The position numbers were made by a program, and so were the translations under genes. The notes beneath the pieces were generated by a model. That model worked only from the letters and a program-made list of their open reading frames with translations, had not been told where the DNA came from and searched no databases. Shown here one piece after another: positions 1-52,387 of a DNA stretch of 52,387 nt. The stretch is from Acidimicrobiaceae bacterium (GTDB lineage: Bacteria; Actinomycetota; Acidimicrobiia; Acidimicrobiales; RAAP-2): contig DAHUZT010000008.1 of the NCBI GenBank assembly GCA_027315005.1, positions 1 to 52,387 on the forward strand, written 5' to 3'. The stretch's first letter is position 1. Each line of letters begins with the position of its first letter.

Positions 1-8
1 CACAGGCA

Positions 9-1880
9 CTATCGGTCACCCCTCGTACTGGGGTCATCGGTCTTGTTCTCCTGGTGTCGTGGGGGTTCGACCTTCAATGGACTGGCACCCACGCCCCGGG
101 GGCCGGAGAGCCGGGGAAGCTGTCGGTGCGGAAGGGTGCCGTGTCGAGCATCGAGTTTTCCATGGAAGTGCTCTTCTGCGGGCTGGCCGGTGGATCCACT
201 ACCTTTGCCCCACCGCGGTTCGCCATCGATGGGCCCGTTCATCGAGCCGGTGGGTGTTGAGCCCGATCGGGCCTTCGGGTGGCGTCGGGCGTGGCGTGCA
301 CCGAGCCACGAGGCGGTGCCGACGTAAGCGAGGAACCCGATCACGATGGCGAGGGTCACTCGGCCGAGCAGGTACGGACCCGACCTGGCCCCAGAAACGT
401 TGATGGCGAGGACGGTGGCCACTGCCATGACGGCCGACGAGGCGATCACCCGCTTGAGCGGCGTCATCAGTTCGTCGCCGCCCAGGCCGCCGATCCGCCT
501 GCGGACGATGACAAGGGCCAGCACCGCGGAGAGTGTGTAGGCAATCGAGATGGAGAGGGCCAGGCCTCGAACTCCGAGCGGTCGCACCAGTGCCACGGCA
601 ACCACGACGTTGATCGCGTTTTCCACCACGTAGATCCGAAAGGCGCTTCGGGTGTCCTGCATCGACTGGAAGACTCGGATCATGTAGAGGAAGATGCAGA
701 AGCCGGGCAGGCCGAGACTGAGCATGGCCAGTGCAGAGGCGGTCGCTCGGGCGTCGAGTCGGGTGGTCGTGCCGTGGGCCAGCACGAGGTCAATTAGAGG
801 GTGGGCCAGAATCAGCATTCCCACCGCCGAAGGGATGATGATGGCCAGCATGCCCCGCAGTCCGTACGCCATCCGGTAGCGGAACCCGAAGGTGTCCCGC
901 TGCGCCCAGCGGACCGAGAGGACCGGGGTCACTGCACTCATGATGGAGACGGTGACGACCCCATATGGGAGCAGAAAGAATTGGTAGGAATAGGTGTAGG
1001 CCGACACCGTTCCGGGTCCGGCTCCATCGGCCAAGGCCAGGATGATGAACAGTGCGACCTGGTTGGCCACCACCCATCCGAACGTCCAACCGCCCAGGCG
1101 GGCGATCGTACGCATCGCCTCGTGCCTTGGCTTCCACCGGAACCGCAGGTGCAGATCGGCGCGTAGCAGAGACGGCACGAGCAGGGCCGCCTGCACCACC
1201 ACTCCGAGGGTCGTCCCCAACCCGAGCAGCACCAAACCCCGGTGGTGGGCGGCGATCGAGGCGAGATCCGGGTGCGGGACGAGTACGTGGAACCAGACCA
1301 GGACCAAAATGACCACGACATTGTTGGCCACGGGGACGAACATCGGGGTTGCGAACCGGCCTCGCGTGTTGAGCAGGGCGGTGAAGAGGGCGATCAGGCC
1401 GTAGCCAGCGAGCTGAGGGACGAACCAGCGGAGCAGGAAGACGGCGACCGCCTGTTGCTCGTGTACGTCGGGATTCCGGTTGGTCACGGTGTAGAGATGG
1501 ACGATGTCGGGTGTGAGTATGAAGAACGCCGCCGTCGCGGCGACGATCACAACGGTGGTGACGGTGGCCACAGCTGAGATCGCTTCCCAGGCTTCGTCGG
1601 GGTTTCGGGTGGCGATCCGGTCGGCGAAGACGGGGACGAAGGTCGCCGCCAGCACCCCGGTCAGGACCAGGTCCACGACGATGTTGGGCGTGGTGTTGGC
1701 CAGGTTGTAGGCGTCGGCGAAGCCCAGGCTTCCCAGGGCTGCAGCCAGTGCGATGACCCGTGCCAGACCGGTGATCCGGGACAGGGTGGTTCCCACGGCC
1801 ATCGCCGCGGTGGCCCCCATCAAACGCTGCCGTCCGATCCCGATCCCAGGATCGGATCCGTCACCAGCGCCCATCGTCAT
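9..1880 (-). CDS. murJ: MurJ lipid II flippase
   Basis: Polytopic membrane protein of the MviN/MurJ family, which flips lipid II across the cytoplasmic membrane for peptidoglycan synthesis. The 623-residue product has about 14 hydrophobic segments. Near the N-terminus it carries the family signature region NTTPN followed by LVLTGVLAATFVPVF (about residues 65-90). The last ~70 residues are hydrophilic and low in complexity, a cytoplasmic tail beyond the usual core. The open frame extends further upstream, but the ATG at 1880 is chosen because it overlaps the stop of the preceding gene as ATGA, so translation is probably coupled to the DUF6049-like partner. The same pairing (Rv3909-Rv3910) is known in mycobacteria. 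The gene ends eight bases inside the left edge and is complete. Confidence 0.93.
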   Translation of the reverse strand: MTMGAGDGSDPGIGIGRQRLMGATAAMAVGTTLSRITGLARVIALAAALGSLGFADAYNLANTTPNIVVDLVLTGVLAATFVPVFADRIATRNPDEAWEAISAVATVTTVVIVAATAAFFILTPDIVHLYTVTNRNPDVHEQQAVAVFLLRWFVPQLAGYGLIALFTALLNTRGRFATPMFVPVANNVVVILVLVWFHVLVPHPDLASIAAHHRGLVLLGLGTTLGVVVQAALLVPSLLRADLHLRFRWKPRHEAMRTIARLGGWTFGWVVANQVALFIILALADGAGPGTVSAYTYSYQFFLLPYGVVTVSIMSAVTPVLSVRWAQRDTFGFRYRMAYGLRGMLAIIIPSAVGMLILAHPLIDLVLAHGTTTRLDARATASALAMLSLGLPGFCIFLYMIRVFQSMQDTRSAFRIYVVENAINVVVAVALVRPLGVRGLALSISIAYTLSAVLALVIVRRRIGGLGGDELMTPLKRVIASSAVMAVATVLAINVSGARSGPYLLGRVTLAIVIGFLAYVGTASWLGARHARRHPKARSGSTPTGSMNGPIDGEPRWGKGSGSTGQPAEEHFHGKLDARHGTLPHRQLPRLSGPRGVGASPLKVEPPRHQENKTDDPSTRGDR

Positions 1881-4021
1881 GGCCCGACCGATCCGATCTC
1901 TGATGGCTGGTCGTCCTCCGACCGGTTCGCACCAGACACCCGACGCTCTCTTCGGCGCTTCCTGGAGGTTCGGATCCACCACGCGGCCAGCACGATCACC
2001 GCACCGATCGACAGCACCACGCCGACCACGGAGGACGCCGTCGAACGGATGGTGACCTCTCCGCTGGAGAGGAGCAGTCCGCCGGTAGGGGAGTGCAGGG
2101 TGACCGACACCCGGAACAGTCCTGCTGCTCGAGCGGTGACGTCGGCGTAGACGACGTTGGTGTGCGAGGGCAGCAGCGTGGTCGTCGTGGTCCACTGGGT
2201 GGTACCACTCGCGAAGAGGAGTTTGTCGCTGGTCAGGGTCAACTGGGCGGTGACCGGATAGGGCGCATCGGATTGGATGGCGACCGGGATCCGACCTCGT
2301 TGAGAGGCGAGGGTGATCGATCCCTGCCCGACCGTCAACTGCCCGAGTTGAGCGTCGACGGCGCGACGGGCGTTGCCGAGCACTGCAGCCCGCTGTGCGG
2401 GGCGCAGCAGCGCCGACTCACCGGCCAGGACGAGCTGGCCGAGTTGGTCGAGGGTGCCTTTGGCGGTCGGTGCCGCTACCCCCAGCTGATCGATCCTGGT
2501 CCGTTGGGTGCGGACGGCCGAAGCGGGAAGACCCCCGGTACCCACCGAGCCGGTCAGCCGGCAGGAGGAGCGGCAGTTCGCCTCTCCGCCGAACGTGGCG
2601 AACAACCCGCTGGTGGTCACCGGCTCCACGAGGGGATCGGCGACGAGGGATCCGAGCAGGGCGTTGAGGAGCGGGGAGCTTTGCGAGCCGGTGGGTGGAA
2701 CGGAGACGGCCACCGCTCGAGGCACGGTGTCGTTGGGCTTCTCGAAGTAGATCTGTGCCAGCTCGGCCAGGAACTGATGGACCTCCAGTACCGGGTCTGT
2801 GGGCGTGCCACTGAGGCGAGCGGCCAGGTCGCTGTTGGTGGTGAATGCCGTCATCGACGGACTGTGCCCACCACCGATCGTGAATGGTTGGGCCGAGGAT
2901 CCGTTGGTGGGGGAACCGGCCACGTACACTCCGGGCAACACGAGCTGCTCGTACCCGATGTACCTGAGGGCCCCGAGCGTCGAGGTAGAGATGGCCCCGG
3001 TGGTGAACCAGGGGCCGAGAGGTGGGCTGGTCGGAACCACCGCGCGGCCGAGTTCGGCGTCGAGCACCTGGCCGCCGCGACCGACCTGCCGGGCGAGCTC
3101 ACCATCCAGCCCAGCCCCGACCAGTTGAGCCGCGTCGACCGGGACGAAGGGGGTCGAGAGGAACTGGTGGACGCCAGGTGTGGTCGCCAGCCCTGCCAGC
3201 CGGCCGACCGTGGCCTGGTGGCCGGTGCCGGCTAGCGACACGACCGTCTGGGGGTCTACTGCGAGGGTGAGTGGTATCGAGGGGTGGTCGACGACGGCCC
3301 GCACCTCGGCGGCCAACGCCGTAGTCGCTCCGGGTGACGGGTTGGCCAGGGCAGAGGCCGGCCGACCTGCGAGTTCCTCTTGCGTCGGTGACCGGGCGGC
3401 TTTGATGGCCGTTGCGACCGGGACGACGAGAGCCAGCCGCAATCTCTGGGTGGAGCCCAGTACACCGGTGTAGATCAGGTGGGTAGTGAGCCCACCGAGA
3501 TTCTGGCCGTCCCGGGTGTCCACGAGCTGGAGTCGCACGGGATAGACGCCCGAAGGATAGCCACCGCACTGCTGGCTGGATGATGTCAGGTCGATGGTGA
3601 ATCCGCTCGCTGTCGGTATGGACTGGCCGCTCGTCTCGACCGGCATGGACAGCACAAATCCGGAACGACCCGCCTGGAGCTGGTCGAGTGAGAGGGGCGT
3701 CGATGTCTCCGAGATCTTCGGACCAGACGGTCCGCTTGCGCTCAGCGTCTGATCGAACGCCGAGACGCTCGACAGGCAGGAGTAGACCGTGACATCGATT
3801 CCCAGCTGGGAGGCTGGAGGGGTGCCGATCCCGGTGCGGAGATCGAGGACGAACGGTTGGCCGGGTGTCACCCAGTTGGTCTGGGACACCAGCTCGAGCG
3901 GTGGTGAAGGTGTCGGAGCAGCGTCTCCAGACGTGGCCGCTCCGGCGGCACGGCCCGATAGCGCCAAGAGGCCGAAGGCGACGAATGCGGTCGAAGCGAA
4001 ACGAAACGTCCGGGCAATCAC
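1877..4021 (-). CDS. DUF6049-like secreted/membrane-anchored protein partner of MurJ
   Basis: Large extracytoplasmic protein (714 aa from GTG 4021) with an N-terminal signal segment (ARTFRFASTAFVAFGLLAL and following), a long Ser/Thr/Gly-rich exterior region, and one C-terminal transmembrane helix (about residues 660-680, GVVLSIGAVIVLAAWW) followed by an Arg/Lys-rich cytoplasmic tail. This topology and its position directly upstream of murJ match the actinobacterial DUF6049 family (mycobacterial Rv3909); its function is unknown but it is presumed to act in the cell envelope with MurJ. The GTG at 4021 is preferred because it sits just before the signal peptide and has AGGGACGG immediately upstream. 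The frame stays open to 4195, but that would put about 58 Arg-rich residues ahead of the signal. The stop overlaps the murJ ATG. Confidence 0.8.
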   Translation of the reverse strand: MIARTFRFASTAFVAFGLLALSGRAAGAATSGDAAPTPSPPLELVSQTNWVTPGQPFVLDLRTGIGTPPASQLGIDVTVYSCLSSVSAFDQTLSASGPSGPKISETSTPLSLDQLQAGRSGFVLSMPVETSGQSIPTASGFTIDLTSSSQQCGGYPSGVYPVRLQLVDTRDGQNLGGLTTHLIYTGVLGSTQRLRLALVVPVATAIKAARSPTQEELAGRPASALANPSPGATTALAAEVRAVVDHPSIPLTLAVDPQTVVSLAGTGHQATVGRLAGLATTPGVHQFLSTPFVPVDAAQLVGAGLDGELARQVGRGGQVLDAELGRAVVPTSPPLGPWFTTGAISTSTLGALRYIGYEQLVLPGVYVAGSPTNGSSAQPFTIGGGHSPSMTAFTTNSDLAARLSGTPTDPVLEVHQFLAELAQIYFEKPNDTVPRAVAVSVPPTGSQSSPLLNALLGSLVADPLVEPVTTSGLFATFGGEANCRSSCRLTGSVGTGGLPASAVRTQRTRIDQLGVAAPTAKGTLDQLGQLVLAGESALLRPAQRAAVLGNARRAVDAQLGQLTVGQGSITLASQRGRIPVAIQSDAPYPVTAQLTLTSDKLLFASGTTQWTTTTTLLPSHTNVVYADVTARAAGLFRVSVTLHSPTGGLLLSSGEVTIRSTASSVVGVVLSIGAVIVLAAWWIRTSRKRRRERRVSGANRSEDDQPSEIGSVGP

Positions 4022-4236
4022 CCGTCCCTGACCGGGTCGATGGTCCCTCGTCGTCGAACGCACACGTTCTCGAGGACTGTGCAGGCGGTCGACCGACGGC
4101 CCCGCCCCGACGATCGGGGCGGGCCTGTCCCCGAGCGGCGAGCCGGCATGGGGATGGCTGCCGCAGGGGCATCGGCTGCCTCGTTCCCGATCCACTTCGG
4201 TCGGTAGCCTACGCCAGCGGCGCTACCCTCGGCGGC
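4022..4236. promoter_or_regulatory. Divergent intergenic region, DUF6049-murJ / cca
   Basis: These 215 bases separate two divergently transcribed operons, so they must hold at least two promoters. I could not pick convincing -35/-10 boxes; the sequence is very GC-rich with no clear operator repeat. Confidence 0.4.
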
Positions 4237-5625
4237 GTGTTGCCCGACCGACTCCAACCGCTGGTGGAAGCCACGACCGAACTGTCGGATCGATTCCGCC
4301 GGGCCGGTCACGATCTCTATCTGGTTGGCGGCTCGGTGCGCGACGCCATCCTGTCGAAGCCCGGCACGAACGCTCCGGACGGCGAAGGGGACCTGGACTT
4401 CACCACGCCCGCTCGCCCTGACCAGATCGAGGCGGTGGTCGTCGGATGGGCCGACGCCGTCTGGACCCAAGGGAAGCGTTTCGGGACCATCGGTTGTCGA
4501 AGGAGAGGCCGGCGTTTCGAGATCACCACCCACCGGGCCGATGCCTACCGTCCCGACTCCCGCAAGCCAGAAGTGGCTTTCGGGGACGGTCTGGAGGACG
4601 ACCTCGCCCGTCGGGACTTCACCATCAATGCGATGGCGTTACGCCTCCCCGAGCTCGAGCTGATCGATCCCTTCGACGGTCTGGCCGATCTCTCGGCCCG
4701 CCGGCTCCGCACCCCGCTCGACCCCGAGCTCTCGTTCAACGACGACCCGCTCCGGATGCTGCGAGCTGCTCGATTCATCGCCAAACTCGACTTGGAGCCC
4801 GACTCGGACATGGTGTCCGCCGTACGGGCAGGACGTGGGCGTCTGGCCATCGTCTCGGCGGAGCGCCTTCGCGACGAGCTCGACAAGATCGTCATGGTTC
4901 CCACACCCTCCAGAGCGCTCTGGTTCGTGGTTCGTACGGGTCTGGCCGACGAGTTCCTACCGGAACTGCCGGCGCTGTCCCTCGAACAGGATCCGATCCA
5001 CCGCCACAAGGACGTTCTGGCCCACACGTTCGCCGTCGTCGACAAGACGAATCCCGATCGTCTGCTGCGCCTTGCTGCACTTTTCCACGATGTCGGAAAG
5101 CCGCGGACCCGAGCGTTCGTCGATGGCGGGGTGACCTTCCATCATCACGAGGTGGTCGGTGCCCGTATGACCCGGACACGGATGCAGGCCCTGCACTATT
5201 CGAACGAGGACGTGGAAACGGTCGCCGAACTGGTGAGTCTCCATCTCCGGTTCCACACCTATCGGCTGGGATGGACCGACCGCGCCGTTCGCCGCTATGT
5301 GCGTGATGCGGGGCCGTTGCTCGTGCGGCTCAACGAGCTGACCCGCTGTGATTGCACGACTCGCAACGCCAACAAGGCCCGCGCCCTCGGACGGCGGATG
5401 GACGAGCTCGAGGCCCGTATCGAGGAGCTGCGCCAGAAGGAGGAGCTCGAGGCGATTCGGCCCGATCTCGACGGCGAGCAGGTAATGGCGGCCCTCGGCC
5501 TGTCCCCGGGGCCGGACGTCGGCCGTGCGCTGGCCTATCTCCTCGAGCTTCGGCTCGAGGAGGGGCCCCTGGGCGAAAGCGAGGCGACCGAGCGCCTGGT
5601 GGCTTGGTGGGCGGACAGGGGTTGA
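4237..5625 (+). CDS. cca: CCA tRNA nucleotidyltransferase (class II poly(A) polymerase family)
   Basis: Adds or repairs the 3' CCA end of tRNAs from CTP and ATP. The 462-residue product shows the class II nucleotidyltransferase order: LVGGSVRDAIL (about residues 29-39), the catalytic acidic motif GDLDFTTP (about 51-58), RRDFTINAMALRL (about 128-140), RAARFIAKL, then an HD phosphohydrolase domain with HDVGKPRTR (H284 onward), as is usual in actinobacterial enzymes of about 470 aa. GTG 4237 is chosen (next codon TTG 4240 is possible) because homology starts directly after it; the longer open frame upstream overlaps the divergent gene. In mycobacteria this gene (called pcnA, Rv3907c) sits beside the murJ block as here. 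It converges on ino1 with a shared hairpin terminator. Confidence 0.92.
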   Translation: MLPDRLQPLVEATTELSDRFRRAGHDLYLVGGSVRDAILSKPGTNAPDGEGDLDFTTPARPDQIEAVVVGWADAVWTQGKRFGTIGCRRRGRRFEITTHRADAYRPDSRKPEVAFGDGLEDDLARRDFTINAMALRLPELELIDPFDGLADLSARRLRTPLDPELSFNDDPLRMLRAARFIAKLDLEPDSDMVSAVRAGRGRLAIVSAERLRDELDKIVMVPTPSRALWFVVRTGLADEFLPELPALSLEQDPIHRHKDVLAHTFAVVDKTNPDRLLRLAALFHDVGKPRTRAFVDGGVTFHHHEVVGARMTRTRMQALHYSNEDVETVAELVSLHLRFHTYRLGWTDRAVRRYVRDAGPLLVRLNELTRCDCTTRNANKARALGRRMDELEARIEELRQKEELEAIRPDLDGEQVMAALGLSPGPDVGRALAYLLELRLEEGPLGESEATERLVAWWADRG

Positions 5626-5642
5626 TGGTCAGGGCGTACGTT

Positions 5643-5689
5643 CCCGAGGAGCCGGTCCGATCGGTCGTTCGATCGGCTCAGTCCTCGGG
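5643..5689. terminator. Bidirectional hairpin terminator between cca and ino1
   Basis: Perfect 8-bp outer arms CCCGAGGA (5643-5650) and TCCTCGGG (5682-5689) enclose a second stem (GATCG/CGATC with a small bulge). It lies at the junction of two convergent genes; the right arm falls within the last codons of ino1. There is no T-run, as is common for high-GC actinobacterial terminators. Confidence 0.6.
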
Positions 5690-6775
5690 CCAGGACGGCG
5701 CCAGCTGACCGGCGGCGAACTCCTCGACCATGTCGTGGCAGACGTCGTCGTGGTACTGGACCGGCGGTGATTTCATGAAGTACGCGCATGGACCGAGCAG
5801 TGGACCTCCGAGACCCCGGTCGAGACCCAGCTTGGCGCAACGCAGGGCGTCGATGATGACGCCGGCCGAGTTGGGCGAATCCCAGACCTCCAGCTTCAAC
5901 TCGAGGTTGAGGGGAACGTCACCGAAGTTGCGACCTTCCATCCGAATGTAGGCCCACTTACGGTCGTGCAGCCACGGCACGTGGTCGGATGGCCCGATGT
6001 GGACGTCCTCGGCCGGCAGGGTCTCGTTTTCGATCTGACTGGTCACCGCCTGGGTCTTCGAGACCTTCTTCGACTCCAGGCGAGACCGCTCGAGCATGTT
6101 CTTGAAGTCCATGTTCCCCCCCACGTTGAGCTGGTAGGTGTGATCGAGAGCAAGCCCCCTGTCCTCGAAGAGCCGTGTGAGGATGCGGTGGACGATGGTC
6201 GAGCCGACCTGGCTCTTGATGTCGTCACCCACGATGGGGAGTCCGGCGTCCCTGAACCGTCGCGCCCAATCGGGGTCCGAGGCGATGAAGACGGGGATGG
6301 CGTTGACGAAAGCCACACCAGCATCGAGGCAGGCCTGGGCATATGTTCGTTGCGCCTGCTCGGAACCGACCGGGAGATAGCTGACCAGGACGTCGGTGCG
6401 GGCCTCCCTCAGAGCTGCGGCCACATCGACCGGGTCGGCCGGCGATTCATCGATGGTCTGCCGGTAGTAGGTCCCCAGCCCGTCGAGGGTAGGCCCCCGT
6501 TGCACCGTGATCCCGAGGTCGCCCACTTCGGCGAACCGGATGGTGTTGTTCTGACCGGCGAAGATGGCCTTGCCCAGATCGGTGCCGACTTTGGTCGAGT
6601 CCACGTCGAATCCAGCGACGAATTCGATGTCACGGACGTGGTAGCCGGCGAGCTCCACGTGCATCAGGCCAGGGACGATGTCGGTGGGGTCGGCGTCCCG
6701 GTAGAAGGAGACGCCCTGGACGAGCGAGCTGGCGCAGTTCCCTATGCCGGCAATGGCCACTCGGATGGTGCTCAT
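5678..6775 (-). CDS. ino1: Inositol-3-phosphate (myo-inositol-1-phosphate) synthase
   Basis: Converts glucose 6-phosphate to inositol 3-phosphate using bound NAD, feeding phosphatidylinositol and possibly mycothiol synthesis. The 365-aa product has the N-terminal NAD-binding motif [12 protein letters not shown] (residues 9-20) and the characteristic stretches [29 protein letters not shown] and the lysine-containing [10 protein letters not shown], plus [18 protein letters not shown] at the end. Length equals the actinobacterial/archaeal-type enzyme (about 360 aa), shorter than the eukaryotic one. The ATG at 6775 overlaps the stop of padR (ATGA), so the two are translationally coupled; the same pair occurs in mycobacteria (Rv0047c-Rv0046c). 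Expression probably follows the twin GATATATC boxes upstream of padR. Confidence 0.95.
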
Positions 6776-7473
6776 GGGTCGATTCCCTTCATTGCAGTCA
6801 AGGCGTCCTCTCGTTCGGGCTCGCCGTCGGGTGATGCTGGGGACCTCTGCTTCTGGCGTTCCGTGTCGATCAACCGGTCGAGCCAAGCGATGTCGTGTTC
6901 GGTGGCCTCGGCGCTGTGCTCGACCAGTGAGCGGGTGTACTGGTCGAGCCTGCTGTCGCACGAACGGGTCCGATCGACCAGCAATCGGCGGCTCAGATCG
7001 GTTCGACGTCGTTCGAGGAGCGCGAGTCGGGCCGGAGGGGCGAGGTGGCGGGCGAAGGCCAGGCGAAGGCCGAAGCTACGCGCATCGTCGGTCCCGGCTG
7101 GCTCGTCCGCCTCGAAGAGTTGTTCGAACTGGGTCCGTCCGGCGTCGGTGATCCGGTAGACCTTGCGCGATCGGCGGCCGGTCCTCGGTGCGGAGGCCCG
7201 TCGGACCCGGAGGCCGGCACGGTCGCCACTCAGTGAGCCGGTCGGGGGCACCGGTGTGCTCACCGAACCTGCGGATCCGATGACGGTGACGGCACCGGAC
7301 TGCTCGAGACGGGAGAGGGCCGGATAGAGCGAACCGAACGAGATGTTGGTGAACAGACCCAGCTCGTCGCGCAGTCGCCGGCGGATCTCATAGCCGTGGA
7401 GCTCGTGCTCGCTGAGGAGGCCGAGGATGGCCAGGTCGAGCACGCTCTCAGGCGACCTGAGGCAACGTGGCAC
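6772..7473 (-). CDS. PadR-family transcriptional regulator
   Basis: Winged-helix regulator; the N-terminal domain reads [21 protein letters not shown], then [17 protein letters not shown], the classic PadR helix-turn-helix, and a C-terminal antiparallel helical dimerisation part. Between the recognition helix and the wing strand ([10 protein letters not shown], about residues 107-116) there is a roughly 35-residue insertion rich in Ser, Gly and Arg, longer than in most family members. Start GTG 7473 gives 233 aa; GTG 7443 (directly before LDLAILG) is an alternative, since neither has a strong ribosome-binding site. It is the first gene of a coupled pair with ino1, so it is probably an autoregulator that also controls inositol synthesis through the GATATATC repeats at 7554-7576. 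Confidence 0.9.
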
Positions 7474-7553
7474 CCGAGAGGATCGGGCCGGCCGCGGTCG
7501 ACGGGGGCAAATGGGTCTGCCGCGGGGCGGAATCCAACCGGGTCATGACCACA

Positions 7554-7576
7554 CGATATATCAATCCGATATATCA
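7554..7576. promoter_or_regulatory. Twin GATATATC operator/promoter upstream of padR-ino1
   Basis: Two identical copies of CGATATATCA (7554-7563 and 7567-7576) lie 13 bp apart; each contains the perfect 8-bp palindrome GATATATC. This AT-rich island in a roughly 67% GC context lies about 80 bp upstream of padR and 126 bp upstream of the divergent DUF5318 gene. It is the obvious candidate binding site for the adjacent PadR protein, and may overlap a -10 element. Assignment to PadR is inference from position and symmetry. Confidence 0.65.
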
Positions 7577-7701
7577 GTGCAACACTCTTCGGCGTAGTTG
7601 GCCATCCCGCGTTCGTCCCGGCATCCGGGCTCCATCGGTATCCCGCGCCTGTGCCTCTGCGTCAAGGACCGCAGACGACGCCGGCGGGTTACCCTTTGCA
7701 G

Positions 7702-8157
7702 GTGACCTTTGGGCCCGGAGCGATCGCAGGCGTGCCGACGTCGTCGGCGGGCGGGCGTGTCGAGTTCCTCCTGGCCCGCAACGCGGTGGTGCGCGACTTC
7801 CACAAGGGAAGGTTGTCCCGGCTCGACGTGTGCGACGCCCATCCAGAGCTCCTGCGGGCCGCTCGGAACCTGGGGAGGTCCACCGGAGAACCGTGCCCGA
7901 TCTGTGAACGGGTGGACCTGGTCTACGTGACGTTCGTGTTCGGCACTCGCCTGCCCTCCGGGGGGCGGTGTGTCAGCACGCAGGCGGAGCTCGACCGGTA
8001 CTGGAAGCGGAAGGACCCTGTGGCCTGCTTCGTCGTCGAAGTGTGCACCGAGTGCTCGTGGAATCATCTCGACCGCATGTATCCTGCCGGGGCCGGTGTC
8101 CCCGTGGAGCGGCGGTCGTTGCACCGTGACCGGGTCCGCTCGGGCAGAGATCGCTGA
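7702..8157 (+). CDS. DUF5318-family zinc-ribbon-like protein
   Basis: Small cytoplasmic protein of unknown function (151 aa from GTG 7702). Features typical of DUF5318 are RVEFLLARNAVVRDFHKGRLSRLDVCDAHPEL, then LRAARNLG, a CPIC pair (about residues 72-75) and a second CTEC-SWNH pair (about 118-125), which together look like a four-cysteine metal site. The mycobacterial relative Rv0049 is likewise near padR-ino1, supporting the call. The frame is open to an ATG at 7651, but GTG 7702 is closer to where family similarity begins; a start just before RVEFLLARN is also possible. It is divergent from padR and may share its operator region. Confidence 0.8.
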   Translation: MTFGPGAIAGVPTSSAGGRVEFLLARNAVVRDFHKGRLSRLDVCDAHPELLRAARNLGRSTGEPCPICERVDLVYVTFVFGTRLPSGGRCVSTQAELDRYWKRKDPVACFVVEVCTECSWNHLDRMYPAGAGVPVERRSLHRDRVRSGRDR

Positions 8158-8321
8158 CCTTCGCGGGTTGAGGTGCACGCTCCTTCGCCTCGTCCGCAGT
8201 CGGCTCCGCGGTAGGCTGGTCGAGGAGGCGTTGTCGGCGCAGAAGCGCCTGCGATCCGCGGTCGCCTCCGGCCACGCCGCCGGCAGCCGAGTGCGCTGGA
8301 CGGCCGATCAGGAGGAATCCA

Positions 8322-9137
8322 ATGTCCGACTTCCGGACGCGCCCGGTGACGGTCCCCTCCGTGCGTGCTGCCAAGCGGAGACTGGGGCACCTCCCACTGG
8401 TCATGGTCACCGCCTACGACGCACCCGGGGGCCGCATCGCCGAGGCCGCCGGGGTCGATCTCATCTTGGTGGGCGACTCGGTGGCCAACAACGTGCTCGG
8501 CTACGAGGACACCCTGCAGGTGACGGTCGGGGACATGGCCCATCACACCGCGGCGGTGGCCCGCACCCGGCCGCTGGCCCTCCTCGTGGCGGACCTCCCC
8601 TGGATGAGTTACCACCTCGACCCGGCGGACACCGTGCGGAATGCGGCGGTGCTGATCCGGGCGGGTGCCAAAGCGGTGAAGCTCGAAGGTGGCCGTACGC
8701 GGCTGCCGATGATCTCCGCCCTGGTCGACACCGAAATTCCGGTGATGGGCCATCTCGGGTTGACGCCACAGTCTGTCAACGTGATGGGTGGCCACCGGGT
8801 GCAGGGACGTGAAGCCGCTGCCGCCGAGCGTCTGGTCGAGGATGCCCGGGCGATCGCCGATGCCGGCTGCTTCGCCCTGGTCATCGAAGGTGTCCCTGCC
8901 GCCCTGGCCACTTTGCTCACCGACGAGCTGGATGTGCCGACGATCGGGATCGGTGCCGGCCCCGGTTGTGACGGTCAGGTTCTCGTCCTTCACGATCTGC
9001 TCGGATTGAACCAGTGGGCGCCCAAGTTCGTGCGGCGCTACGGCAACCTGGAGGTGGAGGCGACCGAGGCGGTCACCGCCTTTGCCGCCGACGTTCGGTC
9101 CGGGGCCTTTCCCGGCGACGCCGAGTCCTACCACTGA
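8322..9137 (+). CDS. panB: 3-methyl-2-oxobutanoate hydroxymethyltransferase (ketopantoate hydroxymethyltransferase)
   Basis: First committed enzyme of pantothenate/CoA synthesis; transfers a hydroxymethyl group from methylene-tetrahydrofolate to 2-oxoisovalerate. The 271-aa product has MVTAYDAPGGRIAEAAGVDLILVGDSVANNVLGY (about residues 27-60, with the metal-binding Asp), VADLPWMSYH, AGAKAVKLEGG, GHLGLTPQSVN and the C-terminal IGIGAGPGCDGQVLVLHDLLGL. A perfect ribosome-binding site (AGGAGG, about 8310-8315) precedes ATG 8322. It stands alone between the DUF5318 gene and the rpsF operon. Confidence 0.95.
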   Translation: MSDFRTRPVTVPSVRAAKRRLGHLPLVMVTAYDAPGGRIAEAAGVDLILVGDSVANNVLGYEDTLQVTVGDMAHHTAAVARTRPLALLVADLPWMSYHLDPADTVRNAAVLIRAGAKAVKLEGGRTRLPMISALVDTEIPVMGHLGLTPQSVNVMGGHRVQGREAAAAERLVEDARAIADAGCFALVIEGVPAALATLLTDELDVPTIGIGAGPGCDGQVLVLHDLLGLNQWAPKFVRRYGNLEVEATEAVTAFAADVRSGAFPGDAESYH

Positions 9138-9270
9138 CCGAGAGGGCACACTCGCCGCGAGAGCTGGTGGAAGCCGGTAGAGTCTGGCCGTCAGAGGTGG
9201 TGCGGCTAGTCAGGCCGCGCTGTTCCGACCTGCCCCAGAGCGGGGCCCGGCCCGATGGGGCCGGTCCAGA

Positions 9271-9289
9271 GGGAGGTGAGCCGCCCTTG
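9271..9289 (+). promoter_or_regulatory. Ribosome-binding site fixing a TTG start for rpsF
   Basis: GGGAGGTGAG at 9271-9280 lies six bases before TTG 9287. The overlapping GTG is out of frame, and the next in-frame ATG (9305) would remove the conserved RPYET N-terminus of bS6, so the rare TTG is the best start. Confidence 0.7.
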
Positions 9290-9619
9290 CGGCCTTACGA
9301 GACCATGGTGATCTTCGATACCGGCGCCGACGAGGCAGCGGTCAACGGCGTGCTCGATCGGGCGCTCGACGCACTCAGTGCCAACGGGGGCCGAACGGGT
9401 CGTGTCGAGCGCTGGGGGCGGCGCACCCTCGCCTATGAGATCCAGCACAAGCGCGAGGGCTACTACGTGGTCATCGAGTTCTCCGCAGATCCACCTGCCG
9501 TCGTCGAGATGGAGCGGGTCCTGGTGCTCGCCGACGAGGCCCTCCGTCACAAGGTGGTCCGTGTGCCCGACGAGATCGCCGGTCGCCGGGTCGCCTCCGC
9601 TTCGGACAAGGGGAGCTGA
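9287..9619 (+). CDS. rpsF: 30S ribosomal protein bS6
   Basis: Small-subunit protein binding the central domain of 16S rRNA with bS18. The 110-aa product starts (TTG)RPYETMVIFDTG and contains GRVERWGRRTLAYEIQHKREGYYVVIEF and the C-terminal ALRHKVVRVPDE, all bS6 hallmarks. TTG is selected by the Shine-Dalgarno at 9271-9280 and by the conserved start of the family (MRPYE). It heads the classic rpsF-ssb-rpsR-rplI operon; ssb begins two bases after its stop. Confidence 0.94.
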   Translation: MRPYETMVIFDTGADEAAVNGVLDRALDALSANGGRTGRVERWGRRTLAYEIQHKREGYYVVIEFSADPPAVVEMERVLVLADEALRHKVVRVPDEIAGRRVASASDKGS

Positions 9620-9621
9620 TC

Positions 9622-10095
9622 ATGGCCAACGGGAACGTCGTCACCCTCGTGGGGAACATCACCCGTGATCCGGAGCTCCGGTTCACCAACACCGGGCAGG
9701 CCACGGCCAGCTTCGGTCTGGCCGTCAATCGGCGCTGGCAGAACCGGCAGACCCAGGAGTGGGAGGAGGCGGTGTCCTTCTTCGACGTCGTGTGTTGGCG
9801 GGAGATGGCCGAGAACGCGGCCGAGAGCCTGACCCGAGGGTCGAGGGTCATCGTCACCGGGCGGCTCGACCAGCGAAGCTGGGAGACTCCAGACGGGGAC
9901 AAGCGTTCGAAGATCGAGGTGGTGGCGGACGAGATCGGTCCGAGTATCCGATGGGCCACGGCCCAGGTGACGAAGAACGAGCGGCGCGCTCCGGCAGATG
10001 GTGGGTCTGGGACCGTGCGGGGCTCCGGGCGCCAGGGTGGGGCACCTCAGGATGCCGAACCCCGAGGGTATGGATACAGCGAGGAGCCGTTCTGA
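9622..10095 (+). CDS. ssb: Single-stranded DNA-binding protein
   Basis: Binds ssDNA during replication, repair and recombination. Residues 1-105 form the OB fold ([57 protein letters not shown]). A short Gly/Arg-rich linker follows, then the acidic protein-interaction tip ending SEEPF, a variant of the usual DDIPF. At 157 aa the linker is short. The gene lies between rpsF (2-nt gap) and rpsR (TGATG overlap), the standard arrangement for the replicative SSB. Confidence 0.95.
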
Positions 10096-10613
10096 TGGCC
10101 CGGAACAACGACCGTGGAGGAACCAGCCGCCGCGCCCCGAAGGACACCGGCCGCCGCATCAAGAAGAAGCCCTGTGCCTTGTGCAAGGACCGGGTGGAGT
10201 GGGTCGACTACAAGGACGTGACCACGCTCCGCAGGTACATGAGTGACCGGGGAAAGATCCGCGCCCGCCGGGTATCGGGGAACTGTACGCAGCATCAGCG
10301 CGACGTGGCCATAGCCATCAAGACGGCCCGCGAGCTGGCTTTGCTCCCGTACACTCAGCGCACCACGACCGAGCGTCCAGGTGGCCGAGGCGGCGGTCGC
10401 GGAAGGGACGGATTCGGGGGTCAGGGTCGGGGCCGTCGCGACGAGGAGCGCTCGTCTGGGCCATCCGCCAACAACCGCCCACGATCGACCGCCAGTCCCG
10501 AGGTGGGGTCAGCCGCGACCGCTGCGGATGCGGCGGTTTCAGTACCGGCCGCGCCGGCCGCGCCGCCCGCGGTGAGCGAGGACGAGGGGCCGGTCGGGCC
10601 GGGAGGGTCCTGA
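10095..10613 (+). CDS. rpsR: 30S ribosomal protein bS18 with long disordered C-terminal extension
   Basis: The first ~85 residues are a complete bS18: [19 protein letters not shown], then [19 protein letters not shown] and [26 protein letters not shown]; the CxxC and C-x-x-H positions correspond to the zinc-binding (C+) form. The ORF continues for about 85 more residues (to 172 aa total): first a Gly/Arg-rich part ([24 protein letters not shown]), then an Ala/Pro/acidic tail. Normal bS18 is 75-90 aa, so this tail doubles the protein. The start ATG overlaps the ssb stop by one base and rplI starts one base after the stop, so the reading frame end is consistent with operon spacing. Confidence 0.93.
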
Positions 10614-10614
10614 G

Positions 10615-11061
10615 ATGAAGGTCCTCCTGCGCGACGACATCGACGGCGTGGGGAAACGCGGTGACATCATCGACGTGTCGCGTGGGTTCGCCCGCAATCA
10701 TCTTCTCCCTGCGGGGAAGGCCATCGCAGCTTCGCCTGGAGTGGAGAACCAGGCGGCGTCCATGCGCAGGGCCCGTGATCTGCGCGACGCGCACGACCGC
10801 GAATCGTCGGAGACCGTGGCACGGACCCTGGTGGGTACGACCATCCCGATTCCGGCTCGGGCGAAGGGTGAGCGCCTATTCGGTTCGGTGACTTCAGCCG
10901 ACATCGTTCGTCGGACGGAGGAGCTCACCGGCGCAGTAATCGATCGCCGGCACCTCCTGCTCGAGGAACCGATCAAGACGATCGGCGAGCACAGCGTCCG
11001 GGTCGAGCTGGTCGGCGACGTGGTGTTCGAGCTCACGGTGGAAGTCGTCCCCGAAGACTGA
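10615..11061 (+). CDS. rplI: 50S ribosomal protein bL9
   Basis: Large-subunit protein at the base of the L1 stalk. The 148-aa product begins MKVLLRDDIDGVGKRGDIIDVSRGFARNHLLPAGKAI, the diagnostic bL9 N-terminal domain, followed by the long connecting helix and the C-terminal domain (GERLFGSVTSADIV, IDRRHLLLEEPIKTIGEHSVRVEL). GGGAGG lies upstream, inside the end of rpsR; only one base separates the genes. It is the last gene before the 253-bp region preceding dnaB. Confidence 0.96.
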   Translation: MKVLLRDDIDGVGKRGDIIDVSRGFARNHLLPAGKAIAASPGVENQAASMRRARDLRDAHDRESSETVARTLVGTTIPIPARAKGERLFGSVTSADIVRRTEELTGAVIDRRHLLLEEPIKTIGEHSVRVELVGDVVFELTVEVVPED

Positions 11062-11141
11062 CCCTACGACCTCGTCAGGCAGATGTCTCTCGAGGTAGGC
11101 AGGGATCGGCAGGAGAGGATGCGGTTGCGCCACCACGGCCT

Positions 11142-11183
11142 CTGTCACAGCCGTAAGCGAAACTGTCACAGCCGTAAGCGAAA
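11142..11183. repeat. Perfect 21-bp tandem direct repeat (2 copies) upstream of dnaB
   Basis: Two adjacent identical 21-bp units (11142-11162 and 11163-11183, beginning CTGTCACAGCCGTAAGCGAA) in the rplI-dnaB intergenic region. A third partial copy (CTG) follows. Confidence 0.9.
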
Positions 11184-11222
11184 CTGCGGGCATGTACTTG
11201 AATGTCCGCAGCGCGGGACCGG

Positions 11223-11304
11223 TTGTCCACCCTGCGTCCACAGCACGCGGCCCCCATTTCCCCAAGAAGTTGCCCTGGCGATCCACAGGTCCGAACGGCC
11301 AGGG
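11223..11304. promoter_or_regulatory. DnaA-box-like cluster and hairpin in front of dnaB
   Basis: TTGTCCACC (11223-11231) differs in one base from the actinobacterial DnaA box TTGTCCACA; GCGTCCACA (11234-11242) and CGATCCACA (11279-11287) match 7 of 9. A 7-bp stem CCCTGGC/GCCAGGG (11273-11279, 11298-11304) ends 10 bases before the dnaB ATG. Function as DnaA sites is a hypothesis. Confidence 0.35.
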
Positions 11305-11314
11305 TTGACAGGTC

Positions 11315-12703
11315 ATGGTCCAGGCATTCGACGAAGCACGAACACGGCGGTTGACTGCTTCCGGGGGGGAAAGGGCCCTGCCGGCTGGACGCATCCCTCC
11401 CCACAACCTCGAGGCCGAGGAGTCCCTCCTGGGCGCGATGCTGCTGTCGCGCGACGCCATCGCAGCTGCGACGGAGCTCTGCAAGCCGGAGGATTTCTAC
11501 AAGTCTTCGCACGGCCACATCTTCACGGCGATCACCTCGCTGTTCTCCCGGGGGGAACCCGCTGACTGGGTGACCGTGACCGAGGAGCTACGGCGCCGCG
11601 GGCTCCTCGAGACGATCGGTGATCCGTCCGTCTTCGTCTCCCTCCAGGCCAACACACCGTCGATCGGCAACGCCGATCACTACGCGAGGATCATCGAGGA
11701 ACATGCTCTACTGCGCCGTCTCCTCGGCGCGGCCGGCGAGATCACCGAGCTCGGTTACAGCGTTCCAGAGAACGTGAGCGCGGTCCTCGATCGGGCGGAG
11801 AGCCTCGTCTTCGACGTCGCCCAGCGTCGCGTCGTCGATTCGCTCAACTCACTCCATGATCTGCTGGGCAAAGGCCTCGATCATCTCCAGCGCCTCTACG
11901 ACCAGGGTGCCACCATCACCGGATTGGCCACCGGTTACACCGATCTCGACGAGATGTTGTCGGGGCTCCAACCCTCCAACCTCGTTGTCGTCGGTGCCCG
12001 TCCGGCCATGGGGAAGAGCTCCTTCGCTCTGGGCATGGTCGCTCATGCCGGCATCAGGCTCGGGGTGCCGACGCTTCTCTTCTCTCTCGAGATGAGCCAC
12101 ATGGAGCTCACCCAACGGCTACTCGGCGCCGAGTCCCGGGTGGACGCCGACCGGATGCGCACCGGCCATCTCCGGGAGGCGGACTGGACCAAGGTCGGCA
12201 ACGCCATCAGTCGGATGAGCGACGCTCCGATCTTCATCGACGACAATGCCAATCTCACCATCATGGACATTCGGGCCCGGGCCCGCCGTCTGAAGAGCCG
12301 CGAAGGCCTCGGCCTGGTAGTCGTCGACTATCTCCAGCTGATGACCGGCCGACACCACGCGGAGAACCGGCAGGTCGAAGTGTCGGAGATCAGCCGCGGC
12401 CTCAAGATCCTCGCCCGTGAGCTGGAAGTTCCCGTGGTCGCGCTCTCCCAGCTGTCCCGTGGTCTGGAGATGCGCCAGGACAAGCGCCCGATGCTGGCCG
12501 ACCTGCGCGAGTCGGGGTCCATCGAGCAGGACGCCGACGTGGTCCTGTTCATCTACCGCGATGAGCTCTACAACCCGGACTCGGCCGAGAACCAGGGGAC
12601 GGCGGAGATCATCGTGGCCAAGCATCGCAACGGACCGACCGGCGTCCAACGACTGGCCTTCATCGGCCACCACACCCGATTCGACAACATGGCCAGGGTC
12701 TGA
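11315..12703 (+). CDS. dnaB: Replicative DNA helicase DnaB
   Basis: Hexameric 5'-3' helicase of the replication fork. The 462-aa product has the N-terminal primase-interacting domain (PPHNLEAEESLLGAMLLS, about residues 28-45), a linker, and the RecA-like motor: Walker A GARPAMGKSSFALG (about 227-240), FSLEMSHMELTQRLL, Walker B VVVDYLQLMTG (about 333-343), LSQLSRGLEMRQDKRPMLADLRESGSIEQDAD and the arginine-finger region at the end. There is no intein, unlike the mycobacterial gene. ATG 11315 has no strong Shine-Dalgarno; the family start lies close to it. Location after the rpsF-rplI operon is conserved in actinobacteria. Confidence 0.96.
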   Translation: MVQAFDEARTRRLTASGGERALPAGRIPPHNLEAEESLLGAMLLSRDAIAAATELCKPEDFYKSSHGHIFTAITSLFSRGEPADWVTVTEELRRRGLLETIGDPSVFVSLQANTPSIGNADHYARIIEEHALLRRLLGAAGEITELGYSVPENVSAVLDRAESLVFDVAQRRVVDSLNSLHDLLGKGLDHLQRLYDQGATITGLATGYTDLDEMLSGLQPSNLVVVGARPAMGKSSFALGMVAHAGIRLGVPTLLFSLEMSHMELTQRLLGAESRVDADRMRTGHLREADWTKVGNAISRMSDAPIFIDDNANLTIMDIRARARRLKSREGLGLVVVDYLQLMTGRHHAENRQVEVSEISRGLKILARELEVPVVALSQLSRGLEMRQDKRPMLADLRESGSIEQDADVVLFIYRDELYNPDSAENQGTAEIIVAKHRNGPTGVQRLAFIGHHTRFDNMARV

Positions 12704-12806
12704 CCGGGTCGGCCTTCGCACAGCAGAACCAGCTGGAGAAAGGTCTGGGCGTGTGCTGGTGGGGAGAGGACATGGGTCGATGGCGTCCCTCCGAGTGGGC
12801 GAGCCG

Positions 12807-13601
12807 TCATTCCTCTCTGGCAAGTTGACGGTCGAGGAAGTTGAGCACCTCTTCGAGCGCCGCCCGGGTTGGCGTACCTGGGCGGTCGTCGAGGTGCTCG
12901 GTGAGCACGGAGTGGGCGCCGGAGCGATGGCCGTAGGGATTGCCCGAGGAAGAGTCGATCTCTATCCCGATGAAGGCCTCACCCAGCGCCCTGCGCAATT
13001 CGGCGAACCGCTCTGGAGGGCTCAGCCTGTCGCCGGAGAACCGGAGACCGAGAACGCAGGCTCCGGCAGCGGCGCGCGCCTTCACCCGTTCGAGGTCCTG
13101 TTCGGACAGACCGAGGTCTCGCCGCCGTCGCCGGGAGATGCCGATCGGAAGGCTCGGTTGGCTGAGCACCGGCGCCGCCACCGCATCCTCCACCATCATC
13201 CCGAGCGCGAACCCTCCCGTGAAGCACATGCCGACCGCCCCGACTCCGCGGCCCCCGCACCGGGCGTGTTCCTCGTTGGCGAGCGCCCGAAGCCAACCCA
13301 CGATCGGGCTGGTGCGTCCCAGGGCCAACACGGTGAACTCCTTGGCGATGCAGGCCCGGGCGAACGACGATGCGGCATAGCCCGGGCTGACGGCTCTGCC
13401 GTCCTCACCGAACAGGTGGGGGAGGACCGCGGTGAAGCCGCGGGCAGCAACCCGCTCGCCGAAAGCGGTCACCGCCGGGGTGATCCCGGGGATCTCGGAG
13501 AGGACGATGACCGCCGGACCCGATCCGGCCCGCAACAGCGAACGGGTCTCACCCCCCGAGGTGAAGGTGTCCGAGGCGAACCCGTCGAGGGGGTCTGGCA
13601 T
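12807..13601 (-). CDS. Dienelactone hydrolase family protein
   Basis: Cytoplasmic alpha/beta hydrolase of 264 aa. The nucleophile elbow is GMCFTGG with Cys126, the Cys typical of dienelactone hydrolases; an N-terminal VIVLSEIPGITP segment contributes the oxyanion region. The C-terminal half (residues 155-200) carries an Arg-rich stretch. The substrate cannot be told from sequence; relatives hydrolyse dienelactones in aromatic catabolism, or other small esters. Last gene of a minus-strand run: the EEP phosphodiesterase gene ends 10 bases before its ATG, suggesting co-transcription. It converges on dnaB across 103 bp without an obvious strong terminator. Confidence 0.85.
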   Translation of the reverse strand: MPDPLDGFASDTFTSGGETRSLLRAGSGPAVIVLSEIPGITPAVTAFGERVAARGFTAVLPHLFGEDGRAVSPGYAASSFARACIAKEFTVLALGRTSPIVGWLRALANEEHARCGGRGVGAVGMCFTGGFALGMMVEDAVAAPVLSQPSLPIGISRRRRRDLGLSEQDLERVKARAAAGACVLGLRFSGDRLSPPERFAELRRALGEAFIGIEIDSSSGNPYGHRSGAHSVLTEHLDDRPGTPTRAALEEVLNFLDRQLAREE

Positions 13602-13611
13602 CGCAGAGAGG

Positions 13612-14463
13612 CTATCTCCTGATCCGGGATTCCAGTACTGGATCCGAGGTGGCGAGTGAAACGGTGGCCACCGCTGGGCGGTGATCGGAACCGGCAGCTT
13701 CGGAGATCCGCGAGTTCAGCACGGCGACCGGTCGGGTGACGAGGATGTGGTCGAGCTGGCTGTGGGGACGGTGCGCCGGCCAACTCCGACCCTTCACCGC
13801 CCGGCGCCACCCGCGCAGATACGAGGTTGTGGGCGGGCCCCAGAGGTTCATGTCGCCGGCGAGGAGAGCAGGTGTGGTCGCAGGGGGAAGCTTCTCGGAC
13901 AGGACTCGGTATTGGGCGTGCGAACCGTGGGTGATGTGGGACATGTGGGTGCCGCACACGACGAGGTCCCCTCCGACCATCGGGACCGTGGCCCGAACGA
14001 CCACCCGGCGGGCAGGATCGCGCCGGAGCTGCCCCAGCGGTGTGACGGCAACCTCCCCGAAGGGCACGCGAGCCAACATGGCAACACCCCAGCTGCCTCG
14101 GACTGCCCGGCCGCGATGGGTAGTCGCCTCGTCTGGACGATGCTCGCCGTCGAGGAGGAGTGCCTTGCCGACCCGGCTGAACAGCGGACCCCAGGAGCGG
14201 GTCTCGGTGGGAGGCGGAGCCAGGAGCAGGCCTCGGGCGAGGGTGCACTCGGCCACCAACTGGTAGCCGAGCCGTTCGGCAATTCGGCCGGCCGTGCTCG
14301 GTGCGCCTCCGTCGGGGGTCCACGACTCCTGGAGGATGATCACGTCCGCCCCGAGTGAACTGCACGGAGAGACGACGTCGAAGGGCCGTCCCCACCCGTC
14401 GACCCCGGCGTGGATGTTGAACGTGGCCAGGGTCAAAGAGTCCGGACGTCTTTCGTAGCTCAC
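13612..14463 (-). CDS. Endonuclease/exonuclease/phosphatase (EEP) family hydrolase
   Basis: Metal-dependent phosphodiesterase fold of 283 aa. Visible catalytic motifs are TFNIHAG (Asn, about residue 15), LQESW (metal-binding Glu), a GTHMSH stretch, GDMNLWGPP (Asp/Asn) and the final GSDHRPAVA (Asp-His pair). The substrate (nucleic acid, phospholipid or inositol phosphate) is not predictable. GTG 14463 is chosen because it overlaps the stop of the preceding reading frame as GTGA; the ORF can be read further upstream but that sequence is the end of the acetyl-CoA hydrolase pseudogene. No signal peptide is seen. Confidence 0.85.
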   Translation of the reverse strand: MSYERRPDSLTLATFNIHAGVDGWGRPFDVVSPCSSLGADVIILQESWTPDGGAPSTAGRIAERLGYQLVAECTLARGLLLAPPPTETRSWGPLFSRVGKALLLDGEHRPDEATTHRGRAVRGSWGVAMLARVPFGEVAVTPLGQLRRDPARRVVVRATVPMVGGDLVVCGTHMSHITHGSHAQYRVLSEKLPPATTPALLAGDMNLWGPPTTSYLRGWRRAVKGRSWPAHRPHSQLDHILVTRPVAVLNSRISEAAGSDHRPAVATVSLATSDPVLESRIRR

Positions 14464-14984
14464 CGGATCAGGCCGAGCCGAGTGGCGGCTTCGGCAAGTT
14501 CGGGGCGCAGGTCGGGACAGGCCAGCTCCCCAGGGCACCCGCCCCGGCACCGACGGTGAACCCGGTCGAATCGGCGCTGCCGTGTTCGGCGATCACGGTG
14601 CCGGTGTGATGACGAGGGGTGGATACGACCGAGCCTTCGGGCAGCGCTGGAACGATGCGTGATCGGACGGTTCCCGGGTGGGCATCACTCGGGGCGCGAA
14701 GCGGCGTGGGACGGGGCGAACTGGCGGGACCCACCCGGAACGAGCTCGATGTCCACCCCCTGGGCCCGGAACATGCGCTCGGTCGGGCCAAAGAAGCCGC
14801 ACCGGTGGCGCACGCCACGGTGGAGGAGGACATCGTGGGCAGCGACGACGAGGTTCTCCCAGGCGCGATGGGTGCCGAGGGGGGGAGGGACATCGGGGCT
14901 GCCCGGCCCGACACCGGAACCGAGGGTGTCGGGCCTCCAGACGAGAGCGGTGGTTTCCTGCGGCGGCAGTCGGACGGGAGTCAT
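14460..14984 (-). pseudogene. Broken acetyl-CoA hydrolase/transferase gene (two frameshifts, internal deletion)
   Basis: Only the two ends of a roughly 430-aa acetyl-CoA hydrolase/transferase-type protein remain. The N-terminal part (ATG 14984) reads DTLGSGVGPGSP, then CGFFGPTERMFRAQGVDIELVPGG and RQFAP. After a C-run at about 14712-14719 the frame must move by one base to continue as PRRFAPRVM. About 250 codons are missing, after which a third frame gives SRIVPALPEGSVVSTPRHHT and VIAEHGSAD, the conserved C-terminal region. One missing G in the run at about 14528-14531 then restores ALGELACPDLRPELAEAA and a stop at 14460 that overlaps the next gene's GTG. The match to the family is from recognised motifs, not a search; an assembly collapse is the alternative. 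Confidence 0.7.
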
Positions 14985-15146
14985 GGGGACAGTGTGACAG
15001 CTGGACGATTTCGCGAGGGAAGCCCGGCGGGCGATTCTGCTCTACTTCAGGTCGGGTACGGTTCCGAATGGGTCGACACGACCCCACCGGCCGAGATGCC
15101 GGTACGGGGGCCGGCGACGAGTACCGAAGAAGGAGCGAGGACGGGA
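14985..15146. promoter_or_regulatory. Divergent intergenic region
   Basis: Separates the acetyl-CoA hydrolase remnant (minus) from the alpha/beta hydrolase gene (plus). An AAGGAG ribosome-binding site lies at 15130-15135; I see no clear promoter or operator. Confidence 0.3.
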
Positions 15147-16085
15147 ATGACCGACACCCCCGAGGGCCACCCGGTCGACCCGGTTCCCGGTGCCTATGAC
15201 GAGTTCGCCTTCTTCGCCGAGAACGCCGAGGAGGCGGGGCTACCATATGCCGGCCCGCCGACCGTGCGACGGGAGACGGTCGAGGTGCAGCCCGGCCGGC
15301 GGATGAGTGCCCTTGTATGGGGCGAGCGTCCACCTGAGCTTGTCCTCGTGCACGGGGGAGGCCAGAACGCGCACACCTGGGACACGGTGGCACTGGCGAT
15401 GGGCCGGCCGTTGATCGCCGTCGACCTGCCCGGACACGGGCATTCCGACTGGCCCGGGGACGCCCGGGCCCTCGATCCCCGGGCGATGGCAGCCGACCTG
15501 TCCCGGGTCGTCGCGGTGCTTGCTCCTCGCTCTCTGATGGTGGTGGGAATGTCTCTTGGCGGCATGACCGCGATCGCCCTGGCCGCCGTCCACCCCGAAC
15601 AGGTGGCGCGCCTTGCCCTGGTCGACATCACCCCGGGAGTCACCCGCGAGAAGAGCTCGGACATCGCCGCGTTTCTGGCCGGGCCCGAGTCCTTCGCCTC
15701 CTTCGACGAGATCCTCGAACGCACCGTCCGGTTCAACCCAACCCGATCGCGATCGTCGTTGCGGCGCGGTGTCCTACACAACGCCGTGCAACGGGAAGAC
15801 GGCACCTGGACCTGGCGCCACCAGCTCGGGAGACCTGCGGGCACAGGCAGCCTCCCCGTCGGCTCGCTCGATTTCGGGCGGCTGTGGGACGACCTCGGGG
15901 GGATCGGTTTGCCGGTGCTGCTGGTCCGAGGCTCGCTGTCTCCGGTCGTGGATGACGCCGACGAGGCCGAGTTCCGCAACCGGCGGCCGGGCGACAGAGT
16001 CGTCACCGTCGAAGGCGCGGGGCACAGCATCCAGGGCGACCGGCCGATCGAGCTCGCGCGGATCCTCGAGGGCTTCTTGGGGTAG
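15147..16085 (+). CDS. Alpha/beta hydrolase
   Basis: 312-aa alpha/beta-fold esterase-like protein. Motifs in order: oxyanion loop VHGGGQNAHTW (residues 68-78), DLPGHGHSDWP (about 93-103), nucleophile elbow GMSLGGM with Ser136, an acidic residue after the strand LLVRGSLSPVV (Asp about 268), and catalytic His in GAGHSIQGDRP near residue 296. Thus all triad members are present. A 50-residue N-terminal extension (GAYDEFAFFAENAEEAGL) precedes the fold. The substrate is unknown. ATG 15147 follows AAGGAGCGAGG at normal distance; the much longer open frame upstream is antisense to the pseudogene and is not used. Confidence 0.88.
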   Translation: MTDTPEGHPVDPVPGAYDEFAFFAENAEEAGLPYAGPPTVRRETVEVQPGRRMSALVWGERPPELVLVHGGGQNAHTWDTVALAMGRPLIAVDLPGHGHSDWPGDARALDPRAMAADLSRVVAVLAPRSLMVVGMSLGGMTAIALAAVHPEQVARLALVDITPGVTREKSSDIAAFLAGPESFASFDEILERTVRFNPTRSRSSLRRGVLHNAVQREDGTWTWRHQLGRPAGTGSLPVGSLDFGRLWDDLGGIGLPVLLVRGSLSPVVDDADEAEFRNRRPGDRVVTVEGAGHSIQGDRPIELARILEGFLG

Positions 16086-16250
16086 CACCCGGACCACCTG
16101 GTCGCAGCACCAGGTGCCCGCGGATGTCTGACGACAGGGGAGCCTGCGAACCTCCTGGCGGCCGCCGCGTCGTATCTACGGATGGCCACCGGGTGGAGAA
16201 GTCAGGCGCGGCCGAGAAGTTCACCCGATGGCGCAGCCTTTTGGTGTGAC

Positions 16251-16283
16251 GTTAACCCGCCGTTGGACAGCCGTTCACCTGCG
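16251..16283 (+). promoter_or_regulatory. PHO box upstream of the pst operon
   Basis: Three consecutive 11-bp direct-repeat units begin at 16251 (GTTAACC), 16262 (GTTGGAC) and 16273 (GTTCACC). The exact 11-bp phasing and the GTTCACC core match the PhoP-binding PHO box of Streptomyces and other actinobacteria. It ends about 120 bp before the pstB start. An extra out-of-phase GTTCACC lies at 16219. It predicts phosphate-starvation control of pstBSCA. Confidence 0.75.
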
Positions 16284-16406
16284 TTGGTTACGTTGGCTCC
16301 GAGCGAGCGGAGAACGTGGAGCGCCGAATCCCAGTAGTCGATGACCACCCGATCAGCGGTCGTCCGGCTGACGGGGGAGGCCAAGCAATGGAGGGAACGC
16401 AACCAA

Positions 16407-17282
16407 GTGGAGAACGAGTACGGAGCGGAACCAGGCAGATCGGTGGAGCATGCAGCACCTCCGGAGGTGACCCTGGCCAACCTGGAGGACCCGCTGCTCG
16501 AGACGATGGATCCCGAGAGCGGACGCCCCAAGCACGTGATTGAGTGTCGCGGTCTGTCCCTTTCCTTCGGGCAGAGCCGCATCCTCTCCGAGGTGAGCGT
16601 GAAGTTCCAGAGAGGGACAATCACCGCGCTCATCGGACCGACCGGATCGGGCAAGTCGACGTTTCTCCGCACCCTCAACCGGATGAACGACAAGGTCCGA
16701 GACTTCCACCACGAAGGAGCTGTCCACCTGAACGGGGACGACATCTGGTCGTCCGCACAGAACCTGCTCAGCCTGCGCCGGCGGGTCGGGATGCTCTTTC
16801 AGCGACCCAACCCGTTTCCGATGTCCATCAAGGACAATGTGGTGGCAGGGGTGAAGGCACACCGTATCGCCAAGGGGAAGCAACTCGACGTGGTGGCCGA
16901 GCAGCGTCTCATTGAGGTCGGGCTTTGGGAAGCGGTCAGGGACCGATTGGACGACTCGCCGTTCCGCCTCTCGGGCGGACAGCAGCAGCTCCTCTGCCTG
17001 GCACGTGCCCTGGCCACCGGTCCCGAGGTCCTACTGCTCGACGAGCCCACTTCGGCTCTGGACCCGGTCTCCACCGAATTCGTCGAGGCCCTGCTCCGAG
17101 GACTGGCCCCTGCTCTCTCGATGGTGGTGGTCACCCACAACTTGGGCCAGGCCCGACGGATCTCCCACAACACGATGTTCCTCTACGGCGGGCGGCTGGT
17201 CGAGCACGGGCCCACCGCTTCCCTGTTCGAGCACCCCTTCGATCCGCAGACCGAACGCTACGTCTCGGGCCGAATGGGGTGA
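16407..17282 (+). CDS. pstB: Phosphate ABC transporter ATP-binding protein
   Basis: ATPase of the high-affinity phosphate importer. In the 291-aa product: Walker A GPTGSGKST (residues 77-85), Q-loop MLFQRPNPFPMS, a form diagnostic of PstB, signature LSGGQQQLLCLARAL (about 189-203), Walker B LLLDEPTSALDP (about 210-221) and H-loop VVTHN. GTG 16407 is preferred (GGAGGG 11 bases upstream); ATG 16341 would add 22 residues but has no ribosome-binding site. Either way there is an extra ~45-residue N-terminus over the usual 250-260 aa. The gene stands first in the operon, 162 bp before pstS, instead of last, and no phoU is present. Confidence 0.92.
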   Translation: MENEYGAEPGRSVEHAAPPEVTLANLEDPLLETMDPESGRPKHVIECRGLSLSFGQSRILSEVSVKFQRGTITALIGPTGSGKSTFLRTLNRMNDKVRDFHHEGAVHLNGDDIWSSAQNLLSLRRRVGMLFQRPNPFPMSIKDNVVAGVKAHRIAKGKQLDVVAEQRLIEVGLWEAVRDRLDDSPFRLSGGQQQLLCLARALATGPEVLLLDEPTSALDPVSTEFVEALLRGLAPALSMVVVTHNLGQARRISHNTMFLYGGRLVEHGPTASLFEHPFDPQTERYVSGRMG

Positions 17283-17285
17283 TCA

Positions 17286-17314
17286 GAGCCGATCACGTGT
17301 GTCGGCATCGGCTC
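17286..17314 (+). other. Stem-loop between pstB and pstS
   Basis: Perfect 8-bp arms GAGCCGAT (17286-17293) and ATCGGCTC (17307-17314) with a 13-nt loop, four bases after the pstB stop. It may attenuate or process the transcript and allow separate pstS levels; no T-run follows. Confidence 0.5.
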
Positions 17315-17444
17315 GTACCTCTTCGGGGGACGAGGCACCGACCGATGGGAACGAGCATCCGGACGACCGCCTTGCACCCCCACGGTCCGTTTCACCATGC
17401 AGCAATCACACCAACCAAGCAACACGACCAAGGAGGAAGTACCT

Positions 17445-18587
17445 GTGACTCGGAAGACCCGAGGAAAACGTCTCGTGCCCGTGTTCGTTCTGGCCGCCGG
17501 ACTGGTAGCCGCAGCCTGCGGCAGTTCGACTGCGTCGAGTTCGACCTCGACGACGGGTAGCGGCGGCACGTCGGCGGCCACGCCGCTCTCCGTCGAGAAG
17601 CCTCCGGCCGCCACCCTCAGCGAAACGGGCAGTACTCTGCTCTACCCGCTGTGGAACATCTGGGCCCCGGCCTACCAGCAGAAGTTCCCCCAGGTCTCGA
17701 TCAACACCGCCGGAACCGGATCGGGAACCGGGATCTCGGACGCGGCCAACGGGACTGTCGACATCGGATCGTCGGACGCATACCTGTCGCACTCGCAACT
17801 GTCCTCCGACCCCACGCTGCTCAACATCCCGTTGGCCATCTCCGTTCAGGTCATTGCCTACAACCTGCCCGGCATGACCGCTCACGTGAAGCTCAACGGC
17901 ACCATCCTGTCGGAGATCTATCAGGGCAAGATCACCAACTGGAACAACCCGGCCATCACCGCAATGAACCCCGGAGTGACCATGCCCTCAATGCCCATCG
18001 TGGCCCTGCACCGGTCCGACGGGAGTGGTGACACCTTCATCTTCACCCAGTACCTCTCGAAGCAGAACCCATCCGGTTGGGGAAATTCGATCAGTTACGG
18101 TACGACGGTCCAGTGGCCGAGCGTGCCGGGGGCCCTGGCCGAGAATGGCAACGGTGGGATGGTGTCCGGGTGTAAGCACACCCCCGGCTGCATCGCCTAC
18201 GTGGGGATCAGCTACCTCTCGCAGCTGCTGGGTGACGGGCTCAACTATGGGCAGCTCCAGAACGGGAACGGTAACTTCGAGCTGCCCACCCCGACCGCGG
18301 TGGCGGCCGAGGCCAACTACTTCACGGCCAAGACACCGGCCAACGGCACCATCTCGATGGTCAATGGTCCGGTGTCGGGGGGCTACCCGATCATCAACTA
18401 CGAATACGCCATCGTGAACTCCCACCAGCAGAGCGCTTCGACGGCGACAGCCATCCGGTCCCTTCTCGAATGGGCCATCTCACCCACCTACGGCAACAGC
18501 TCGCAGTACCTGAGCCAGGTGGCCTTCCAGCCACTTCCGCCACAGGTGATCAGCCAGTCGACGAAGCAGATCGCGGCTGTCAAGTAA
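17445..18587 (+). CDS. pstS: Phosphate-binding lipoprotein PstS
   Basis: Extracellular phosphate receptor of the Pst importer. Translation from GTG 17445 (AAGGAGG at 17430-17436) gives 380 aa with a signal peptide and lipobox VAAAC (Cys25), then a Ser/Thr/Gly linker. The mature part shows GSTLLYPLWNIWAPAY (phosphate-contacting Ser/Thr), GTGSGTGISDAANGTVDIGSSDAYL, VIAYNLPG, GKITNWNNPAI and HRSDGSGDTFIFTQYL, all standard PstS phosphate-site motifs. An in-frame ATG at 17397 would place 16 hydrophilic residues before the signal and is rejected. pstC begins on the last base of its stop codon. Confidence 0.94.
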   Translation: MTRKTRGKRLVPVFVLAAGLVAAACGSSTASSSTSTTGSGGTSAATPLSVEKPPAATLSETGSTLLYPLWNIWAPAYQQKFPQVSINTAGTGSGTGISDAANGTVDIGSSDAYLSHSQLSSDPTLLNIPLAISVQVIAYNLPGMTAHVKLNGTILSEIYQGKITNWNNPAITAMNPGVTMPSMPIVALHRSDGSGDTFIFTQYLSKQNPSGWGNSISYGTTVQWPSVPGALAENGNGGMVSGCKHTPGCIAYVGISYLSQLLGDGLNYGQLQNGNGNFELPTPTAVAAEANYFTAKTPANGTISMVNGPVSGGYPIINYEYAIVNSHQQSASTATAIRSLLEWAISPTYGNSSQYLSQVAFQPLPPQVISQSTKQIAAVK

Positions 18588-19684
18588 TGACCGTCGTGGG
18601 TGGGGACGCGGGCGGCCTGTCCGCGTCCCCACCGCCCAACTCGGTCTCGAGGCTCGTCGGTTCTGGGCGCGCTGACGACGCCAGCCGGTCCCCTGGCCGG
18701 TCGGGACTGTTTCGGGGAGCCGCCCGGGTGGCCGCCACGCTTCCCCTTCTCGCCCTCGCGGGAACCATCACGATTCTGACCGTGAAGGCCCTACCGTCCA
18801 TCCGGGTGAACGGGCTGCACTTCCTGACGGGATCGGCGTGGAAGCCCGGCAGCACCTACGGGGCGACCGTCCGGACCAACGGTGTGGAGCACCCTCTGGG
18901 CGCCTCCTACGGGATCTGGCCGCTGATCGTCGGAACGCTGCAGACCTCGGCCATCGCCGTGGTGCTGGCTGTCCCGATCTCGATCGGGGCCGCCTTCGCC
19001 CTCACCGAGCGGATGCCCACCTGGCTGTCGCGGCCGCTTTCTCTGGCCGTGGAGATCCTGGCCGGTATCCCGAGCGTGATCCTCGGCCTGTGGGGAGTGC
19101 TCACCCTCGGACCATTCCTGGCCCAGCACGTTTATCCGCTTGTCGCCGATCACGTTCCCGACGTGCCCGTCCTCCGCTACTTCCGGGGTCCGACCGGTCA
19201 TGGTGAGGGTCTGGCCACCTCCGGGCTGGTCCTCACCCTGATGATCGTGCCCATCATCACTGCCACCACCCGCGACCTCTTCCGCCAGGTGCCGACCCTG
19301 CCCAAGGAAGGGGCCACCGCCCTCGGGATGACCGACGCCGAGACGGCCCGCCGGGTGACCGTGCCCTGGGTGCGGACCGGCATCGTCGGAGCCACGGTGC
19401 TCGGTCTCGGCCGTGCCCTCGGTGAGACCATCGCTGTGGCAATGATCTCGGGGGCGGCGCTCAATTCCGTCTCAGCGAACATCTACGGCACGATGGGGAC
19501 GATCGCCGCCGCCATCGTCACCCAGCTCGATTCCGCGTACACCGACGGGACCGGCTTCGCCATCTCGGCTCTCGCCGAGGCGGCGCTGGTGCTTGCGGTG
19601 ATCACCGTCGGTGTCAACCTGATCGCCCGCCTGGTCATCAGCCGATCGGGTCGGCTCACCGCTCCCGTCGGCCGGAGTGGATGA
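18587..19684 (+). CDS. pstC: Phosphate ABC transporter permease PstC
   Basis: 365-aa inner-membrane subunit. After a ~40-residue hydrophilic N-terminus there are six or so membrane segments, and the binding-protein-dependent permease signature is visible as PTLPKEGATALGMTDAETARRVTVPWVRTGIVGATVLGLGRALGETIAVAM (about residues 235-285). The start ATG overlaps the pstS stop (TAATG), and its own stop overlaps the pstA start. The gene is told apart from pstA by order and by the 'GRALGETIAV' form of the EAA region. Confidence 0.93.
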   Translation: MTVVGGDAGGLSASPPPNSVSRLVGSGRADDASRSPGRSGLFRGAARVAATLPLLALAGTITILTVKALPSIRVNGLHFLTGSAWKPGSTYGATVRTNGVEHPLGASYGIWPLIVGTLQTSAIAVVLAVPISIGAAFALTERMPTWLSRPLSLAVEILAGIPSVILGLWGVLTLGPFLAQHVYPLVADHVPDVPVLRYFRGPTGHGEGLATSGLVLTLMIVPIITATTRDLFRQVPTLPKEGATALGMTDAETARRVTVPWVRTGIVGATVLGLGRALGETIAVAMISGAALNSVSANIYGTMGTIAAAIVTQLDSAYTDGTGFAISALAEAALVLAVITVGVNLIARLVISRSGRLTAPVGRSG

Positions 19685-20561
19685 AGCCGTGGACCGCAAT
19701 CGTGGCCGCAGACTGTGGGAACTCGCATTCCGCCTGGGTGCGATTCTCGCCCTCGCCCTGGTGGTCGGTCCGGCCGCCTGGTTGCTGGTCGGTGTGGTGG
19801 CAAAGGCCGCTCCCCACTGGAGGTGGTCGGTGCTGTTCACGCCGACGACCGGGGCATCGGGGGGACTGGCCAACGCCATCACCGGCACGGTGGTGCTCAT
19901 GGCCGGTGTGTTGATCGTGGCCGGAACCCTGGGGGTTCTGGGTGGTATCTACCTGGCCGAGCTGGCACCGGCCCGCCGGGGTGGCAAGCAGGGGAGCTCG
20001 GTGCTCCGCTTGGCCACCGACGTGCTCTCGGGTGTTCCTTCGATCACCCTCGGGTTCGTTGTGTACATCGCCTTGGTGCTCGGCCTCCACTGGGGCTTCT
20101 CACTCGCCCCCGCGGTAGTCGTTCTGTCGGTGATGGTGATCCCCTACATCGCCAGATCCACCGAGTCAGCCCTGGCCCAGGTGCCGACCGGTTACCGGGA
20201 GGGAGCCGAGGCCCTCGGCATGTCGCCGGGGTACGCCCTGCGCAAGATCGTCGTTCGCACGGCGCTCCCGGGTATCGTGACCGGTCTGCTGATCGCCCTG
20301 GCCATCTCGAGCGGGGAGACCGCCCCCCTGCTCTACACGGCTGGCTTCACCAATTCCTTTCCCCAACCACACCTGATTCACACGCCGGTCGCCTACCTGA
20401 CCTACCCGGTCTGGACCTTCTACAACTATCCGTCGAACGAAGCCCACACCCTCGCCAACGACGCCGCCCTCATTCTGGTGGTGCTGGTGCTGATCCTGCT
20501 GATCGGCGCTCGGTTGATCACCAATCGGGCGGAACGCTACTCGGAAGGTACCGGCCGGTAG
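19677..20561 (+). CDS. pstA: Phosphate ABC transporter permease PstA
   Basis: Second membrane subunit of the importer, 294 aa with six predicted helices. Diagnostic stretches: LGVLGGIYLAELAP, DVLSGVPSITLGFVVY, VIPYIARSTESALAQVPTGYREGAEALGMSPGYALRKIVVRTALPGIVTGLLIALAISSGETAPLLYTAG. GTG 19677 overlaps the end of pstC by 8 bases; GTG 19689 is an alternative. It is the last gene of the operon and converges on a response regulator gene, with a hairpin between. Confidence 0.93.
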   Translation: MDEAVDRNRGRRLWELAFRLGAILALALVVGPAAWLLVGVVAKAAPHWRWSVLFTPTTGASGGLANAITGTVVLMAGVLIVAGTLGVLGGIYLAELAPARRGGKQGSSVLRLATDVLSGVPSITLGFVVYIALVLGLHWGFSLAPAVVVLSVMVIPYIARSTESALAQVPTGYREGAEALGMSPGYALRKIVVRTALPGIVTGLLIALAISSGETAPLLYTAGFTNSFPQPHLIHTPVAYLTYPVWTFYNYPSNEAHTLANDAALILVVLVLILLIGARLITNRAERYSEGTGR

Positions 20562-20575
20562 GGAGAGCTTCCGGG

Positions 20576-20603
20576 CGAGCACGGAAGGCCTTTCCTGTGC
20601 TCG
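20576..20603. terminator. Bidirectional terminator hairpin, pstA / response regulator
   Basis: Arms CGAGCACGGAA (20576-20586) and TTCCTGTGCTCG (20592-20603) pair with a single bulged base around a 5-nt loop. It lies in the 61-bp gap between two convergent genes. Confidence 0.7.
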
Positions 20604-20622
20604 GAGCGCCGCCCAGCCTTCA

Positions 20623-21399
20623 TCATCGCGGAAGATCGCCGATCACAGGTGCCGCTGGAGGAGTGCCGTCTGCGTCGATGCGGAAGCCGACACCGCGCAC
20701 GGTGATCAGGTAGCGCGGATTGGCGGGGTCCGGTTCCAGCTTCGACCGGAGGCGGTGCACATGGGTGTCGAGGGTGCGGGTGTCGGACAGATTGCGGTCG
20801 GGCCAGAGCTTGTCGATGAGCTCGTCCCTGGTGCGGACCCGGCCGGGCGGGTCGACCAGCACCGCCAGCAGGTCGAACTCGCGGCGGGAGAGCCGGACGA
20901 CGCCGCCGTCCTTCACCACCTCGCGACGCACCACGTCGATGGTCACCGACCCGAAGGCGGACACCGGCGTCTCCGGACGGTGGGCCGGCTCGGGCCCGTC
21001 ATCTCCGGGGATGACCGGGGGTGACACCCGGCGCATGATGGCCTGGATGCGGGCCACCAGCTCGCGCAGACGGAACGGTTTGGTCACGTAGCCCGCGGCA
21101 CCCAGCTCGAGGCCGAGGACCACGTCGAGCTCGCTGTCCACCGCGCTCACCATGACAATGGGCACCGGAGCCAGGCTGAGCATCCGACGGCACACCTCGA
21201 TCCCGTGCATGCCTGGAAGCAACAGGTCCAGAAGGACGATGTCGGGGGGATCGTCAGCGAACCGGCGGAGAGCCTCGGGTCCGTCCGCCGCCGACTCAAC
21301 GGCGAACCCCTCCCGCGTCAACCCCGCAGTGAGCGCCTCACGGTAAGACTCCTCATCTTCGACGATCAGCACCCGCGTGGTCCCGTCGACCGCCACCAT
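20623..21399 (-). CDS. OmpR/PhoP-family response regulator (orphan)
   Basis: Two-domain regulator of 258 aa. The receiver has the acidic pair EDE (residues 14-16), phosphoacceptor D58 in VLLDLLLPG, the Ser/Thr in MVSA and K107 in YVTKPF, so it looks fully functional. The C-terminal winged helix shows LSRREFDLLAVLVDPPGRVRTRDELIDKLW and RTLDTHVHRLRSKLEPDPANPRYLITVRGVGFRI. ATG 21399 is used; GTG 21402 directly before it has better spacing to GGAGG. No histidine kinase gene is adjacent. Convergent neighbourhood with pst suggests a PhoP/RegX3-like role acting on the PHO box at 16251, but that link is inference. Confidence 0.92.
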   Translation of the reverse strand: MVAVDGTTRVLIVEDEESYREALTAGLTREGFAVESAADGPEALRRFADDPPDIVLLDLLLPGMHGIEVCRRMLSLAPVPIVMVSAVDSELDVVLGLELGAAGYVTKPFRLRELVARIQAIMRRVSPPVIPGDDGPEPAHRPETPVSAFGSVTIDVVRREVVKDGGVVRLSRREFDLLAVLVDPPGRVRTRDELIDKLWPDRNLSDTRTLDTHVHRLRSKLEPDPANPRYLITVRGVGFRIDADGTPPAAPVIGDLPR

Positions 21400-21532
21400 C
21401 ACACCGTCACCTCCAACGTGGACGTTAAGTGGCAGAGGTGAACGTCCTGGAACGACCGGGAGAACAGAACGTGATCGTTGGGCGAACAGCTGGTGACCCC
21501 TCCCACGAGCCGGTGCCCGGTGGGAAGACCGA

Positions 21533-22183
21533 TCAGGCGATCCGGTCCGGACCGGCTGAGGACGGCCATCCGGAGGTGAGACCCCGCTCCTTTCCCAGTT
21601 GGACGGTCCCGGTCCCACGATCGGCACACCCGACCCGGCGGAGCACAGCGAGGATGCGCGCCACCACCTCCCTTCGCCGAAGCGGGGAGATCAAGTGGTC
21701 GGCCGCCCCCCTCTCGATGGTGAGGACGGGATTCAGTCCTTCGGCGGTGCCGGAGGTGACCACGATGACAGGAACCGGTGAGATGGTGACGATGCGCTCC
21801 ACCAACTGGAGCCCGTCGTCGCGCCCCCACCCCGGATCGAGGAGCACCAGATCGGGAGGAACGGAGATAAGCGAGTCGATTCCATCGCCCGACGTCGAGG
21901 CGGTGATCACGTCGAAGCCCTCGATCGACAGCATGGCCGCGAGTGACTGGCGTGAGCAGCGGTCCCCGTCGATGACCAGGATGACCGGGTGGCGGTCTAC
22001 GGAGCCACGGCCGCCGTGGATGTCGGTGATCACCTCGACCACGATCGACCGTCGGATGGAGAAGGGGCCCGGGCCGCTCCGCCCACCGGGCGTCTGCGCC
22101 GGAACGCAGCTACGGCCGGTGACCGCCTGGCGGGCGATCGGGGAGATGCTGTGAGTGGCCTGGGGAGCGAGTCCCCGTGGCAC
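21533..22183 (-). CDS. Receiver-only protein with degenerate active site
   Basis: Contains one CheY-like receiver and no output domain. The core begins at about residue 66 of the longest frame (VILVIDGDR), keeps a phosphoacceptor-position Asp (LVLLDPGW, D116) and VVTSG, but the invariant Lys of the K-P motif is replaced by Ser (HLISPL, Ser166) and the usual first acidic pair is D-G-D. Phosphorylation-dependent switching may therefore be lost or altered. The ORF start GTG 22183 is uncertain; GTG 22042 or 22033, closer to the domain, are more likely. It lies 134 bp upstream of the intact response regulator gene on the same strand, so it may be a degenerate partner from a duplication. Confidence 0.7.
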   Translation of the reverse strand: MPRGLAPQATHSISPIARQAVTGRSCVPAQTPGGRSGPGPFSIRRSIVVEVITDIHGGRGSVDRHPVILVIDGDRCSRQSLAAMLSIEGFDVITASTSGDGIDSLISVPPDLVLLDPGWGRDDGLQLVERIVTISPVPVIVVTSGTAEGLNPVLTIERGAADHLISPLRRREVVARILAVLRRVGCADRGTGTVQLGKERGLTSGWPSSAGPDRIA

Positions 22184-22410
22184 GACCAGAACCCACTGGT
22201 CCGCTGCACCCGCTCCGCCAGTGGTGGGTGTAGTCGGCTGTCGGGGTCCTCGTTGGCCACGTCAGCAACGCTAGACAGTCCGATTGAACGGGTCGCTATG
22301 ACCAGGTCACGGGGAGGTGAACGTTGCATGCCCTTCTTCGAAAATTGGATCGGAGGCGGGTGTCGTTCCGAGGTGGGACGCAAGCGATGGAGGTACGCTT
22401 CGCCATGAGG

Positions 22411-22438
22411 TGATGACGACCCAGTGATGACGACCCAG
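22411..22438. repeat. 14-bp tandem repeat just before pgi
   Basis: TGATGACGACCCAG occurs twice in tandem (22411-22424, 22425-22438), followed by a partial third copy that contains the pgi ATG. This puts three ATGs (22413, 22427, 22441) in three different frames. Confidence 0.85.
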
Positions 22439-22440
22439 CG

Positions 22441-24138
22441 ATGACAGATGAACGGACGGAACGACAGGTGAACGGAAAGAACGACACAGGCGCTTCCGGG
22501 TCGTTCGACATCACGGCGACCGGGGAGTGGGAACGGCTCGAGCGCCACTTCGGCGAGGTGAGAGATCTCCATCTGCGCCAGCTGTTCGGCGACGATCCCG
22601 AGCGCGCCTCGCGGATGACGATCAGTGCCGGCGATCTGCGATTGGACTACTCCAAGCATCGGGTCACCGCCGGCACGCTTCCCCTTCTCATCGACATCGC
22701 CCGCCGCTCAGGGGTGGAAACCCGGCGCGATCAGATGTTCTCGGGACGCCACATCAATTCGACAGAAGACCGAGCCGTACTGCACGTGGCGCTCCGGATG
22801 CCCCGCCACGAGCACCTCGAGGTCGACGGGCAGGACGTCGTCGCAGAAGTACATCGGGTCCTCGACCGCATGGGGAGGGTGGCCGATGCCGTGCGATCGG
22901 GGACCTGGACCGGTCAGACAGGGGAGCGGATCACCGCGGTGGTCAACATCGGAATCGGTGGATCGGATCTCGGACCGGACATGGCCTATGAGGCGCTGCG
23001 TGACTACGTCACGCCAGGAATTGAGTGTCGATTCGTCTCCAACGTGGACCCGGTCGACCTCTATTCGAAGACGAATGACCTCGACCCGGCACGAACCCTG
23101 TTCGTCATCAGCTCGAAGACGTTCACCACCTTGGAGACACTTACCAACGCCACCGCCGCCCGGGCCTGGTTGCTGGACGGGCTGGGGAGCGGGGACGAGG
23201 CGGTGGCCCGTCACTTCGTGGCCGTTTCGACCAACAAGGAGGCGGTGCGCGCCTTCGGCATCGACCCCGCCAACATGTTCGGCTTCTGGGACTGGGTGGG
23301 AGGTCGGTACTCCTACGACTCGGCCATCGGCTTCTCGCTGATGGTAGCCATCGGGCCTGAGGCGTTCGCCGAGATGCTCGCCGGCTTCCACACGATCGAC
23401 CGGCACTTCCAAACCGCACCACTCGGTTCCAACCTGCCCGTCGTCCAGGGCATGCTCAACGTCTGGTACAACAATTTCTTCGGTGCCGAGACTCACGCGA
23501 TCCTGCCGTACAGTCAGCGGATGGCCCGTTTCCCGGCCTACCTGCAGCAGCTCACCATGGAGTCGAACGGAAAGTCGGTGCGCCTGGACGGGTCACCGGC
23601 GTGGGGTAGGACGGGTGAGATCTTCTGGGGCGAGCCGGGGACCAATGGCCAGCACGCCTTCTACCAGCTGCTCCACCAGGGAACGACCCTGGTCCCATGC
23701 GACTTCATCGGATTCGGAAGGTCGACTCGGGAACAAGGCGACCAGCATGACCTGCTGATGGCCAGCTGTTTCGCCCAGAGCAAGGCACTGGCCTTCGGGC
23801 GAACCGCCGAGGAGGTGGCCGGCGAGGGGGTGCCACCTGCGCTCGTCCCGCACAAGGTCATGCCCGGGAACCATCCGAGCTCGACCATCCTGGCCCCCGA
23901 ACTGACCCCTTCGGTGCTCGGCCAGCTGGTCGCCCTCTATGAGCACACCGTGTTCGTGGAGGGAACGGTCTGGGACATCGATTCCTTCGACCAGTGGGGC
24001 GTCGAGCTGGGCAAGGTCATGGCCAAGGAACTCGCTCCGGCTCTCAGCGAGGTGGATGTTCCCGACCTCGGCACCGAGGATGGTTCGACGGCGGGACTCG
24101 TCCGTCACTACCGCGACCTACGCGGTCGCCCGATCTGA
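22441..24138 (+). CDS. pgi: Glucose-6-phosphate isomerase
   Basis: Interconverts glucose 6-phosphate and fructose 6-phosphate in glycolysis/gluconeogenesis; its product side also supplies substrate for Ino1. The 565-aa product carries the PGI signatures: [14 protein letters not shown] (about residues 170-183), [27 protein letters not shown], the long signature [18 protein letters not shown] then MESNGKS, and [13 protein letters not shown]. Length is the usual ~550 aa. ATG 22441 lies inside a short 14-bp repeat; GTG 22468 (VNGKND) is an alternative start, as the first nine residues are not conserved. Confidence 0.94.
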
Positions 24139-24223
24139 GCGGGTCCGAGCTTCGGTGCTCTCGCATCGCTGCCCGCACACCCGACCGGTCGAAGTTCATC
24201 CTGAACCACGGGCCGCGTGCCGA

Positions 24224-25171
24224 TCAGGCGGAGGCCAGCTCCTTCCACAGTGCCCGATAGCTCGGATAGGTCAAGGAATCCGTGACGTAGCCCGCCCGCA
24301 CCAGTTCGGCGTGGAAGGCCGGAAGGTTCCGGAAGGGGATTCCCATGTCGACATGGTGGGCTAGATGCCACCCGGTGTTGTAGGGCACCAACCAGAACCG
24401 GGCGGGCAGGGACTGGCGCACGTTGTGGGTGGTGACGCGACGATCGTCACCGGCCTCGAGCCCGCCGTGCTCGGCGATGGCGCGGAGACGGTTCAGCACC
24501 CGCCACTGGGTCATCCACGGCAACCACCACAAGAGCGGGTAGATCCACCATCTTCCGGTTGTCGTCCACATCAGAGCCCACAGCGCAACCTGCACGGACA
24601 GGATGGACGTAGCCACACGCCTGGCCGCCGGCTTCCCCAACGCGGTGAACAGCGGAGTGAAGTTCTTCCATCCCGAGATGCCCACCGCGTCGCGCAACAG
24701 ACGGCGGCGAAGGGTCCGCCGATCGCACCGGTAGCCTCCGTAGAAGGCCAGATCGGGTTCACGCGGGCCGAACTCCTTCTTGTGGTGGGCGAAATGACCG
24801 CGCCGGTAGATGGAGATCGGGGTCCATGCCGGGTAAGCGATGAGCCACGTTCCCACCCAGTCGTTGACCCGCTTGTCGGAGAAGAGGAGCTTGTGGGCCG
24901 ATTCGTGCATGAGGATGCCGAACCGGGCGTACAGAGGCCCCATCAAGAGAAAGGCGGCCAGATAGCCGAACGGGTCATCGAGCCTGACCACCCCACCGAT
25001 GACGACCGCGACCCACAGCCACAGTGCGGCCACGCTCAGGGCGTTGCGCCTGTCGTCGATCCGACGAAGTGAGTGGCGCAGGTCGGGGCGGGCCATCCCG
25101 TTGTCGAGGAGCCGATCGGTGGGGAGCACGTCCGGACGGGCAGAGGTGGCGGGCACCATGGTCGCGGCCAT
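24224..25171 (-). CDS. Membrane fatty acid desaturase
   Basis: Di-iron membrane desaturase/hydroxylase-like enzyme of 315 aa. The three histidine boxes are HESAH (89-93), HFAHH (126-130) and HLAHH (about 272-276). They sit among four hydrophobic segments (about 47-65, 69-87, 190-210 and adjacent). It presumably introduces a double bond into lipid acyl chains, using outside electron donors. ATG 25171 has no ribosome-binding site but lies six bases after a TAATAT -10 box, which points to a leaderless transcript; ATG 25159 is another choice. It converges on pgi and is divergent from the PaaX-like gene. Confidence 0.9.
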   Translation of the reverse strand: MAATMVPATSARPDVLPTDRLLDNGMARPDLRHSLRRIDDRRNALSVAALWLWVAVVIGGVVRLDDPFGYLAAFLLMGPLYARFGILMHESAHKLLFSDKRVNDWVGTWLIAYPAWTPISIYRRGHFAHHKKEFGPREPDLAFYGGYRCDRRTLRRRLLRDAVGISGWKNFTPLFTALGKPAARRVATSILSVQVALWALMWTTTGRWWIYPLLWWLPWMTQWRVLNRLRAIAEHGGLEAGDDRRVTTHNVRQSLPARFWLVPYNTGWHLAHHVDMGIPFRNLPAFHAELVRAGYVTDSLTYPSYRALWKELASA

Positions 25172-25177
25172 GGTGGC

Positions 25178-25207
25178 ATATTACAGAAATGGGCGCAGCT
25201 GATGCAA
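25178..25207 (-). promoter_or_regulatory. Promoter of the desaturase gene (leaderless)
   Basis: On the minus strand TTGCAT (25207-25202) and TAATAT (25183-25178) are 18 bp apart; the expected transcription start coincides with the ATG at 25171. The -35 hexamer overlaps the candidate start codon of the divergent PaaX-like gene. Confidence 0.55.
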
Positions 25208-26059
25208 GGAAGTAATGTTCCTGGTGGTGCCGTGTGGCCGTCCGACCCCCCACCGCTCACCGCCCGGTCGGTGCTGGCCAGCGCCCTGCTGGGTGAGGAC
25301 CCGCCCGAGCTGCCGGTTTCCCACCTCGTCCAGCTGGCCCGGCTGTTCGGGATCAACGACAACCGGGCCCGGGACGCTCTCAGCCGGATGGCCGTCGCCG
25401 GGGAGGTCGTCACGGACGGTTCCGGTCGGTACCGCCTCGCCGGGCACCTGGTCGACCGGATGGAGCGCCAGGCCGTCAGCCGACGGGGCGATACCGCCGA
25501 CTGGGACGGCCGGTGGAATATCGCCGTGATCACGGCTACCGGCCGGGCGGCGGAGGTTCGACAGGCCCGCCGCCGCCGGCTGGTGGCGGCCCGGTTGGCC
25601 GAGCGGCGCGAGGGTCTGTGGTTGCGTCCGGCGAACATCGAACTGCTCCCCGATCCGGCAGAAGAACCCGACCTGGACCTCTTCGTAGGGACCCCCGACG
25701 GATCCTCCCGGGCGCTCGCGGCCGAGCTGTGGGATCTCGATGGTTGGGCTCGTACGGCCGCTCAGCTCCGCGGGAGGCTGGCCGACCTGCCGCCTGCCGG
25801 GCCGGAACAGCTGGTTCCCGGGTTCGTCCTCTCGGCGGCGGTGATCCGCCACCTCCAGGTCGACCCCCTGCTCCCTCACGAGCTGCTGCCCGACGACTGG
25901 CCCGGGTCCGAGCTGCGATCGGCCTACGATCGCTGGGACCGTCGATACCGGGAGGTGCTCCGGCAGTGGGGTCGGCGTACCAGAGAGGGAACAACGTCGA
26001 ACAGCGGCGGCCCGAGGGTCGACCTCCCTGGAGACGGGCGAGCACCTGGAGACGGGTAG
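25202..26059 (+). CDS. PaaX-like transcriptional regulator
   Basis: 285-aa protein resembling the PaaX family (GntR-like winged helix plus PaaX C-terminal domains). The N-terminal part reads LTARSVLASALLGEDPPELPVSHLVQLARLFGINDNRARDALSRMAVAGEVVTDGSGRYRLAG, a typical PaaX helix-turn-helix; the middle has WDGRWNIAVI, the family W-D-G-x-W motif. Relatives repress phenylacetate-type catabolism or other degradative genes. Start is uncertain: ATG 25202 is used, but GTG 25232 is just ahead of the conserved region, and the AAGGA at 25205 fits neither well. It shares its promoter region with the desaturase and precedes an SDR gene by 66 bp. Confidence 0.75.
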   Translation: MQGSNVPGGAVWPSDPPPLTARSVLASALLGEDPPELPVSHLVQLARLFGINDNRARDALSRMAVAGEVVTDGSGRYRLAGHLVDRMERQAVSRRGDTADWDGRWNIAVITATGRAAEVRQARRRRLVAARLAERREGLWLRPANIELLPDPAEEPDLDLFVGTPDGSSRALAAELWDLDGWARTAAQLRGRLADLPPAGPEQLVPGFVLSAAVIRHLQVDPLLPHELLPDDWPGSELRSAYDRWDRRYREVLRQWGRRTREGTTSNSGGPRVDLPGDGRAPGDG

Positions 26060-26125
26060 GACCCGAGCGATCGCATCCGCGGCGGTCGAGCAATGGTGAG
26101 CAGCGCTGCCGAGGATGGAGGTGCG

Positions 26126-27007
26126 ATGGACAAGGAAGCGGATGATTCCCCCCCACCGGTGGCCGATCTCGCGCTCCCGCTGGCCGGACGGGTGGCCCTC
26201 GTCACCGGAGGTGCGCGCGGGCAGGGTCGCAGCCATGCCGTGGGGCTGGCCCGACTCGGGGCGGACATCGCCATCTGCGATCTCGGGCGGAACCTGCAGA
26301 CGGTGAGCTACCCGCTCGCCAATCCGGCAGATCTGGACGAGACCACCCGACAGATCGGAACCATCGGACGGCGCTGCGAGAGCGCGCTGGTCGACGTGCG
26401 ATCCCTAAGCGATGTCCTCACCTTCGTCGACCGGGTTGTCGGTGAATTCGGCTCGGTCGACATCCTGGTGGCCAATGCCGGGGTCTCGACTCTCGGCTCG
26501 ATCTGCACCATGGGCGCCGAGGAGTGGTCCGTGGGCATCGACACCAACCTGACCGGTGTGTTCAACGCCATGCGGGCCGTCTCCCCGCACATGCGTCGCC
26601 GCCGGTGGGGGCGGATCGTGGGCATCTCCTCCATGATGGGCCGATCGTCGAACCCGGGTATCCCTGCCTACGTGGCCTCCAAGTGGGGCATCATCGGACT
26701 GGTCAAGTCGGTGGCGCAGGAGCTGGCTCCCTTCGAGGTCACGGTCAACGCCATCGCTCCCGGCAACGTGTCGACGGACATGATCCACAACGACCAGCTC
26801 TACCGGCTGATGCGTCCGGACCTCGCGGCGCCGACCGCCGACGATGTCGCCCCAGCCATGACCGCCCTCCATGTCCAGTCGGTCCCCTGGATCGAGCCGG
26901 AGGAGGTCACCGCGGCCGTGGCCTTCCTGTGCTCCGACGGAGCCCGTCACATCACCGGAGCGGTGCTCGACGTCTCGGCCGGTGCTTCTGCCCGCTTCAC
27001 CGGTTGA
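26126..27007 (+). CDS. SDR-family oxidoreductase, mycofactocin-coupled type
   Basis: Classical Rossmann-fold dehydrogenase (293 aa). Cofactor motif TGGARGQGRSHAVGLARLGADIAICDL (about residues 27-53), NAG, catalytic Ser in VGISSMMG, and YVASK (Tyr about 183). The GARGQGRSHA variant and the extra ~20 residues after the second strand are typical of the mycofactocin-coupled SDR subfamily, which keeps NAD bound and passes electrons to mycofactocin. No mycofactocin genes lie in this window. ATG 26126 is chosen for GGAGGT five bases upstream; the ORF extends to 26093. It follows the PaaX-like gene and converges on the sulfatase. Confidence 0.85.
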   Translation: MDKEADDSPPPVADLALPLAGRVALVTGGARGQGRSHAVGLARLGADIAICDLGRNLQTVSYPLANPADLDETTRQIGTIGRRCESALVDVRSLSDVLTFVDRVVGEFGSVDILVANAGVSTLGSICTMGAEEWSVGIDTNLTGVFNAMRAVSPHMRRRRWGRIVGISSMMGRSSNPGIPAYVASKWGIIGLVKSVAQELAPFEVTVNAIAPGNVSTDMIHNDQLYRLMRPDLAAPTADDVAPAMTALHVQSVPWIEPEEVTAAVAFLCSDGARHITGAVLDVSAGASARFTG

Positions 27008-27050
27008 ACCCCGTCCTGGGTCACCGGTCCACCCGATAGGGAGGGGTCGG

Positions 27051-29345
27051 CTATTGGCGGGCAAAGACCGCTCGCTCGACCGAGCGGGCCGAGCCATCGC
27101 CGTCCCCGGCCTGGGTGACGGTCACGTCGAGCCGTTCGAAGGTCCCGGTGAACGGGAAGTGACCGTCGTACCGCTCGCTCACCGGTGAGCCGTGGTCGTA
27201 TCCGATGCTCGGGCCGACACTCGAGGGCATGGTCATGACGAACGGCAGGGCGAGCTCACCGGCGGAAGTCCCGTCGACGAGGAGGGTGACCGCACCGCTC
27301 TTGCCCTTCCGCCGGAGCCTGACGCCGACGCTCGACCGACCGACCGGAACCCCGGTGGTCGACTCGATGACCAGGTGGTCCCCGAAGCAGTTGTAGTCGA
27401 ACACCAGACGGTCCCCCTGGACGAACAGGCTCAATCCCGAGTTCTCCGTACCCGACGCGTACAGGACGCCCTGGTCATCAGCCCCGCGCTCGATGGTCGC
27501 CACCATGTCGAACCCGCGCCCCCCGAGTGCCGGAGCGGCCTGGGATGGTAGCGGGGAGAGCGGAGGGTGGTAGGTGTAGGTCCGCTCGGGCACGTGTGGG
27601 GAGTGATCGTGGTAGCGGGTGAAGAACAGCTCGATGGTCCGTTCGTCGAGCGGGAGGACGTCGTTCGCCTCGGCTTCGCTCCACCACTGTTCGACCAGCT
27701 CCGCCAGGAGCTCGGGGTGCTCATCGGCCAGGTCGTGGCACTCGGAGCGGTCCTCGGCGAGATGGTAGAGCTCCCAGCTGTCGTCGTCGAAGGGGACGCC
27801 GGTCACGTGCCGGGTGACCGCCTTCCAACCGTCCCGGTAGATGGCGCGATGCCCCATCATCTCGTAGTACTGGACCTCCTTGCGTGACGGTGCTGCGGGA
27901 TGATCGAAGCTGTAGGCGAGGGAGACACCGGTGACCGGTAGCTGCTCGAGGCCGCGGAAGACGGCCGGCGGCTCGACGCCGAGCACCTCGTAGATGGTGG
28001 GCACGATGTCGTTTACGTGATGGAACTGATCCCGCAGGCCGCCGCCGCCGATCGTCGCCGGCCAGTGGACGATCAGCGGAACGTGGACGCCCCCTTCATG
28101 GGTGTTCTGCTTGTACCACTTGAACGGGGTGTTGCCGGCCTGTGCCCAACCCCACGGATAGTTGGCGTGGCTGTGCGGGCCCCCGATGTCGTCGATCCGC
28201 CCGACCGCCTCGTCCGGGGATTCGGAGACGAAGTTGAAGTACTTCATCTCATGGAGCACGCCGAAGGGCCCCCCCTCCTGGCTCGCCCCATTGTCCGACA
28301 GGAGGATGATCAGCGTGTCGTCGAGCTTGCCCAGGCGTGCGAGGTCGTCGACGAGACGGCCGATCTGGGCGTCGGTGTGCTCGAGGAAGGCGGCGAATGC
28401 TTCTTGGAGCCGGGCGGCCAGCCTGCGATGGTTGTCGGGGAGCAACTCCCACTCCTCGACACCAGGGTTGCGCGGGGCGAGCTCGGTGGTGGGGGGTAAC
28501 AAGCCCATCTGCAGCTGACGTTCGAACCAGCGTCGCCGTGCCGCATCCCATCCGTCGTCGAAGCGCCCCCGGTACCGGGCCAGGTAGTCCGGGGGCGCCT
28601 GGTGGGGAGCGTGCATGGCGGCGAAGGCCAGGTAGGTGAAGAAGGGCCGATCGGGACGGATGGAAACCGTGTCGTGGATGAACCCGATGGCATGGTCGAT
28701 CAGGTCCTCGCTCAGGTGGTACCCGTTCTCGGGATCGCCCGGTGGGTCGACCGAGTGGTTGTCGTAGATGAGCTCGGGATGGAACTGGTCCGTTTCGCCT
28801 TCGAGGAAGCCGTAGAACCGGTCGAAGCCGCGCTGGCACGGCCACTGGTCGTACGGGCCGGCCGCAGAGGCGTCGGTCATGGGACACTGATGCCACTTGC
28901 CCAGGCCGAACGTGGCGTATCCCTCCTCCCGGAGGATCTCGGCCACCGTGGCGGCGTGAGGGGTGATGCGCCCGCGCATGTGGGGGTAGCCACTGTCGAA
29001 GTTGGAGAGAGCCCTCATCCCCACGCTGTGGTGGTTCCGTCCGGTGAGGAGGGATGCCCGTGTCGGCGAGCACAGGGGGGTGACGTGGAAGTTCGTGTAG
29101 CGGAGTCCGCCGGCGGCCAGCCGGTCGATGTTGGGTGTGACCAGATCGGAGCCGTAGCAGCCGAGCTGGGAGAACCCGGTGTCGTCGAGGAGGATGAGCA
29201 AGATGTTGGGGGAGCCTTCGGCCGGCCGGGCGGCCTCGGGCCACCAGGGTTTCGACTCGGGCTCGGTACGCCCGATGACCCCTTCGAAGGGTTCGAGCCG
29301 ACACGCGGACTCGGTGGCTGAGGGGCGACCGGGCTGAATCGACAT
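27051..29345 (-). CDS. Arylsulfatase-type sulfatase (formylglycine-dependent)
   Basis: Type I sulfatase of 764 aa hydrolysing sulfate esters. Metal site LLDDTGFS (about residues 52-59) and the activation motif CSPTRASLLTG with Cys92, the residue converted to formylglycine; then GKWH and HAPH metal/substrate residues, LSDNG and HEGG. After the catalytic domain (to about residue 580) comes a ~170-residue all-beta C-terminal region (GFDMVATIERG to FTGTFERLDVTV) like a lectin/laminin-G fold. No signal peptide is visible, so it may be cytoplasmic. ATG 29345 directly precedes the conserved part; the upstream open frame is Arg/Gly-rich junk. The TetR gene lies 68 bp upstream on the same strand. Confidence 0.92.
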   Translation of the reverse strand: MSIQPGRPSATESACRLEPFEGVIGRTEPESKPWWPEAARPAEGSPNILLILLDDTGFSQLGCYGSDLVTPNIDRLAAGGLRYTNFHVTPLCSPTRASLLTGRNHHSVGMRALSNFDSGYPHMRGRITPHAATVAEILREEGYATFGLGKWHQCPMTDASAAGPYDQWPCQRGFDRFYGFLEGETDQFHPELIYDNHSVDPPGDPENGYHLSEDLIDHAIGFIHDTVSIRPDRPFFTYLAFAAMHAPHQAPPDYLARYRGRFDDGWDAARRRWFERQLQMGLLPPTTELAPRNPGVEEWELLPDNHRRLAARLQEAFAAFLEHTDAQIGRLVDDLARLGKLDDTLIILLSDNGASQEGGPFGVLHEMKYFNFVSESPDEAVGRIDDIGGPHSHANYPWGWAQAGNTPFKWYKQNTHEGGVHVPLIVHWPATIGGGGLRDQFHHVNDIVPTIYEVLGVEPPAVFRGLEQLPVTGVSLAYSFDHPAAPSRKEVQYYEMMGHRAIYRDGWKAVTRHVTGVPFDDDSWELYHLAEDRSECHDLADEHPELLAELVEQWWSEAEANDVLPLDERTIELFFTRYHDHSPHVPERTYTYHPPLSPLPSQAAPALGGRGFDMVATIERGADDQGVLYASGTENSGLSLFVQGDRLVFDYNCFGDHLVIESTTGVPVGRSSVGVRLRRKGKSGAVTLLVDGTSAGELALPFVMTMPSSVGPSIGYDHGSPVSERYDGHFPFTGTFERLDVTVTQAGDGDGSARSVERAVFARQ

Positions 29346-29413
29346 GGCAGACGACGGTAGTTGCAGGTACCGAGGCTGTCCATCTTCAGGGGTTCGATAC
29401 ACCCTGATCACGG

Positions 29414-30013
29414 TCAGCGGCTGGCCTCCGCCTGCTCGATCCCGATGGCGGCGGGATACCAGTGCAGCAGAAACGCACGCTCCTCCACTGCGGTCCGCGG
29501 ACGCGGTGGATCGCGGGCGACCAGGGAGGTGACCACCCGAGCCGCCACCTCCGCCATCTCGTCGATCCGCGCTTCCAGGTCGGGTTCGAGATCGGCCACC
29601 GGCCGGAGGCACACCCTGGCCAGCGTCAGCTCGTCGGTGTCGAGTGGCCGCCGGCGCAGATCCGCGCCGCCGAACCGCGTGGCGAGTACGGGGTCTTCAC
29701 GGATGCACCGCACACAGAACAGCGTGGTCTCGACCAGACGCTCGGCCGGCGAGTCGAACCGGAGAGCGCGGACCACGACGTCGTCGACGAACGTGCGCAC
29801 GGCATCGATCACCGCCCGTTCGATGATCTCGTCGCGGCTGGTGAAGTATGCGTAGAGGGTGGGACGCGACACCCCTGCCTCGGCGGCGATCTCGGCCACA
29901 CGGGTTCCCTCGATGCCCTGACGCCTGATGCACGAAAGGGCGGCGGCCACGATGCGCCTGCGGGCGTCGGCTTCGTCGTCGGGGATGCGCCCCGACCACG
30001 GCGCGCGCTTCAT
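29414..30013 (-). CDS. TetR-family transcriptional regulator
   Basis: 199-aa regulator. The N-terminal DNA-binding domain is canonical: RRRIVAAALSCIRRQGIEGTRVAEIAAEAGVSRPTLYAYFTSRDEIIERAV (about residues 18-68). The variable C-terminal ligand domain gives no clue to the effector. ATG 30013 is chosen since the helix-turn-helix starts shortly after; the longer frame overlaps the divergent SDR gene. It sits between the sulfatase gene (same strand, 68 bp downstream) and a divergent SDR operon, and the interval contains an inverted repeat (30031-30048), so it probably regulates both directions. Confidence 0.9.
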   Translation of the reverse strand: MKRAPWSGRIPDDEADARRRIVAAALSCIRRQGIEGTRVAEIAAEAGVSRPTLYAYFTSRDEIIERAVIDAVRTFVDDVVVRALRFDSPAERLVETTLFCVRCIREDPVLATRFGGADLRRRPLDTDELTLARVCLRPVADLEPDLEARIDEMAEVAARVVTSLVARDPPRPRTAVEERAFLLHWYPAAIGIEQAEASR

Positions 30014-30030
30014 GGTACGGACTTTACTGA

Positions 30031-30048
30031 TTGACAGCGCTCCGTCAA
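30031..30048. promoter_or_regulatory. Inverted repeat, putative TetR operator
   Basis: TTGAC (30031-30035) and GTCAA (30044-30048) form an inverted repeat with an 8-bp spacer inside the 52-bp gap between the TetR gene and the divergent SDR gene. Position suggests control of both promoters. Confidence 0.5.
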
Positions 30049-30065
30049 GCAGATAAGAGAACGGG

Positions 30066-30845
30066 ATGATCCTGGAAGGCAAGACGGTGGTCGTGACCGG
30101 GGTAGGTGCCGGATTGGGCCGGGAGTGCGCCGCCCGCTCGCTCGCCGAGGGGGCCAACGTCGTCCTGGCGGCCAGGACAGCCGGCACCCTGGAAGCGACG
30201 GCAGACGAACTGGATCCCGGTGGCGAGCGGGTGGCCGTATCCGTCACCGACATCACCGACGCCGACTCCTGCGAGTCCCTGGTCGAGCTGGCCCGCGGCC
30301 GGTTCGGCGGGGTCGACGCCCTGATCCAGGTCGCGGCGTACGAGAACGTGTGGGGCGGGCTCTTCGATCTGAGGCTGGATGCCTGGCGCAAGGCCTTCGA
30401 GACGAATGTGCTCGGCACGCTCACCATCTTGCGCCCGGTGGCGCGGTCCATGAAGGAGAGCGGCGGTGGATCGGTGGTCCTCATCGGCTCCCAGTCGATG
30501 TTCCAACCCGCCCTTCCCCAGAGCGGCTATGCAGCCTCGAAGGGGGCCCTCCTGTCGGCCATGTACTACCTGGCCGACGAACTCGGCCCCGACAACATCC
30601 GCTGCAACATGGTGGTGCCTTCGTGGATGTGGGGCCCGAACGTCGAGCTCTACGTCGACGGCACTGCCGCCAGCCAGGGCGTCACTCCCGAAGCGGTGTT
30701 GAACGACATCACGGGGACGTTTCCGCTGCGGCGGATGACCGAGGACGGCGAGGTTGCCGACGTGGCGACCTTCTTCGCCTCCGACCACGCCAAGGCCGTC
30801 ACCGGTCAGCACCTTCTCGTCAACTCGGGGGAGCTCATGCGATGA
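30066..30845 (+). CDS. SDR-family oxidoreductase
   Basis: Short-chain dehydrogenase/reductase, 259 aa. Cofactor motif TGVGAGLGRECA (residues 11-22), active-site Ser in LIGSQSMFQ and the YAASKGA motif (Tyr about 157). The NAG motif is changed to QVAAYEN, a modest deviation. The substrate is not known. First gene of a plus-strand operon directly facing the TetR gene; its stop overlaps the next ATG (ATGA), so it is translationally coupled to the DapB-fold dehydrogenase. Together they suggest two sequential redox steps in a catabolic route. Confidence 0.88.
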   Translation: MILEGKTVVVTGVGAGLGRECAARSLAEGANVVLAARTAGTLEATADELDPGGERVAVSVTDITDADSCESLVELARGRFGGVDALIQVAAYENVWGGLFDLRLDAWRKAFETNVLGTLTILRPVARSMKESGGGSVVLIGSQSMFQPALPQSGYAASKGALLSAMYYLADELGPDNIRCNMVVPSWMWGPNVELYVDGTAASQGVTPEAVLNDITGTFPLRRMTEDGEVADVATFFASDHAKAVTGQHLLVNSGELMR

Positions 30846-31936
30846 GCGGAATGGCCGCGGGAGGTGCAGCCAAGCGAGTGGCGGTGTGGGGCACCGGCTT
30901 CGTCGGGCGGATGGTGATCCCCGAGATCGTGCGCCACCCGGCCTTCGAGCTGGTCGGTGTGGGCGTCAGCAACCCGGAGAAGGTCGGTCGCGACGTCGGG
31001 GAGCTGTGCTGTACGGAGGCAGTGGGGCTGTCCACCACCGACAACAGGGACGTCCTGATCGCGCTGGACCCCGACGCCCTGGTGCACTTCGGACCGACGG
31101 CGGCCCATGCCGACGACAACATCCGGGACATCGGAGCCTTTCTGCGGGCGGGCGTCGACGTGTGCTCGACGGCCATGACCCCCTGGGTGTGGCCGTCGCT
31201 CGACCTCACGCCGAGATCGTGGATTGACCCAATCACCGAGGCGTGTGAGGCGGGGGGCGCGTCGTGCTTCACCACCGGCATCGATCCCGGCTTCGCCAAC
31301 GATCTCTTTCCGATGACGCTGATGGGACTGTGCAGTGAGGTCCGTCAGGTGCGGGCACTGGAGATCCTCGACTACCGCAACTATGAGGGTGACTACGAGG
31401 ACGAGATGGGCATCGGCAGACCTCCCGAGTTCCGAGCACTTCTCGAGCACCGGGACATCCTGGTGATGTCGTGGGGGGCCACGGTGCCGATGATGGCCCA
31501 CGCTGTCGGTATCGAGCTCGACGACATCACGACGACCTGGGACAAGTGGGTGACCGATACGCCGGTGCCCACGGCCAAGGGGACCATCGATCCCGGGGAG
31601 GTTGCCGCCATCCGGTTCACCATCGAGGGGAGCTATGCGGGTTCACCGCGCATCTGCCTCGAGCACGTCAACCGGGTGGGCGCCACCTCCGCTCCGAACT
31701 GGCCCCGCGGCAGCCAGGACGACGTCTATCGTGTGGTGATCGACGGTATGCCTTCGGTCACCCAGGAGACGACTTTCCGGTTCACCGACGGTAGTGGTCG
31801 TGACGCGGCGGCCGCAGGTTGCTTCGCCACCGGGATGCGCGCCCTCAATGCCGTGCCCTACGTGAACGACCTGCCTCCGGGGTGGGTCTCCGCGCTGGAC
31901 CTCCCGCTCATCCCCGGTGTCGGTACCATCCGCTAG
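30842..31936 (+). CDS. Dihydrodipicolinate-reductase-like NAD(P)-binding protein
   Basis: 364-aa protein with an N-terminal Rossmann motif VAVWGTGFVGRMVIPEI (about residues 13-29) and the DapB/amino-acid-dehydrogenase-like fold (DPDALVHFGPTAAHADDNI, TTGIDPGFANDLFPMTLMG, EILDYRNYEGDYEDEMGIGRPPE). Proteins with this pattern are annotated as dihydrodipicolinate-reductase-like in mycobacteria and related actinobacteria; they are not lysine biosynthetic enzymes and their substrates are largely unknown (2,4-diaminopentanoate dehydrogenase is one described relative). ATG 30842 is set by the ATGA overlap with the SDR gene; the much longer open frame upstream is antisense/out-of-frame to that gene. 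Confidence 0.8.
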   Translation: MSGMAAGGAAKRVAVWGTGFVGRMVIPEIVRHPAFELVGVGVSNPEKVGRDVGELCCTEAVGLSTTDNRDVLIALDPDALVHFGPTAAHADDNIRDIGAFLRAGVDVCSTAMTPWVWPSLDLTPRSWIDPITEACEAGGASCFTTGIDPGFANDLFPMTLMGLCSEVRQVRALEILDYRNYEGDYEDEMGIGRPPEFRALLEHRDILVMSWGATVPMMAHAVGIELDDITTTWDKWVTDTPVPTAKGTIDPGEVAAIRFTIEGSYAGSPRICLEHVNRVGATSAPNWPRGSQDDVYRVVIDGMPSVTQETTFRFTDGSGRDAAAAGCFATGMRALNAVPYVNDLPPGWVSALDLPLIPGVGTIR

Positions 31937-32055
31937 CCGGTGGACCCCGAATCCTGCTGTCGATCGGGATCCAACGGGTCTGGCCGGGCGTGGCGGAGAC
32001 GAGGAGCGGACGTGGCCCGAGACACCAACGACGGAGCCGAGGACGAGGAGAAGCC

Positions 32056-32550
32056 GTGACCCCGGAGGATCTGGTCGAACTGGAGCACATCAAGCGGTTG
32101 AAGTACCGCTACCTTCGGTGCCTCGACCAGAAGTTGTGGGACGAGCTCGAGACGTGCTTCCTCCCCGATGCGACCGCGCGCTACGGGGGCGGACTGTACG
32201 AGTTCACCGGGCGGGACGCCATCATGGACTTCCTCCGCACGTCGATGGGAGCGCTGACAATGCTGAGCAGCCATCGGTGCCACCATCCGGAGATCGACCT
32301 GGTCGGGCCGGGTCGGGCGGTGGGCACCTGGGCGTTGGAGGACACGGTGGTGCTCACAGACGTCGGGATCACCATCCAGGGGGCGGCGTTCTATGAGGAT
32401 CGCTACCTGCAAGAGGATGGGGTGTGGCGCATCGCCCATACCGGATACCGGCGCACCTATGAGGAGCTCCTTCCCCGGGGTTCCGTCAAGGGACTCCGGG
32501 TCACCGCCGACTGGTGGGCCACCGACGGTCGATCCACACTCGGGTCATGA
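32056..32550 (+). CDS. SnoaL-like (NTF2-fold) protein
   Basis: 164-aa protein with the single cone-shaped NTF2/SnoaL fold: LVELEHIKRLKYRYLRCLDQKLWDELETCFLPDATARYGGG at the start, HRCHHPEIDLVGPGRAVGTWALED in the middle and YLQEDGVWRIAHTGYRRTYEE at the end. Members include hydratases, isomerases and cyclases acting on polyketides, steroids and aromatic compounds. GTG 32056 is preceded by GAGGAG at 32045-32050. It follows the DapB-fold gene by 119 bp and likely belongs to the same operon. Confidence 0.82.
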   Translation: MTPEDLVELEHIKRLKYRYLRCLDQKLWDELETCFLPDATARYGGGLYEFTGRDAIMDFLRTSMGALTMLSSHRCHHPEIDLVGPGRAVGTWALEDTVVLTDVGITIQGAAFYEDRYLQEDGVWRIAHTGYRRTYEELLPRGSVKGLRVTADWWATDGRSTLGS

Positions 32551-32591
32551 TCGAACCGGCCGGTCGGCCGGATCCGAAGGCGGCACCTTCG

Positions 32592-33347
32592 TCAGGCGAG
32601 TGTGGCCCCGTCGACGAGGAGATCGGCACCGTTCATATGTGAAGCTTCGTCGGAGGCCACGAAGGCGATGGCGGCCGCGATGCCTTCAGGAGTCCCGAAT
32701 CCTCCCAGTGGGGTGACCCGACGGAGCAGCTTGGCGTTTGCTCCCTCGGGCAGGCGGAACTCCTTGGTGATCGGGGTATCGATGGCCCCGGGGCTCACAG
32801 AGTTGGCCCGCACGCCGGCCCCGGCGTACTCGACGGCGATGCTCCGGGTCAGTGCCAGCACCCCGCCTTTCGAGGCCACATAAGCCGCCGCCCATGGTTG
32901 GCCGCGGTGGGCGGCGGTCGACGCGAGGTTGACAATGGCGCCGCCGTCGACCGCGAGGTGGGGCAACGCTTGACGGCATACGAGGAACGTGCCGGTCAGG
33001 TTGACCGAGAGCACCCGGTTCCACTCGGCGAGGGTCACCTCGTGCGAATGGTCGAACGAGAGCACCCCGGCGGCATTCACCACGACGTCCAAGGCTCCGA
33101 GCTGCTCGGCGGCTCCGGTCACGAGTGAGGCCACCGCCTCCTCGCTGCTCACATCGGCGACCAGGGTGGCGATCCGCCCCTGACCCACCTCCGGCCCGAT
33201 CGCGAGTCCGGTCAACTGGTCGCCGTTTACGTCGGCGGCCACCACCGAGGCCCCCTCGGCGGCCAGCCGGACGGCCGTGGCCCGACCGATGCCCGAGGCC
33301 GCCCCCGTGACCAGTGCGTGCCGTCCGGCGAAGCGGTATGGGGCCAT
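32592..33347 (-). CDS. SDR-family oxidoreductase
   Basis: 251-aa classical SDR with TGAASGIGRATA (residues 13-24), VNAAG (NAG variant), the Ser in NLASTAA and YVASK (Tyr about 153). C-terminal SPGAIDTPITKEF and the ASHMNGADLLVDG end are typical of 3-oxoacyl-/hydroxysteroid-dehydrogenase-like members; substrate unknown. ATG 33347 directly precedes the fold; a GTG/ATG at 33389 would add 14 residues. It converges on the SnoaL-like gene at 32056-32550 and lies 244 bp downstream of another SnoaL-like gene on its own strand. Confidence 0.88.
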   Translation of the reverse strand: MAPYRFAGRHALVTGAASGIGRATAVRLAAEGASVVAADVNGDQLTGLAIGPEVGQGRIATLVADVSSEEAVASLVTGAAEQLGALDVVVNAAGVLSFDHSHEVTLAEWNRVLSVNLTGTFLVCRQALPHLAVDGGAIVNLASTAAHRGQPWAAAYVASKGGVLALTRSIAVEYAGAGVRANSVSPGAIDTPITKEFRLPEGANAKLLRRVTPLGGFGTPEGIAAAIAFVASDEASHMNGADLLVDGATLA

Positions 33348-33591
33348 TGCGAGACTGTAGGTCAGTGCCGATCCCGGTTCCGCAGGCACCGGGCACCCGG
33401 TGCCGGACGAAAGAGTCCGTCCGAACCGGGTACCTCGGCTGGGCCATCAGGAGTGGCCGGCTCCCGTCGATGCCCCGATCCGCCACCCGATGTCCCATCA
33501 GTATGACGGCGATGGGTCCCATTTGCAATCACGAATTGCAACCGTGTCGGCGACGTTGGCTCGGTCCGCACCCCTGGGACGACCGGTCGTC

Positions 33592-34107
33592 TCAGGTGAG
33601 GGTGCTCCAACCGGTTGCGGCCGGAGCGAAGAAGACGGTGGTGAGGTGCATGGAGTGGTGGAGCCAGATCCCGTCCTCCCGGAAGTACTCGTCGTCCTCG
33701 TAGCCGCACATCCACCGGGCCGTCCCCTCGGCCGTCGTACACGGGACCAGGAGGTCCCAGCGGGCGGAGGCCCGGTCACCGTCCACCGAGATCCGGGGTT
33801 TGACGAAGAGGTGGCGGGCGAAGGTCAGCGTCGGAGAGGCCAGCCGCTCGGCGATAGCGGCCCGGCCGGTCACGGCACCGAGGCCTGGCCCACCGTCCCA
33901 GGTGCCGTCCTCGGTGAACAGCGCCGCAACCTGGTGGGCGAGGCTCCACAGCCGAGCGGACTCGACCACCGATCCCCGGTCGAACCGCTCATCGACCAAC
34001 TCGCCGTAGCGGGCCTTCAACTCGTGGATGGCGAGCACGCTCTCGGCGGCGTCGAGGCGACGGTGCAAGGCCGCCACGTCGGCGGCCACGTCTTCGATGG
34101 TGGGCAC
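33592..34107 (-). CDS. SnoaL-like (NTF2-fold) protein
   Basis: 171-aa protein of the SnoaL-like type: IHELKARYGELVDERFDRGS, a helix-rich N-terminus, LFTEDGTWDGGPGLGAVTGRAAIAERL, HLFVKPRISVDGDRASARWDLLVPC and EDDEYFREDGIWLHHSMHLTTVFF. The N-terminal ~25 residues are coiled (VAADVAALHRRLDAAESVLAI). It is only distantly similar to the SnoaL-like protein at 32056-32550. Probably an accessory isomerase/hydratase of the surrounding catabolic genes; the substrate is unknown. Confidence 0.75.
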   Translation of the reverse strand: MPTIEDVAADVAALHRRLDAAESVLAIHELKARYGELVDERFDRGSVVESARLWSLAHQVAALFTEDGTWDGGPGLGAVTGRAAIAERLASPTLTFARHLFVKPRISVDGDRASARWDLLVPCTTAEGTARWMCGYEDDEYFREDGIWLHHSMHLTTVFFAPAATGWSTLT

Positions 34108-34192
34108 AGGACCTCCCGGAAGGGCGAGCGAAGAGGACCCAGTATGGCCAAGACGGCCCGACCGTCCGGGTACGACCGGCCGGCCGGTGCGT

Positions 34193-35608
34193 TCAGGTGG
34201 CGCGGCTCACCGAGCTCAGATTGAAGACGGGGATCCGCAGCATCGGCATCGCGGTGAGGGGAAGATTCTCTCCGAACTCCCTACCCAGCGCCTTGCGGCT
34301 GGTCCCGACCTCTGTCGCCCGCGCCAGGAGGTCGACCGGGCTCTCGTTGAACCGGAAATTGGTGGTGGCCCCCACTACCGCTCCGTTCTCGACGACGTAG
34401 ACGCCGTCACGGGTGAGCCCGGTGAGCAGCATGGTCACCGGATCGACCTCGCGCAGGTACCAGAGGCAGGTGAGCAGGAGGCCGCGTTCGGTTCTCCGCA
34501 CCAGCTCCTCCTCCTCGGCGGTCGCTGTGGGTGACTCGAGGACGAGGTTGCCGATGAAACCCGCGGGGCGCACCCCGGAGTGGGCGGCCCCGGCCCGGTG
34601 GTAGCGGAGCCGGTGGCAGTGTCCGTCGAGGATCCACTCTGTCCGAGCGAGTGGCATCCCGTTGTCGAAGATGGAGGTGTCCGTCGACGACGAGGTGGCC
34701 ACGACGAACGGCCTGCACTCGAGGCCGGTTTCGTAGGGGTCGCTCCAGAGCTGGAACGGGATGGCGGAGAGCCGGTCGCCCACCCGGGTACCTCCGCCAG
34801 ACCTCGAGAAGACGGTCTGGCCGTCTTCGGCGTTGCGGCCGCTGGCGTCGAAGGCGAGAGCGATCATGAGGTCGCTGACCGCCTCGGGTGGAAGGAGCAC
34901 CTCGGTTCGCCCGGTTGGCCATTCGATTCGCCTAGCCGCCCAGGCCAACCGCCGCTGCAGCTGATCATGGAGCGCGTCGACCGCGACATCCTCGAAGTCG
35001 GTGGTGGCCTTCCCGACCCAGGCCGAGCGCTCGCCATCGATGTCTCGGGCCGCCAGCTGGAACGTGCCCGACGGCTGGGTATGGGCCAGGCGAACGCCGG
35101 TCGACGTCCCAACGTAGGTGGTGGCTCGACCATGTTCGGCCGAACCAGCGAGGACATGATCGGCCGTCCGGGCCTTCCGGAAGGCACCGGCCAGTTCGTC
35201 CACCGTCGTCGACAGCAGCGAGAGGTCTCCTGCGACCGGTGTCTGGTCGAAGGTGCCATTCGATCCGGAACCGGCTCCGACCTCGAACGGGGCGACGAGC
35301 GGAGCGGCATCCTCGGCCGGCTCGCCAACGGATGCGTGTTCGGCCGCTGCCATCACCAGGCTGGTGGGCTCGACGTCACCGCCTCGCCTGACCACCCCTG
35401 CCGCCATCTTGCCGGCAAGCGATCGGAGGGCGACCACCGTGACCCGCCGATCGTGCCGAACGCCGTTGGTCGTCGTCGTGTTGTTGGCGAAGCGGATCTC
35501 GACCTCCTCCGCCTCGTCGACCACCACCACGCAGCCGTCGGTGTCGTTCCTGGCAGCGTCCAGGCATGCGTCGATCAGCTCCTGGGCTGGTGGCATCCCC
35601 GATCTCAC
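34193..35608 (-). CDS. TldE/PmbA-family metalloprotease subunit
   Basis: Non-catalytic partner of the TldD/TldE protease, 471 aa, lacking an HExxxH motif. Family features: an N-terminal domain with AEEVEIRFANNTTTTNGVRHDRRVTVV, and a C-terminal domain with GNLVLESP, LLTCLWYLREVDPVTMLLTGLTRDGVYVVENGAVVGATTNFRFNESPVDLL. In known systems the heterodimer degrades unfolded peptides and processes RiPP precursors (microcin B17, CcdA degradation). GTG 35608 overlaps the tldD stop (GTGA) and has GGGAGG seven bases upstream, so the two are coupled. Confidence 0.88.
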   Translation of the reverse strand: MRSGMPPAQELIDACLDAARNDTDGCVVVVDEAEEVEIRFANNTTTTNGVRHDRRVTVVALRSLAGKMAAGVVRRGGDVEPTSLVMAAAEHASVGEPAEDAAPLVAPFEVGAGSGSNGTFDQTPVAGDLSLLSTTVDELAGAFRKARTADHVLAGSAEHGRATTYVGTSTGVRLAHTQPSGTFQLAARDIDGERSAWVGKATTDFEDVAVDALHDQLQRRLAWAARRIEWPTGRTEVLLPPEAVSDLMIALAFDASGRNAEDGQTVFSRSGGGTRVGDRLSAIPFQLWSDPYETGLECRPFVVATSSSTDTSIFDNGMPLARTEWILDGHCHRLRYHRAGAAHSGVRPAGFIGNLVLESPTATAEEEELVRRTERGLLLTCLWYLREVDPVTMLLTGLTRDGVYVVENGAVVGATTNFRFNESPVDLLARATEVGTSRKALGREFGENLPLTAMPMLRIPVFNLSSVSRAT

Positions 35609-37119
35609 CGCCCTGCCTCCCGACGGGTGTTCAGCACCGACACCCCGCGTACGAGCACCGACGGGCAGCCGTGAGAGACCGGTGCCACCTGCCCCGGTTG
35701 TCCCTTCCCGCAGTTGAAGGCGCCACCGAGCCGGTAGGTCGACGACCCGCCGACCGCCTCCAGGGATCCCCAGAAGTCGGTGGTCGTCCCCTGGTAGGCC
35801 GCATCCTTCACCTGGCCGGCCAGCCGACCGTGTTCGATGGCGAAGAACCGCTGCGCGGTGAACTGGAAATTGTACCGCTGCATGTCGATCGACCAGCTCT
35901 TGTCCCCGACAACGTAGAGGCCCCTGTCGACTCCGGTGATCAGGTCCTCGGTGGTCGGACCATCACCGGCCGCCGGTGCGAGGGAGACGTTGGCCATGCG
36001 CTGGATCGGCACGTGCAGCGCAGAATCGGCGAAGGCGCAACCGTTCGACCGGCCGAATCCACCGGTGGCTGCGACGGCTCGGTCGAGCTGGTAACCGACC
36101 AGGACGCCATCCTTGATGAGGTCGAAAGTGTCTCCGGGGACCCCTTCGTGGTCGAGTGCCACGGTGGCCAGCCCATGAGGGGTCACCCGGTCCCCGGTGA
36201 CCTGCATGAGGTCGGAGCCGTACCGGAGCGTGCCGAGGCGGTCGGGGGTCGCGAACGAGGTACCTGCATAGGCGGCTTCGTAGCCGAGTGCCCGGTCCAG
36301 CTCGGTCGCGTGCCCGATCGATTCGTGGATGGTGAGCCACAGGTTGGTCGGATCGATGACCAGGTCGAACCTGCCGGCATCGAGCGAAGGTGCCTGCACC
36401 TTGGCCGCCAGCAGCTCCGGCAGCTCACTGATCTCGGCGTCCCAGTCCCAGCCGTCCCCGGTGAGGTACTCCCACCCCTTGCCCACCGGCGGGGCCAGTG
36501 TCCGGAGCGACTCGAAACCACCGTCGGGGCAGCGGGCGAGCGCTTCGAACAACGGATGGACCCGCACCCGTCGCTGGATCGCCCGGGTACCGGAGAGGTC
36601 GCAGTAGTAGGCGTCCTCGGTGACGGCGAGGACGCCCGCTGTCACATGATCGACCGAGGGATCGGCGAGCATGCGTTCGCTGCGGTCGGCCATGAGGGCG
36701 ACCTTGTCGGCCAGGGGCACGCTCACCGGGTCGATGGTGTGGGGGGACGACCAGGCGATCGTTCCGTGACCGGGCTCCTCGGCCAGCTCGAACCGGGCTC
36801 CGCCGGCCCGGGCCACCTCCCGGGCCGTTTCGACCGCCTGGGAGGCAAGACCGGCGGCGTCCGCGGGGGTGGTGGCAACGGTGGCAGCGAAGCCCATCGA
36901 TCCCGCAGCGACGACGCGGATCCCCATGGCGAGGTGGTCGTCGTCGACCGCGCCCTCGAGCCGACCATCATGCAGACGCACCTCCTGCGAGCGGATGCGT
37001 TCGACCCTCAGCTCGGCATGCCGCGCCCCGAGCCGACGGGCCTCATCGAGCGCGGCGTTGCCCAGGGCGTCCAGCCTGTCGGGGCCGAGCGGGCCGGGAG
37101 GCGTGTTCGCAGGGGGCAC
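35605..37119 (-). CDS. tldD: TldD-family metalloprotease
   Basis: Catalytic subunit of the TldD/TldE protease (504 aa). The zinc motif HESIGHATE (residues 265-273) matches HExxxH; downstream cysteine in NCGKGQPGQ and GVDRGLYVVGDKSWSIDMQRYNFQFTAQRFF complete the metal site region. N-terminal part: ARHAELRVERIRSQEVRLHDGRLEGAV. Start GTG 37119 has no clear ribosome-binding site; a later start is possible. No RiPP precursor or cyclodehydratase gene is near, so this is more likely a general proteolysis pair. A 546-aa open frame on the opposite strand of this gene is a GC-driven shadow. Confidence 0.9.
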   Translation of the reverse strand: MPPANTPPGPLGPDRLDALGNAALDEARRLGARHAELRVERIRSQEVRLHDGRLEGAVDDDHLAMGIRVVAAGSMGFAATVATTPADAAGLASQAVETAREVARAGGARFELAEEPGHGTIAWSSPHTIDPVSVPLADKVALMADRSERMLADPSVDHVTAGVLAVTEDAYYCDLSGTRAIQRRVRVHPLFEALARCPDGGFESLRTLAPPVGKGWEYLTGDGWDWDAEISELPELLAAKVQAPSLDAGRFDLVIDPTNLWLTIHESIGHATELDRALGYEAAYAGTSFATPDRLGTLRYGSDLMQVTGDRVTPHGLATVALDHEGVPGDTFDLIKDGVLVGYQLDRAVAATGGFGRSNGCAFADSALHVPIQRMANVSLAPAAGDGPTTEDLITGVDRGLYVVGDKSWSIDMQRYNFQFTAQRFFAIEHGRLAGQVKDAAYQGTTTDFWGSLEAVGGSSTYRLGGAFNCGKGQPGQVAPVSHGCPSVLVRGVSVLNTRREAGR

Positions 37120-37211
37120 GGCTCGGAGGTTAGGCGTGCTCCGGCATCACCGAACCGACTCGGAGGGGTCGGCCGGCGGGGTGATTGGATGGGGGATGGG
37201 AGGTAGGTGCC

Positions 37212-37583
37212 GTGGAGCCGGCGAAGAAGCAATTTGACAGTTCCGAGGTGGGTCCGACGGGCGTCGTACAGGTGCAGTTCACCATCGACGACCCTGGTCG
37301 TGGGGACGCCATCATCGGTCGCCTGCTCTCCGAGCGACTGGTGGCCTGTGGCCAGCGTCTCGGTCCGGTCATCAGTCGCTACTGGTGGCGAGGGGCTGTC
37401 GAGGGATCCGACGAATGGCTGGTGGTGCTGAAGACGAGGGACGACCTGGCCGGCCGGGTCGTCGCTTCGGTCATGGCTCACCATCCCTACGAGACCCCCG
37501 AGGTGGTGGTGATCCCGGTGGTCGGTGGTGCACCGGACTACCTGGCCTGGGTGGTGGCCGAGACGGCCGAGCCATCGGGCTGA
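37212..37583 (+). CDS. cutA: CutA-like divalent cation tolerance protein
   Basis: Small trimeric ferredoxin-like protein, 123 aa. Family motifs: VQVQFTIDDPGRGDAIIGRLLSERLVACGQRLGPVISRYWWRGAVEGSDEWLVVLKT, then VMAHHPYETPEVVVIPVVGGAPDYLAWV, the conserved HPYE.PE and YL.W segments. Linked to copper tolerance in E. coli, although the physiological role is unsettled. GTG 37212 follows GGGAGG; the ORF could start at 37185. The usual Cys is present (ACGQRL). It is followed 34 bp later by the DUF2510 gene. Confidence 0.9.
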   Translation: MEPAKKQFDSSEVGPTGVVQVQFTIDDPGRGDAIIGRLLSERLVACGQRLGPVISRYWWRGAVEGSDEWLVVLKTRDDLAGRVVASVMAHHPYETPEVVVIPVVGGAPDYLAWVVAETAEPSG

Positions 37584-37617
37584 AAGCGCAGGACGTCCGA
37601 GGTCGTACACTGGTGCC

Positions 37618-38061
37618 GTGTGGTACGGAGGACATGAATCGTGGATCGCCCTCGTGATCTTCGGCGCCTTGTTCTCCCTGCGGATGCTGGCCGCGCAGCG
37701 GCGCCGAAGTGGCCACGGGCGGAGGGGCGCAGGCGCCGGGTTCTTCTCTCCCCCGACGTCCACCCGGCACAGCAATGGCTCTTCGGCGAAAGCTCAGGCA
37801 GGGACTCCCCAGGGCGGATCGGGTTTGCCAGGCGGATCGGGTTTGCCGGGCGGATCGGGTTTGCCGGGCGGATCGGGTTTGCCGGGCGGGTCGGGGTTGC
37901 CAGGCGGGTCGGCCGGAATCCCGCCCGGATGGTTCACCGACCCGTTCGTCCGTCACGAGCACCGCTACTGGTCGGGAACGGCTTGGACCGAGCACGTCGT
38001 CGACGGCGACGTCCCGGCCACCGATCCACCGCCTGGGAACGATTCCGCGGCGTCCGGCTGA
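37618..38061 (+). CDS. DUF2510-domain membrane protein with Gly-rich repeat
   Basis: 147-aa protein. An N-terminal hydrophobic helix (WIALVIFGALFSLRMLA, about residues 9-25) anchors it; a basic linker follows, then five 6-residue repeats GGSGLP (about 66-95) encoded by an 18-bp tandem repeat, and finally a DUF2510 domain, PPGWFTDPFVRHEHRYWSGTAWTEHV, a small module common in actinobacterial membrane proteins. Function unknown. GTG 37618 (VWYGGHES) is chosen because it precedes the helix. Confidence 0.75.
   Translation: MWYGGHESWIALVIFGALFSLRMLAAQRRRSGHGRRGAGAGFFSPPTSTRHSNGSSAKAQAGTPQGGSGLPGGSGLPGGSGLPGGSGLPGGSGLPGGSAGIPPGWFTDPFVRHEHRYWSGTAWTEHVVDGDVPATDPPPGNDSAASG
37813..37902 (+). repeat. 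18-bp tandem repeat, five units, within the DUF2510 gene
   Basis: Units GGCGGATCGGGTTTGCCA/G start at 37813, 37831, 37849, 37867 and 37885; the second to fourth are identical, the fifth differs at two positions, and a partial sixth follows. Being a multiple of three, copy number changes keep the frame. Confidence 0.92.
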
Positions 38062-38108
38062 CGCTCGTACCGGAACTGTCCGCTTCCTGCCCGATCGGTA
38101 CCGTCGGC

Positions 38109-39755
38109 TCAGGGGTCGATCAGGACTCCGGGGTTGAGCAGGGCGCTTGGATCGACGACGTGCTTGGCCGCTCGGAGCTGTGCGGCGAACAGGTCCGGGC
38201 GTTGGCGGTCGTAGCCCGGCCGGTGGTCCCGTCCTACGGCGTGATGGTGGGTGACGGTTCCGCCCCCGTTCTCGATGGCCTCGGTCACGGCCGACTTGAT
38301 CTCGGCCCACTGGCCGAGCCGGTCCGTGGGGTGCCCGGTGGCGAGCACCGTGAAGTAGGGGGCGGCGCCGTCCGGGTAGATGTGGGTCAACCGGCACGAG
38401 ATCACGGCGGGCCAAGCTCCGGCGGAGCGCAGTGCATCTGCACACGCGGCACGGATTTCGGCCACGAAGATGTCGAACCGATCCCAGGTGATTGCGGTCT
38501 CGAAGGTCTCGGAGACGAGTCCCATCCGGACGAGCTCGTCCCGGAAGTAGGGCGCCCTGAGGAATGAGGCTCGCCATCGCGTGGATGCATCAGGGTGTTC
38601 CCCGATCCCCGGTCCGTCCGGATCCGCTCCTCTGGCTCCTCCGGCGTCGGCCGTGGACGGAGCCGCCTCCATCGGCGAGGGAATCGTTCCGCCGGACTCT
38701 CCGACGATCTCGGCCGCCCGAGCGAGCGCCTCGTCGACCGGGTGATCCGCCGACTCGAACCCGAGGAGGACCAGATGGGCGCTGCCGTCGCCCGAGCCGC
38801 TGATCAGGGCTTCGGTGGCGTCCAGAAGCCGGCAGTTGGCCGGCCAGAGTCCTGACTGGCCGAGCTTCCGGACGGCGGTGACCGCGCTGTCGAAGGTGGA
38901 GAAGCGGCCCACCCCCGATGCCCGCCATCGGGGTCGGGCCTGCAGTCGCACCCATGCCTCGGTGATGATCCCGAGGATGCCTTCTGAGCCGAGGAGCAGC
39001 CGGTCGGGGGAGGGGCCGGCGCCCGAGCCTGGCAGCCGCCGGGTTGCGGTGATCCCGGCGGGCGTGACGGCCCGGATCGATTCGACGGCGTCGTCGATGT
39101 GGGTGGCCAGCGTGGCGAAGTGACCGGCCGAGCGGGTGGCCAGCCAGCCTCCCAGCGAGGAGAACTCGAAGCTCTGCGGGAAGTGACGGAGGGTGAGCCC
39201 GTACGGCCGGAGCTGATCTTCGAGGGCGGGTCCGAGGGTGCCGGCTTCGATTCGCGCCGCCCGCGACAGATGGTCGACCTCGAGGACCCGAGAGAGATGG
39301 ACGAGGTCGCAGCTCATCACCGGTCGGTCGTCGTCGGCGGGGACCTCCACCCCACCTACCACCGAGGAGCCACCACCGTAGGGGATGACTATGGCACCGA
39401 CCTCCGATGCCCACTCGAGAAGCGCCTCCACACCCGACTCGTCCGGAGGGCGCACGACGCAGTCGGGTGGACGCCGCCAGTTCCGTTCGAGGGCCCGGAC
39501 CAGGTCACGGAACGATTTGCCGTAGGTGTGGCCCGCACGGTCCTCGGGGTCTGTGCTGAACCATCCGGCCATGCTGGACGGTGGGGTGAGACGAGGCGAG
39601 GGCAGTTCGATCTCGTCGCGTGTGGGGGCCGGAACGGGCCGGAGGTCGGAGTCCCCGACGAGCGGGGCCACCCTGGCGGCCAGCGCTCTCTGCTCGGCCG
39701 CCGAGAGGGCGTCTTCCTCGCGCCCCCAGCCCCAGAACCGTCGGCCCGTTGCCAC
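38109..39755 (-). CDS. FAD-binding oxidase, alkyldihydroxyacetonephosphate-synthase-like
   Basis: 548-aa flavoprotein of the VAO/PCMH family. FAD-binding part: PYGGGSSVVGGVE (about residues 126-138), IEAGTLGPALEDQL, FPQSFEFSSLGGWLATRSAGHFATLATHIDD and LLLGSEGILGIITEAWVRL. The C-terminal cap includes the His-rich motif THHHAVGRDH near residue 507, seen in alkylglycerone-phosphate synthases, which replace an acyl by an alkyl chain in ether-lipid synthesis. Whether it makes ether lipids is unproven; D-lactate/glycolate oxidase-like activity is the alternative. GTG 39755. It lies 29 bp downstream of the AidB-like gene stop on the same strand. Confidence 0.85.
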   Translation of the reverse strand: MATGRRFWGWGREEDALSAAEQRALAARVAPLVGDSDLRPVPAPTRDEIELPSPRLTPPSSMAGWFSTDPEDRAGHTYGKSFRDLVRALERNWRRPPDCVVRPPDESGVEALLEWASEVGAIVIPYGGGSSVVGGVEVPADDDRPVMSCDLVHLSRVLEVDHLSRAARIEAGTLGPALEDQLRPYGLTLRHFPQSFEFSSLGGWLATRSAGHFATLATHIDDAVESIRAVTPAGITATRRLPGSGAGPSPDRLLLGSEGILGIITEAWVRLQARPRWRASGVGRFSTFDSAVTAVRKLGQSGLWPANCRLLDATEALISGSGDGSAHLVLLGFESADHPVDEALARAAEIVGESGGTIPSPMEAAPSTADAGGARGADPDGPGIGEHPDASTRWRASFLRAPYFRDELVRMGLVSETFETAITWDRFDIFVAEIRAACADALRSAGAWPAVISCRLTHIYPDGAAPYFTVLATGHPTDRLGQWAEIKSAVTEAIENGGGTVTHHHAVGRDHRPGYDRQRPDLFAAQLRAAKHVVDPSALLNPGVLIDP

Positions 39756-39783
39756 GGAGGCGGATGCTAGCGGCGGGTCGTGC

Positions 39784-41424
39784 TCAGGTCAGCGAGTGGC
39801 GATCGACCACTGCCTTTCGATCGACGCCCGCAGGCAGGTCGCCGAAGACGGCCCGAGCGCCGGTGTCGAGCCGCGACGCGGTGAATGCGTCGGCCACGGC
39901 GTGCGGGGCGGAGCGCACGAGGAGGGAGGCCTGGAACACGAGCGCCATGCGTTCGACCACCGACCGGGCCCTGGACTCGACCGTGTCCAGGTCGGCCAGG
40001 TCCTTTCGGAGATCGGCGACCGCCCGTTCCAGCCGCCGATCGGCTCCGGCGGCCTGGTCGATCTCGGTCCAGTACGCTTCGAGTGACTCGGGCTGCCTCC
40101 CGAGGGCTCGCAGCACGTCGAGGCAGATCACGTTGCCCGAACCCTCCCACACTCCGTTCACCGGGCTCTGGCGGAACAACCGGGGCATGTTCGACTCTTC
40201 GACGAAGCCGTTGCCGCCGAGGCATTCGAGGGTTTCGGCCGCATGCTGGGGAGCGCGCTTGCAGGTCCAGTACTTGATCACCGGAGTCATCAGTCGCTGG
40301 AGCAGTGCCTCGTGTTGGTCGTGCTCCGCCTCGTCATAGCATCGAGCGATCCGAAGGGCGGCGGCGGTCGCCGCCTCCGATTCGATCGCCAGGTCGGCGA
40401 GGACCGAGGCCATGAGGGGCTGCTCGGAAAGGACCGTCCCGAATGCCGTGCGATGCCCGGTGTGCCACGTCGCCTGGACCACGCCCTGCCTCATGATCGA
40501 CGCGGATCCCAGGATGCAGTCGAGACGGGTGTGGTTGACCATCTCGATGATCGTGCGAACGCCTCGACCCTCTTCACCGATCCGGGTTCCTTCCGCACCG
40601 AAGAGCTCGATCTCGGACGAGGCGTTGGAGCGGTCGCCCAGCTTGTCCTTGAGCCGCTGGATACGCACGGGATTTCGACAGCCGTCCTCCTTCCACCGTG
40701 GCACGAGGAAGCAGGTGAGACCGAGAGGGGCTTGGGCCAGCATCAAAAACGCGTCGGACATGGGCGCGGAGCAGAACCACTTGTGGCCGGTGAGAAGCGA
40801 TGTGCTGCCGCGTTCGGTGGGCTCGGCGAACGTGGTGTTGGCCCGGACATCGGAGCCACCCTGCTTCTCGGTCAGGGCCATTCCACAGGTCACCCCGGCC
40901 TTGATGGAGGCGGGCCGGTCGCTCGGATCGTAGGTCCGTCGATGGATCAGCGGTTCCCACGAGGCCGCCACCTCGGGCTGGTGCCGTAGGGCGGGCACCA
41001 CCGAATAGGTCATCGACACCGGGCAGATGTGACCGGCGTCCACCTGATACCAGACGATGACCTTGGCGGCACGGGTCACATGGGCTCCCGGGCGCGGATC
41101 GGACCAGGGCGCGGCGTGGAGCCCATGGGCGATCGCGGTGGTCATCAACTGGTGGTAAGCGGGGTGGTACTCGACGACGTCGATCCTGTGACCGAATCGA
41201 TCGTGGGTGTGGAGGACCGGTGGGTGCTCATTGGCCAGGCGTCCGAGTTCGATGGCGTCCGGCGAGCCGGCGAGATCGCCCAACTCGGCCAGCTCCGATC
41301 GAGCCCAGGCCCCCCCTTCTCGCTGGACAGCGTCACACAGTGCTCGATCGGTGGTGAATACGCCATAGTCCTCGAGCGGGGGGACCTGATTCACGACCTG
41401 GTGGGTCTCGAACGGGGCGCGCAT
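39784..41424 (-). CDS. AidB-like acyl-CoA dehydrogenase
   Basis: 546-aa flavoprotein of the AidB branch of the acyl-CoA dehydrogenases. Motifs: MALTEKQGGSDVRANTT (FAD/substrate loop, about residues 189-206), GHKWFCSAPMSDAFL, RLKDKLGDRSNASSEIEL and the AidB hallmark LECLGGNGFVEESNMPRLFRQSPVNGVWEGSGNVICLDVLRAL (about 412-454). E. coli AidB has isovaleryl-CoA dehydrogenase activity and is induced by alkylation; here the context is lipid or acid catabolism. ATG 41424 follows AAGGAG five bases upstream, a clear start. Confidence 0.92.
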   Translation of the reverse strand: MRAPFETHQVVNQVPPLEDYGVFTTDRALCDAVQREGGAWARSELAELGDLAGSPDAIELGRLANEHPPVLHTHDRFGHRIDVVEYHPAYHQLMTTAIAHGLHAAPWSDPRPGAHVTRAAKVIVWYQVDAGHICPVSMTYSVVPALRHQPEVAASWEPLIHRRTYDPSDRPASIKAGVTCGMALTEKQGGSDVRANTTFAEPTERGSTSLLTGHKWFCSAPMSDAFLMLAQAPLGLTCFLVPRWKEDGCRNPVRIQRLKDKLGDRSNASSEIELFGAEGTRIGEEGRGVRTIIEMVNHTRLDCILGSASIMRQGVVQATWHTGHRTAFGTVLSEQPLMASVLADLAIESEAATAAALRIARCYDEAEHDQHEALLQRLMTPVIKYWTCKRAPQHAAETLECLGGNGFVEESNMPRLFRQSPVNGVWEGSGNVICLDVLRALGRQPESLEAYWTEIDQAAGADRRLERAVADLRKDLADLDTVESRARSVVERMALVFQASLLVRSAPHAVADAFTASRLDTGARAVFGDLPAGVDRKAVVDRHSLT

Positions 41425-41728
41425 GCGGACTCCTTGGTCGTCCGGTTGGTCGTTCGGCTGTCAGGGCCGAACCCTACCGTCGGGTGCAGCTCGGATGCCG
41501 CCGGTCGGTGGCTTGGCACCCGCCCGATATCGTTGGAACCGAACCATCGGCCTGATCTCAGGCACTCCTCTCAACGGTCTCGGTCGGTGGCTTCGGTGGC
41601 TAACGACGCCGTTCGGGCGGTGATTTACGAAATTCATAGCATCGGTTGATGGGCTCTTTAACCCCAGGGTGTCGAATAGTGCACGAGTGGTGCCGTTTCA
41701 GGCACAGCGAACAGGAAGGCAGACAGAC
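41425..41728. other. 304-bp divergent intergenic region
   Basis: Separates the AidB-like gene and the HtrA-like gene. Around 41620-41690 it becomes AT-richer (AAATTCATAGCATCGGTTGATGGG vicinity), suggesting the protease promoter; exact boxes cannot be assigned. No RNA or ORF of note. Confidence 0.35.
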
Positions 41729-43420
41729 GTGAGCGACTCCTGGCAGTCTCCGGAGGACCAAGAATCTCGACCAGGCGGAGAAGAGCTGCCCAAAGAGGGT
41801 GCAGCCGACCTCCCGTCAGGAGCTCGTCCACCGGCACGATCCGCGGGATACGGATCGATCCCGCTGCCCCCGGTGGGATCTCCGCCCGCTTGGCAACCTG
41901 TTTCGGAACATGCCGGTTCGGGGTATTACCCGGCCGTTCCCCACCCAGGTCAGCATCCGACCGGCCAGTACCCGGCGACCGGCCAGTACCCGGCGGAGCA
42001 GCGTGGCGAGCCGGCCCCGGTCGCGGGCGGTTGGACCGGCTCACCGGGCTGGCAAGGCGGACCCGGATCGTACGGGCAGCGGTGGGACCCCCCAGGACCG
42101 CCGTCGTATGGAGGCTGGCCGTACCAGGAGTTCAGCAGGCCGGATCCCGAGAGTGTGCAGCGGACCTCCCACGCAAAGCGCAACGCCGTCTTGCTGTCCG
42201 TGGCGACGCTGTCCGTCGTGGCCGCGGTGCTCCTCGGTGCAGGGCTGGGTCACCTGGTGTGGCCAGGCTCGTCGACGAATGCGAGCGTGAGCACTCCCAC
42301 CGGTCCGGCATCGGGCGGCTCATCTGGAAACGGGTTCTCTCCGTTCGGTGGGGGCTCGAGCGGTTCGACCGGCAATTCGGCCACCGGCGCCGGCGCACCG
42401 TCTGACATCTCGGCGATCGCCTCCAAGGTCAATCCGGGACTGGTCGACATCAACACCAATCTGAGCTACCAGCAGGAACAGGCCGCCGGAACGGGCATGG
42501 TGCTCACCCCGGGCGGCGAAGTGCTCACCAACAACCACGTGATCGACGGAGCAACCAGCATCAGCGTCACCGATGTCGGTAACGGCAAGACGTACTCGGC
42601 GACCGTGGTCGGCTACGACCGCACGCAGGACGTTGCCGTGATCCAGTTGGTCGGGGCCAGCGGGCTGCAGACGGTGACGACGGCCGGCGGTTCGCCTTCG
42701 GTCGGCCAGGCCGTCGTCGGTGTCGGCAACGCCGGCGGAACGGGAGGCACTCCGAGCACCGCTGGAGGATCGATCACCGCACTGGACCAGTCGATCACGG
42801 CGAGCGACAACAACGGCGCCAACGCGGAGCATCTGACCGGCCTCATCGAGGACAATGTCGGCATCCAACCAGGTGACTCGGGCGGACCGCTGGTCAATAC
42901 CTCCTCCCAGGTCCTCGGGATGGACACCGCCGCATCGCAGGGAACACTCGGAACGTCTGCGACCCAGGCCTACGCCATACCCATTACCACGGCGCTGTCG
43001 ATCACCAAGCAGATCGAGGCGGGTAGAGCTACCTCGTTGGTGCACATCGGTCCGACCGCCTTCATCGGAGTGAGCGTGGATTCGCCGGGTCAGGCGAGCA
43101 CCGGCGCCGGTAGCGGCGGGTTTGGCTTCGGAAGCGGTTTCGGTGGCGGCACCGGGAGCGGCTCGAACAGCGGTGGTGGTTCGACGACTTCCGGAGCGGC
43201 CATCGTCGCGGTGGTCTCCGGCTCGCCCGCAAGCAGGGCTGGATTGGTCCCTGGGGACGTGATCACCGGATTCAACGGCACGCCGGTGACCGACCCCAAC
43301 CAGCTGACTCAGCTCCTCGAACCCCACCATCCGGGCAATTCTGTTCTGTTGCAATGGACCGATACGTCCGGCCAGACCCAAACGGGGACGGTTGTCCTGA
43401 CCAACGGCCCTCCCGCCTGA
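41729..43420 (+). CDS. HtrA/DegP-like membrane-anchored serine protease with PDZ domain
   Basis: 563-aa envelope protease. A cytoplasmic Pro/Gly/Tyr-rich N-terminus (about 1-150, with a doubled TGQYPA unit) is followed by one transmembrane helix (about 155-177, AVLLSVATLSVVAAVLLGAGLGHLVW), a Ser/Gly linker, and a trypsin-like domain with triad His270 (TNNHVID), Asp301 (TQDVAVI) and Ser384 (GDSGGP). The C-terminal PDZ domain is interrupted by a roughly 30-residue Gly/Ser insertion between FIGVSVDSPG and AAIVAVVSGSPASRAGLVPGDVI. Typical of actinobacterial HtrA/PepD proteins for protein quality control outside the membrane. GTG 41729 has AGGAAGG upstream; 41669 is a possible longer start. Confidence 0.93.
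   Translation: MSDSWQSPEDQESRPGGEELPKEGAADLPSGARPPARSAGYGSIPLPPVGSPPAWQPVSEHAGSGYYPAVPHPGQHPTGQYPATGQYPAEQRGEPAPVAGGWTGSPGWQGGPGSYGQRWDPPGPPSYGGWPYQEFSRPDPESVQRTSHAKRNAVLLSVATLSVVAAVLLGAGLGHLVWPGSSTNASVSTPTGPASGGSSGNGFSPFGGGSSGSTGNSATGAGAPSDISAIASKVNPGLVDINTNLSYQQEQAAGTGMVLTPGGEVLTNNHVIDGATSISVTDVGNGKTYSATVVGYDRTQDVAVIQLVGASGLQTVTTAGGSPSVGQAVVGVGNAGGTGGTPSTAGGSITALDQSITASDNNGANAEHLTGLIEDNVGIQPGDSGGPLVNTSSQVLGMDTAASQGTLGTSATQAYAIPITTALSITKQIEAGRATSLVHIGPTAFIGVSVDSPGQASTGAGSGGFGFGSGFGGGTGSGSNSGGGSTTSGAAIVAVVSGSPASRAGLVPGDVITGFNGTPVTDPNQLTQLLEPHHPGNSVLLQWTDTSGQTQTGTVVLTNGPPA
41960..41995 (+). repeat. 18-bp tandem duplication in the HtrA-like gene
   Basis: ACCGGCCAGTACCCGGCG occurs twice in tandem (41960-41977, 41978-41995), encoding two TGQYPA units of the cytoplasmic tail. 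Confidence 0.9.
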
Positions 43421-43460
43421 TCATCACCAGCCGCAGCGTTCCCTCCTCGCTGCGGTCCCG

Positions 43461-43511
43461 CCAGCAGAGGTACAGGGCCTGTCCACATGGGCAGGCCCTG
43501 TACCTCGCTGG
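43461..43511. terminator. Long near-perfect hairpin after the HtrA-like gene
   Basis: Outer arms CCAGC/GCTGG and inner 18-bp arms (43467-43484 and 43489-43506; one G-T pair) around an ACAT loop, with one bulged A: a 23-bp stem in 51 nt. It lies 40 bp after the HtrA stop in a 260-bp gap before a same-strand gene. No T-run, so it may be a terminator of high-GC type, or a mobile palindromic repeat. Confidence 0.65.
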
Positions 43512-43680
43512 AGCCGTCTTCACGTCGGTCTCCGGGGCGGGCAACGGGTCGAGGTGGGGACGGGGAGGGTGCTCGGGGCCCCGAATGCGTTTTCGACGCC
43601 ACCGGTAAAATGACCGTTGGAAACGGGGCGCTGCCGGTTCGAATCTCTGCCCTTTGTCATCCGAACCGTAGAGGAGTCCA

Positions 43681-44496
43681 GTGCCAGGTCATTCGCTACG
43701 ATCTCGCCCACGGCTGCCCCGCGACGACCTCCGGTCGCTGCTGTTGCGCACCGGCCGTGACCTGGTCGTCGATGAGGGTCTGGATGTGGACGGTAAGACC
43801 TTTACGTTCAAGCAGGTGTTCGATCGACTTGAGTCGGACACTGGCCTGCGATTGACCAACGCATCGGTCATCAGGAGGATCTGGGAGGATCAGGCCGATT
43901 TCCAGGCTGACGTACTCGCTGCCGCCGCAGCCGGTGAGGGAGGGACCGACCTCCGGCAGTCGGTTGACATCCTCCGTTCTCGGCTGGAGGCCCTCGACGT
44001 GTCGTCGCCTGACGCGAGAGCCACGGCCCTCCGGGAATCGTGCCGCCTGACCGGTCTCCTTGCACTGGACTTTCTGCAACAGTCGCAGAACTGGGGACTG
44101 TGGATCGCGGTGTGGGCCACCACCGAGCTTCGCGTCGGTGAATTCCAGCGCAAGCCCGGTTTCGATCGTATCCATGCGGCTCTTTCCGAGAGCTACGAGC
44201 GTGCCACCAACCTGTGGGACGAGGCGCTGGAAGGCATTCTCGGACACTTGGGGATGCGCGTACGAACTCCTCTGACCGTGCGCCAGTTCGCCGTCGCCAC
44301 CGGTGCTCTGCTGGAGGGAAGCGCACTACGCCGGCGTCTGGACGACAGCATGACCGGTATCATCCGTTCCACCGGTCCAGACGGCGCAGGGGAGGAGTGG
44401 TCCATCGTCGGTATCGGGCTGGAGGCGCTCGTCGACCGGTTCTTCGAGCAGGATCCGAACTGGGTCCAAAGGGGCCATCTCCCGGAACTGGATTGA
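43681..44496 (+). CDS. Non-canonical TetR-like regulator
   Basis: 271-aa protein. The N-terminal helical domain reads LRSLLLRTGRDLVVDEGL, a TFKQVFDRLESDTGLRL stretch and TNASVIRRIWEDQADFQADVL: the layout of a TetR helix-turn-helix, but the usual TLYYYF recognition signature is replaced by SVIRRIW and the loop before it is longer. The remaining ~190 residues are all-alpha, like a TetR ligand domain. A second copy of the same type is at 49235-50050 (about 30-35% similar by eye). GTG 43681 is preceded by GAGGAG. The DCC-protein gene starts 15 bp after its stop, so it likely heads an operon. Confidence 0.72.
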   Translation: MPGHSLRSRPRLPRDDLRSLLLRTGRDLVVDEGLDVDGKTFTFKQVFDRLESDTGLRLTNASVIRRIWEDQADFQADVLAAAAAGEGGTDLRQSVDILRSRLEALDVSSPDARATALRESCRLTGLLALDFLQQSQNWGLWIAVWATTELRVGEFQRKPGFDRIHAALSESYERATNLWDEALEGILGHLGMRVRTPLTVRQFAVATGALLEGSALRRRLDDSMTGIIRSTGPDGAGEEWSIVGIGLEALVDRFFEQDPNWVQRGHLPELD

Positions 44497-44510
44497 AGGG
44501 GGGAAGGACC

Positions 44511-44906
44511 ATGTCTGTCGGAGCCGGCCCGGTTCTGGTGTTCGACGGGGACTGTGGGTTCTGTACGACCTGCGCCCGATGGGTGGAAGAGCGCTTTCAA
44601 GTTGGTACGGCTCGAGTCATCGCCTGGCAGTCCCTCGGCGCCGAAGGGTGCTCGGCGCTCGGCGTCGAGACAGATCAGCTACGGGCTTCCGTCTGGTGGG
44701 TCGAGAGAGGTTCCATTGGCTGCCGGTGGGCCGGCCATCGTGCCGTCGGTCACGCCCTCATGGCCACCACGAACCCGGGGCTTCGGATGCTCGGCCGAAC
44801 CATTCTGGTGCCCCCGTTCTCATGGATGGCCGCAGCCGTTTATCCGTTGGTGGCCCGGTTCCGTCACCGCCTACCCGGAGGAACCCCGGCGTGTCGGGAC
44901 GGTTGA
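44511..44906 (+). CDS. DCC-family (DUF393) thiol-disulfide oxidoreductase-like protein
   Basis: 131-aa protein with the family signature DGDCGFCTTCARW (about residues 11-23), whose D-x-D-C-x-x-C motif names the DCC family; a possible redox-active Cys pair is therefore present. Further SVWWVERG and a hydrophobic C-terminal part (ILVPPFSWMAAAVYPLVARFRHRLPGG) fit the family. Function is not established; members are often found with membrane or redox genes. ATG 44511 follows GGGGGAAGG. It lies between the TetR-like gene and the permease. Confidence 0.85.
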   Translation: MSVGAGPVLVFDGDCGFCTTCARWVEERFQVGTARVIAWQSLGAEGCSALGVETDQLRASVWWVERGSIGCRWAGHRAVGHALMATTNPGLRMLGRTILVPPFSWMAAAVYPLVARFRHRLPGGTPACRDG

Positions 44907-44915
44907 GGTGCCGCT

Positions 44916-44963
44916 CGCACTAGTGCGATCCTATCGTAGTTGCACTACTATCGCACTAGTGCG
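44916..44963. promoter_or_regulatory. Composite palindromic operator upstream of the APC permease
   Basis: Two identical 12-bp perfect palindromes CGCACTAGTGCG (44916-44927 and 44952-44963), 36 bp apart, flank a central 13-bp palindrome GTAGT-TGC-ACTAC (44936-44948). The outer repeats extend to 14 bp as an inverted pair (with AT on the inner side). The AT-rich core probably includes the promoter. Confidence 0.75.
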
Positions 44964-45009
44964 GGAATTGCCTCTCGCACCGACCCGGTACAAGTGGCGA
45001 GGAGCGCAG

Positions 45010-46437
45010 GTGACGGCAGTCGGGCTTCGGAGCGCCCAATCCGAGGACGGTTCCCGTCTCGAGCAGACGCTGCGCCTCCGAGACCTGGTTCCGATGTCGA
45101 TTTCGAGCGTCGGTCCCATGTTCTCGGTGGCCGCCACCGGGGGGGTGATGGCAGCTCAGGCGGGCTGGTGGACGCTCCCGGCCATCGGCCTGTTGGCTGT
45201 CCCCTTCGTCATCTCCAGCTTCGTGTTCCGTCTCCTCAACCACCATTTTCCACATTCGGGTGCGTCGTATCACTGGTCGGCACGGATCATCGGGAGGAGC
45301 GCATCCCGGTATCAGGCATGGATCCTCATCCTGGCCTACTTCCTTTCGATCCCTCCCATCGCCATCCCGGCTGGGTCCTACACCTTGGCGCTGGTCGCCC
45401 CTCACTACGACGCACCGCCTGTCGTCCGACTCGGAGCGACCATGTTCTGGATTGGCTTCGCCGCGGTTCCCCTCCTGGCAGGGGCGCGTCCCACGGCCCG
45501 TATCACCCGGGCCTTCTTCGCCATCGAGATGCTCTCGTTGGCGGCTCTCGGTGTCGTTGGAGCACTGAGCTGGCACCGTCTGGCCGTACCGATCCGCTTC
45601 GGTCCGCCTCCGATCGGCGGTATCCTCATCGTCGCGGTGGTGGCTGTCACGATCCTCGACGGATGGGAGATCGACAGCTATGCGGCAGAGGAGTCACGCA
45701 GACCCCGTTCCCAACCGGGAATCGGGGGGATCATCGGAGCGATCGGCGCGCTCGTGTTCTACGCGATCCTGTACCCGCTCATGCTGGGAGAGACCCCGCT
45801 GGGCTCCCTGGCCAACTCGGTCGACCCGTTGGCGGTGTGGTCACATCGCCTCCTTCCCGGGGCACCGTGGTTGATGCTCATCCCGGTTCTGCTGTCGACT
45901 GCGGGCGGCCTGTGGCTCACCAGTTATATCCTGACCAGAGCCATGTACGCCATGGGACGGGAGCAACTGGTCCCGGCGGTCTTCGGGAAGCTCAACCATC
46001 ATCGTGTTCCTCATGTTGCCATCACTGTGACTCTGGGAGCGGCCCTGGCCGTCGTGGCTGCGCAGCTGTTCATCTCGTCGCTCAGTTCGTTCTTCGTTCT
46101 GGTGCTGTCAGCGGCCGGGTTCTTCCTTCTGGCAGAATTCTTCATCGACTCACTCACCGCGGGCGTATTCCTCACCGTCGGGCACCGCAAGATGCCGGAC
46201 GTGCAACTTCACCGCCACGGCCATCGTTTGCTCTTGGTGGGATCACTGTTCTCCACAGCGGTCATGGGTGCCCTGCTGGTCGGCTTCTTCCTCGTCGGTC
46301 CGCACGCAATCGGTGGCGGAGTCGACTGGATCTTCGGCGTCCTCTTGGTCTTGGGATTGGTCTTTGCATGGCTGACGAGGAAGCGAGGGGCTGCTGCCTT
46401 CAGATTTGCGGGTGACGATGTCACCGTAGAGGGCTGA
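45010..46437 (+). CDS. APC-superfamily amino acid permease
   Basis: 475-aa transporter with about 12 membrane segments. Start region RLRDLVPMSISSVGPMFSVAATGGVMAAQAGW carries the G-rich first helix of the amino acid-polyamine-organocation family; ILDGWEIDSYAAEESRRPRSQ is the conserved E-E loop after helix 6. Substrate cannot be assigned; proton-coupled amino acid or amine uptake is likely. GTG 45010 is chosen because GAGGAGCG lies just upstream (44999-45006); upstream open frame includes the palindromic operator and is not coding. The gene overlaps, on the opposite strand, the open frame of a small membrane protein (to 46209). Confidence 0.88.
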   Translation: MTAVGLRSAQSEDGSRLEQTLRLRDLVPMSISSVGPMFSVAATGGVMAAQAGWWTLPAIGLLAVPFVISSFVFRLLNHHFPHSGASYHWSARIIGRSASRYQAWILILAYFLSIPPIAIPAGSYTLALVAPHYDAPPVVRLGATMFWIGFAAVPLLAGARPTARITRAFFAIEMLSLAALGVVGALSWHRLAVPIRFGPPPIGGILIVAVVAVTILDGWEIDSYAAEESRRPRSQPGIGGIIGAIGALVFYAILYPLMLGETPLGSLANSVDPLAVWSHRLLPGAPWLMLIPVLLSTAGGLWLTSYILTRAMYAMGREQLVPAVFGKLNHHRVPHVAITVTLGAALAVVAAQLFISSLSSFFVLVLSAAGFFLLAEFFIDSLTAGVFLTVGHRKMPDVQLHRHGHRLLLVGSLFSTAVMGALLVGFFLVGPHAIGGGVDWIFGVLLVLGLVFAWLTRKRGAAAFRFAGDDVTVEG

Positions 46438-46946
46438 GGGGCCTCAGGGGCTGAGGGGATTCGCCCTGCTGTCAGCCCGACGGAGCCGTCGGAATCGTAG
46501 CGGAGTCGTCGGCCCGGCTGCCAGCGTGCCACCGAGAAGCCGAGCAGCAATGGGATGTCGAAGGCGAACAGTACCAGCATCGCGGTGAGTAACCAGAGCT
46601 GATTCGCCGGTGTGCGGTCGTAGATGAAGACGAACTCCAAAATCCCTGCGATCGCGCAATATGCGAGAAGCGCCCACCCAGTGACCTGGAAGAAACTGTC
46701 CCAGGCGAAGTCGCTCACCCGAGCGAGGAGGGTGACATTGACCACGAGGACCGCTGCGGCGAAGGCGACCAGAACCAGCGGGGGTAGCAGCGTGACGGTC
46801 CGACCGTAGCTCGATGCCATGTAGATGCCGCCGACGACGATCGCCGCCAAGGTGACGGCGGCCAGGCGTGCGACCGGAGGGAGGTTTGCCTGCCTCCGGT
46901 CGGCCTCGTCGAGTTCCGGGCGAGCCTCACCGCCGGGGCCGTTCAT
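46209..46946 (-). CDS. Four-helix membrane protein of unknown function
   Basis: No family recognised. From ATG 46946 (ATGA overlap with the preceding gene) the product has four hydrophobic helices (about residues 19-40, 45-68, 78-103 and 112-135), a short loop, then VARWQPGRRLRYDSDGS. The open frame runs on for ~75 further basic, low-complexity residues antisense to the end of the permease gene. If one frameshift occurs near 46500, the gene would stop at 46444, just clear of the permease; I cannot decide which. Translationally coupled with the membrane gene upstream, so the two products may form a complex. Confidence 0.5.
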   Translation of the reverse strand: MNGPGGEARPELDEADRRQANLPPVARLAAVTLAAIVVGGIYMASSYGRTVTLLPPLVLVAFAAAVLVVNVTLLARVSDFAWDSFFQVTGWALLAYCAIAGILEFVFIYDRTPANQLWLLTAMLVLFAFDIPLLLGFSVARWQPGRRLRYDSDGSVGLTAGRIPSAPEAPQPSTVTSSPANLKAAAPRFLVSHAKTNPKTKRTPKIQSTPPPIACGPTRKKPTSRAPMTAVENSDPTKSKRWPWR

Positions 46947-47587
46947 CTGCTGGCCAGGAAGGTCATGATGACAATGGTGGCGATCTGCATGACGCCGGTG
47001 ATCCCGGCCGTGTAGATGAACACTCGCATCAGGCGGCCTATCCGTGCGCCGTTGGGACGCGGCTTCTTCAACTCGAAGAGCACGGCGAGGTTGGCGGGCT
47101 CGAGAAGTCCGAGAGCGATCACCGTCATGATCCCGACGATCACATAAGAGGCGACCAACCAATTGTGATGGGGATAGGTCGCATTCAGGTTTCCCAGGTG
47201 GTGCGCCAGCTGGAAGCCGGCACCGAGCGTCATCGCCACCAGTGTGGGCATGATGAGAATCATCTTCGGCATGAAGCGGACGGTGAATTCGGTGCGTGCT
47301 TGTACGGAGAGCCTTCCGAGTATTGGGCCGATGGCCAATCCGACGAAGAGATCGATGCTGGTCCACAGACCGCCTCCAGCAACGTGGAAGAAGGTCAGCC
47401 CCCACAATGAGTTGGAGGCAATGGCGGCGACAAGACCGGCCACGAGAACGGCGACGATGGGCAGTCCTCGAATGGGAATGATCGAGAATTCAGGAACGGT
47501 GACTGGACCGGAACCATCGGCCTGGTCCCGGACAGCCTCGTGGACCGGAACTCGTGCCGCCGTGCCGACTTCGAAGGCTTCGGTCAT
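46943..47587 (-). CDS. Five-helix membrane protein with conserved-looking His residues
   Basis: 214-aa integral membrane protein: five predicted helices (about residues 42-64, 66-90, 106-128, 143-165, 190-210). His residues at the membrane face (FFHVAGGGLW, LAHHLGN, HHNW) are reminiscent of DUF2269/CopD-like haem or copper proteins, but this is only a resemblance. ATG 47587 has GGGGGAGGAC immediately upstream. It is coupled by ATGA to the four-helix gene and is divergent from a beta-propeller lipoprotein gene. Confidence 0.6.
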   Translation of the reverse strand: MTEAFEVGTAARVPVHEAVRDQADGSGPVTVPEFSIIPIRGLPIVAVLVAGLVAAIASNSLWGLTFFHVAGGGLWTSIDLFVGLAIGPILGRLSVQARTEFTVRFMPKMILIMPTLVAMTLGAGFQLAHHLGNLNATYPHHNWLVASYVIVGIMTVIALGLLEPANLAVLFELKKPRPNGARIGRLMRVFIYTAGITGVMQIATIVIMTFLASR

Positions 47588-47860
47588 GTCCTCCCCCATA
47601 CCGAGTCCGCATGGAGACGATACCGTGAAAACGTCACGCGTGCGGGCGGGGTCATGGTGCGCGAACGAGCAATCCGATGCCGCCAGGCCGATGCCCGGCG
47701 CAGTGTGGGTCGCGCGAAGGTGTTTTGGGTCATGCGAAAGCCGCCCCCGATGGTCCCACAAGCAGATTGCTCCGAGCCGGGAAGCATCGAGGGTGAACGA
47801 GGTGATACGTCGGTCGCCGGTGCCCCCTGTCACGGCCGACGGAACAAGGGAGACACGACG
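47588..47860. promoter_or_regulatory. Divergent intergenic region
   Basis: Between the membrane pair (minus) and the propeller lipoprotein (plus). It contains CACGCGTG, a perfect 8-bp palindrome near 47636; no confident promoter was found. Confidence 0.3.
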
Positions 47861-49162
47861 ATGGCAGGTCGATCTGCACGTGACACCGCAGGCGGTCGCA
47901 ATCCGGTGACGACCAGACATCAGTGGCTGAAGGGAGGGTTGGTCACCCTGGTCCTCCTCCTCGCTGCCTGCTCGCGCGCACAGGCGACACCACGCCCCAG
48001 GCATGCCAGTCCCTCCAGCGAGGCCACGGCTCCTTCGAGCAGTGCCGTTGTCGGGTCAGTACCCGGAACGCCGGCCTGGCTGGCGACTCTCGAGCGGAAG
48101 GCGGCCGACAGCCCGAGCTATCTGCAGCCCGGCTCGAACCCGTCGGCTCTGCCCGGACCGGTGCTGATCGCCGATCGCAACAACTCCCGGCTCCTGCTCG
48201 TCGATCCGAAGGGTCAGATCCTCTGGCAGTTCCCGTCCGGAGCGACGGCACATCCCGGCAACTTCAGTGCCCCAGACGACGCCTTCTTCGGTCCGAACGG
48301 GAACGAGATCATTGCCACCGAAGAGTCCAACTTCACCATCAGCACCATCGCCCTCGGTCCCGGATCGGCAATGGGGAAGATCACCTGGACCTACGGCCAC
48401 CCGGGAGTAGCTGGCTCGGCCGCCGATTACCTGGACAATCCAGATGACGCCATGATGCTCCCCAACGGCGACGTGCTGGCGGCAGACATCAAGAACTGCC
48501 GGATCCTTCTCATTGCCCCCGGTACCCACGCGCCGGAGCACATCTACGGTGTGACCGACCCGTTCTGCTTCCACGATCCTCCTGTCCGATTCGGCAGCCC
48601 CAACGGCGTGTTCCCCATGACGAACGGTGACTATCTGGTCACCGAGATCAACGGGAACTGGGTCGACGAGATGAACCTGTCCGGTCAGATCCTCTGGTCG
48701 ACGCACCCTCCCGGTGTCAGTTACCCCTCAGACACGAACGAGGTGCGTCCGGGCGTCTTCCTGACCGCCGACTACTCCAACCCCGGTCAGGTCGAAATGT
48801 TCAACCAGCTCGGCAAGCTCCTCTGGCGCTATCGCCCGACCGGAGCACAGTCCCTCGACCGTCCCTCGCTCGCCCTTCCTCTTCCCAATGGTGACGTGCT
48901 GATCAACGACGACTGGAATCACCGCGTCATCGTGGTCGACCCGGCCACCAATCAGATCGTCTGGCAGTACGGTCATACCGGTGTCCCGGGCTCAGCCCCC
49001 GGCTACCTGGACAAACCTGACGGCGTCGACCTGGCCCCTCCCTACTCGCTGCTGGTGACCCACGCAGCGACCATGGGTCTTCCACCAGCCGGTCTGAGCC
49101 CACCCCCTTCCAGCCTCGGAGCCGCGGCCGGATCGGCGTCAGCCTCTGGGGTCGCGCCGTAG
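47861..49162 (+). CDS. Lipoprotein with PQQ/NHL-type beta-propeller
   Basis: 433-aa exported lipoprotein. The signal has the lipobox LLLAAC (Cys about residue 34), then a Pro/Ser/Thr linker. The mature part repeats a blade pattern of the type PNGDVLAADIKNCRILLI, LLVDPKGQILWQF, TNGDYLVTEINGNWVDEMNLSGQILWS, GQVEMFNQLGKLLWRYRP and NGDVLINDDWNHRVIVVDPATNQIVWQYGH: NHL/PQQ-like blades with a recurrent I-L/V-W-x-Y/F end. Known proteins of this shape bind ligands or scaffold complexes. ATG 47861 follows AAGGGAG. The frame could extend to 47540. Putative envelope partner of the divergent membrane pair. Confidence 0.8.
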   Translation: MAGRSARDTAGGRNPVTTRHQWLKGGLVTLVLLLAACSRAQATPRPRHASPSSEATAPSSSAVVGSVPGTPAWLATLERKAADSPSYLQPGSNPSALPGPVLIADRNNSRLLLVDPKGQILWQFPSGATAHPGNFSAPDDAFFGPNGNEIIATEESNFTISTIALGPGSAMGKITWTYGHPGVAGSAADYLDNPDDAMMLPNGDVLAADIKNCRILLIAPGTHAPEHIYGVTDPFCFHDPPVRFGSPNGVFPMTNGDYLVTEINGNWVDEMNLSGQILWSTHPPGVSYPSDTNEVRPGVFLTADYSNPGQVEMFNQLGKLLWRYRPTGAQSLDRPSLALPLPNGDVLINDDWNHRVIVVDPATNQIVWQYGHTGVPGSAPGYLDKPDGVDLAPPYSLLVTHAATMGLPPAGLSPPPSSLGAAAGSASASGVAP

Positions 49163-49234
49163 TGGGCGCGTGGCTCCTGCAGATCCGGGGTCTCACCCAG
49201 ACACCTTGGACAATGGGCAAATCGCCGCTTCTGT

Positions 49235-50050
49235 TCAACCGTCCGGAGGTGACGGGATCGGCTCGGCGAACACTTCAACCAGGGCGTCGATGCCGAGTCC
49301 GAGCAGTGTCCACTCCTTGACCAGCCCATCCGGTCCGCGCGCGGTGTGGACCGCGGGGAAGGCGTCCGGATCAACCTGCTTATGCAGGACGATTCCTTCG
49401 GCAAGGGCCGAAATGGCTGCGGCGGCGTCGCTCAGCGACATCCCGGGTCGGACACGCCAGCCGATGAGTTCGAGACCAAACCGATAGAGGTCGGCGTAGC
49501 GAGCGGTCAAAGTCTCGTTCGTGTGGCGGTGGGTCTCGACCAGCCGATCGTCAGGCGTCCCGGAACGACTGGCGGCAAGGTAGGTCGCCAGCGCCAACTG
49601 GAAGCTCAATGTCGAGTCGACCGCCACTTCCATGAAGGCGGCCGTCGAGACGCGGATCAGTTCCGCCAGGCTGGCCCGTCGAGTCGTCGGCGTGGAGAGG
49701 TCGACGAGGGGAAGAGCTTGGCTCACGGCCATCTCGGCAGCGCGGAATTCGCTGCCACCTTCATGGTCGACCACCTCGCGAAGGACGTCGACATGGAAGT
49801 CGTTCCTGTTCTTCCAGATGCGGTCGATCACGGCTGCGTTGGTGACCCGGACGCCGTGCACTCGCTCGACCTCCTCGAACACCCGGGCGAAGGTCACCCT
49901 CTCGGTGCCGAGTGTCAGACCTTCGGTGAGCAGGATCCGGGTGCCGGCGTCGAGCAAGAGGGTCCGCAGTTCGGATCGAGTACGCCTCCGGCCAGACCCG
50001 AGGGCGGGCTCGGGTCGGTCTTCATCGGCGTCGGCATGATCGAATTGCAT
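49235..50050 (-). CDS. Non-canonical TetR-like regulator (paralog)
   Basis: 271-aa all-alpha protein with the same architecture and length as the product of 43681-44496: LRTLLLDAGTRILLTEGL, VTFARVFEEVERVHGVRVTNAAVIDRIWKNRNDFHVDVL, then a ~190-residue helical C-terminal domain including GLGIDALVEVF (compare GIGLEALVDRF in the paralog). The shared TNAxVIxRIW recognition segment marks both as one unusual family. ATG 50050 is used. It converges on the propeller lipoprotein and is divergent from a methyltransferase gene. Confidence 0.72.
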   Translation of the reverse strand: MQFDHADADEDRPEPALGSGRRRTRSELRTLLLDAGTRILLTEGLTLGTERVTFARVFEEVERVHGVRVTNAAVIDRIWKNRNDFHVDVLREVVDHEGGSEFRAAEMAVSQALPLVDLSTPTTRRASLAELIRVSTAAFMEVAVDSTLSFQLALATYLAASRSGTPDDRLVETHRHTNETLTARYADLYRFGLELIGWRVRPGMSLSDAAAAISALAEGIVLHKQVDPDAFPAVHTARGPDGLVKEWTLLGLGIDALVEVFAEPIPSPPDG

Positions 50051-50416
50051 CGCCCGGTCAGGCTATCGGTGACGAAGGCATCATCGACCGGGTCGGCCCA
50101 TCCCCGATCGGTCATGGGGGCTCCTGCGATGGCGTCCTGACGTTGGTCGATCCTGGGACTACCGTGCACCTTGGGCTGAGCCATTCCTGAGAGACGACGA
50201 TGCCATCTCTGCTCATCTGGCGGATTGCGGGTCTTTCCACCACGGGGGGCTGGCGATCCTCCTGTGGGTCGCGGCCAGTCCGCCTCAGGGAGGAAACCAC
50301 AGCCGAAGCCGGCCGCCACAGCCAAAGCCGGCCGACTGCGCCAACACCTCGGACACCGGTCACCCTGAACCCTCACCGGACCGGCGTGGTGACTATCCGA
50401 GGTCTATATTCCCGAC
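50051..50416. other. 366-bp divergent intergenic region
   Basis: Lies between the TetR-like gene (minus) and the methyltransferase gene (plus). It holds a 19-bp tandem duplication (50297-50334) and no convincing ORF. Promoters for both sides must lie here but no boxes are clear. Confidence 0.4.
50297..50334. repeat. 19-bp tandem duplication
   Basis: CCACAGCCGAAGCCGGCCG (50297-50315) is followed by CCACAGCCAAAGCCGGCCG (50316-50334), one mismatch. Confidence 0.88.
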
Positions 50417-51325
50417 GTGACAGACGACTCGGCTCTCGAAGCGGGAGCGAAACGATTCAGCGGCTTCGCTGATCTCTACGACGAAGTTCGGCCGGAACCG
50501 CCGCGAGAACTGGGTGAAGTGCTCGGCTTCTACTGTGGCAGGCCGCCGGGCCTCGTCATTGACCTCGGAAGTGGAACCGGCCTCTCGTGCCGCTGGGCAG
50601 CAAAGTGGGCAACCGAGGTGGTCGGCGTTGAGCCGAGTGATGAGATGCGCTCCGTGGCCGAGACGATGAGCGATAGGAGCACCAGTCACTTCCGGCGCGG
50701 ATGGTCGCACGACACCGGCCTGCCAACCGGATGCGCTGACGTGGTGTCGGCGGTCCAGGCGCTGCATTGGATGGATCCGGTGCCGACGTTCACCGAGGCC
50801 GCCCGGCTACTGCGTCCTGGCGGCGTCTTCGCTGCAATCGACTGCGACTGGCCGCCGGTCATCGGGGACGCCGAAGCAGAGCGTGCCTGGGATACCTGTC
50901 GTCGACGGATCCGGGCGTTGGAGACTCGCCTCGCGAAGGGGGCTGCGGAACAGGAGATCGATGCAGCGGTCTGCGATGACGATCGAGAGGTGACCAATTG
51001 CTCCGGAATCGACACGCATCAGCGCCGAGCATTGCCCGACGGGGTCCGCAGTTGGGCGAAGTCCCGTCATCTCGATCGCATGATCGCCTCGGGAGCGTTC
51101 GAGTGGTGCCGGGAGATAGCACTCGCCGCCACAGAAGATGGTGACGCGCGGCGCTTCATCGATCTCCTGAGGAGCCAGGGCGACTACCAGACCTTGAAGC
51201 GGCAGGGCCTCGACGACGCAGCCCTCGGAGTCGAGACGTTCGCCGCATTCATCGAATCGCGCCTCGGAGACGAGCGCCGCCCTTGGCGATTCGTCTATCG
51301 GGCCAGGATCGGCTTCAAGGCATAA
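50417..51325 (+). CDS. Class I SAM-dependent methyltransferase
   Basis: 302-aa methyltransferase with motif I VIDLGSGTGLSCRWAA (about residues 47-62), acidic motif II VVGVEPSDEM (about 70-79), CADVVSAVQALHWMDP (motif for the UbiE/methyltransferase-11 type) and ARLLRPGGVFAAIDCDW. The C-terminal ~150 residues contain helices of unknown role and a DDDREVTN stretch. Substrate unknown. Starts at GTG 50417. This end of the window has slightly lower GC and isolated genes, consistent with a more variable chromosomal part. Confidence 0.88.
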   Translation: MTDDSALEAGAKRFSGFADLYDEVRPEPPRELGEVLGFYCGRPPGLVIDLGSGTGLSCRWAAKWATEVVGVEPSDEMRSVAETMSDRSTSHFRRGWSHDTGLPTGCADVVSAVQALHWMDPVPTFTEAARLLRPGGVFAAIDCDWPPVIGDAEAERAWDTCRRRIRALETRLAKGAAEQEIDAAVCDDDREVTNCSGIDTHQRRALPDGVRSWAKSRHLDRMIASGAFEWCREIALAATEDGDARRFIDLLRSQGDYQTLKRQGLDDAALGVETFAAFIESRLGDERRPWRFVYRARIGFKA

Positions 51326-51776
51326 CCCGACGAGCTGGAAACCCCTGTCGCGGGTGGGTCACGATGAGGTGAGTGACGGTCTATTCGGCTCGGCGGATGG
51401 CAGGTTCAGGACTGAATTGGCGAGACGTGTCGGACCACGATCGGGAGCCATGTCTGGAGCGCGGAGTCTCTTGTGTGGAACTTCCGAAGTTGCAAGACTT
51501 GGGATTGTGGGCAGTCGAGAAGATCGACAACTGGATGAACAAGATGACGATCCTTACCCTCTGATCGCCCGTCGCACGTCACCGCAATAGGTGCTTGTGA
51601 CCCTTAGGGTTCCGACAGGGAATCGGGCGAGTCGGGTATGTCGAGGCCGACACTGCCACGTCCGGTCACGAGGGAGATGCAGCCCGGCGATGAGTCGGCG
51701 CCCTCCAGGTCCGATGATGTGAAGAGGCCACCGTTGCTGGATGTCCGGCTGCGGAATGGCAGCCATGGGCACCTGG
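51326..51776. other. 451-bp region without a recognisable gene
   Basis: Only short open frames (60-100 aa) of random composition are present; none has a ribosome-binding site or known motif. GC content appears lower than elsewhere. It may be a decayed gene or an insertion scar. Confidence 0.4.
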
Positions 51777-52387
51777 TCATTGCTGCGCCCGCAAGCTCGC
51801 CCGCACAAGATCGAGATGGTGCACGCCGTGTCGGCGCATCTCTGGAAACCGAGACCGAACCCAGCACCACGTCGCCACTCGAGCGCTGTTCAACGTCGAC
51901 AGCAGGGCCAACAGCTCGCGATCGACGTCGGTGAAGACCTCACGAGCATCGTCGGGCAGGAAGGCGAGATCCCATTCGGTGGGGCCCGTACAGACACTCT
52001 CGAAATCGATCCAGCGAATGCCCGAGGCAGTGACTACGTAGTTCCCGGCGTGAGGCTCACCATGGAGCGCGCACCGCGGGAACACCCGGTTGTCGAGTTG
52101 TGGAAGCAGCGCGTCGAAAGCATCGCGGAGAAGGACGAGGTTGTCGCTACCCAGAGCCGACATCAAGAGGTCATCGCCGAGCGCCCTCCGTGCCCTTTGC
52201 AAGCCAAGGCGGTAATCCGGCAACTCGACTCCGGACATCATGAGGGCCCGGTGGACCTGCTGCAACGACCGGCCAACCATGGCCCCGGTTACCACGGCGG
52301 TCGGGTCCTGCTCCAAACGGTGCCAGAGGGTGACTACGAATGCGCCGGTAGGATCTCGCAGCGGAGTGGAGCCTTTCAGCGGCTCTA
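51777..52387 (-). CDS. Aminoglycoside-phosphotransferase-like (APH) family protein, 5' truncated by window edge
   Basis: The C-terminal ~200 residues of a kinase-fold protein. Catalytic and metal motifs: CALHGEPHAGNYVV (HG-E-PH-x-GN, the APH version of H-G-D-x-x-x-N, with Glu in the usual Asp position) and WIDFESVCTGPTEWDLAFLPDD (D-x-D-type metal site, IDFE). The upstream frame is open to the right edge and already reads PLKGSTPLRDPTGAFVVTLWHRLEQDP, so the start is outside. Substrate could be an antibiotic, a sugar or a choline-like molecule. An ATG/TTG at 52316 is not the real start because similarity continues upstream. Confidence 0.78.
   Translation of the reverse strand, partial: EPLKGSTPLRDPTGAFVVTLWHRLEQDPTAVVTGAMVGRSLQQVHRALMMSGVELPDYRLGLQRARRALGDDLLMSALGSDNLVLLRDAFDALLPQLDNRVFPRCALHGEPHAGNYVVTASGIRWIDFESVCTGPTEWDLAFLPDDAREVFTDVDRELLALLSTLNSARVATWCWVRSRFPEMRRHGVHHLDLVRASLRAQQ

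Follow-up and report, generated by a model that had tools for sequence, protein, structure and literature searches.

Do two similar regulator genes that lie close together in a genome enclose a functional unit? The question is raised by the window analyzed here, a stretch of 52,387 nucleotides from an Acidimicrobiaceae bacterium (contig DAHUZT010000008.1), which we take to be a soil bacterium. A first-pass annotation had seen two paralogous TetR-like regulators around a set of redox, transport and membrane genes and proposed that the whole could be one module. The genes themselves are all present:

43681..44496, + strand: R1, regulator from a divergent family, with a predicted TetR fold; by its position it likely corresponds to the regulator of a conserved sulfatase locus
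44511..44906, + strand: DCC1-like thiol protein (PF04134), 14 bp after R1
45010..46437, + strand: amino-acid permease family protein (PF13520), with an inferred GTG start
46209..46946, − strand: small membrane protein M1, its frame overlapping the permease end in antisense
46943..47587, − strand: small membrane protein M2, found with M1 in relatives
47861..49162, + strand: propeller lipoprotein (NHL above the cut-off, PQQ_2 below)
49235..50050, − strand: R2, second member of the divergent family, from a subclade other than R1's

The open reading frames of R1 and R2 lie where they had been placed and encode 271 amino acids apiece. Their equal length may be chance, because the start codons are uncertain. 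That they are paralogues is borne out by BLASTP (31% identity over 261 columns, E = 2e-32). The unusual recognition segment TNA-x-VI-x-RIW is found in both proteins and is also the signature of their whole family, and R1's version is close to the family norm. R2 clusters with genes from two other genomes (100/100), apart from R1. Judged by their sequences, R1 and R2 belong to different old subclades.

Few bacterial switches are as common as the TetR regulators, which annotation detects largely through one helix-turn-helix (HTH) model. This model, TetR_N (PF00440), matched none of the 39 family members at E 0.1. It matches 26 places in this genome, and R1, R2 and the paralogue on contig C11 are not among them. 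NCBIfam models matched neither R1 nor R2 up to E 10, and the FasR model among them matched a single family member (E = 0.084). The model TetR_C_6 matched 5 of the 39 members at E 0.1; R2 reached 22.1 bits, below the cut-off of 27. A PDB sequence search returned nothing under E 0.17, and a PDB profile search returned one TetR at E 1.4. Matches to TAL repeats in the profile search (E 0.001–0.005) were weak and judged to be repeat artefacts. When the family was compared with the genome's own TetRs by hhalign, the probability was merely 2–4% (17 of 22 extracted proteins were within the length range and kept, at least one of which, T168, is a wrong-strand reading). Hence, sequence alone fails to prove kinship with TetR.

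The structure predictions, run for both regulators, tell a different story. Each model has an N-terminal HTH and an all-helical C-terminal domain, as in TetR, and the VIA-align rows cover residues 9–258 of R1 and 20–264 of R2. The best Foldseek E-value for a predicted model is 1e-4. By these models, R1 and R2 are TetR in fold. The description of the regulators as non-canonical is thus accurate, whereas the suggestion of a family outside TetR holds for the sequence models and fails for the predicted fold. What sets the family apart from TetR, besides the TetR_N result, is its recognition segment, TNASVIGRVW, which replaces the usual TLYYYF-like one, and 11 extra residues in the HTH region (from a profile alignment with a low probability score, and so indicative only). 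What it shares with TetR, in addition to the predicted fold over most of its length, is that genes at the sulfatase locus are arranged divergently and that some members have a candidate palindromic motif upstream.

Family matches occur, in multiple copies, in all 14 genomes searched within the genus. Across the order they occur in 66 of 397 genomes, at least 44 of these being long matches; up to six candidates per genome were scored, so that copy numbers and the 44 are lower bounds. A search of 396 genomes gave, outside the order, two partial C-terminal matches and nothing else; it is this search that the absence rests on, the one that yielded 32 loci having used one peptide pattern. Among the sequence sets, A1 omits six of 45 family ORFs (L034, L038, L059, L068, L070 and L071; cut, over-long or fragments), A2 comprises all 32 peptide-pattern loci plus R1 and R2, and A3 leaves out L086 and L094 of these 32. 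R1 and R2 are single modules and not double-TetR chains. Fused double copies, 537–559 amino acids long and with two family domains, do occur among relatives in the order (L136, L137, L138, L139 and L142). TetR_N matches none of them, and a PDB sequence search with the one tested gave no significant match.

Could the DCC protein, permease, membrane pair and propeller make up an uptake and envelope redox unit under the joint control of R1 and R2? Two of the genome's three full-length family members are separated by only 4.7 kb, and the 14-bp gap makes it possible that the DCC gene is co-transcribed with R1. Nevertheless, a joint unit is very improbable. None of the five intervening genes had a tblastn match at E 1e-6 in 40 family neighborhoods (L032–L071, around members or pieces of members, 39 in other genomes and one on another contig of this one, some shortened by contig ends). 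In the window our ORF filter failed to call the DCC, M1 and M2 genes, and in L056 and L064 it overlooked family members; tblastn is independent of this filter. The intervening genes also have separate histories. M1 and M2, for which a Pfam search gave no match, occur together in all six relatives fetched, on stretches without a family member; DCC relatives are located elsewhere in all seven fetched; and the permease has only distant relatives within the genus. R1, DCC and then the permease are read from the plus strand, the membrane pair from the minus, the propeller from the plus and R2 from the minus, directions that suggest at least four transcription units. Together with the differing subclades of R1 and R2, and with no family motif (see below) scoring above 9 on its position weight matrix (PWM) among the intervening genes, this leaves the first-pass idea of one functional unit largely refuted, through the neighborhood comparison that the annotation itself had named as a test, and the cluster looks like a positional coincidence. 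Paralogues that lie close together can look like the ends of a module until relatives are compared.

R1 is instead probably part of a conserved group of genes around a sulfatase close by. In relatives this locus holds phosphoglucose isomerase, desaturase, SDR, sulfatase, regulator, PfkB, HtrA and SnoaL genes, and much of it is found upstream of R1 in the window:

22507..24135 (matched stretch), + strand: phosphoglucose isomerase of the conserved locus (80%)
24224..25171 (start by our own reading), − strand: fatty acid desaturase homologue of the conserved locus (71%; Pfam of a relative)
26093..27007, + strand: SDR of the conserved sulfatase locus (69%)
27051..29294, − strand: sulfatase (PF00884), 74% identical to the sulfatase adjoining the G006 family member
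32592..33389, − strand: a distinct SDR, with the family motif in its upstream gap
33523..33541: family motif TTGCAA-N7-TTGCAA
33592..34107, − strand: SnoaL-like protein, 58–64% identical to SnoaL in relatives' loci
38109..39755, − strand: FAD-linked oxidase; the G007 sulfatase locus holds one with 72% identity
41669..43420, + strand: HtrA-like trypsin/PDZ protein, the gene immediately before R1, with a homologue in relatives' loci

R1 is likely the counterpart of the regulator in this locus. The sulfatase count of 8/11 comes from cases that are not independent. The open frame of the window's sulfatase extends to 29612. A tRNA remnant before R1 was also considered and dropped; a tRNA search of the window found none.

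The promoters of some family members have TYGCRA hexamers at a 13-bp period in common. As a candidate palindromic motif, these hexamers are enriched and occur in 14 of 83 family upstream regions, which are not independent (some promoters are orthologous, one genus contributes several genomes, and some regions belong to second domains of fused genes). Neither R1 nor R2 is preceded by the motif. Its sole strict match in the assembly is the one at 33523, between the distinct SDR and the SnoaL gene. An overlap of the motif with a −35 element was rejected; a scan found no promoter before this SDR, where CATACT follows TTGCAA at 17 bp, and 16 upstream regions with the motif, tested in a similar way, yielded no match.

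The reading we prefer, with a probability of roughly 0.58, is that R1 and R2 are divergent TetR-fold repressors acting on phased hexamers, that R1 comes from an opened-up sulfatase locus and that no module lies between them. This genome has three full-length copies of a divergent Acidimicrobiales subfamily with a probably lengthened HTH and a nearly fixed recognition segment; R1 and R2, two of these, would work as ordinary ligand-released repressors. The hexamers would be occupied by one dimer or by several in a row, and a small metabolite in the C-terminal pocket would release the protein from the DNA. The ancestral R1 locus may have been divergent, with the sulfatase on one side, regulator and PfkB on the other and the motif between. 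In this genome the locus would have been opened up: 14 kb would now part R1 from the sulfatase, HtrA would precede R1, and the motif would have an SDR on one side and the conserved SnoaL gene on the other, a place at which R1 might still read it. R2 would be a neighbor from another subclade.

One could also argue that the phased array is owned by a different regulator and that the family genes are merely its targets. The motif is missing from most members and occurs in sulfatase loci without an adjacent full-length member (L214, L217 and L069). However, the genomes concerned (G007, G012 and G013) have other family members, and the motif is found again before members whose loci are not orthologous and before members from other taxonomic families, the pattern expected from self-regulation. 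We consider a different owner somewhat unlikely. Tentatively, and with more doubt than belief, one may go further than our preferred reading and suppose that the lengthened HTH lets rows of protein form on hexamers locked at 13 bp, and that the subfamily is a trans-wired network. As the recognition segment is nearly frozen, the 2–5 paralogues per genome (plus the fused doubles elsewhere in the order) would share one operator code. If this is true, paralogues act in trans on those sites that have no regulator beside them.

The first-pass annotation had also noticed an operator-like sequence before the permease, and its presence is confirmed: the palindrome CGCACTAGTGCG stands there twice in exact form, at 44916–44927 and 44952–44963, 36 bp apart. 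These are the only copies in the 3.06-Mb assembly, where a reversed control pattern matched once. They are not the family motif, the best PWM score there being 2.8. R1 (or R2) could have shifted its specificity and now repress the permease through these palindromes. The uniqueness of the operator would suit this, as would the end of R1 420 bp ahead of it and the hexamers TTGCAC and TCGCAC in the region, though these are spaced 11 and not 13 bp apart. Yet the low PWM score and R1's family-typical recognition segment speak against a shift, a different regulator may own the palindromes, and GCACTAGTGC is in none of the other loci compared, so the operator has no phylogenetic support. We regard such a shift as unlikely.

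In the literature searched (open-license papers), a TetR-fold subfamily with this candidate operator code is undescribed. The subfamily is a lineage-specific branch missed by the standard HTH model, with a candidate regulon of sulfatase and PfkB kinase. The Acidimicrobiales carrying this candidate regulon are known here from MAGs.

Two described systems offer a comparison. Mce3R of Mycobacterium tuberculosis is a double TetR-family regulator, reportedly autoregulated, whose sites are two non-palindromic 25-bp sequences (PMC11667970). The fused double relatives of R1 and R2 resemble it, whereas R1 and R2 themselves are single and the family's candidate motif is a phased row of hexamers. Mce3R is absent among the structure matches listed, which is not evidence against kinship. 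QacR binds as a tetramer to a 28-bp palindrome (PMC4482099). The family differs from QacR-type operators in its 13-bp period and in hexamers that are themselves nearly palindromic, but more than one dimer on neighboring half-sites would suit three to four hexamers in a row.

R1 and R2, the two 271-residue regulators of the window, belong to a subfamily with a TetR-type fold of which we found no description in the literature searched. Both reading frames are there as the first-pass annotation described them, and homology across most of the two chains bears out their paralogy (31% identity, E = 2e-32). The genome has a third paralogue outside the window (C11:2368–3096, 43% identity to R1), and a profile search gives one further match, weak and partial, on contig C87. 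The window is a complete contig of 52,387 bp in an assembly of 3.06 Mb.

NCBIfam gave no family for either regulator, and R1 is also without a Pfam family. The one Pfam match of R2, TetR_C_6, is under the cut-off, and TetR_N matches none of the 39 family members (0/39). AlphaFold2 models of both regulators are confident, and these predicted structures align with TetR-type regulators along nearly the whole chain; Foldseek alone was weaker (2 matches at E ≤ 0.001). Profile alignment to the genome's own TetRs places gaps of 4, 4, 2 and 1 residues in the HTH. Judging from sequence, the HTH of the family is likely longer than in TetRs, with the exact places of the extra residues uncertain because the probability of the alignment is only 2–4%. 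The recognition segment is near-invariant (TNAS in most of the 39 members), which we consider unusual among paralogues with different targets.

With R1 as query, 18 of the 61 genomes searched have matches: every one of the 14 in the genus, 2 of 23 in the rest of the taxonomic family and 2 of 24 in the rest of the order, one of which (G041) is weak and partial. Genus genomes hold two to five matches each, counting fragments, and tandem copies are frequent, with three full copies in G003:C248 and pairs in G002, G004, G009 and G010. Within the order, a profile of the 39 members (alignment A1) matches 66 of 397 genomes; among the matches listed, those in at least 44 of the 66 span at least 200 of 263 profile positions and the rest are partial. 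In a phylum sample it matches 7 of 396 genomes, the two outside the order by partial C-terminal matches only. The 32 loci in named records that a peptide pattern retrieved are from Acidimicrobiaceae, Acidimicrobiales or "actinobacterium" MAGs. Fused double copies also occur: in 20 stretches examined, five ORFs of 537–559 residues carry two family domains per chain (L136, L137, L138, L139, L142), and L140 and L141 hold four further ORFs, each with two partial family matches. Two tested ORFs of about 440 residues with partial profile matches, in L149 and L150, proved to be ordinary double TetRs, each carrying two TetR_N stretches. L150 has three ORFs of similar size with partial profile matches, and these proteins represent a further group of double TetRs within the order.

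The first-pass annotation had also proposed that R1, R2 and the genes between them form one functional unit:

43681–44496, plus strand: R1
44511–44906: DCC1-like protein, 14 bp after R1
45010–46437: permease, GTG start at 45010 by our own reading of the sequence
46209–46946, minus strand: M1, small membrane protein
46943–47587, minus strand: M2, small membrane protein
47861–49162: propeller protein
49235–50050, minus strand: R2

None of the five intervening genes has a hit in 40 family neighbourhoods (tblastn, E 1e-6; L032–L071, of which 39 come from other genomes and some are truncated at contig ends). M2 has relatives in six other genus genomes (76–85%), each adjoined by M1, with no family member within the stretches fetched. 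The DCC gene is found in eight other genus genomes, with a family member in 0 of 7 neighbourhoods fetched. Relatives of the permease are distant (best 28% over long stretches, 34% for one 111-residue piece), and the closest relative of the propeller (63%) lies elsewhere in the same genome. In the tree, R2 and genes from G004 and G005 form a clade with 100/100 support, separate from R1, whose own position is without support. These two relatives of R2 adjoin EngA, which is not beside R2 in the window. Given the neighbourhoods, the separate relatives and the placement of R2 apart from R1, we take the grouping to be positional; a single functional unit is not supported.

The frame of M1 overlaps the permease gene in antisense over about 230 bp (46209–46437). 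Its match ends at residue 143–154 in five of six relatives and at 229 in one; since it ends early in five, the antisense tail may not be a genuine part of the protein. Before the permease, 44916–44963 holds an exact CGCACTAGTGCG palindrome in two copies spaced 36 bp apart, and a GTAGTTGCACTAC pseudo-palindrome lies between the copies. This arrangement has no other occurrence in the assembly, and the core GCACTAGTGC is absent from all other loci compared. R1 is a possible, though not a likely, owner of the palindromes.

A gene order is conserved in several relatives: PGI, desaturase, SDR, sulfatase (minus), a gap, the regulator (plus), PfkB, in some YaaA, HtrA and SnoaL (minus). Their PGI, desaturase, SDR and sulfatase match the window at 22.5–29.3 kb (69–80%), and further matches follow:

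33.6 kb: SnoaL of the conserved locus, 64%
38.1 kb: FAD oxidase, 72%
42 kb, immediately before R1: HtrA, 49%

The relatives' PfkB and YaaA have no match in the window. R1's nearest relatives by identity, in G006 (50%) and G001 (47%), both lie in stretches with this sulfatase. We read these genes as one ancestral locus that has been opened up and is regulated by R1. This reading is not certain, because HtrA lies on the other side of R1 and because R1 is unsupported in the tree.

Some family genes are accompanied by a motif of phased TYGCRA hexamers. The dyad GCAA-N7-TTGC occurs in 14 of 83 family-gene upstream regions, where base composition predicts 0.31. Its density is 15 sites in 28 kb upstream versus 14 in 693 kb of neighbourhood loci, two sets that overlap without being identical. 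Per gene, it precedes 7 of 43 family genes versus 5 of 468 others, a longer stretch being permitted for the former. Hexamer pairs are spaced by 13 bp (n = 12), 26 bp (n = 5) or 39 bp (n = 1), the remaining distances up to 45 bp together account for n = 5, and one promoter (L048) has four hexamers in a row. A model trained on the genus and near relatives gave a moderate result: 9 of 37 held-out promoters exceed the 95% null quantile and 2 of 37 the 99% quantile.

The strict motif has 12 sites in 7 of the 14 genus genomes, versus 1 for the reversed control. Five are found ahead of full-length family genes, a family-gene fragment in G003 is flanked by two, one precedes the G012 sulfatase, one is 1.8 kb from the G013 sulfatase, one is in the window and two are elsewhere (G012:C27, G012:C31). 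The window site (33523–33541) is the sole strict match in its assembly, scoring 24.0 (runner-up in the window 9.5). The relaxed motif, which by our estimate from base frequencies would arise by chance about once per 20–25 kb, lies no more than 2 kb from the start of the sulfatase at 8 of 11 sulfatase loci. Of these eight, four contributed to the definition of the motif and two were chosen for carrying it, which leaves 2 of 5 as the independent count (with it, L062 from another genus and L069; without it, L033, L035 and the window). In L069 (G007), the family match between PfkB and the sulfatase (9140–9367) is limited to 73 residues, with the motif alongside.

Computation gives us the family, its predicted fold, the synteny and the motif, which is a good candidate operator of the subfamily. 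Family members would bind the motif, thereby repressing both the sulfatase and the operon in which they lie, and a ligand would free them from DNA. As inducer we would guess at some product of the sulfatase/PfkB pathway, such as a sulfated sugar. The case is weaker for R1 itself, because its own promoter is without the motif and the window site lies before an SDR.

A canonical TetR (29414–30484, minus strand; TetR_N at 29816–29953) adjoins the sulfatase on the side of the motif site, and may control the neighbouring SDR or sulfatase. PmbA/TldD-type metallopeptidases form an adjacent pair (34193–37119) with the motif site on one side and the FAD oxidase on the other. A DUF2510 protein has five GSGLPG repeats in its linker (37525–38061). 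Directly after the HtrA gene, a 19-nt inverted repeat with 95% complementarity (43467–43506) is possibly its terminator.
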